Shown: positions 1-34,388 of the stretch, piece after piece
Position numbering within the stretch: position 1 is the first letter of the stretch
Layout: each line of letters begins with the position of its first letter
Origin: Planctomycetota bacterium
GTDB lineage: Bacteria > Planctomycetota > Phycisphaerae > WQYP01
Direction: 5' to 3'
NCBI GenBank assembly: GCA_021808105.1
Contig: JAKBCC010000032.1
Span: 1 to 34,388 of the forward strand
DNA length: 34,388 nucleotides
Program-made: the position numbers and the translations under genes
The notes under the pieces: model-generated
Told to the model about the DNA's origin: nothing
Database searches by the model: none
The model's input: only the letters and a program-made list of their open reading frames with translations

Positions 1-197
1 AATGTCCATGCCGGCGATGCTGACGTAAAGAGATAATCGCCCTTGGGCGCATTAACATGTATCGTCGCATTGGGTATTGCCGCTGATGCCGCCTGGGCCG
101 TGCTTGCTTTACCGGGGAAAAGGCCCACAGTAAAAATGGCCGAAAACACCACCCCAATGTAATTTCGGGAAAGCAATCGCTGGCACAATTTGCCCAT
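1..197 (-). CDS. N-terminal fragment of an exported protein, truncated by the window edge
   Basis: Minus-strand ATG at 197; open to the window edge as MGKLCQRLLSRNYIGVVFSAIFTVGLFPGKASTAQAASAAIPNATIHVNAPKGDYLFTSASPAWT, which has a signal-peptide-like N-terminus. Confidence 0.55.
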   Translation of the reverse strand, partial: MGKLCQRLLSRNYIGVVFSAIFTVGLFPGKASTAQAASAAIPNATIHVNAPKGDYLFTSASPAWT

Positions 198-316
198 GAC
201 AGAATTCTCCATTTCCTATACCCTGGATATTGCCGCCGCGATCCCACTGCATCTGCCGATTTTCGAAGCGGCTTTTGTATTGAAAGTGTATGGTCAGAGA
301 AGATCTATTGCAAGGA

Positions 317-346
317 TTTCCGCGGCGGCCGTTTCCGCGGCGGCCG
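317..346. repeat. Perfect 15-bp tandem duplication (TTTCCGCGGCGGCCG x2)
   Basis: Direct reading of 317-331 and 332-346. Confidence 0.9.
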
Positions 347-437
347 GTTGGTGAAAAACAGAAATGCGTTTAGAATGATGCGGCGAAAATCGGCATTGGC
401 CGATAGTGGAATTCTGACCAACCACAAGGAGTTTGTA

Positions 438-938
438 ATGGCTAATATTACTTTCAAAGGCAGTCCTATTCACACCGTTGGCGACGTTCCAAAAGTGGGC
501 GGAAAGCTTCCGGCTTTTATCTTAACCAAATCGGACTTAAGTTTATTGAAATCCCCGGAACTGGCGGGAAAGACGATCATCCTCAACATATTTCCCAGTA
601 TTGATACATCGGTTTGCGCCCGCTCGGTTCGCCAATTTAATGTTGATGCGGCAGGTCTTGCCAACACCACAGTGTTGTGTATCTCCGCGGATCTTCCGTT
701 TGCGCAAAACCGCTTTTGCGGGGCGGAGGGAATTAAAAACGTTGTGACGCTTTCAACATTCCGCCATCCGGAGTTCGGCAATCTCACCGGATTAACGATT
801 GCGGACGGACCGTTGGCCGGCCTGCTGGCCCGAGCGGTGATCGTAGCTGATGGCACCGGAACAATTAAGTATGTGCAGTTAGTTCCGGAAATCGGGCAAG
901 AACCGGATTACGCCGGGGCCATTGCTGCAGCAAAATAA
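438..938 (+). CDS. tpx: Thiol peroxidase (peroxiredoxin, Tpx family)
   Basis: MANITFKGSPIHTVGDVPKVG...FPSIDTSVCARSVRQFN...SADLPFAQNRFCGAEGI; Tpx peroxidatic and resolving Cys context. Start moved to ATG 438, preceded by AAGGAG; the track start at 348 is too early. Confidence 0.93.
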   Translation: MANITFKGSPIHTVGDVPKVGGKLPAFILTKSDLSLLKSPELAGKTIILNIFPSIDTSVCARSVRQFNVDAAGLANTTVLCISADLPFAQNRFCGAEGIKNVVTLSTFRHPEFGNLTGLTIADGPLAGLLARAVIVADGTGTIKYVQLVPEIGQEPDYAGAIAAAK

Positions 939-1075
939 ATATTAGCTGTCGCTTTTTTCGCACCCACAGTTGCGTTCAAGCGTATCGAATGCGGTGTCAC
1001 GAGCGCGGGGGAGTCGTTGCGCTATGCGGGGCACCGTGTTAGACTATTTGGTACGTCCTAAGGAGGTATTCGTCT

Positions 1076-1798
1076 ATGGCCAATGAAATACATACCACAT
1101 GGATTGAACCAGTTCCCAGCCGTCGGGCGTTTTATGCGCACCCCATCGGCGCGACAAAACGTCCGCTGATTATTGTGGTGTTTGAAGTCTTCGGGCTTAA
1201 TGAGCATTTTCAGTCCGTTGCGACGCAGATTGCACAAAATGGTTATTGTGCGGTTGTACCGGATTTATTTGACGGCAAGGTATTCAGTTATACCGATATT
1301 CAAGGTGCCATGGACACCGCCAAAAATCTCGATTCCGGCGTTATTATTCAGCACATCACACAAAGCATCGACCACCTCACGAATCAACCGGAGGTGGACA
1401 CCTCGCGATGCGGCATTATTGGGTTTTGCATGGGCGGGCGGATCAGCTTTATGGCTGCATGTAAACTCGGTGCACGAATTAAATCCGCAGTTTGTTTTTA
1501 CGGCGGCTCCATCGCCCCCGTGGCACCGGATCGCATGGGCCGCACCAGCCTGCTTACGGAGGAAAATCTCACCAACCTCACCGCCCCGCTGTTTCTCGCG
1601 TATGGCAGCCAAGATACACACATTCCGCCCGAAGAACATGCGCGCATCGTGGAAGCTCTCGGCAGACATAAGAAACGCTATACCCTGGCCCTGTTCGACG
1701 GCCCCCATGCCTTCGCCAGTGATCGCAGAGAGTCCTACCGCCCCGAAGCCGCCAAACAAGCATGGAAAATGGCGTATGAACACTTTGAAATATTATAG
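1076..1798 (+). CDS. Dienelactone hydrolase family protein
   Basis: Nucleophile motif GFCMGG, YGSQDTHIP acid loop and GPHAF histidine; strong AAGGAGG Shine-Dalgarno upstream. Confidence 0.92.
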   Translation: MANEIHTTWIEPVPSRRAFYAHPIGATKRPLIIVVFEVFGLNEHFQSVATQIAQNGYCAVVPDLFDGKVFSYTDIQGAMDTAKNLDSGVIIQHITQSIDHLTNQPEVDTSRCGIIGFCMGGRISFMAACKLGARIKSAVCFYGGSIAPVAPDRMGRTSLLTEENLTNLTAPLFLAYGSQDTHIPPEEHARIVEALGRHKKRYTLALFDGPHAFASDRRESYRPEAAKQAWKMAYEHFEIL

Positions 1799-1801
1799 AA
1801 A

Positions 1802-2245
1802 TTGCAACCATTCACAAGGATCCGATCGAGCGGGCTGAGAAGCCTGCACCATAATGCAGGCCCGCAACATGCCAAAATCACCCAGATATCCACCAGCCAT
1901 TATTACAAACATGACGTGGACCGCTTGGCGCAAGTCATTCGACACTCGCTTGACCCCAAGAACCTTGGCGAGATCCACGATAAGATAGCCGAATTATTCA
2001 ATGAGTACCATCGCGAAGAAAGCAGAATCCTATCCAGTTTTGCGCCGCGCAGGCCGGTGCCGGGGGCACCTCACCAGCGGAACACAGAATGCCCGTTCCA
2101 AAACGCGAACGGCGACTGGACCGCACCGGCGATACCGAAGTCTTTCACTTCCCAAGAGGTGACTCGATTCAGCGAGTTAGCGGTTAAAATCTGGGAGCGA
2201 TGCAACAAAATTATCTCGGCGCTGCCGAGGCTCAGTCAAAACTGA
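1802..2245 (+). CDS. Hypothetical protein
   Basis: 147-aa ORF filling the gap between the DLH gene and convergent nadB; start uncertain; no family recognised. Confidence 0.5.
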   Translation: MQPFTRIRSSGLRSLHHNAGPQHAKITQISTSHYYKHDVDRLAQVIRHSLDPKNLGEIHDKIAELFNEYHREESRILSSFAPRRPVPGAPHQRNTECPFQNANGDWTAPAIPKSFTSQEVTRFSELAVKIWERCNKIISALPRLSQN

Positions 2246-2289
2246 ATCTCAAATTCAGTCGCGCAGCTTTGGGGCCGGATTATCTACTT

Positions 2290-3954
2290 TCATGGCACAC
2301 TGCCTGTGGCGTCCGCGGATTCGTTATTCACCGCGATTTTCATCGGGATTTTTGACATGGCCCGCCAATCCAGGTGACATTTCCAGTTGCGGTCATCGCG
2401 TTCGGGATAATCTGTGCGGTAATGCACGCCGCGCGTTTCCTGCCGCACACCTGCAGCCGCCGAAATCAGCCGCGACATTTGCAGCATGTTCTGCAATTCC
2501 CAGCCCGTGGGCTTATCAAATACTTTGTCCAGCAGATAATGCGACCAGAAATCAATGATTTCCAGTGCCTCGTCCAGTCGCGGCCCGACACGTTCAATGC
2601 CGACATTGCGCCACATTAAAGATCGCAAGGATCCGAAGACATCCTGAATGTCGAATTCCGTACGTTCACTGGGGACAATTTCCGCTGCGACGATCGGAAC
2701 TTCCAGAGAACGGCTGTGCCCCGCCAACGCCGCCGCAGCGTCCTCGCCGGCTCGCTTACCAAAAACCAGCGCTTCAATAAGTGAATTGCTGGCAAGGCGA
2801 TTGGCTCCATGCAGACCGCTGTAGGCGGCCTCACCAATGGCGTACAAATTTTCAACATCCGTGCGTCCCAGAAGGTCGCACGCCACCCCCCCCACCATGT
2901 AATGGGCACTGGGATGCACCGGTATGGGTTGCCGAGAGGGGTTAATGCCGAACTGCATGCACACCTGGTAAATACCCGGAAATCGTATTTTGAATGCTTC
3001 TTCGCTGATGTGGCGGCAATCAAGAAATACATGCGTTGTGCGGGTTTTGGCCATCTGCGCCATAATGCCGCGCGAAACCACATCGCGCGGAGCCAAATCC
3101 GCCTGCGGGTGATAATCCGGCATGAAATGATACCCGGCTCTATCAATGAGTCTGGCTCCTTCACCCCGCACCGCTTCACTGACCAGCGATCGCGCCGAGC
3201 CGGCAATGTAAATGGTCGTGGGATGGAATTGTACCATTTCCATATCTCGAAGTGTCGCTCCCGCCCGCCAGGCCATGGCGTGCCCATCGGCGGTGGCAAT
3301 GGAGGGATTGGTTGTTTCGCGATATAAAGCTCCGGCTCCGCCGCTGGCCAACAGGGTTTTGCGCCCGAACATGACAAATAATCCGCGTTGCTGATTCCAT
3401 GCCAGAGCGCCCAGAACACGATTCTCCTGCGTTATTAAATCCAGAACAAACGTATGCTCAAGTATCGATACTTGCTCATGCCTGCGAACCACTCCCATGA
3501 GGCAGTTGGCCAATTCGCGCCCGGTGGCATCGCCCAGGGCGTGGACAATTCGCGCAAAGGAATGCCCTCCCTCGCGGGCAAAGGCCAGCCGGCCGTCCGT
3601 TTCACGGTCAAAATTCGCCCCCCACCGTATCAGCTCTTCAATGCGCGCCGGGCCTTCCCTTACCACCGTTTCCACTGCCGGCCTGTCACCCAGCCCACAT
3701 GCCACCGTCAGCGTATCTTCAATATGGCTCTGAAAACTGTCATCCGCCTGCATCACGCTGGCAATGCCGCCCTGCGCGTAATACGTGTTGGATTCCGACA
3801 ACTGATGCTTGGACACCACCAGCACATCCAGTGATTCTGCCGCCGCTGCCGCCGCCGCCCGCAAGCCGGCCACACCCCCGCCGATGATCAATATATCGGT
3901 GTGAATTTGCGGCAGGCGTTTGGTTTTAAAAGGCAGCAGATATCGGCGATTCAT
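2290..3954 (-). CDS. nadB: L-aspartate oxidase
   Basis: FAD-binding DILIIGGGVAGLRAA, SESNTYYAQGGIASV, HSFARIVHALGDATG, HYMVGGVACDLLGRTDVENLYAIGEAAYSGLHGANRLASNSLIEALVFG. Start probably ATG 3954 (GAGGAG upstream). Confidence 0.95.
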   Translation of the reverse strand: MNRRYLLPFKTKRLPQIHTDILIIGGGVAGLRAAAAAAAESLDVLVVSKHQLSESNTYYAQGGIASVMQADDSFQSHIEDTLTVACGLGDRPAVETVVREGPARIEELIRWGANFDRETDGRLAFAREGGHSFARIVHALGDATGRELANCLMGVVRRHEQVSILEHTFVLDLITQENRVLGALAWNQQRGLFVMFGRKTLLASGGAGALYRETTNPSIATADGHAMAWRAGATLRDMEMVQFHPTTIYIAGSARSLVSEAVRGEGARLIDRAGYHFMPDYHPQADLAPRDVVSRGIMAQMAKTRTTHVFLDCRHISEEAFKIRFPGIYQVCMQFGINPSRQPIPVHPSAHYMVGGVACDLLGRTDVENLYAIGEAAYSGLHGANRLASNSLIEALVFGKRAGEDAAAALAGHSRSLEVPIVAAEIVPSERTEFDIQDVFGSLRSLMWRNVGIERVGPRLDEALEIIDFWSHYLLDKVFDKPTGWELQNMLQMSRLISAAAGVRQETRGVHYRTDYPERDDRNWKCHLDWRAMSKIPMKIAVNNESADATGSVP

Positions 3955-4074
3955 TCCAATACTCCTCACAATTGCGACGGTCACAACAGAATGATTATAC
4001 GGGGATTACCTGTTTTTTTGCGGTTGGAAGCAATCCGGCCTGTTTTATTCAATGCGTCCAGAGGTTTTGCCGGC

Positions 4075-5421
4075 TCAGGCCGGGGTAATTTTGCCGCGGC
4101 CCAGGCGGATACCCGCCATGGCGTTGCGTGTGTCTACGATACGCCGGGCGTGCTGTGCGATAAAACGCCAGTCATATAGCGAGTGATCCGTCGCGATCAG
4201 CACAAGGTCATACCGCTTGAGATTGGCAGCCGTCAGCGCAACGGACTTCATCTTCAAATCATGCTGCCGCTGGGGATGGGTCCGCGGAATAAACGGATCA
4301 TTGTAATCCACGCGTGCGCCCCGGTGCTTCAACTGCTCAATAAGCACAACCGATGGCGACTCGCGCAGGTCATCCACATCTTTTTTATACGCCAGCCCCA
4401 ACACCAGAATGCGGGATCCGCGAATGGCACGTCCCACATCATTGAGCGCCTCGGCGACTTTACTAATTACATGATATGGCATCGCGGTATTCAACTCGCC
4501 GGCTAATTCTATAAAGCGCGCCGTAACATCGTACTGTTTGGCTTTCCAGCTTAGATAAAATGGATCAATGGGAATGCAGTGGCCGCCCAGGCCCGGACCG
4601 GGATAAAACGCCTGAAACCCGAACGGTTTGGTTTTCGCGGCGGCGATGACTTTCCATACATCAATACCCATGCGGTCAAGAATTATTTTTAATTCATTGA
4701 TCATCGCAATGTTGATACAGCGGTAGCAATTTTCCAGTATCTTTCCGGCCTCGGCAATTTCACAACTTTCCACCGGCACCACGGTTTTAACGGCTTGACC
4801 GTAAAGCGCACAGGCGGCTTTTAATGCACCGGCATCCATGCCGCCGACAACTTTGGGAATATCGATCGTCTGAAAATCCTTGCGGCCCGGATCTTCCCGC
4901 TCCGGCGAATAGGCCAGAAGAAAATCCTTTCCGGATTTTAGCCCGCCGGCCTCAAGTACCGGCAATACAACTTCGCGTGTCGTGCCTGGATAGGTGGTGG
5001 ATTCGAGAACAATCAGTTGCCCGCGGCGTAAATATTTGCTGATCGCCTCGGCAGTTCCCGAGACATACTGCATATCCGGCTCACGGTTAACAGTCAGCGG
5101 CGTGGGAACACAGATAATCAGCGCATCGCAATGGGCCATGCGGGAAAAATCAATGGTGGGTGTGAAATGGCCGTCGCGCACAAGTGTGCCAATGATTTTC
5201 GGAGAAATATGGCGAATGTAGCTTTTGCCGGAGTTCAACATCCGAACTTTGGCATCATCGACATCAAAACCGATGGTGGTAAAACCGGAATCGGAAAAGG
5301 CTTTTACCAGAGGCAGCCCGACATACCCCAGGCCAATGACGCCGACAATCGCTTTTTTGAATTCAATGCGTTGAACCAGTTCGGAAATAGACCAACTCGT
5401 ATTTTTCATCCGCATTTCCAA
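4075..5421 (-). CDS. Nucleotide-sugar (UDP-N-acetylglucosamine/mannosamine-type) dehydrogenase
   Basis: GVIGLGYVGLPLVKAFSDSGF; ENCYRCINIAMINELKI; GPGLGGHCIPIDPFYLSWKAK; LVLGLAYKKDVDDLRESPS. The 5421 start is TTG; an ATG at 5415 or 5409 is equally possible. Confidence 0.92.
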   Translation of the reverse strand: MEMRMKNTSWSISELVQRIEFKKAIVGVIGLGYVGLPLVKAFSDSGFTTIGFDVDDAKVRMLNSGKSYIRHISPKIIGTLVRDGHFTPTIDFSRMAHCDALIICVPTPLTVNREPDMQYVSGTAEAISKYLRRGQLIVLESTTYPGTTREVVLPVLEAGGLKSGKDFLLAYSPEREDPGRKDFQTIDIPKVVGGMDAGALKAACALYGQAVKTVVPVESCEIAEAGKILENCYRCINIAMINELKIILDRMGIDVWKVIAAAKTKPFGFQAFYPGPGLGGHCIPIDPFYLSWKAKQYDVTARFIELAGELNTAMPYHVISKVAEALNDVGRAIRGSRILVLGLAYKKDVDDLRESPSVVLIEQLKHRGARVDYNDPFIPRTHPQRQHDLKMKSVALTAANLKRYDLVLIATDHSLYDWRFIAQHARRIVDTRNAMAGIRLGRGKITPA

Positions 5422-5429
5422 ATTCAGGG

Positions 5430-5582
5430 TTATTTGCTGGTATGGACGGCCATAGGAACAACATGCTGGACCGTCTGCCGTAACGCGGGCATTCCCGCGG
5501 TACGCTCATGATGGGCCAGATAAAGCAACCCCAGCAGCACCAGCAATCCAATAACAATTTCAACCGGGTAATTTGTATCCAT
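5430..5582 (-). CDS. 50-aa single-pass membrane protein (small ORF, not in the supplied track)
   Basis: ATG at 5582, TAA at 5430-5432: MDTNYPVEIVIGLLVLLGLLYLAHHERTAGMPALRQTVQHVVPMAVHTSK. GAGGTGA about 10 nt upstream; sits in a same-strand gene row. Confidence 0.65.
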   Translation of the reverse strand: MDTNYPVEIVIGLLVLLGLLYLAHHERTAGMPALRQTVQHVVPMAVHTSK

Positions 5583-5646
5583 AATGACCCATCACCTCGT
5601 AACTGGGACTTTCAAATAACGGTCCTGCCTCCGCAGCCTGCGACCG

Positions 5647-6231
5647 TTAATCCTGCAGCGCAGCGTGCATCTGCGCACCCTGAAACAGCCAGCAGGCAAC
5701 AAGCAGCGGTACACCGATGCACAGCATGGCGTCCGCAAGATTAAATATCCATGGCCAATAGTGCAGAAGTATAAAATCCCGCACTTTGCCGCCATTGAAA
5801 GCACGATCATACAAATTACCCATGGCCCCTGCCAGAATCAGCCCCAGCGCGCTATGCATCACCCATTGGCGGCGTTGCGTGTTCATGAAAACATAGACTA
5901 CAAAACCAATTGCCACAAGACTGATGAGAATAAACAGGGGAGCCAAACCCGGCCCGACGCCGAAAACGGCTCCCGGATTCAATGTGGTACGCAGTTGCAG
6001 AACATCCGGAATCAGAACCACATGATGGGAACCTGGCCCGTAACCCAGCTTGGCAAACGCCAGATGCTTAGTCCATAAATCCGCAGTCAGCCCACACACG
6101 GCAAGGAACACAAATCGCAGCCACGCAACCGGAGATGATTTCGCTAATGGAATTACCGCATGGGCAGCGGTAACCGGTGAGGAATCGGACGGTTCAGGCA
6201 CGTGGGAAACCGAGCTGATGGGTTGATTCAT
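5647..6231 (-). CDS. lspA: Lipoprotein signal peptidase (signal peptidase II)
   Basis: LTADLWTKHLAF, TLNPGAVFGV, GAMGNLYDRAFNGGKVRDFI and WPWIFNLADAMLCIGV give the two catalytic Asp motifs. Start probably ATG 6231. Confidence 0.93.
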   Translation of the reverse strand: MNQPISSVSHVPEPSDSSPVTAAHAVIPLAKSSPVAWLRFVFLAVCGLTADLWTKHLAFAKLGYGPGSHHVVLIPDVLQLRTTLNPGAVFGVGPGLAPLFILISLVAIGFVVYVFMNTQRRQWVMHSALGLILAGAMGNLYDRAFNGGKVRDFILLHYWPWIFNLADAMLCIGVPLLVACWLFQGAQMHAALQD

Positions 6232-6272
6232 GATGCCGTCCAGCCGAAACAATTCAGTCAAACAATATTTAT

Positions 6273-7037
6273 TTATTCGTCTTCTTCATCCGACATTTCC
6301 ACGATCGTGTTTTCATGGCCATTACGCGGCAGCATTCCGCTTTCCAGCATTCGGGCATATTCAATACAGTATTTGGCCCATGGCTTGGCTTCCAACCGGG
6401 CTTTGCCGATGATTTTGCCGGTCGCGACGCACACGCCAAACGTGCCATCCTCTATCCGGGCGATGGCTTCCTGAATTTCCTTCAGCAGCTCTCGTTCGCT
6501 TTCAATCAGGCCCAGGGTAAATTCCTGTTCAAAATTATCAGTTCCAACATCCGCCATGTGCATGGGACTGCTGGAATGATTGTCCTGATTTCGGAAGGCT
6601 TCGCTTTCCATCGACCCGACATCACCCAGAATTTCTCGACGCTTTTCCAGCAGCAGTGTGCGGAAATTCTCTAATTCGGTTTTGGAAAGTTTGACTGCCG
6701 GTATTTTCGTTGCCCCACCGCCGGTTGAGCCGTTGAGCCGATGAGCACTGCCGTTAATCGCTTTGCTGTTCACCGGCTTGGATTGCCGGGCATCAGGAAT
6801 GTTGCGACTTTTTGCCGCCCGTGACGGCTCCGGCCGGGATGCGGCCTTGCCCACGCGGACAACTTTATACGCGGACGCTTTACTGCGTGCCTTCACCGAC
6901 GTACTGGCGGCAACTTTCTTTTGCGTACCTTTCATAATTTTGGCCCCCGGCTTTGGCTTGGCCTTGGGTTTCGCTTTGATGATCGCCTTGGGGGCATACT
7001 TTCCCGGCTTGGTTTTGATTACTTTCTTAACGGACAT
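6273..7037 (-). CDS. DksA/TraR-like protein with Lys/Ala/Pro-rich N-terminal extension
   Basis: C-terminal LLEKRREILGDV...EFTLGLIESERELLKEIQEAIARIEDGTFGVCVATGKIIGKARLEAKPWAKYCIEYAR; about 100-aa basic low-complexity N-terminus. Confidence 0.85.
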   Translation of the reverse strand: MSVKKVIKTKPGKYAPKAIIKAKPKAKPKPGAKIMKGTQKKVAASTSVKARSKASAYKVVRVGKAASRPEPSRAAKSRNIPDARQSKPVNSKAINGSAHRLNGSTGGGATKIPAVKLSKTELENFRTLLLEKRREILGDVGSMESEAFRNQDNHSSSPMHMADVGTDNFEQEFTLGLIESERELLKEIQEAIARIEDGTFGVCVATGKIIGKARLEAKPWAKYCIEYARMLESGMLPRNGHENTIVEMSDEEDE

Positions 7038-7255
7038 GTACACTCCATCAACTGCCGAAAACCAACTGTTTTACCCTCTTGTTATTCACTTATCGCGAAA
7101 GCTCTCCGCGCAAAGTGCCAAGATTCATTAACATATCGGCTTAATGCGGTTAAGTCAATCGAAACGCTTCACATTTTTTCGTGAAAAATCGTTTTTTGGC
7201 CGCATTTAAGGCCTTTTATTCTGGTGAATGGTAAGTTCCCGGGCGACCGACTTCG

Positions 7256-7879
7256 TTAGCGCGCATACGGCCTAAGCACGCCAATGACGACGCCTTGAAT
7301 CGTCACATCGGAATCCACGTAAATGGGAGCCATGGATTTATTGGCGGGCTGCAATCGAACCCGATTCTTTTCGCGGTAGATACGCTTCAGCGTGGCCGCC
7401 CCGTCGGAAAGCAGAGCCACCACGGTTTCCCCATCGCGCGCCGTTGAGCGCTGTTCAACAATGACCAGATCACCATCGGTAATATGATCCTCTATCATTG
7501 AATCGCCGCGTACCCGCAGCGCGAACGTGCCGAAGCGTGATGCAAACATATCTCCAAGACTGATGGTGTCGGGATTCTCCACTGCTTCAATCGGATAGCC
7601 CGCCGCGATGGAACCGGCCATCGGAAAGTCAGTCGCCTGGCTGTGTTGATTCCATGGCTCAGGCAGCTTCACTGCCGGATGCACAGTCAAAGAGCGTGCC
7701 TTGTGCGGTTCGCGCAGGATGAGCTTTTTTCGTTCCAGGGCCTGAACGTGCTCGAACACGGTGACCTTGGACACGCCGAGCTGATCGGCCAGTTCCTGCA
7801 TCGTCGGCGAAAAGCCCTGCCGCAGCCGAAAGTCGCGGATAGCAGTAAGAATCGCCAATTGCTTCGGCGTTGGTGTCAT
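7256..7879 (-). CDS. lexA: LexA repressor
   Basis: N-terminal winged helix (FSPTMQELADQLGVSKVTVFEHVQALERKKLI), AAG cleavage site (GSIAAGYPIEA), catalytic Ser (RGDSMIEDHI) and Lys (VALLSDGAATLKRIYRE). Confidence 0.95.
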   Translation of the reverse strand: MTPTPKQLAILTAIRDFRLRQGFSPTMQELADQLGVSKVTVFEHVQALERKKLILREPHKARSLTVHPAVKLPEPWNQHSQATDFPMAGSIAAGYPIEAVENPDTISLGDMFASRFGTFALRVRGDSMIEDHITDGDLVIVEQRSTARDGETVVALLSDGAATLKRIYREKNRVRLQPANKSMAPIYVDSDVTIQGVVIGVLRPYAR

Positions 7880-8507
7880 GATTGTTCTCCATATAAAGGC
7901 GTGTTCCAGAGCCGGTTATTGCCGCTGCCGATATCCCCGGGCGCGTTATTTTTCTCGCCGATTCCATCGGCAGCTTTGCCAGTACTGGCATCGGAAATGC
8001 TCCGGCTTTCCGTACCTGGCGGGCAGTGGTCTTGGCGGCGGCCATCAACGAAGAGATTGGGGTCCAAGGCGAATACTGGCTCGTCTGCCGACATGCCGGG
8101 CACGGCTCCAGCAAATCGGGCTGGGCTTCGCTGCGATAAATTCGCCCTGGATGAATTCCTAAAAAGACGTCCCGCAATTCTCGAAATAGAAGTTTCAACG
8201 GCGAAAATATTTCGTCGCCGGCGCTGTCCTGATCTTCCAATGTCTGCGGCCGATATCGATGGGGGAACCAGTCCACCACATATTCTCCGCCAGGCCCCAG
8301 TGTGCACAGCGGAACTTCCATCTGCCGCAGCGACTTGGCAATCGCAAGATCGCCGTTCGCCAGCAGTTTGCCGGTCTGAATACGATAAATTTTCATCCCA
8401 TTGCGATTGGGGATGGGCACCACGGCGGAAGGTGCGGGCTTGCTGTTGCCGCGCGCGTTGGGCCCGACAACTCCTGATGTTTTCCAATTCAAGATGCTGG
8501 TAATCAT
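7876..8507 (-). pseudogene. Uncharacterised protein gene upstream of lexA with apparent -1 frameshift near 8066
   Basis: 5' half reads well in the frame starting ATG 8507 (MITSILNWKTSGVVG...LLEPCPACRQTSQYSP; AGGAG upstream). The 3' half reads well one frame over (LDPNLFVDGRRQDHCPPGTES...RLWNTPLYGEQS) and ends in an ATGA overlap with lexA. Confidence 0.5.
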
Positions 8508-8613
8508 AGGCTTGGACTCCTTTCCAAATTGCACACGCCGCGAAACCTGACGCTGACCAGGACGCCCGGTGACTTAAAGCACCGCTCCTGGTGCCCTGCT
8601 TTATACTATGTCG

Positions 8614-8722
8614 GAACATTACGACCTCTTCCTTGAGAAAATCCGTAAGGCATCTGTTTGGATACTATACAGAACATTTTGCGAACGTCCAGTCTTGAAA
8701 TCATTTTTATGGCATAATGTTC
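8614..8722. promoter_or_regulatory. Cluster of three GAACATT motifs upstream of the lexA transcription unit; possible LexA half-sites
   Basis: GAACATT at 8614-8620 and 8672-8678 (both preceded by ATACTAT) and AATGTTC at 8716-8722. Confidence 0.3.
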
Positions 8723-8853
8723 CTGACGCCCCATAATACCGCCGGAATGACCTAAAACATATCCTTTTGCGAAAAACAAGTTCGGTGTTATCATATATTG
8801 TGTGCGGGCCACCCGGCGGGGCAATGTTAAACACAAAAGGAATTTGAAAAATT

Positions 8854-8896
8854 AAGTTTCAATTGTTGAAACTTTTCCTCTATGCCGAAGTATAAT
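8854..8896 (+). promoter_or_regulatory. Putative promoter with overlapping operator palindrome
   Basis: AAGTTTCAA-TTG-TTGAAACTT (8854-8874, perfect 9-bp arms) overlaps TTGAAA (8866-8871); TATAAT follows at 8891-8896, 19 nt later, upstream of the CDS at 8936. Confidence 0.45.
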
Positions 8897-8935
8897 GATG
8901 AGGGTGAGACTGATAACTGAAATGAGGAGTCCATC

Positions 8936-10813
8936 ATGAAACTTGCACGTGTACATTCAGTGGTAACGCAACGATCCAGGGCCGGCAGAGATCGGCGGCC
9001 ATGCCCCCTGCGATCTTTGCGCGGGCCGTTAAGTCTGGGCGGCATGTTGATGCTGGCAGCAATTTACGCGCTTTCAGCCAGTGGTGCACAGCCGGCTTCG
9101 GCGCAGGTTATGGTACAAACCGGCAATGCTCTGGATGCCAATAATCAGGTCGGTTCCGGCGGCAGCAACAGTCCAATTCCGGGATATGTGCCGATGAATC
9201 CTAACGCCGTAGGATACGCCAACTCCAATACCGGAATGTATAACTCGGTCCCGCGCGTGAATTATCAAGTGGTGCCGGTGACGCTGCCCGATGGGGCCAC
9301 AACCTTTGCCCGCATTCCACAGATTGGGCAATCATCTTTTGGAAGCAATGTTCCGCCCTCAGCGGTGCCGCTGTATAACGTCAACGCCATCAGCTCAGGC
9401 GTGCCCAGCTCTGACGTAAATTCTACGTTGGGTTCGCAGGGGCTTATGAGTTCTCAAGGCGCTTTAGTTCAAACGCCTGTTGGCATGGGGGGTAATCCCT
9501 ATTCGCCGTACGCCATTAACGGTGAAGCTTATACGAATCCAGCTTATGCATCACCTTATAACGCTCAGAATCCCGCAGCGCTTATGCCGGGGACCGGCGT
9601 CTCTGCTTACACTGCACCCGGCTCTGCAGCTGTTCCCATGGGGACAACCGCCGGCGTTGTGGGACAAATCAGCCCGTTGTTCGGCTTACGGCAAGTCAGC
9701 ATACAACAACCGATTTCCGGGCGGCTCACCAATCCGTTTGGCCTCGCCTCGCAAAGCAGTAAAGTATCCGGCCGGGAAAATCCAACGCATAGTGACAATT
9801 CGTTTAACAGTTTCACGCCCATTAATGTGGGCACAAGCCAGGCTACCCGTGCTCATGCCATCGATGGAAACGCGAATCAGATCAAAGCTGTTCGCTCCAC
9901 GGGCCAAGCGCTTAACGGTGCCGTTAATAACGGTAACCAACCCGGTAAAATTAATGGCGGAGGCGGCCTGTATCAACAGTTGCTCACTGAACTCGCGGGG
10001 GGTAAGCCCTCCAGCATTACAGCGCCGGGGTTGCCCGGAAAACCGGCCATGACGCAGACGGATTTAACACCCAAATCGCATGACGCCACCCTGACCATCG
10101 ACCCGATTACCGGGCTGCCTATTGCTCCAATTACCTCTAAACGCCTGATTGGTGTATCCAACGGCATCGGACAGGGCCAACCGCTTAACGCCTCCAACGG
10201 CCCGATGGAAGCCGGCATGCCGTCCGGCATCGGTGCCGATGGCAGCATTTCCAATAATTTGACCAGTCAATTGCAGGCCGGCCAGAGCGTGGCCCCGCTA
10301 AGTTCCCTGGCGGGTGGAACGCCGGGAAATTTTGGCCGGTTAATGCGCCAAGCTCAGGCCGACCAGAAAACCGGCCGCTTTGTTTCCGCGATTGAAAATT
10401 ATCAAAGCGCCATCGAATTGCAGCCGGGCAATGCTCTGCCGCTGGTCGGACAAGCCAATGCTGAACTGGCTGCAGGCCTTTATCAAAGTGCCGCGTATAA
10501 TTTGAAATTTGTCTTTGGACGCCATCCGGAATTGGCGGCCCTGCGCTACGACTTCAAGGCGCTGTTGCCTTCCGCCTCCCTGCAGGCCTCCCATCGGCAA
10601 CTGCACCGGATGTTCACACAGAAAAGCAATCTTGCGGCATTTTTACTGGCCTACATCGATTATCAAACCGGGCGCAGCGTGGAACTTAAATCCACCCTTC
10701 ATCAATGGGCCAACTGGAAAAACAGCGGCCCATGGCCCGCGATCCTTCAGAAGGCGTGGACCAAGGCGGCTCCTGTCAAAGCCGCCGGCCCAGCACGATC
10801 GGGGAAGCCGTGA
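8936..10813 (+). CDS. Exported Gly/Asn/Ser-rich protein with C-terminal TPR-like region
   Basis: N-terminal LGGMLMLAAIYALSASGAQPASAQ signal-like segment; C-terminal RLMRQAQADQKTGRFVSAIENYQSAIELQPGNALPLVGQANAELAAGLYQSAAYNLKFVFGRHPE (TPR pattern). Confidence 0.8.
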   Translation: MKLARVHSVVTQRSRAGRDRRPCPLRSLRGPLSLGGMLMLAAIYALSASGAQPASAQVMVQTGNALDANNQVGSGGSNSPIPGYVPMNPNAVGYANSNTGMYNSVPRVNYQVVPVTLPDGATTFARIPQIGQSSFGSNVPPSAVPLYNVNAISSGVPSSDVNSTLGSQGLMSSQGALVQTPVGMGGNPYSPYAINGEAYTNPAYASPYNAQNPAALMPGTGVSAYTAPGSAAVPMGTTAGVVGQISPLFGLRQVSIQQPISGRLTNPFGLASQSSKVSGRENPTHSDNSFNSFTPINVGTSQATRAHAIDGNANQIKAVRSTGQALNGAVNNGNQPGKINGGGGLYQQLLTELAGGKPSSITAPGLPGKPAMTQTDLTPKSHDATLTIDPITGLPIAPITSKRLIGVSNGIGQGQPLNASNGPMEAGMPSGIGADGSISNNLTSQLQAGQSVAPLSSLAGGTPGNFGRLMRQAQADQKTGRFVSAIENYQSAIELQPGNALPLVGQANAELAAGLYQSAAYNLKFVFGRHPELAALRYDFKALLPSASLQASHRQLHRMFTQKSNLAAFLLAYIDYQTGRSVELKSTLHQWANWKNSGPWPAILQKAWTKAAPVKAAGPARSGKP

Positions 10814-12627
10814 CGCAATTTGACACCTCCCACGCACAGGATCTAAGCCGCTTGAATGCGGATGAGGAGGCTGTGCGCACGGATCTTAATCCCGTGGTTG
10901 CTTCATCCGTTGCGGCCGGTATTGAGGCGTCTGCGCGCCTGACTGATTACATTGATGCGGCCACGTTGCAGGATATTCAGGATTCTCTGGCGTCGGTGGC
11001 GCGCGTCAAGGCCACCATCCTTGATTCGCAGGGCGTCCCGCTTACGCATACCACGGTGAGCAAGCGTTTTCAGACGCGCTCCGCCGCGATCGCCGCATCA
11101 CACTCTGCCAAGGGCGACACCGCATTGGACCAACCATTTTCCGCTCCAATCGTGGTGCGCGGGCAACGCCTGGGCAGCATTGTCATTGAACCCGCCAAAG
11201 TCACACCGGTGCGCACCGCCGCCATTAACGAACTGGCTGCCAAATTGCAATTGCCGCCCGCGCAGGTCCGCACCGTTATCGACACCCTTAACCAGGAATC
11301 CGTGGTGCAGCGGACCGCGGGCGTTCAATTTTTATATCTTCTGGCCAATGCCATATCGCGGCTGTGCGAGCAGGAAATTCAGTTGCGCCGCCGCATCGTG
11401 GAATTATCCACACTTTTCAATATCTCCAATATGCTCACCGAAGCCCGCGGCCTTCAGCAAACCCTGGACCGCGTGACGTTGAGCGTCACCGAGGCACTGA
11501 ACGTAAAAGCGTGCTCGTTGCGACTGCTGGACGACCAGCGCGACGAAATGGTCATTAAGAGCGTTTACAACCTCTCAGAAGCTTACCTCCAGAAAGGCCC
11601 CATCATGCTGCGCCAAAGCGGCATTGACCGCGAGGCCCTGGAAGGCAAGGTCGTCTACATTCCCGATATCGCCACAGATCAGCGTATCATATACCGCGAT
11701 GATGGTCGCCGGGAGGGAATTGTTTCCGTGCTCTGCACTGCCTTGATTTATAAAGACCGCCCCATCGGCGTGTTGCGCGTTTATACCGCTGAACGCAAGG
11801 AATTTTCGGATTTCGAAGTCAAGCTCCTGCAATCCATTGCGGGACAGGCCGCCGCCGCCATTGAAAACGCCCGCCTGCAACAGGAAACCGTGGAAAAAGA
11901 ACGCCTCCAGCGGCAGGTTCAGATTGCCGCCGAGGTTCAACGCCGGATGATTCCCGCCGGAGCACCGGTCGTGCCCGGGTTTGATATTGCAGCGCTCTAC
12001 GCCCCGTGCTTTGAACTCGGTGGAGATTTTTACGACTTCATCGAATTTGGAACCTCCACATTGGGTATTGCCGTGGCAGATGTGGTGGGCAAGGGCCTGC
12101 CGGCTTCGCTGTTAATGGCTTCCGTCCGGGCGGCCATACGTGCCTACGCCAACGATATATATGATCTCGATGAAATTATCGCACGGGTAAACCGAGCCAT
12201 GGTCGCCGACACCCGCAGCAACGAATTTATTACCCTCTGGTACGGCACGTTAAACTATGCCCGCCGACAACTGACCTACTGCGTCGCGGGGCATGACCCT
12301 GCCCTGCTGGTGCGTGATGGGAAAATCCAGGATCTCTCTGCGGGCGGAATGGTGCTGGGCGTGGACCCATCCGAACGCTACGTCAAAGAAGTTTTGCAGT
12401 TGCAATCCGGGGATCTGATTTTTATTTACACCGATGGTCTAAGTGACGCAGTGAGTTTCAGCGGAGAAAAATTCGGCAAGGCACGTGTGCGTGAAACGCT
12501 GCTGCGCCACCGCGACTGTACCGCCGAACAGATTTGCCAGAACATGATCTGGGAAACCCGCCGCTTCGTAGGCCTGAACCGCCGCACCGACGACACCACC
12601 ATGGTAGCCCTTCGCGTTACCCAATAA
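10810..12627 (+). CDS. GAF domain / SpoIIE-type PP2C serine phosphatase (RsbU-like)
   Basis: GAF-like central region; ELGGDFYDFIEF, VADVVGKGLPASLLMASVRAAIRAY, YTDGLSDAVSFSGEKFG, RTDDTTMVALRV. Start likely GTG 10810 (GTGA overlap with the upstream gene); the track start 10705 overlaps the preceding CDS. Confidence 0.9.
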   Translation: MTQFDTSHAQDLSRLNADEEAVRTDLNPVVASSVAAGIEASARLTDYIDAATLQDIQDSLASVARVKATILDSQGVPLTHTTVSKRFQTRSAAIAASHSAKGDTALDQPFSAPIVVRGQRLGSIVIEPAKVTPVRTAAINELAAKLQLPPAQVRTVIDTLNQESVVQRTAGVQFLYLLANAISRLCEQEIQLRRRIVELSTLFNISNMLTEARGLQQTLDRVTLSVTEALNVKACSLRLLDDQRDEMVIKSVYNLSEAYLQKGPIMLRQSGIDREALEGKVVYIPDIATDQRIIYRDDGRREGIVSVLCTALIYKDRPIGVLRVYTAERKEFSDFEVKLLQSIAGQAAAAIENARLQQETVEKERLQRQVQIAAEVQRRMIPAGAPVVPGFDIAALYAPCFELGGDFYDFIEFGTSTLGIAVADVVGKGLPASLLMASVRAAIRAYANDIYDLDEIIARVNRAMVADTRSNEFITLWYGTLNYARRQLTYCVAGHDPALLVRDGKIQDLSAGGMVLGVDPSERYVKEVLQLQSGDLIFIYTDGLSDAVSFSGEKFGKARVRETLLRHRDCTAEQICQNMIWETRRFVGLNRRTDDTTMVALRVTQ

Positions 12628-12635
12628 CGGAAGTA

Positions 12636-12821
12636 TCACGCCCAGGTCCAGCACGGTGCGTGCGGCATCTGCACGAGTTGCGGCAAGTAATTAATGGTAT
12701 GGGCCTGCGATATTCTCGCGAGGTACGCCTGCAATTCCTGTTCGGTAAATTTTTCAAGAAAAGCCCGTCCGGCCGAGCGGTTCAGGCGGATGATTTCATC
12801 CATCATTTCACGTTTGCTCAT
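12636..12821 (-). CDS. Small conserved-looking hypothetical protein
   Basis: ATG 12821 preceded by AAAGGAG: MSKREMMDEIIRLNRSAGRAFLEKFTEQELQAYLARISQAHTINYLPQLVQMPHAPCWTWA. Confidence 0.65.
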   Translation of the reverse strand: MSKREMMDEIIRLNRSAGRAFLEKFTEQELQAYLARISQAHTINYLPQLVQMPHAPCWTWA

Positions 12822-12903
12822 GCGCGACTCCTTTCGCTTGATATGCTTCACACCAAACCAGCCACGGCCCGTTCGGCATAAGAGAAAATTTCCGGCGTCC
12901 GAT

Positions 12904-12936
12904 GCCGATAATCTTCAACGATAAGGGGTTATCGGC
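12904..12936. repeat. Inverted repeat GCCGATAA ... TTATCGGC
   Basis: Perfect 8-bp arms at 12904-12911 and 12929-12936 in the intergenic region between the small ORF and the tRNA. Confidence 0.6.
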
Positions 12937-13035
12937 AAGTTATCCCAATAACTTTAATAATTTTTCAGCTTTTCCAAATTGCCCCCCGGTATTGATCCCC
13001 ACGCGGTGTTCCAGTAATATATTACATCCGTGATC

Positions 13036-13109
13036 GGGCGTTTAGCTCAGTTGGTTAGAGCGTACGGATCACACCCGTAAGGTCGGGGGTTCGAGCCCCT
13101 CAACGCCCA
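13036..13109 (+). tRNA. tRNA-Val (anticodon CAC)
   Basis: GGGCGTT acceptor / AACGCCC; D-arm GCTC-AGTTGGTTA-GAGC; anticodon arm TACGG-ATCACAC-CCGTA; T-arm GGGGG-TTCGAGC-CCCTC. CCA not encoded. Confidence 0.95.
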
Positions 13110-13241
13110 TCAAGCCGTTTTTTGGATCAGCGCAGACAGGCGCACCGGGGGGGCGTGGCCATTTTTCCGGGCATGGCCGAATTAACGCCAAATCAGGCGG
13201 AAATCACAACATTCTCCAGCGGGTTGAGTCATCCAACTGGC

Positions 13242-14750
13242 TTACGCGCCGATTTGGGGGCGTTTCCCATCCGGCCAATCTATATGGAAGAATTTTCCAC
13301 GAGGTTGATCTACCCGCTCATAGGTATGAGCACCAAAATAATCTCTTTGAGCTTGAATCAGGCTCGCCGGCAGCACCGCGGTGCGATAGGAATCATAATA
13401 AGCCAACGCCGACATAAACGCCGGAGCGGCAATTCCATTTTTCGCCGCCAGTGCTACGATTTCGCGCCACTGTTCCTGGCCGTTTTGGATCTGCTTGCGG
13501 AAATAAGGGTCCATTAACAGATTAACCAGTTTCGGATCGCGGGTATAAGCGTCCGTGATTTTCTGGAGGAACCCCGCGCGGATAATGCACCCGCCCCGCC
13601 AGATACTGGCGATGGTTCCGAAATCAAATTTCCAGTGATATTCCTGCTGCGCCTGGAACATTAACTGAAAGCCCTGAGCATAGGCGCAAATTTTGGAGCA
13701 GAACAGTGCCTGTCGAATGGCCTCGATCATTTTTTTACCATGCTTCTTATTGCCCAGCTTGGGGCCGCGAAGTTTTTTCGATGCCGCCACGCGCTCTTCC
13801 TTCAACGCACTCATGCACCGGGCAAAAACCGCCTCGGCAATCGAATTGGCCGGCACGCCCATATCCAACGCGCTGGTGGAAGTCCATTTCCCGGTACCCT
13901 TTTGTCCGGCTGCATCCAGAATGCTGTCCACCAGATATTTTTTTGGCTTGGCCGGGTCGCGCTGCTGCAGGACATCGGCTGTAATTTCAATGAGATACGA
14001 ATCCAGTTCGGTAAGATTCCATTGGCTGAATATTTCCGCTAATTCCGGCGGTGTAAGGTCCAGCAAATGCCGCAGCAGGAAATACGCCTCACTGATCAAC
14101 TGCATATCCACATATTCAATGCCGTTATGCACCATTTTAACATAATGCCCCGCCCCATCAGGCCCCAGATACGCAGTGCACGGAACCCCACCGCTCACTG
14201 GCTTGCCGGCTTCGGCCCCCGCGATAGGTTTGCCGGTTTTGGCATCCACCTTGGCGGCGATGGCTTCCCATATCGGCTTGAGATGTTTCCATGACTCGGG
14301 ATCGCCACCGGGCATCAGCGACGGCCCGAATCGCGCACCAAGTTCTCCCCCTGAAACGCCCGAACCAAAGAATTTGAGCTTTTCCGCATATTGCTTTTCA
14401 CGGCGAATCGTATCGGTCCACAAGCTGTTGCCGGCATCAATGACAATATCATTTTTGTCCACACCTGCTTCAATAAGCTGCTGTGTGACGCCATCCACCG
14501 CCGCACCGGCCTTTACCAGAATGATAATGACCCGCGGTTTTTTTATTGCCAGCACAAAATCCTTCAGCGTATCACACCCCACCAGCTTTCCCGGCGTGCT
14601 GGGGTTTTCCTTGATGAATTCCTGCGTTACCGCGGTGGTACGATTGAAAACCGCAATATCAAAACCATGATCGGCGATATTCAGAGCCAGATTTTTCCCC
14701 ATGACCGCCAGACCAATCAAACCAACTTGAGCAACCCCGGATTCAGACAT
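13242..14750 (-). CDS. gnd: 6-phosphogluconate dehydrogenase (decarboxylating)
   Basis: [97 protein letters not shown]. Confidence 0.96.
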
Positions 14751-14904
14751 GAATCATTTCCTTTCAATGAATTCAACCCGTTATCATGTTAAGCCGACTG
14801 ACGGAAACTTTCCAGCGAGGGAAAACTTTTCAGTGTTTGACATGTGCGCACAATTACACCGCACCGAATTTTCCCTTGGCATCTTGGCCGCGCTACATCA
14901 AAAA

Positions 14905-17844
14905 TCAGCGTCCAACTGCTGTCAGCCGCAGCGTTTCGCCGGCACGCATGGCAAGCGACAGCGTTTTTCCTTTGATGGTCCTCTCCGGATGGCGCAACTG
15001 CGCCACCGCTACCCGTCGGCCCGGCCACGGATTCACAAGATGGCATTCTCCACCACGCTCACTGATGATTTGTACATACGCAACGCGCCCCTGATGCAGC
15101 CGACTGGAAATTAAAAAATCTCCACACGCCAGGAGATTTCCGAAGGACGCATTCTGATTTTTCGGCCAGTTTGGAAACACCAGAATATTCTTCTGATAGC
15201 TCTGAAGAAACATACCGCAGATTGTCGTCGGAACGGTGGCAAAATTTTCCGTTCCGCCGCCGCCCATCTGAAAAAGAAAATCAGGATAGGAAAAATGACT
15301 GATCAACATATCAAGATGATACAAGATTTTATTCGGATCATACCCCACCGCCGCGCATGCCGGATAAAAACTGGATGTGTTGTTGTAGTCATACCAAGTC
15401 TTCTGAAAGCTTACCGTATTAAGCGCTGCAGCCAGTTGGCTTTTTGGACTTTCCAGGCCAATCGCCCAGGCGGGAAAAATGACTTGATGCGAATTCATCC
15501 CCGCCGAAGATCCGCTGATGCGCACCGGCGGATGCACGGAAAGCAATTGGCCCAGATTGATCCATTGCGAACCAGTCAACGCATCACGAATCACGAATTT
15601 TCCTTGCACAGCCGCGCTGCCGACCGCATGGACAATGCCGGCAATGGAAGCCGCCGGCACGATTGGCAACGGACTTAAGTGCGCGAGGATATGTCGCCAC
15701 TGCCCGGCATCCGGGTCATTTAATTGCAGGCTATGATTCATATCCAGCAGCCCGGAATACAGCATCCGTAAAAAGGCGATGCTGGTCGCCGGGTTTACGT
15801 CATGGGGCGAATGCAATTCATCGGCGGCGTCGTTAAAGTCTATGTATATGCCATTCTTCAGCACCAGGTAATGATCCCAGAACCGCGCCACGCCGCGGAG
15901 AAATGGATATACCTTCCGTGCATAAGCTTTACTGCGGGTGTAACGCCAGCGTTGCAGGCAATCCACGCAGGAGAACAACGCATCAGATTTCTGCCGAAGT
16001 GTTTTTGCGCCGTCCGCGCTCCAGCCGGGCGGCGGGCTTAAGTGGCAATAGTAAAACAAGCCCTGATAATGCCGATGCCGCGCCAAACCATGCCCGCGCT
16101 GCATCCAATCCAGCAGAGCCTGATCATAATTATCCGCCAGTGCCACATGATTGGTCGGGTACGCCGCCCAATAAGGGGCTTCGTAATTGTAATCCAGCGT
16201 GTAATCGCCATTCCAGCCCATGTGCGGCGAGGTAATAAAATTACCCCACAAACCGGGCGCAATTTGTCCCGGTGCACTGCTGCACGCAAAAACATACAGC
16301 GACCCGTACCAGAAATTCTCAATGGGCTTATTGGCTATGTGAATATAGGATCGCCCCCAGAAGTTCTTCCACCATGCCAGATGCCGGTTCCATAGTTGCT
16401 CCACATCTGAAATATTTAATGCATGGAGCATTTTTAATGATGCCGCGCGATAATGGGCTGCATCCCGGTTATCCAGCACGGATACCAATATCGTTGCATC
16501 AGCTCCGGGTTGCAGCGTCAGCGATACGCGTGTGTTCATAACGCGTACACTTCCGCCAATAATGCGGAACGCCAGCAGTCCTTCCGGGGAGGCACCGTTA
16601 AAAGCAATCTGTTTATCGCCCGGGTGAATCGCATTCCAGTCCCACTGCGGGCCGACAACTTGCGCGGCCGTGGGAAATTGATTCGTGGCTGCCACGGATT
16701 GGCCATTGACCACCAGTGAAAGTCTCATACCATCATAAATGGCTGCAACATGGGACCACTGATTTAATGCCAACCTTCCAGGCGCGGTAACCCGCACGCG
16801 ATTGAGCATCGCGGATAATTTTCCGTTGATGGTCGAAAAGGTAAACCCGTAAGAAATCTGCGGCGGATTGGGTCCCGGTTGCCCCCAATGTTGCCAGGTA
16901 TCACTGGTCATGGCGCTGAAAATCGCCTCTGCGCCCGTGGCTGATCTCGGATAAACCCATGCCGAGACGGTAAACGCCTGCTGAGGCATCATCAGATTGC
17001 CGCAATCAACGTGTGTTGAGTGGCCGCGGGGATGATCGTTGCGGCTGACAGGGCGTGTTAAAAATGCAAACCTCGTACCCGACGGCACCGCCTGCGCAGT
17101 TGCCGGCATGTCACCCAGCATTCCCGCGGCAACCGCCTTTGGTAACACCCTTACGTCGGCGATCACGCCATGAAACGGCCCCGCCGGATCACGCCCGCTG
17201 GGCATACCAATTCGCGCATCGACCGTATCAGGTGATACCAGCAGATAGTTTAATTTACCGCGGTTGCCGGACATTCCCACCGCGCCGGCTGTACCCCACG
17301 CATCCAATAATTTCGGGCGAATAATCAAAGGCCGTTGGCCGCTGTTATGCAGTTGCATAACCAGAAGATTTTCCGGAGTTGCCACCCATGATTTAAACTG
17401 CAAATCGTGCCCGGTGTTGGTAGTAAAATTCCCCACAACATCCGCAGGGCCGATATTTTCGCGCGTCAGATAATTCCCGTTATGCAACGCCGGAATGGAC
17501 AAACTAAGCCGCCCCACCGGCATGATGCGCCCGCGCAACACACTCCAGAAATCCTCGCGCCCGATATACATGGCAATATGATCGGTATTGCGCCCCTGAA
17601 TCGCCACCCCGACGCTGCCATTCCCAATCACCGGCCCATCCGGAAACTTATTCGTCGGCGCATGGCCGGGCGCATGTGTGCGAACACCCGATATTTTAGA
17701 AACGATTTTCCATGCCGCCTGCGACACAGAATTATTGACCGCAGCACCAGACGTTGCGGCACACAGTACCATCCCAAGCAAGGCAGCCAAAATGTTTGAC
17801 CGTCCAGCACCAAAGCGTATCCCGCCGCCCAAAATACTGCGCAT
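14905..17844 (-). CDS. Secreted glycoside hydrolase-like protein (GH95-like alpha/alpha barrel) with inserted LamG/concanavalin-like region
   Basis: Start ATG 17844 with GGAGAG upstream. C-terminal NGDYTLDYNYEAPYWAAYPTNHVALADNYDQ and FATVPTTICGMFLQSYQKNILVFPNWP resemble GH95 barrel motifs. Middle region QQAFTVSAWVYPRSATGAEAIFSAM...LALNQWSHVAAIYDGMRLSLVVNGQSV is LamG-like. Confidence 0.7.
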   Translation of the reverse strand: MRSILGGGIRFGAGRSNILAALLGMVLCAATSGAAVNNSVSQAAWKIVSKISGVRTHAPGHAPTNKFPDGPVIGNGSVGVAIQGRNTDHIAMYIGREDFWSVLRGRIMPVGRLSLSIPALHNGNYLTRENIGPADVVGNFTTNTGHDLQFKSWVATPENLLVMQLHNSGQRPLIIRPKLLDAWGTAGAVGMSGNRGKLNYLLVSPDTVDARIGMPSGRDPAGPFHGVIADVRVLPKAVAAGMLGDMPATAQAVPSGTRFAFLTRPVSRNDHPRGHSTHVDCGNLMMPQQAFTVSAWVYPRSATGAEAIFSAMTSDTWQHWGQPGPNPPQISYGFTFSTINGKLSAMLNRVRVTAPGRLALNQWSHVAAIYDGMRLSLVVNGQSVAATNQFPTAAQVVGPQWDWNAIHPGDKQIAFNGASPEGLLAFRIIGGSVRVMNTRVSLTLQPGADATILVSVLDNRDAAHYRAASLKMLHALNISDVEQLWNRHLAWWKNFWGRSYIHIANKPIENFWYGSLYVFACSSAPGQIAPGLWGNFITSPHMGWNGDYTLDYNYEAPYWAAYPTNHVALADNYDQALLDWMQRGHGLARHRHYQGLFYYCHLSPPPGWSADGAKTLRQKSDALFSCVDCLQRWRYTRSKAYARKVYPFLRGVARFWDHYLVLKNGIYIDFNDAADELHSPHDVNPATSIAFLRMLYSGLLDMNHSLQLNDPDAGQWRHILAHLSPLPIVPAASIAGIVHAVGSAAVQGKFVIRDALTGSQWINLGQLLSVHPPVRISGSSAGMNSHQVIFPAWAIGLESPKSQLAAALNTVSFQKTWYDYNNTSSFYPACAAVGYDPNKILYHLDMLISHFSYPDFLFQMGGGGTENFATVPTTICGMFLQSYQKNILVFPNWPKNQNASFGNLLACGDFLISSRLHQGRVAYVQIISERGGECHLVNPWPGRRVAVAQLRHPERTIKGKTLSLAMRAGETLRLTAVGR

Positions 17845-18007
17845 AAAACAACTCTCCAATTTCGTCCGAATACCACCTCCATGTATTAACTGCAAATTCC
17901 CCACTTTGCAAGCGGCATTGTCATGCGGCGTGCGCGTCCTCGCGCGCAGCCAAGCCGTGCGCAGCAAGGCACCAGCGGGGCTAGCCATCGACGACTATTG
18001 GCACTGG

Positions 18008-19015
18008 CTACCGAATCGCCGCACGCCGCCAAGGCAGATTCATCGCAGCCGTGCCGGTAACGGCTGCGGTCACAGTGCCGTTGTGCAACCGCACGATGAT
18101 AGGCGTTTGGGCAAACCATTCACGCGTGGCATCCAGCGTTGCGTGCAATGGAAGCGGGGAGTGGAACAGGCCACGCGTGGAAATGCCGGAACCCGATGGC
18201 ACACGGACAAATACGACATGCGGTGCCCGGCCGGAATTTACCTCACTCTGGGCCAGTTGTTCATATACAGGGATAGTCTCGCGGCATTCGCCGCAACTGG
18301 CGTGGTAAAACATAAGGGTCCAATTGCCGACTGCAAGGCGCTGGCCCAATGGCAATGCGTGCCATCCCGCCACTCCAGGCGCGGCAGTGCCAGTGGAAAC
18401 AATATGCGCCAGCACCGGCAGCCGATGGCCGAGCCAATGGTGCGGCTCCAGGATCACCAGTTTGCCGGGATCCGCAGTGGCCAGGCCGTTGGCGGCAGAA
18501 ACAACTTTTGGATGCAGGGCTGCCGCAGCAATACCCACAGCCAAGCCAATAGCGGCCGCAGCCACAACGGGCCATTTACGCCTTGACCAGCGCGATGGAT
18601 CAATATCTTTCTCATCCGGCTTGGCAAGGAATAGCAGCGCCAGCGCGATGGCCACGTCCAGAATAAATGTGAGCCAAGGGTTGACATGGACCTGCCCAAA
18701 ACAGCCGCAATCGGCTTTGCCGGCAATTGCTTCGTAAAACGTGTAACAAGCAAACGCGCTGAAACAGCCAACGGCGACTTTCCGCGCCGCTTTCGGCAAC
18801 GCCCCGCTAACCAGCCACAGGCCGAGGCAGATTTCAAAGGCGATTAAGGGTGGTTCAAGGCTGTGGGCGGGAAGGGGTGCAACGGAGTTGTGCCACAATC
18901 TCAATATCGCCGCCGAAAGCAACACTCCGCCCACAGCGGATCCAGCGACGCCCCGATGGATAGTTGCGCGCGATGACCTGCATGAAACATAACGACCAGC
19001 GTCAAGGGCGTTCAT
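18008..19015 (-). CDS. MauE/DoxX-like redox membrane protein fused to a thioredoxin-like domain
   Basis: Multi-TM N-terminal half with LIAFEICLGLWLVSG...YTFYEAIAGKADCGCFGQVHVNPW; C-terminal NWTLMFYHASCGECRETIPVYEQLA (CxxC). Start probably ATG 19015. Confidence 0.75.
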   Translation of the reverse strand: MNALDAGRYVSCRSSRATIHRGVAGSAVGGVLLSAAILRLWHNSVAPLPAHSLEPPLIAFEICLGLWLVSGALPKAARKVAVGCFSAFACYTFYEAIAGKADCGCFGQVHVNPWLTFILDVAIALALLFLAKPDEKDIDPSRWSRRKWPVVAAAAIGLAVGIAAAALHPKVVSAANGLATADPGKLVILEPHHWLGHRLPVLAHIVSTGTAAPGVAGWHALPLGQRLAVGNWTLMFYHASCGECRETIPVYEQLAQSEVNSGRAPHVVFVRVPSGSGISTRGLFHSPLPLHATLDATREWFAQTPIIVRLHNGTVTAAVTGTAAMNLPWRRAAIR

Positions 19016-20108
19016 GGACGGGCACTCCCTTGGATGGATTAGTTGGAACGAAAGCCAGATATGGCACGCGGAAGGCATAATTTCTCCCCCGATACCGCAC
19101 CAGTATCTTTATGAGCCCTGAATCATCGCCGGGGGTCTTTTTCGCGGTGAACCCAACCTCCACATCCCGCCGGACGGCCGTGCCGCCCGGTTTGAAGGAG
19201 AATTCGCTGGGGCTTGTGGCCGCGATGTGCAGCAACCGTATTGGTGCCTTTGACGCCGGGTTTCTCGGTAGCAGAACCAGCTGGGTTTCGTGGGTCGCTG
19301 CAGGCCGAACCGTTCCGATAAGCAACGCCGGCTGCGAGATAACGACCGGCCCCTGAACCCTCACGCGGATCGCTCGGTACATATGGTATTTAAGAGGAAT
19401 CCCATGGTTCCAGAACGTGAAAACGATGTGGCTAACCACCTCGCCGAGGTACCGCTTGGGCTGATAGGAAGCCTCTAGCCGCCAGCGGCCCGCTCCAGTA
19501 GGCCGGAGACTCGCATGCAAACCGGGATCGTCCGTGGAGCAGGTCACTCGGGTCCACGCCATAGCTAATTTCCCACGCGTCAACTCCAAGGGAGGCAGTG
19601 TCTTGGGCGGAGCTCCGAGGGGCATGCGGCCGAAGCTGAGGGTGCCCGATTGGGCGGGGAAATTTATCGGGTAGGTGGTGCTGATAAAAAATACATACGT
19701 GAATTGGACGGGCCTGCCCGCAACCTGACCCATGAGCGTCGCCCCCAATGTCTTCCGTTGCGCATAGCCGGATGGGAGTATAACAAATGTGAGCCGGGCG
19801 GCACCGCCGGGAGCCACCGTCGAGCGATCCAGCGTGCACCTCGTGCAGACACACGTGGGCTCGAGCCGGGTAAGATGGAGGGTATGCCCCCATACGTCCC
19901 TTACGAGAAATGTGTGGCCGACCGAGCGGTTTGGCAAGGACGGGGGGAAGTGGAAGTTGATCCTCCTGACCAAATCTTCCGACCTTGGCGCGGGTCCATT
20001 TCGAAACGGAAGCCGCCAAGCGGCTGCCAAGCCGGCTATCACTGCGGCCACACCGAACAGCACGGCAGCCCATCTCCCGTGCCCCAAAAGGCCCTTGATA
20101 CTGTTCAC
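19002..20108 (-). CDS. DUF1573-like exported/membrane-anchored protein
   Basis: N-terminal TM; VGHTFLVRDVWGHTLHLTRLEPTCVCTRCTLDRSTVAPGGAARLTFVI resembles the DUF1573 pattern (tC.C......I.PG). Overlaps the downstream MauE-like gene by 14 bp. Confidence 0.7.
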   Translation of the reverse strand: MNSIKGLLGHGRWAAVLFGVAAVIAGLAAAWRLPFRNGPAPRSEDLVRRINFHFPPSLPNRSVGHTFLVRDVWGHTLHLTRLEPTCVCTRCTLDRSTVAPGGAARLTFVILPSGYAQRKTLGATLMGQVAGRPVQFTYVFFISTTYPINFPAQSGTLSFGRMPLGAPPKTLPPLELTRGKLAMAWTRVTCSTDDPGLHASLRPTGAGRWRLEASYQPKRYLGEVVSHIVFTFWNHGIPLKYHMYRAIRVRVQGPVVISQPALLIGTVRPAATHETQLVLLPRNPASKAPIRLLHIAATSPSEFSFKPGGTAVRRDVEVGFTAKKTPGDDSGLIKILVRYRGRNYAFRVPYLAFVPTNPSKGVPVHERP

Positions 20109-20169
20109 AGCGGCGGCTCCATTATTTCAGTTCCTGTTTTCGGTGCCGGCGATCCGCGGCAGTCGTGGA

Positions 20170-21390
20170 TTATTTGCGCCCTTCGGACGCCCGCTGGTTT
20201 TTTCGCGATAGAATCAGGACGAGTCCCGACGCGACAGCCAAGAATCCAAAAATTACGGCAAGCAGAGCATCTCGCGGTTTTCCAGTTGCCGCTACCGGCG
20301 GAAGACCGGAGGCGACGCCGTTTCGGGCCTTCGCTCGCTGGCCTGAAGCATTTGCGAGTGCCCCGCCGGCACCGAGGCTCCCGGCTGGCCAAGATTTGAT
20401 GCCTATCACGCGCTGCGGTGGCCTAACTCCCCCCTCATAATAGATCGTTCGGTGCGCATCGGCATCATAGATTTGCCTTGCCAAACGGAAGTCGATCTGA
20501 AACGCTGCCGGACCAATGGGTTGGTTGATGGTGCACGACACAACCTTGGTCAGGTGATCAGCATACAGATTTCCGTGCCTCCCGCGAAACCGCCAACGGA
20601 AAACCATCGGGCAGTAGAATTTCCCGCCGGAAGTGGCGATGGCCTTGTAGGCGAGGATATCACCTCGACGGCACCACGCCCCCGTCTTGGCGTACACCGT
20701 CTCAACAACCTCGGGCAAAAACGCAACCTTTCTCCCGAACTTGACGCGCCAAAACGCGCGGTGTCCATTAACGGTCCCACGGAACGGAATTTGTGCGATT
20801 GCGCTGTAGCGGCTGTTTTTAGCAACAGCGACCCATGTCGCCTTGGCAATCGCGGTGCTCGCAGCGTTGGCACTGCGCACCACGGGCAGCCTGATAGCCC
20901 TATTAGGGTGACCGTCCCGGCTCGGATCAAGAAATTCGACCGCCGCGAAGAAGGGGTTCGGCGACATCAGGTGGCTGCTGGGCCAACGATGCTTCTGGTA
21001 AAATAAGTACCCTGACCCCCCGTCGAGACATTCATAGCGTTTCCCGTTATAAGCGCTGCGGAAGTTCCACACCGCCACGCCCGGCGGCACTGAGTCAGAT
21101 GAGGCAAATTCGTTGCCCTGGGCGTGGAAGCTGATCTTCGAATCTCCTTTTACCAGACGCGACTTCTTGCGTCGCCGAAGGTGCCCATCCAATACGGGAA
21201 CATGGAACCGCAATTGCACACGCGCCGTCAGGCTCACGGACGTTACCAATCGATACTCGTCGAACAGAGACCGCAACCTGCCTCCGCTGTCGGCTGCCCG
21301 GACCCCGTCCCAGCAACCTTGGACTGCCCAAGCACCCAAGATACTCAGACACAGGGCACGAAAGGGGAATGAATTTGGTAAAATTCCCAT
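20170..21390 (-). CDS. Exported protein of unknown family with C-terminal TM anchor
   Basis: Start ATG 21390: MGILPNSFPFRALCLSILGAWAVQGCWDGVRA...; C-terminal LLAVIFGFLAVASGLVLILSRKNQR. Confidence 0.7.
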   Translation of the reverse strand: MGILPNSFPFRALCLSILGAWAVQGCWDGVRAADSGGRLRSLFDEYRLVTSVSLTARVQLRFHVPVLDGHLRRRKKSRLVKGDSKISFHAQGNEFASSDSVPPGVAVWNFRSAYNGKRYECLDGGSGYLFYQKHRWPSSHLMSPNPFFAAVEFLDPSRDGHPNRAIRLPVVRSANAASTAIAKATWVAVAKNSRYSAIAQIPFRGTVNGHRAFWRVKFGRKVAFLPEVVETVYAKTGAWCRRGDILAYKAIATSGGKFYCPMVFRWRFRGRHGNLYADHLTKVVSCTINQPIGPAAFQIDFRLARQIYDADAHRTIYYEGGVRPPQRVIGIKSWPAGSLGAGGALANASGQRAKARNGVASGLPPVAATGKPRDALLAVIFGFLAVASGLVLILSRKNQRASEGRK

Positions 21391-21601
21391 AGAGGGGCCG
21401 CCTTCATTGTTTATCGTTGCCGGAGTTTTCCAACCTGCGCCAGCCGGGGCCTCGCGCACTGGGGGCACCGTGGCGCGTGGGCAACAAGCGTCAGGTCCCT
21501 GCCACCGAGGTTGTACCGGAGCCCGACCAAGCATACCCCGAACACGCCATCGGCGGCGCAGACCGGGGCCACCCGAGACCCGTTGGGGACCAAATCAGCA
21601 A

Positions 21602-21922
21602 TCAGGTGCAGCCACTTCCCTGCACCCATCCGCCGCAGGCGGAGATCGTTACTCCCACCGTTTTCGTTTCCTGCCCGCAGCTACTTCCCGGTTGGTTGCC
21701 GCTGTCCAAACTTGTGGGGTCTGCCACAATCTCACCGGGGGTTACCACCATACAACTCGACGACGTCTGGCAACTGCCAGACCCAACGTAGCAGGCCGGT
21801 TCGTAACCAACTGCGGGGCGTGGTGCCGCCAGCGACGTGAGGATTGACGCCGCGAGGAATGTTACTCCCGCCACTGCGGCGGTGCGTGCAGCCATTTTTT
21901 TTCTGGGTTTTTGAATGCTCAT
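21602..21922 (-). CDS. Short exported Cys-rich protein
   Basis: MSIQKPRKKMAARTAAVAGVTFLAASILTSLAAPRPAVG-YEPACYVGSGSCQTSSSCMVV...SSCGQETKTVGVTISACGGWVQGSGCT: basic N-terminus, hydrophobic core, six Cys after it. Confidence 0.65.
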   Translation of the reverse strand: MSIQKPRKKMAARTAAVAGVTFLAASILTSLAAPRPAVGYEPACYVGSGSCQTSSSCMVVTPGEIVADPTSLDSGNQPGSSCGQETKTVGVTISACGGWVQGSGCT

Positions 21923-21988
21923 GATAAGGGATCCTTGTTAATACAAAACCGATCTCCGGGACGGTACCGTACCGGCCCGTGAACCAGC

Positions 21989-24985
21989 CTAATTTCTCCG
22001 GGCGCTATCCACGGCAGTATTCCTCGCCGCGTTGCGTAATATCGTGTAGCCGGCGGAGTGCCGCCACGATGTAAAAAGCCTTCCGGCCAGCGGCCTGTTT
22101 ACCGCCTGCTCAATCTTCCTTGAGGTCGCGAGGCCTTCGTCGATCTCCGCCGCCTCCCATCGCTTGAACAGCGAGTTTGCGTAATACTGTTGCGTCAAAA
22201 TTGGCTCGCCACTTGTGCCGGGAGAGGCTCCCCATTTCGGAAAAGCCCAGCGCAGTATAGCAATACCAACCTTGGTGCCGTCGCCCACCCAGATCGTCGG
22301 GTCGTTTCTTCTCACAAAACCCAACGCCTCAGAAACAGCCGACACTGCCCCAAAATTCCCTGGTCCCCGAAGGGCGGACGCACGGGCCCTCGATCGCAAC
22401 TGCAAAATTGCTGCGCGTCCACGGGCCTCTATCGCCTGTTTTCGTATGTTCCATTGGGTGGCGGAGCCATAATAGGGTGTTGGCCGCTGGTACAATGTGT
22501 CCAGCATCAGGGCCATGGGGGCGGTGTTCAGGGAATAATTTCGGGATATGCGTATCACCAGCCGCATAGGGCCTTGGACGATGAATCGTTTCCAGACGCC
22601 CCCGTAAAAATTACTGACCCTCGCGTCACATGTACCGGTCTGCAACGCGGCAAACCGCACGGAGGCTGCGGGTATCGCGCCCAGCAACAACTCATCCGGA
22701 TTCGCCTGCAGTTCGCCACGCCCAGGCCAGAATAAGGAACTTGTTCGGCGAATGGGAATCAGTTTGATGTAATAGTCCCGCTCGCGAGTGCCACCCCTGT
22801 GGCCGCCGTTATTACAGAAATAGATTGAGATCTCGTGCGCTCCGCGAGGCAGTCGCAAAAATTCATAAAAATCGGGACCCTGCCACGCCAATCCGTAAGC
22901 CTCCCCACCATCGTCCGCCGAAGCGAACGTCCGGCCCTGCGCCCCTGCGGGGGCCTGGCCGCCTCCACCATACCGATCACGGAGAAATACATTTGGAATT
23001 TCGAGGGCACGGTTGTCGTCCGTCCATGCCTTCTTTACCCAGTAACGGGCCGTGTTGACGCCAATGTGATGAGGGCCGATGAAATCCGTGTGGCATAAGC
23101 GTACGGATCGGGGCGACCAAACATCGTCCCACGTGTTCGGCGGATAGCCCGCCGCAAACAAGCACGCCCAATACCTGCCGTACCTGCCAAGCCAATTGCC
23201 TTGGGTTCGCCAATCATCGGTGATCGGGACAATCTGCGGCGATCTGCTTGGTGCGTGCTTTAATGCTTCCGCGAGCTGGTCCGCCATGCTTGCCAACTGA
23301 TCCCGTGTCGGCGGTGCTGCGGCTTCGGGGAATCTGGTGTTGGGTTGTCTTTCATTGATTCGCCTGGCCGCGTTTTGGCCGCCTTCCCAAGCGATGGTGG
23401 GATTGCCTTTGCCACCGACGGGCCTGCCCGCCGCGTTGTATACCGGACCATATCTTGCCACCAGCACCACCTTGGTTGGGCCGCCGAGGCCCTCGGAATC
23501 CTGGCCATCCAAGTGCTCGGGCAGAATTGCATTGACGTAATCCCCGCCGTGCCGCCAGGCACCTTTGGACAATGTATTGTGATAAATAATTCCTTTGCCG
23601 CTCTGGTATATCGCGTAGCCGTTACGCCAGGTGCCCAGATAGATTCTTCCTTTGAAGTCCTGGGCCAGACAAGTAATGTGATCGCCGGGCAGTAGGCGGC
23701 TTAAGCTTTGTGGACTGGGTTGTTTCCAATGTTTGGGTGGGTGCCACAGTTGTGCCACCTTGGCCGCATAATCCTGCCCTCTGATGTAATGCCAGCTTTG
23801 GCCGTCATCATCGCTGATGCCTAAACCCCAGTCTGTGGCGACATATACCTTGCTGGTCCTTTTTGTTACCAGAATCGCATTAATTAAATCGGATGGTAAG
23901 CCACTACCTGTGCCATGGATGGTTACATGGTCCGGGCCTTTGACGATTCTCCAATGCTGGTAGTTATCCTGCATAGTGGCGATTGCGAGGCCATTGCATT
24001 GCGTACCGGCAAAGACTCTTCCGGTTTTGTCAAAGGCGATGCAGTCTACTGGACTTGATGGTAAACCGTTGGCTTGCGTGATATAGCGCCATCGGCCAAA
24101 GAGCATGGGCGTATCGGTGCTGGTTTGCAGTGCAGGGTTGTTACCGCCGGTAAAGCCGGCGGCTTTGTGCACGCCGCGTAAGTCGGCATCCTTCTTCCCT
24201 GCTCCACGCGGATAATAAACCGATATGCCTGCTTCCGTGGATAGCCAGATACTGTGGTCTACCGGGTTTTCTGTGATGGCAAACACATGGCTGCCAATCG
24301 GGCCGTTGAATGTCATGGTACCTTCGTTGGGGAAATTGGGGTCTTTGGCACTGGCGGGTCGGCAGATTTCATCATAGTGCCGCCACTGCCAGCCGCTGCG
24401 GCCAATAAACCCTACCACCACTCCCTTACGCAACGTGCCCACCCATAGTCGGCCTTGAGAATCAAAGCAGACACTGTAGGTATTCCAACTGGGAAATCCA
24501 CCGCCCGCTTTTTCGGGATGGAACTGCACCCACCGATGTGGCGGACGGGCATCAGGCCGGAACATCACCAGCCCCTGGCCTTCGGTGGCCATGGCGATGG
24601 TTTGTCCGCCGGGGCAGGCGGCCATGGCCATGACAAAGTGGACTGGATAGGAGAGTTTACTATTAAGTATGCCATGGATAGGGTATGAAACCACCGGCGG
24701 TGGATGGAAAATGCTGTAGGCTGGCGGTGAATTAGCACGCCTGTTTACCGGATTATTTCTTGCAACAGCTTGGCGAGTTGCTTGGCCATTTGCATTGGCG
24801 GGGTTAACGGTGTTTACAGAGCTTGAAGATATCGCGTTGCTCGTGTTGTTACCGCCGGCAGAGCCGGCGGCTTTGTGGTTGGAACTGAAGAATAACTGCT
24901 TAGCAGAAATTGCCAGGCCAATCAGGGATGCTGCAAGCACCACCGCGGCCACCGGTATCAGGAATTTGTTGTTACGCCCATTCAT
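21989..24985 (-). CDS. Membrane-anchored beta-propeller protein (two-component-regulator-propeller-like repeats)
   Basis: N-terminal TM; repeats such as CFDSQGRLWVGTLRKGVVV, IAFDKTGRVFAGTQCNGLAI, ILVTKRTSKVYVATDWGLGIS, LAQDFKGRIYLGTWRNGYAIY. Start ATG 24985. Confidence 0.75.
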   Translation of the reverse strand: MNGRNNKFLIPVAAVVLAASLIGLAISAKQLFFSSNHKAAGSAGGNNTSNAISSSSVNTVNPANANGQATRQAVARNNPVNRRANSPPAYSIFHPPPVVSYPIHGILNSKLSYPVHFVMAMAACPGGQTIAMATEGQGLVMFRPDARPPHRWVQFHPEKAGGGFPSWNTYSVCFDSQGRLWVGTLRKGVVVGFIGRSGWQWRHYDEICRPASAKDPNFPNEGTMTFNGPIGSHVFAITENPVDHSIWLSTEAGISVYYPRGAGKKDADLRGVHKAAGFTGGNNPALQTSTDTPMLFGRWRYITQANGLPSSPVDCIAFDKTGRVFAGTQCNGLAIATMQDNYQHWRIVKGPDHVTIHGTGSGLPSDLINAILVTKRTSKVYVATDWGLGISDDDGQSWHYIRGQDYAAKVAQLWHPPKHWKQPSPQSLSRLLPGDHITCLAQDFKGRIYLGTWRNGYAIYQSGKGIIYHNTLSKGAWRHGGDYVNAILPEHLDGQDSEGLGGPTKVVLVARYGPVYNAAGRPVGGKGNPTIAWEGGQNAARRINERQPNTRFPEAAAPPTRDQLASMADQLAEALKHAPSRSPQIVPITDDWRTQGNWLGRYGRYWACLFAAGYPPNTWDDVWSPRSVRLCHTDFIGPHHIGVNTARYWVKKAWTDDNRALEIPNVFLRDRYGGGGQAPAGAQGRTFASADDGGEAYGLAWQGPDFYEFLRLPRGAHEISIYFCNNGGHRGGTRERDYYIKLIPIRRTSSLFWPGRGELQANPDELLLGAIPAASVRFAALQTGTCDARVSNFYGGVWKRFIVQGPMRLVIRISRNYSLNTAPMALMLDTLYQRPTPYYGSATQWNIRKQAIEARGRAAILQLRSRARASALRGPGNFGAVSAVSEALGFVRRNDPTIWVGDGTKVGIAILRWAFPKWGASPGTSGEPILTQQYYANSLFKRWEAAEIDEGLATSRKIEQAVNRPLAGRLFTSWRHSAGYTILRNAARNTAVDSARRN
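24137..24169. repeat. REP-like palindromic repeat, copy 1
   Basis: GTTGTTACCGCCGGTAAAGCCGGCGGCTTTGTG; 31/33 identical to copy 2. Confidence 0.8.
24845..24877. repeat. REP-like palindromic repeat, copy 2
   Basis: GTTGTTACCGCCGGCAGAGCCGGCGGCTTTGTG; CCGCCGGC-AGA-GCCGGCGG is a perfect 8-bp stem with a 3-nt loop. Confidence 0.8.
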
Positions 24986-25038
24986 CGTTGAACCCGATGC
25001 GTAAGCAAGACCCACGCGCGGTTGCCGGCCCGGTGAAA

Positions 25039-25128
25039 CCGACCTGATCTTAATTCCCCTGTCAGGAAATCACGGTCGGAAACCATCGACTTGCTTGCCG
25101 CGTTCTCCCGGTGGGATCAACCCACCGG
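25039..25128 (-). promoter_or_regulatory. Structured 5' leader of the beta-propeller gene
   Basis: On the minus strand: CCGGTGGG-TTGAT-CCCACCGG (25128-25108), then CCGACC-G-TGAT-TTCC-TGACAGG-GGAA-TTAAG-ATCA-GGTCGG (25079-25039). Confidence 0.5.
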
Positions 25129-25344
25129 CTCGCAATCTCCCTGATTAACAATTCACTACAAACTCTGCGGCATTTAAGACAGCCCCTGCCGCAGAGCGTT
25201 ATTTAACAACATCTGACAGTATACCGCGCCTCCCCCCCTAGCGCGTCAAGCGACAAATTATTATTTTTTTATTTTCAGAAAAATTTAATTTGCAGGAAAT
25301 TGCCATTAATTGCCACATTGCTACAACGATTGGCGTAAACCACG

Positions 25345-25730
25345 CCAGGAGCCTGTCCGAGTAATGGCTGGGGTTGCGATGGGTCTGAAATGTTCCGTAT
25401 GCGCGGCGGAGGATCGAGCCGACTCTTAATAATGGGTCTGCGAGATCCGACAACAAAGCAGACGGGGCATTTCAGGCCCACCCGCAGGGCGGTGTGCTTT
25501 TTGGCTCCCCTCTGCGGCGCGGCTCCCCGGAGTACCATCGTGTTGAGGTACGCCATCGTCGCGGTTACTTGTGGAGCACCGGATGGCAATCCGGTGGTTG
25601 ATCCAGTGCCGCGAACTGGCCACCGGGTTATCACCACGGTGCTCTATGACGCGACGATGCCCCGAGAAGCCAAAAATCGTCCCGGCGCGCCGGGATCGCA
25701 ACCCAGCCATTGCGCGGACAGGCTCCCTGG
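25345..25730. mobile_element. MITE-like fold-back element, about 386 bp, non-autonomous
   Basis: Terminal inverted repeats 25345-25380 (CCAGGAGCCTGTCCGAGTAATGGCTGGGGTTGCGAT) and 25695-25730 (reverse complement CCAGGGAGCCTGTCCGCGCAATGGCTGGGTTGCGAT), plus nested internal inverted repeats. No recognisable transposase. Confidence 0.75.
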
Positions 25731-25891
25731 ACATTGATCAAAAAAAAGCCAAGCAGCAAGTTCCTCAAAATAGCGGTCCATATCGTGCCGTTGCAACTTT
25801 GGCGGATGTTGCGCGTTGAGCGACGGGAGGGTGTGCTGACTAACTGGTGCAAGATTTCAGGCAAGATGAGTTTTTACTTTTTGGAGCTTTT

Positions 25892-26407
25892 ATGAGTAAA
25901 CGCATCAAGAAATCAGGGTTTGTTGCGGGTGCGGTGTTGCTGGCGGCCGGCATCACCGCTGGTGTGGCCATGCGGCCGACGGCCAACTTGGGCTTGGAGG
26001 CTTCCGTTGCCGCAGCGCCTGCGGCCGGTACGCCGGTGGATATGGAAATCTCCCGTGGAAGTTACCTGGTCAATCAGGTGGCGATGTGTGGCGACTGCCA
26101 TACGCCCATGGATCAGAATGGCCACTTCATCAAATCAAAATGGCTGCAGGGTGCTAAAATTGCCTATAAGCCCAATTTCCCCGTGCGCCATTGGCCGCAT
26201 GGTGCGCCGAATATTGCGGGATTGCCCTGGCGGTGGAATGCCGGTGCCATGATTAAATTCATGACCACTGGCCGTGATCCGCGCGGGCATTATGCCGGCC
26301 CACCTATGCCTGCCTATCGCATGAATCATGCCGATGCGGTGGCATTGACCGCATACCTTAAGAGCTTGCCACGCGGCAAAATGCCGCCATGGATGCGGCA
26401 TCATTGA
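25892..26407 (+). CDS. Exported c-type cytochrome (single CxxCH haem site)
   Basis: Start ATG 25892 (TTGGAG upstream); signal-like N-terminus; RGSYLVNQVAMCGDCHTPMDQNGHF; distal PPMPAYRMNHADAVALTAYLKSLP. Confidence 0.85.
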   Translation: MSKRIKKSGFVAGAVLLAAGITAGVAMRPTANLGLEASVAAAPAAGTPVDMEISRGSYLVNQVAMCGDCHTPMDQNGHFIKSKWLQGAKIAYKPNFPVRHWPHGAPNIAGLPWRWNAGAMIKFMTTGRDPRGHYAGPPMPAYRMNHADAVALTAYLKSLPRGKMPPWMRHH

Positions 26408-26429
26408 GTTCGGGAAAAAGATACGGTCA

Positions 26430-27518
26430 TTAAATCAATAAGGCGGCTTCAATGGCCAGGCCGGGGCCGAAGGCCAGCATCATGCAGGGTAATACCGCCT
26501 GCTGCTGGCGCAGACGCTCCACAATAAACAGGATCGTCGGGGAGGACATGTTGCCGCAGTCGGCCAGCACCGCACGGGAAACATCCAGTGCTGTGGGGGG
26601 CAAACTCAGGCTGGTGCTGACCGCATCCAGAATGCCCGGCCCGCCGGGATGAACCGCCCAGGAACCGATATTCGAAATAGTCATATTTCGCTGCGCCAGG
26701 AATTGCTCCAGCCAGGGTCTGAGGTTTTTCGCGATTAACGTCGGTACGCGCCGCGAAAGCGTCATCTGAAAACCATGATCCCCAATGCGCCAGGTCATAT
26801 CCGCATTTGATTCAGGCAATAGATATGAACCCGTGGCTTGGCACGTCCAGCGTTCGCCCGGCGCGCCAGGCTTTCCCACAATCGCTGCGGAACCGTCGGC
26901 AAATAACGCATTGGGCAATACGTTGTCGGTATTCCAGCCTTGCTGAAAATGGAGACTGCACAATTCCGTAGCACATAATAAAACCGTCGCATCCGCCTGG
27001 GCGTTGGCAATGGCCAGCGCCACCTGCAACGCATTAAGCGCCGCGTGGCAACCCATAAAACCGATATTCACCCGGCTGACCGAACGGGATAACCGCAACA
27101 TTTCTATAATTTCTCTATCCAGCCCCGGAGAAAAAAATCCGGTGCAGGAAACCGTTATCAGATGCGTCACGGCCGACGGGGCACAGCGTGCGTTGCCCAA
27201 CGCGGCTTGCGATGCACGAAGCGCCAAGGAAACAGCCTCAGTGGCATAACGGTCCATGCGCTGCCCGGTGCCGGGTCCGGCGGGGCCTGAACCGTTTGAG
27301 CCGCTCGATCCGTTCGACCCGTTATAAAACGGCGTGGCACCATCTTCCTGATCCAACAGCACGGTATGGCGGCGTTTAATAGTGGATTTGCGGTAAATGG
27401 TGGCCAGCAGGCGGGACTGCTTATCAGTGAGACCGTTTTGGGCAATAGCGCACGCTTTGTCCTGACTGATGCCGTACTGCGGCAGCGCCGTCCCCACACC
27501 GGTGATATGCAAGCCCAT
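26430..27518 (-). CDS. Type III polyketide synthase (chalcone/stilbene synthase superfamily)
   Basis: HLITVSCTGFFSPGLDREII (active-site Cys), GFMGCHAALNAL, WAVHPGGPGILDAV (His), LADCGNMSSPTILFIVERL (Asn), MMLAFGPGLAIEAALL. Confidence 0.93.
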   Translation of the reverse strand: MGLHITGVGTALPQYGISQDKACAIAQNGLTDKQSRLLATIYRKSTIKRRHTVLLDQEDGATPFYNGSNGSSGSNGSGPAGPGTGQRMDRYATEAVSLALRASQAALGNARCAPSAVTHLITVSCTGFFSPGLDREIIEMLRLSRSVSRVNIGFMGCHAALNALQVALAIANAQADATVLLCATELCSLHFQQGWNTDNVLPNALFADGSAAIVGKPGAPGERWTCQATGSYLLPESNADMTWRIGDHGFQMTLSRRVPTLIAKNLRPWLEQFLAQRNMTISNIGSWAVHPGGPGILDAVSTSLSLPPTALDVSRAVLADCGNMSSPTILFIVERLRQQQAVLPCMMLAFGPGLAIEAALLI

Positions 27519-27531
27519 TTGAACTCCACAA

Positions 27532-28677
27532 TTAAGCTATCGCCACAGGTCGATTTATCTGCCGGACAAGCGGTCCGGCCAATAGGGGTGCAATTCTCAG
27601 GGCATCAACCGCCAGTCGGGTGATGGCCCGATTGCGCAGTAACATGGTCATCGCCCGGCAGGTACGCTGTCGCGATCCAACCAGAGAATGGTACTGCTTC
27701 TGCCATTGCGGCCCCAGTTCATCGCGCCATGCCCCAACCGCTTTCTCAAGCAGCGGAATAATTTCCCTGGCGCCGGCTAAGGCCCAGGCCATTCCCTCTC
27801 CGGAAAACGGTTCAACATACCCCGCTGAGTCGCCGAGAATAAAAAGCCGCTGCCCAAAAAGTTTGCGACGACGGCGCGTCAGCGCCGGTGCTCCATACCA
27901 CCGGCATGTCTCCAGACCAGCGGGCACAGGAAATTCCGACTCCCGCATTATATCCGCTATGGCATTCGTTGCGCCGCCTGCGTCGCGCGCCGCGTTTGCA
28001 TCCAGTGCGGCAGCGATGTGAAGTCGCCGGTTTTCCACTGTTACCAGTCCGGCGTAACCACGTTTGCCACAGGCCATGTAGAGGATTCCCGCAGCGTATT
28101 CCTGGCAGACATCTTCAAGCGTTCCCGCAATACCAATGCGCGAATGTGCGGCAATTTCCAGATCCCCGTCATTGCGCAGCAGTCGCCCGCCAAGTCCATC
28201 GGCAATCAGTACGACTTTAGCCCGCAGCCGCGAAACCGTTGCATCCTGACGTATCGATAGTTCCCGGTGGGTGGAAAAGCCGGCTGTGGCCTCTGCCGTG
28301 GTGCGCGGCATAAAAGCTGCTCCGGCTTTTTGTGCATGGTGAATCAACGCCATATCCAACGCTTCCCGTGAAATGGCCAAACCGCCCGGTATGGGTATTT
28401 TGGCCGTTGCGCCCCCGCACGCCAGATTAAGCTGTTCAATGGGCGTTGCGCCTGAAGCATGGATATCACATTCCGCGTCTTCCAGCAATTTTACCGCCGC
28501 CGCATTCAAACAGCATCCGCACGCTTTGCCGCGGGGAAATGCGGCCTTATCAATTAACAGCACGCTTAATCCGCTCCGCGCGGCACCATAAGCCGCCATA
28601 GCTCCTGCCACGCCGGCCCCCACCACCAGGACGTCCCACAGGGCCTCTGCGTGCCCGGGCGCAGACAAGCAACTCAT
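27532..28677 (-). CDS. FAD-dependent oxidoreductase (geranylgeranyl reductase / aromatic hydroxylase-like)
   Basis: WDVLVVGAGVAGAMAAYGAARSGLSVLLIDKAAFPRGKACGCCLN; LFILGDSAGYVEPFSGEGMAWALAGAREI. Confidence 0.9.
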   Translation of the reverse strand: MSCLSAPGHAEALWDVLVVGAGVAGAMAAYGAARSGLSVLLIDKAAFPRGKACGCCLNAAAVKLLEDAECDIHASGATPIEQLNLACGGATAKIPIPGGLAISREALDMALIHHAQKAGAAFMPRTTAEATAGFSTHRELSIRQDATVSRLRAKVVLIADGLGGRLLRNDGDLEIAAHSRIGIAGTLEDVCQEYAAGILYMACGKRGYAGLVTVENRRLHIAAALDANAARDAGGATNAIADIMRESEFPVPAGLETCRWYGAPALTRRRRKLFGQRLFILGDSAGYVEPFSGEGMAWALAGAREIIPLLEKAVGAWRDELGPQWQKQYHSLVGSRQRTCRAMTMLLRNRAITRLAVDALRIAPLLAGPLVRQINRPVAIA

Positions 28678-29360
28678 TTCCGACTCCAGGTCAAGACAAA
28701 GCGAAATGGGAAACGCGGTTCAATTTTGACATCCGTCAACCCCGCCTGCGCCGCCAGGCCGGCACTTTCCGCTATGGTGTACGCTGCCCGGACCGATCTT
28801 GGGCCATCTACGCACACCACATGCGAGCCCAGCACACAGGCGGCACCTAAGGCCAGTAGCCACCCGGCGGTAGAACGCCGCAGATCATTGACAATCAACC
28901 GCTGCCCGGCTCCCCCGGCCAACTTTTTCAAGAACGCAACGGCCTGTGCAGAATCCAGATGGTGCATAAACAAAGAACTCACAACAATATCATAGCCCTG
29001 CGGAACCGGGTCCGTGAAAAGATCCCAGGTAAACCAGTCAATGGAAGCACCCTGCTTTTCTGCATTGGCTTTGGCATGTGCAATGGCGGTCGGGCTTTTA
29101 TCACATCCGGCAATCTGCAATTTTACACCGGCCCGATCCGCCAACTTCCACAGGGCAATCGGGACATCCCCCCCGCCCGTGGCGACATCTAATACGCGCA
29201 ACATCCCACTGTTTTCACCCATCGATTGAATTTCACGCCACACAATTCCTGCACTGTCACTCCACTTATTAATGCGCTCCAAAGCCGCCAAAGCACGGTG
29301 GTGAATTTCCGGCGATATTTCCGGCGAATCCATAATTTCCGGTACGCGCTTTTGCTTCAT
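28674..29360 (-). CDS. SAM-dependent methyltransferase (class I)
   Basis: LRVLDVATGGGDVPIALWKLADRAGVKLQIAGCDKSPTAIAHAKANAEKQG...YDIVVSSLFMHHLDSAQAVAFLKKLAGGAGQRLIVNDLRRS; ATGA overlaps on both sides. Confidence 0.9.
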   Translation of the reverse strand: MKQKRVPEIMDSPEISPEIHHRALAALERINKWSDSAGIVWREIQSMGENSGMLRVLDVATGGGDVPIALWKLADRAGVKLQIAGCDKSPTAIAHAKANAEKQGASIDWFTWDLFTDPVPQGYDIVVSSLFMHHLDSAQAVAFLKKLAGGAGQRLIVNDLRRSTAGWLLALGAACVLGSHVVCVDGPRSVRAAYTIAESAGLAAQAGLTDVKIEPRFPFRFVLTWSRK

Positions 29361-30766
29361 AACATCTCCTCTGTTAACGCCCGCAGCAGCGCGGACGCTT
29401 TGGCCATGATTTCTGCGTGTTCTTCATCGGCATTGCTGTCCGCGGTTATGCCGGCACCGGAACGGAATTTCGCAATACCATTAAAAATATGAATGGTGCG
29501 GATGGCTATATTTAATGTGCCGTCACCGCTGGGGCTGATCCATCCGATATTGCCGCAGTATATTCCCCGCGGATGGTGTTCCAATTCATGGATAATCTCC
29601 ATAGCTCTGATTTTTGGCACACCGGTAATTGAACCGCCCGGGCACAGCGCGGTGATGATCCGACTCCAGGTACTTTCCTGTTGCTGTAATATACCTGTGA
29701 TAACTCCGTGCGTATGCCAGAGTGTGGGCAATTTTTGGACTTCCCGGCTCTTTTCCACGCGCACGCTGGTGCACACGCGCCCCAGATCATTGCGCAGTAA
29801 ATCCACAATCATCGCTAATTCGGAGCGGTCTTTTTCGCTGTGCAGCAGTTCACCACAGCGTTGCTGATCGGCAACAGGATCGTCGCATACGCGCGGGCGG
29901 GTGCCTTTGATGGGGCGTGTTTCCAGTAATTCTCCGGTGCGTTGCAGAAATAACTCCGGCGAGGCGCAAAGAATTTCATGCTCCCCATACCGTAAAAACG
30001 CGGCATACTGTGCGGGGTTTTTTTCCACCAGCCGCCTGAAAATCTGATATCCCGGCTCGGCCACGCGGGCGGTCCAGAGTGCGGATATATTGGCCTGATA
30101 TATATCCCCGGCGGCAATATATTCCTGGCATCGGTGCACAGCCGCCTTGAATGCGACACGATCCGGGTATTGCACGCCTGTTGCTTGAGCCGGCGCGCAC
30201 AAGGGTTGAACGCAGGTGTTTGCCGCGCGGAATTGGCATTGCATGTGCCCCATGACAGTTTCCGCTTCGCCGGAATTCGGGTGCAGCGCCACCAGAAGCC
30301 ATTGCTGCCTGGCCGCATCAAAAACAAAATAGCGCTCAAAGAGTTGCCAGTGCGCCAGCGGAATATCCGTTGACGACAGATCATACAACTGCGGCAATTC
30401 CGCCATGACGCCGGCTTCATAACTGAACCAACCGAGCCATCCCACACGATCCGGCAGCGCACCGGAAAATGAAATCTCGCCAATAGTATCCTGCCAGCGC
30501 TGCCAAGCCGTGGCCGGCGTCGTGGTGTGGTTTTGAGCCGCTTCGCCGCCCGCCGCCAACCCTGTACAGTGCAATTTAATTTGCCCGTCTTGCGCAGCCA
30601 CACACACACTGGAAAGCGAGTGGACCGCAAAAACCGCATGGCCCCCCTGTCCGCTATGCAACATCGCGATGTCCCCGTGTTGTGCCGCCAACACGCTTAG
30701 CAGACGCAGTGGATGAAGGTTGCTATCGGCATAGAAACTGTGAACCGTGAGTTTGCAACCAGCCAT
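29357..30766 (-). CDS. pabB: Aminodeoxychorismate synthase component I
   Basis: Chorismate-binding enzyme motifs: ASPELFLQRTGELLETRPIKGTRPR (PIKGTRPR as in PabB), DLLRNDLGRVC, CPGGSITGVPKIRAMEIIHELE, YCGNIGWIS, SGAGITADSNADEEHAEIMAKASALL. Confidence 0.92.
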   Translation of the reverse strand: MAGCKLTVHSFYADSNLHPLRLLSVLAAQHGDIAMLHSGQGGHAVFAVHSLSSVCVAAQDGQIKLHCTGLAAGGEAAQNHTTTPATAWQRWQDTIGEISFSGALPDRVGWLGWFSYEAGVMAELPQLYDLSSTDIPLAHWQLFERYFVFDAARQQWLLVALHPNSGEAETVMGHMQCQFRAANTCVQPLCAPAQATGVQYPDRVAFKAAVHRCQEYIAAGDIYQANISALWTARVAEPGYQIFRRLVEKNPAQYAAFLRYGEHEILCASPELFLQRTGELLETRPIKGTRPRVCDDPVADQQRCGELLHSEKDRSELAMIVDLLRNDLGRVCTSVRVEKSREVQKLPTLWHTHGVITGILQQQESTWSRIITALCPGGSITGVPKIRAMEIIHELEHHPRGIYCGNIGWISPSGDGTLNIAIRTIHIFNGIAKFRSGAGITADSNADEEHAEIMAKASALLRALTEEML

Positions 30767-31025
30767 TCAAACAACCTCGATTTCGAATAAACGGATGCCC
30801 GTTTTTCATATTCGCCATCATGGGGCAAGCAAGCCAAATTGAAAAGCGGCTTGGCACGGCGTGGCACCATACGCTTCAAGCGCATCGGGTAAGCCTTCGC
30901 CAGTCAACGGTCGACCGTGACCGATCTCCAACTCGGGACTAAAAAAGATTTTAAGTTGCCGAAATGATCAGTACATCCCTTGCAGTCCCCACCCAGCACA
31001 TTTTCCAGTGCCCCGGCCCGCAAAT

Positions 31026-31044
31026 AAAGGTACCTGACACCTTT
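31026..31044. repeat. Short inverted repeat AAAGGTACCTGACACCTTT
   Basis: AAAGGT ... ACCTTT arms (6 bp) around 7 nt, in the intergenic region upstream of the AraC gene. Confidence 0.4.
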
Positions 31045-31149
31045 GTTTTGAAATAAACGCGGGTTTAGCGACATTCCTTTGCCTTGATAAAAATGCCTGA
31101 ATTAAATATATTGGTAGGGGAATGGCACCATGAAGGAGGGTATTTCTAC

Positions 31150-32049
31150 ATGAAAAGCGACACGCAATTCGGGTATTTCCCCGTCAGCGCTCATGCCATC
31201 GCCACGGGCTTTTACCTTACGGGTGCGGGTGTCGAGCATGTCGGGGCCAACCAACCGTATCCAATTCCCACGCATCCTGATATGTACGATTTCAACTGGA
31301 ATGCCGGCCGAATTCTCCCGGAATACCAGTTGGTGTTTATTTTTTCCGGCCGGGGTGAGTTTGAATCTCACGCGACCGGCTTAGTCCCGCTCCGGCCTGG
31401 AACCGTAATTTTTCTGCTTCCTGATGTTTGGCACCGCTATCGGCCCGATCAAGCTAAAGGTTGGGCCGACTACTGGATTTCATTTAATGGAACTATTCCT
31501 CACCGATGGCAGGAGGCCGGCATCTTGAGCGCGGCCACCGCCATACAACCGGTGCGACGGACGCAGGTTGCCTTGGCAGCACTGGCGGAAATATTGAGCG
31601 TCGCCATCCATACGCCGGAGAATTCGCTATCCGCGTCATTTGCGGCTCTCGGACTTCTGGCTGAATTAATTTCAGACCTCACCTCCGCAGGGGCCGCATC
31701 GGCGTTGGATAATGAACAACAAGCCGGCATACACACCGGTGATGTTTTGATTCACAAAGCCCTGGAAATGATTTGGAATCACAGCCATCGAAACCTGTCT
31801 GTAACGCTTATAGCCCGGCGGCTTGGCGTTACGCGGAGAACTCTGGAGCGCCATTTCAAGTCGCATCACCAAAGTGCCCTTAAGGAGCTGACGGAATGCC
31901 GAATTTCCCGGGCTAAACTCATGCTGGAAAATACGCACCTTCCCATTAAACGCATTGCCCAGGCCGCAGGTTTTACCTCGCCCACGCATATGGCAACCGC
32001 CTTTCGCAGGGAATTGCACACCACGCCGGGAAAAGTTCGCAAAGGCTGA
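31150..32049 (+). CDS. AraC-family transcriptional regulator
   Basis: N-terminal cupin-like sensor (GRGEFESHATGLVPLRPGTVIFLLPDVWHRYRPD), C-terminal HTH (LSVTLIARRLGVTRRTLERHFKSHH...LPIKRIAQAAGFTSPTHMATAFRRELHTTPGKVR). Start at ATG 31150 preferred because AAGGAGG precedes it. Confidence 0.92.
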   Translation: MKSDTQFGYFPVSAHAIATGFYLTGAGVEHVGANQPYPIPTHPDMYDFNWNAGRILPEYQLVFIFSGRGEFESHATGLVPLRPGTVIFLLPDVWHRYRPDQAKGWADYWISFNGTIPHRWQEAGILSAATAIQPVRRTQVALAALAEILSVAIHTPENSLSASFAALGLLAELISDLTSAGAASALDNEQQAGIHTGDVLIHKALEMIWNHSHRNLSVTLIARRLGVTRRTLERHFKSHHQSALKELTECRISRAKLMLENTHLPIKRIAQAAGFTSPTHMATAFRRELHTTPGKVRKG

Positions 32050-32119
32050 TCAGAATGGACCACCTTCGCAGCGCCGTACGCCCGGCGAACATAATCTCAC
32101 GGGATGCGTTAATAGCGCG

Positions 32120-32644
32120 CTACGATGAGCAGGCACTCGTTGAGTGCTCAATCGTCTGTACCACCAGTTGCCCACCGGAAACGGCTACAGCGCGAACCGG
32201 AGCGCCTTTCTCAATAATCGGGCCTTCGCTTATACACGCGATGCGGTGGTTGTCGATCAGGCCCGTTCCGGATGGACGCAGAGTGGTCACCGCATAACCG
32301 GTGCGGCCGATCAGAGCGGTTAATTCAGTCTGCTGATCTTTGGAAACAGAATTGACCTGCTGCGGATTGGGCCCACGCAACAGCACCCGGCGCCCCACCG
32401 GGCTGTGGGGATAATATTTGACAAACCCGGTTATCACCAATGGCGTCAGTACCAGCAGAGCCACTGCGCAAATTATGCCGAACGACGGCCCGACAATAAA
32501 ACTAAGAATGATTCCGGAGATGGCAAACGTCGCCGATAGAATGGCCATAAAGCCATGCGCCGGAACAACCAGTTCCGCCAGCAGACAGACAAAGCCACCG
32601 ACAAACAGGAGAATGCAGGCCGATAGAAGGTCGAAATTCATCAC
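32120..32644 (-). CDS. NfeD-like membrane protein (short form)
   Basis: Multi-TM N-terminal half and C-terminal OB-fold-like LIGRTGYAVTTLRPSGTGLIDNHRIACISEGPIIEKGAPVRAVAVSGGQLVVQ. Confidence 0.85.
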   Translation of the reverse strand: MMNFDLLSACILLFVGGFVCLLAELVVPAHGFMAILSATFAISGIILSFIVGPSFGIICAVALLVLTPLVITGFVKYYPHSPVGRRVLLRGPNPQQVNSVSKDQQTELTALIGRTGYAVTTLRPSGTGLIDNHRIACISEGPIIEKGAPVRAVAVSGGQLVVQTIEHSTSACSS

Positions 32645-32647
32645 AAT

Positions 32648-34261
32648 TCAATCCTGAAGCGCTGCTTCGAGCGGTGCGCCGTCATCCGATATTTTTTGCA
32701 CAATAATCTGATTTTCCCGTATTTCCACGATCTCCACCGGCAACTCGGGTGCGATAAATTCATTGCGTGAAACCACTGTCACCAGATGATCATCAAACCG
32801 CGCTTTCCCCGATGGTCGCAATTCGGAGACAGCCCGCCCGACCGCTCCGACAAACAACAGATCGCCAAGCGAATCAGGTGACGTGTCGTGGCGCTGCGAC
32901 GCTGTTACCGGCTTTAATTGCAAGCGCCGAAAGCCCGGCGTAATGTCCAGGTACCTGATCAATAATGCGATGATCAATCCCGCCGCAATGATGGCCAAAG
33001 TTACCACGCCCAGGCCGGTTTGAAAGGCTTCTGCCGCTCCCGCCGCCGAGGCACCCATGGGAACAAACGACGCAATCATTCCGATAACCGCCAGAATAAA
33101 TCCCGGAATGGCCAGCAGCCCCAAGCCGCCAAAATGAATAAAATCAAAGGCGATAATCACAATTCCCAGAAAAATAATGCCGGCTTCCCACCAATTGGCC
33201 AGACCCGTGAGCATGGGTCCGCCAAGAAATAGCGCCAAGGCCGCCAACCCGATCAACGCGGGAATCAGCAGGCCCGGATGGCTGAATTCCACGTACCCGC
33301 AGACCAGCATAATAATCAGGAGAAAAAATCGGACTTCGAAAAACGAACAGAACCGCGCCGCCTTTTCCAGAAAATCCAGGCGCAGCACAGGGATTTTTGG
33401 CTCGGTGATATTCAGCATCGCCGGCAGACTTTCCGGCGCATGAATGACCGCTGACGCGGCACCCATCTGCACCGCCTCCCGTGCGCCCAGCGTCAGCAGT
33501 GTGCCGGCAGGCTTGACCTGCTTCATGTACACCCAGGGGTGAACTGCGGCATGGCCTGGCAGAGCCGTCGTCATAGCCATTAATTTCACGCGGTCCTGCG
33601 GCGTGACAAAACGTGTTTCTCCCGTGATTTTATTCACCACCGCCTCAATTTTCACTTGCCGATCCATCATACCCGCAAGAATCAGCTCAGGATGATAGGC
33701 ATGGTCCATCTGTAAAGACTTAAGCGCCGGCGATGGCACTTCGGCCATTGGATCCGCGGCGATTTTCACCGCAGCCGCGCCGCCAAGAGCGAAGCTTTGT
33801 CCATCCCCCCATGCGGAATTACTGGACATGATGACCTGCGTACATGCCGCCGCGATCACTGCGGCAGGCCCGACCGCCGCCCGGTTGACCCACGCGACCG
33901 TGGCCACGTGGGAATGCCGGATTAACGCGGCAATTTTTAGAGCCTCGCCCAGTTGCCCGGTGCGTGAATTGATTTGGAATATCAGGATTGAACTTTTATG
34001 CTTCAACGCGGTTGTTATACGCCGTTGCACACTGACCCGCGTGATACGATCAATCGAACCGGTGATGGTGATAATGGCCGCGTGGCGATGGGCCAAAGCC
34101 TCGAGCGGCTTGGCGGCCACCGCGTTGGAAATCAAGCTTTGACTGCGGACAATGATCGGCAGACATAACACCACGCTAAACAGCGCGACGTACAGCATGT
34201 GGCTGCCGCAAGGCACCTGCAGCCCCGCGATAAACTTCAAAAAGTCCTTCCCACGACGCAT
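32648..34261 (-). CDS. NfeD-family membrane-bound ClpP-class protease-like protein
   Basis: ClpP-like N-terminal region (IITITGSIDRITRVSVQRRITTAL...ILIFQINSRTGQLGEALKIAALI), central TMs, C-terminal OB-fold-like LLFVGAVGRAVSELRPSGKARFDDHLVTVVSRNEFIAPELPVEIVEIRENQIIVQ. Confidence 0.88.
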   Translation of the reverse strand: MRRGKDFLKFIAGLQVPCGSHMLYVALFSVVLCLPIIVRSQSLISNAVAAKPLEALAHRHAAIITITGSIDRITRVSVQRRITTALKHKSSILIFQINSRTGQLGEALKIAALIRHSHVATVAWVNRAAVGPAAVIAAACTQVIMSSNSAWGDGQSFALGGAAAVKIAADPMAEVPSPALKSLQMDHAYHPELILAGMMDRQVKIEAVVNKITGETRFVTPQDRVKLMAMTTALPGHAAVHPWVYMKQVKPAGTLLTLGAREAVQMGAASAVIHAPESLPAMLNITEPKIPVLRLDFLEKAARFCSFFEVRFFLLIIMLVCGYVEFSHPGLLIPALIGLAALALFLGGPMLTGLANWWEAGIIFLGIVIIAFDFIHFGGLGLLAIPGFILAVIGMIASFVPMGASAAGAAEAFQTGLGVVTLAIIAAGLIIALLIRYLDITPGFRRLQLKPVTASQRHDTSPDSLGDLLFVGAVGRAVSELRPSGKARFDDHLVTVVSRNEFIAPELPVEIVEIRENQIIVQKISDDGAPLEAALQD

Positions 34262-34388
34262 AGTGATGACCGCCTCTCGTTTCCGCTTATGATAGACGAA
34301 ATAATGGCTACGACAAGAGGAATTATTGCGCGTGAGTTATTGCGCGTGGATCACGCCACACGAGCCAATAAAGGAAAAAAAACATTCG

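Follow-up and report, generated by a model that had tools for sequence, protein, structure and literature searches.

A putative modular operon of Planctomycetota combining Cys-rich exported peptides and matched partner proteins with a propeller and MauE-thioredoxin platform

In the methylamine dehydrogenase (mau) gene cluster, genes for a beta-propeller protein and a small exported Cys-rich protein occur together with those for MauE and a thioredoxin-like protein. The initial annotation of the DNA studied here loosely likened its layout to NVEALA-type loci of Bacteroidota, where genes for propeller, DUF1573, and MauE-like proteins neighbour short exported peptides. A literature search found no paper naming NVEALA and none pairing MauE with DUF1573. 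A role of MauE in disulfide formation in the beta (small) subunit of methylamine dehydrogenase has been speculated upon (PMC7794033). According to the passages on MauE in the same paper, candidate RiPP clusters of Streptomyces predicted with decRiPPter contain MauE, placed in one family with MauD, beside precursors with at least eight Cys residues (PMC7794033).

The DNA analysed here, referred to as the window, comprises positions 1 to 34,388 of contig JAKBCC010000032.1 (assembly GCA_021808105.1; Planctomycetota bacterium, Phycisphaerae, WQYP01), that is, 34,388 nucleotides. The initial annotation had listed four same-strand genes, which are indeed found in a row on the minus strand; they encode a peptide (PEP), an exported protein (EXP), a DUF1573-like protein, and a membrane protein combining MauE with a thioredoxin-like part (MauE-Trx). 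A fifth member, which that annotation had not counted as part of the unit, lies 66 bp upstream of the peptide gene (25015-21989, minus strand; start likely near 24982). Its product, PROP, is a 1008-amino acid exported or membrane-anchored beta-propeller protein (Reg_prop, E 3.5e-14) with a conserved C-terminal half, and is conserved in cassette loci. In a profile search against the PDB, PROP matches the periplasmic sensor propellers 4a2l and 3v9f (E about 1e-37) and also PorZ; models of the methylamine dehydrogenase heavy chain give no match, Reg_prop being found instead. Where a propeller scores lower and matches over a shorter C-terminal part, the next gene mostly encodes some other exported protein and not a peptide.

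PEP (21602-21922, minus strand) is a 106-amino acid peptide with the signal-like N-terminus and six Cys residues originally described; the Cys residues, in the run ACYVGSGSC, SSSC, SSC, SAC, SGC, all lie past the hydrophobic N-terminal stretch. A Shine-Dalgarno-like AAGGA (21932-21936, minus strand) is located 9 nt ahead of the ATG. Export would occur by an ordinary Sec-type signal, and cleavage at the predicted site would leave a mature part (YEPACYV...GSGCT; 21605-21805, minus strand) holding all six Cys residues. PEP has no match to the small-subunit models PF02975 and TIGR02659, and a plain sequence search of 61 relatives returned only PEP itself and one chance match. Since the peptide is too divergent for such a search, the neighbouring genes were used to find further loci. 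A profile of the peptide leader gave no match at 1e-5 in 392 genomes of a phylum sample, which is little informative, as the sample contained no known positive. The NVEALA model PF14055 has no match in the window's genome, though it gives matches in a Bacteroides control genome. Structure prediction of PEP reached a pLDDT of 52, too low for a fold or a disulfide map.

EXP (20170-21534, minus strand; start probably at an internal ATG at 21390 with a better ribosome site) ends in a hydrophobic anchor. It had been reported as an exported protein of unknown family, and it has no match in Pfam and NCBIfam. The AlphaFold2 model (mean pLDDT 59, core pLDDT 70-86) has LolB/LolA as its best Foldseek matches (E 2.6e-7, probability 1.00, TM 0.59 by target). 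A LolA/LolB-like fold, absent from the initial annotation, is supported by the model; a lipoprotein carrier function is only putative.

The DUF1573-like protein (19002-20108, minus strand) contains the CVCTRC motif reported for it, while the family match itself stays below threshold (PF07610, 20.1 bits versus a curated cut-off of 26.1; E 6.5e-4). Homologous cassette proteins score 25.8-47.9 bits, and the cluster containing the window protein shares homology with others that exceed it. Membership in the BT_3928 family (NF045576) is not indicated, with 46.4 bits versus a curated 250. In MauE-Trx (18008-19078, minus strand; start probably at an internal ATG at 19015, which has a better ribosome site and overlaps the DUF1573 gene), the MauE assignment holds at 30.7 bits (PF07291, Pfam cut-off 27) and DCGCFG is present; the thioredoxin-like part carries the CGEC motif (residues 262-265; codons 18284-18295, minus strand) and stays below the Pfam cut-off (E 0.05). 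CGCFG and YHxxCxxC are conserved among the homologues, the two Cys residues of the CGEC position being kept in about 90% of 28 of them.

The cassette recurs across the Planctomycetota family of the window, often several times per genome and with conserved gene order, the latter being evident in many of about 80 loci listed. A lack of recurrence of the peptide beside DUF1573 and MauE-Trx genes had been named beforehand as a refuting outcome, and it was not observed. A short Cys-rich exported ORF comes next after PROP in 16 of 29 cases, versus 10 of 513 background genes, and eight of these ten are cassette peptides themselves. The platform often includes a prepilin-like DUF1559 gene at its 3' end and sometimes an ECF sigma gene; the window cassette is devoid of a prepilin gene. 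That MauE-Trx and the DUF1573 protein are general envelope redox genes beside which an unrelated cell-wall protein stands by chance, as could be suspected from MauE-Trx genes without such peptides in loci of other families (L088, L089, L091), is very improbable in view of recurrence far over background and of the matching between peptide class and partners.

The peptides fall into classes by Cys pattern. PEP belongs to class I, whose pattern, C-x5-7-C-x5-21-C-x22-28-CG-x7-19-CG-x6-9-C, is found in 11/11 class I peptides, in none of 30 other candidates, and in none of 5500 shuffles. The class tracks the EXP/DUF1573 subfamily: Cys count differs with partner class (Kruskal-Wallis p 1.8e-6), and nearest neighbours agree in 31 of 40 cases against 6.8 expected, an agreement reached in none of 5000 permutations; the initial sorting of the peptides into classes was visual, and these statistics rest on partner clusters defined without the peptides. 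Cassettes of classes VI and VII have a short MauE lacking the thioredoxin-like part and another helper, c4, which has no detectable similarity to EXP. One locus (L066) retains EXP, DUF1573, and MauE with no recognised peptide.

Selection on the peptides is purifying in seven of eight pairs (dN/dS 0.17-0.38; 0.76 in the eighth), dS being saturated in several pairs; its absence was the second refuting outcome named beforehand, and it too was not observed. In the only pair examined by region (L078/L109), the mature part has a dN/dS of 0.17 and is more conserved than the leader. The number of Cys residues is even in 35 of 40 peptides, as expected if disulfides are fully paired.

Several modules may be stacked on one platform. 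Two loci (L242, L241) have three modules each between one PROP and one MauE, and multi-module operons are also found in L080, L246, and L248. The distribution of peptide classes on the PROP tree requires 15 changes, which is almost random (shuffled mean 16.4), and PROP identity compared by peptide class is 0.439 versus 0.443. By these sequence measures PROP lineage is independent of peptide class, an aspect not contained in the initial annotation. The arrangement resembles a constant platform whose peptide modules can be exchanged, or are differentially retained, and is apparently a previously undescribed type of repeated operon. The new elements are the matching of peptide classes to EXP/DUF1573 subfamilies, the stacking of peptides on one platform, and the nearly random relation of the PROP tree to class.

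We favour, with a probability of roughly 55%, a modular operon in which a platform of PROP and MauE-Trx serves a peptide with its cognate EXP-DUF1573 pair, and MauE-Trx handles the disulfides. The 17-Cys Tat peptide beside a window-type MauE-Trx in L074 speaks for this reading; the class VI and VII cassettes, the L066 locus, the sub-threshold thioredoxin match, the lack of a prepilin gene in the window, and the peptide pair with a dN/dS of 0.76 speak against it. Recurrence, gene order, purifying selection, class-partner matching, and independence from the platform tree are read from sequence comparison; we infer the redox direction, the carrier role, and where the peptide ends up and what it does there. 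One to three modules, each consisting of a Cys-rich exported peptide plus a LolA-fold protein and a DUF1573 protein of its own, would be flanked by PROP on the 5' side and by MauE-Trx, often with DUF1559, on the 3' side. Following Sec-type exit of the peptide from the cytoplasm, MauE would exchange electrons with its thioredoxin-like domain, which in turn would form or isomerise the peptide disulfides. The cognate EXP-DUF1573 pair would hold or deliver its particular peptide, and the folded peptide would eventually be displayed on, or work with, PROP at the cell surface or in the periplasm. An export and maturation system had originally been proposed; export machinery is absent from the cassette, and the data are best read as a partnership in maturation, because the peptide recurs beside MauE and DUF1573, shows purifying selection, and varies together with the neighbouring genes.

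Exchange of modules might be only apparent and reflect differential loss from ancestral multi-module operons, with function as in the favoured explanation. This reading, compatible with the modular operon, comes not far short of an even chance; multi-module operons do exist, but none was seen with all classes, and many parallel losses would be needed to account for the 15 changes. More tentatively still, the conserved envelope platform may receive disulfide-rich peptide modules, with their private LolA-fold/DUF1573 pairs, by exchange between lineages, so that the repertoire of mini-proteins on display or secreted would change.

Methylamine dehydrogenase itself was rejected for the window, there being no light- or heavy-chain match and no conserved Trp in the class I alignment, where the cofactor calls for two. 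PF02975 and TIGR02659 exceed their cut-offs in none of 61 genomes, and only L074 and L209 contain distant relatives. It is unlikely that PEP and PROP form a two-subunit exported enzyme or binding complex, with PEP as the small subunit, built like the methylamine dehydrogenase chains and free of quinone. Such a complex would fit the mau layout of propeller, Cys-rich small protein, and MauE/Trx; light-chain-like peptides do occur in the same family, one (L209) apparently with both cofactor Trp positions, and in L074 a 17-Cys Tat peptide, distantly related to them, adjoins a window-type MauE-Trx. PROP and PEP, however, lack the corresponding chain matches and class I lacks the Trp, and the independence of PROP lineage from peptide class is unlike that of an obligate subunit pair.

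Less likely again are secreted antagonists of the bacteriocin type, or signals, with EXP-DUF1573 as cognate immunity or receptor proteins and modules swapping like toxin-immunity modules. Stacked modules, matched partners, variation independent of the platform, and small, Cys-rich, secreted peptides, several per genome, would agree with this; the purifying selection on mature parts, conserved beyond the leader in the pair mentioned, argues against it, as do the failure of any PADLOC anti-phage defence model to match and the lack of a visible transporter or processing peptidase. The propeller and redox platform would be left unexplained, and LolA and DUF1573 are, to our knowledge, not immunity folds. 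A class-defining RiPP modifying enzyme was not found in Pfam/NCBIfam scans of the window genes and representative cassette members.

On the modular operon reading, MauE-type membrane redox proteins would likely have a wider job outside amine oxidation, namely disulfide loading of small exported proteins, and the matched peptide-partner pairs would constitute a natural set for probing what DUF1573 and LolA-fold proteins bind. If modules truly exchange, Planctomycetota would possess a repertoire system of a new kind, from which many unrelated disulfide-rich mini-protein scaffolds could be drawn.

Compared with described systems, the decRiPPter clusters of Streptomyces share MauE next to Cys-rich precursors; they are predicted families from Actinobacteria, and the passages describing them do not mention a propeller, LolA-fold, or DUF1573 partner (PMC7794033). 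With the Reg_prop sensor propellers of hybrid two-component systems (4a2l, 3v9f) and with PorZ, PROP shares the propeller sequence family, but it lacks a kinase, and its conserved C-terminal half is particular to it. The EXP model has the fold of the LolA/LolB lipoprotein carriers, although EXP is larger, has no sequence match to them, and in the window carries a C-terminal hydrophobic anchor. As in mau, a propeller and a small exported Cys-rich protein are encoded in the window together with MauE, to which a thioredoxin-like part is fused, a candidate counterpart of MauD with its conserved CxxC and a match below the Pfam cut-off; the window differs from mau in adding LolA-fold and DUF1573 partners and in that several peptides are possible per platform.

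The window corresponds to contig C37 in a genome of 3.86 Mb. Its minus strand carries a cassette whose first gene in transcription order encodes the exported propeller PROP (25015-21989; Pfam Reg_prop). After 66 bp follows the six-cysteine exported peptide PEP (21922-21602), preceded by a Shine-Dalgarno-like AAGGA, and then EXP (21534-20170), an exported protein which, like PEP, has no Pfam match. The DUF1573-like gene (20108-19002) matches its Pfam family below the cut-off, and the membrane protein MauE-Trx (19078-18008) matches MauE above and thioredoxin below the cut-off; an NCBIfam scan of the cassette genes gave sub-threshold matches only. Better start sites, favoured by ribosome-site-like sequences, lie at 21390 for EXP and at 19015 for MauE-Trx, so that the latter gene overlaps the DUF1573-like one. 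The row from PEP to MauE-Trx, which the initial annotation had put forward as a candidate four-gene export and maturation system, is present on the minus strand as described. Directly 3' of MauE-Trx, a GH95-like glycoside hydrolase with a laminin-G (LamG) domain is encoded (14905-17988, minus), a position occupied in many other cassettes by a prepilin-like DUF1559 gene. A row of type III polyketide synthase-, FAD oxidoreductase-, methyltransferase- and pabB-like genes, as judged from translations read by eye, is found at 26430-30766 (minus).

Homologues of MauE-Trx, at most 68% identical, occur in most genomes of the window's genus and family, with a maximum of eight matches in one genome, and the loci around them repeatedly show PROP followed by a short exported ORF rich in Cys, an EXP-like protein, DUF1573 and MauE, in this order. 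Searched with the propeller alignment A1, public genomes yielded 67 loci, almost all from Planctomycetota MAGs, with Phycisphaerales or Phycisphaerae in several of the titles. Among 397 genomes sampled from the class, the alignment found matches in 25 of the 28 that belong to the window's family and in 11 outside it. With a single criterion applied throughout, 16/29 high-scoring propellers are followed by a short exported ORF rich in Cys, versus 10/513 other genes (eight of these ten being cassette peptides themselves); the Fisher p of 1e-16 is not readable as a probability because the loci are related, those within one genome family being non-independent. Gene calling relied on simple ORF rules rather than on a trained gene finder; the MAG contigs are short, and many cassettes are truncated. 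The recurrence of the peptide beside DUF1573 and MauE genes, left for checking in the initial annotation, is thus borne out by these counts and by the conserved order in many loci, as is purifying selection on its ORF: dN/dS was 0.17-0.38 in seven of eight comparable pairs and 0.76 in the eighth, with dS saturated in several pairs and a ninth, of only six aligned codons, left out. In the L078/L109 pair of loci, the mature part is 88% identical (dN/dS 0.17) and better conserved than the leader. The peptide is a real gene.

A second cassette in the window's own genome (L096:5645-10049, contig C17) combines EXP and DUF1573 with a class V peptide of 11 cysteines and is flanked on either side by incomplete MauE pieces. 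The cassette at L066:3667-10160 has a truncated propeller and no recognised peptide beside its two EXP-DUF1573 pairs; it may be decaying. Other cassettes of exported proteins (clusters 15, 16, 17, 22 and 23) begin with lower-scoring relatives of PROP (L125, L152, L157, L158, L160 and others), and the propeller may therefore serve several cargo types.

Invariant positions in the peptide alignments are almost only cysteines and two glycines, and an even cysteine number in 35 of 40 peptides fits fully paired disulfides. All class I peptides, the class of PEP, keep the pattern C-x5-7-C-x5-21-C-x22-28-CG-x7-19-CG-x6-9-C, which is present in 11/11 peptides with EXP clusters 5/18, in 0/30 other candidates and in 0/5500 shuffles. 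Signal peptides were assigned from hydrophobicity only. Peptides of different classes share a leader, A5, from which that of PEP differs; matches of A5 below 1e-4 were confined to the window's family. A leader search across the phylum gave no hit at 1e-5, in a sample that lacked a positive control and is therefore of little weight.

Neighbour-gene clustering gave several EXP and several DUF1573 clusters, in either case chained to each other by profile comparison. Peptide class, initially recognised by eye, tracks the partner cluster (Kruskal-Wallis p 1.8e-6 on Cys counts), with 6-7 cysteines beside EXP 5/18, 12-14 beside EXP 19, 8-11 beside EXP 13, 10-11 beside EXP 9, 8-10 beside EXP 8 and 6-8 beside the helper cluster c4. 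Nearest peptide neighbours (<55% identity) have the partner class in common in 31/40 cases versus 6.8 expected, a value reached in 0/5000 permutations. Operon L242 contains three modules (PEP-EXP19-DUF20, PEP-EXP13-DUF11 and PEP-EXP9-DUF14), with a single PROP on one side and a single MauE-Trx plus a prepilin-like gene on the other; in L241, three peptides are accompanied by c4 as helper and by a short MauE. In L242, PROP and the first peptide are separated by an ECF sigma factor gene (5314-6426), and in L241 by a diverged one (12673-13398), which hints at regulated expression.

The platform, PROP and MauE-Trx, and the cargo, the peptide modules, vary INDEPENDENTLY. Propeller identity is 0.439 within and 0.443 between peptide classes, and a propeller tree of 26 rows, with multi-module operons labelled by their first module, requires 15 class changes, where shuffling gives 16.4 on average and the minimum is 5. 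The propellers nearest to that of the window, L102 (66%) and L103 (61%), carry other peptide classes; L085 and L086 have MauE-Trx proteins 83% identical, yet class II and class I peptides, respectively. Such a pattern would arise either by exchange of modules or by loss of different modules from multi-module operons.

The AlphaFold2 model of EXP (mean pLDDT 59, core 70-86) finds LolB and LolA as best Foldseek matches in the PDB (E 2.6e-7 to 1e-6, probability 1.00); EXP is therefore predicted, with modest but consistent support, to be a LolA-type half-barrel. The motifs CGCFG and YHxxCxxC are kept across MauE-Trx homologues, and the propeller of PROP is closest to those of periplasmic sensors. 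Gene order, recurrence, conservation, class-partner matching and redox motifs are seen directly in the sequences. In the proposed mechanism, MauE-Trx would oxidise or isomerise PEP, EXP and DUF1573 would form its private carrier pair, and PROP would present it. Outside the cytoplasm, PEP could possibly act as antagonist, signal or binding subunit.

The initial annotation had loosely likened the cassette to NVEALA-type loci; a PF14055 (NVEALA) search of the window's own genome gave no match. PMC7794033 notes MauE homologues in candidate RiPP clusters whose precursors have eight or more cysteines. As cited there, methylamine metabolism depends on MauE and MauD as essential proteins, and a role of MauE in disulfide formation has been speculated upon. 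The literature search found no paper treating MauE together with DUF1573. The mau cluster brings together the same players as the cassette, namely a propeller, a Cys-rich small subunit, MauE and the thioredoxin-like MauD. Methylamine dehydrogenase itself is rejected for the window: PEP matches no light-chain model (PF02975, TIGR02659) and PROP no heavy-chain model. At L209:1-5244 (genome G018, contig C45), tandem Tat peptides resembling the methylamine dehydrogenase light chain alternate with mutually homologous 372-562 aa proteins without Pfam match, possibly as divergent two-subunit enzymes. An L209 peptide has hits to PF02975 (E 0.0019) and TIGR02659 (E 1.1e-4); of its nine PDB matches, all with weak E-values, eight are light chains of methylamine or aromatic amine dehydrogenases. 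One Tat peptide of the array apparently retains both cofactor Trp positions. At L074:2286-5256 (also in L075), a 17-Cys Tat peptide and a 381-aa exported protein are neighbours of a MauE-Trx of the window's type and of a peptide module of class V. This Tat peptide matches the light chain only faintly (E 4.2 and 1.1) and is distantly related to the L209 peptide (E 6e-6). Taken together with the light-chain matches of the latter, this kinship indicates that light-chain-like proteins exist in the window's family and are able to adjoin the same MauE-Trx.
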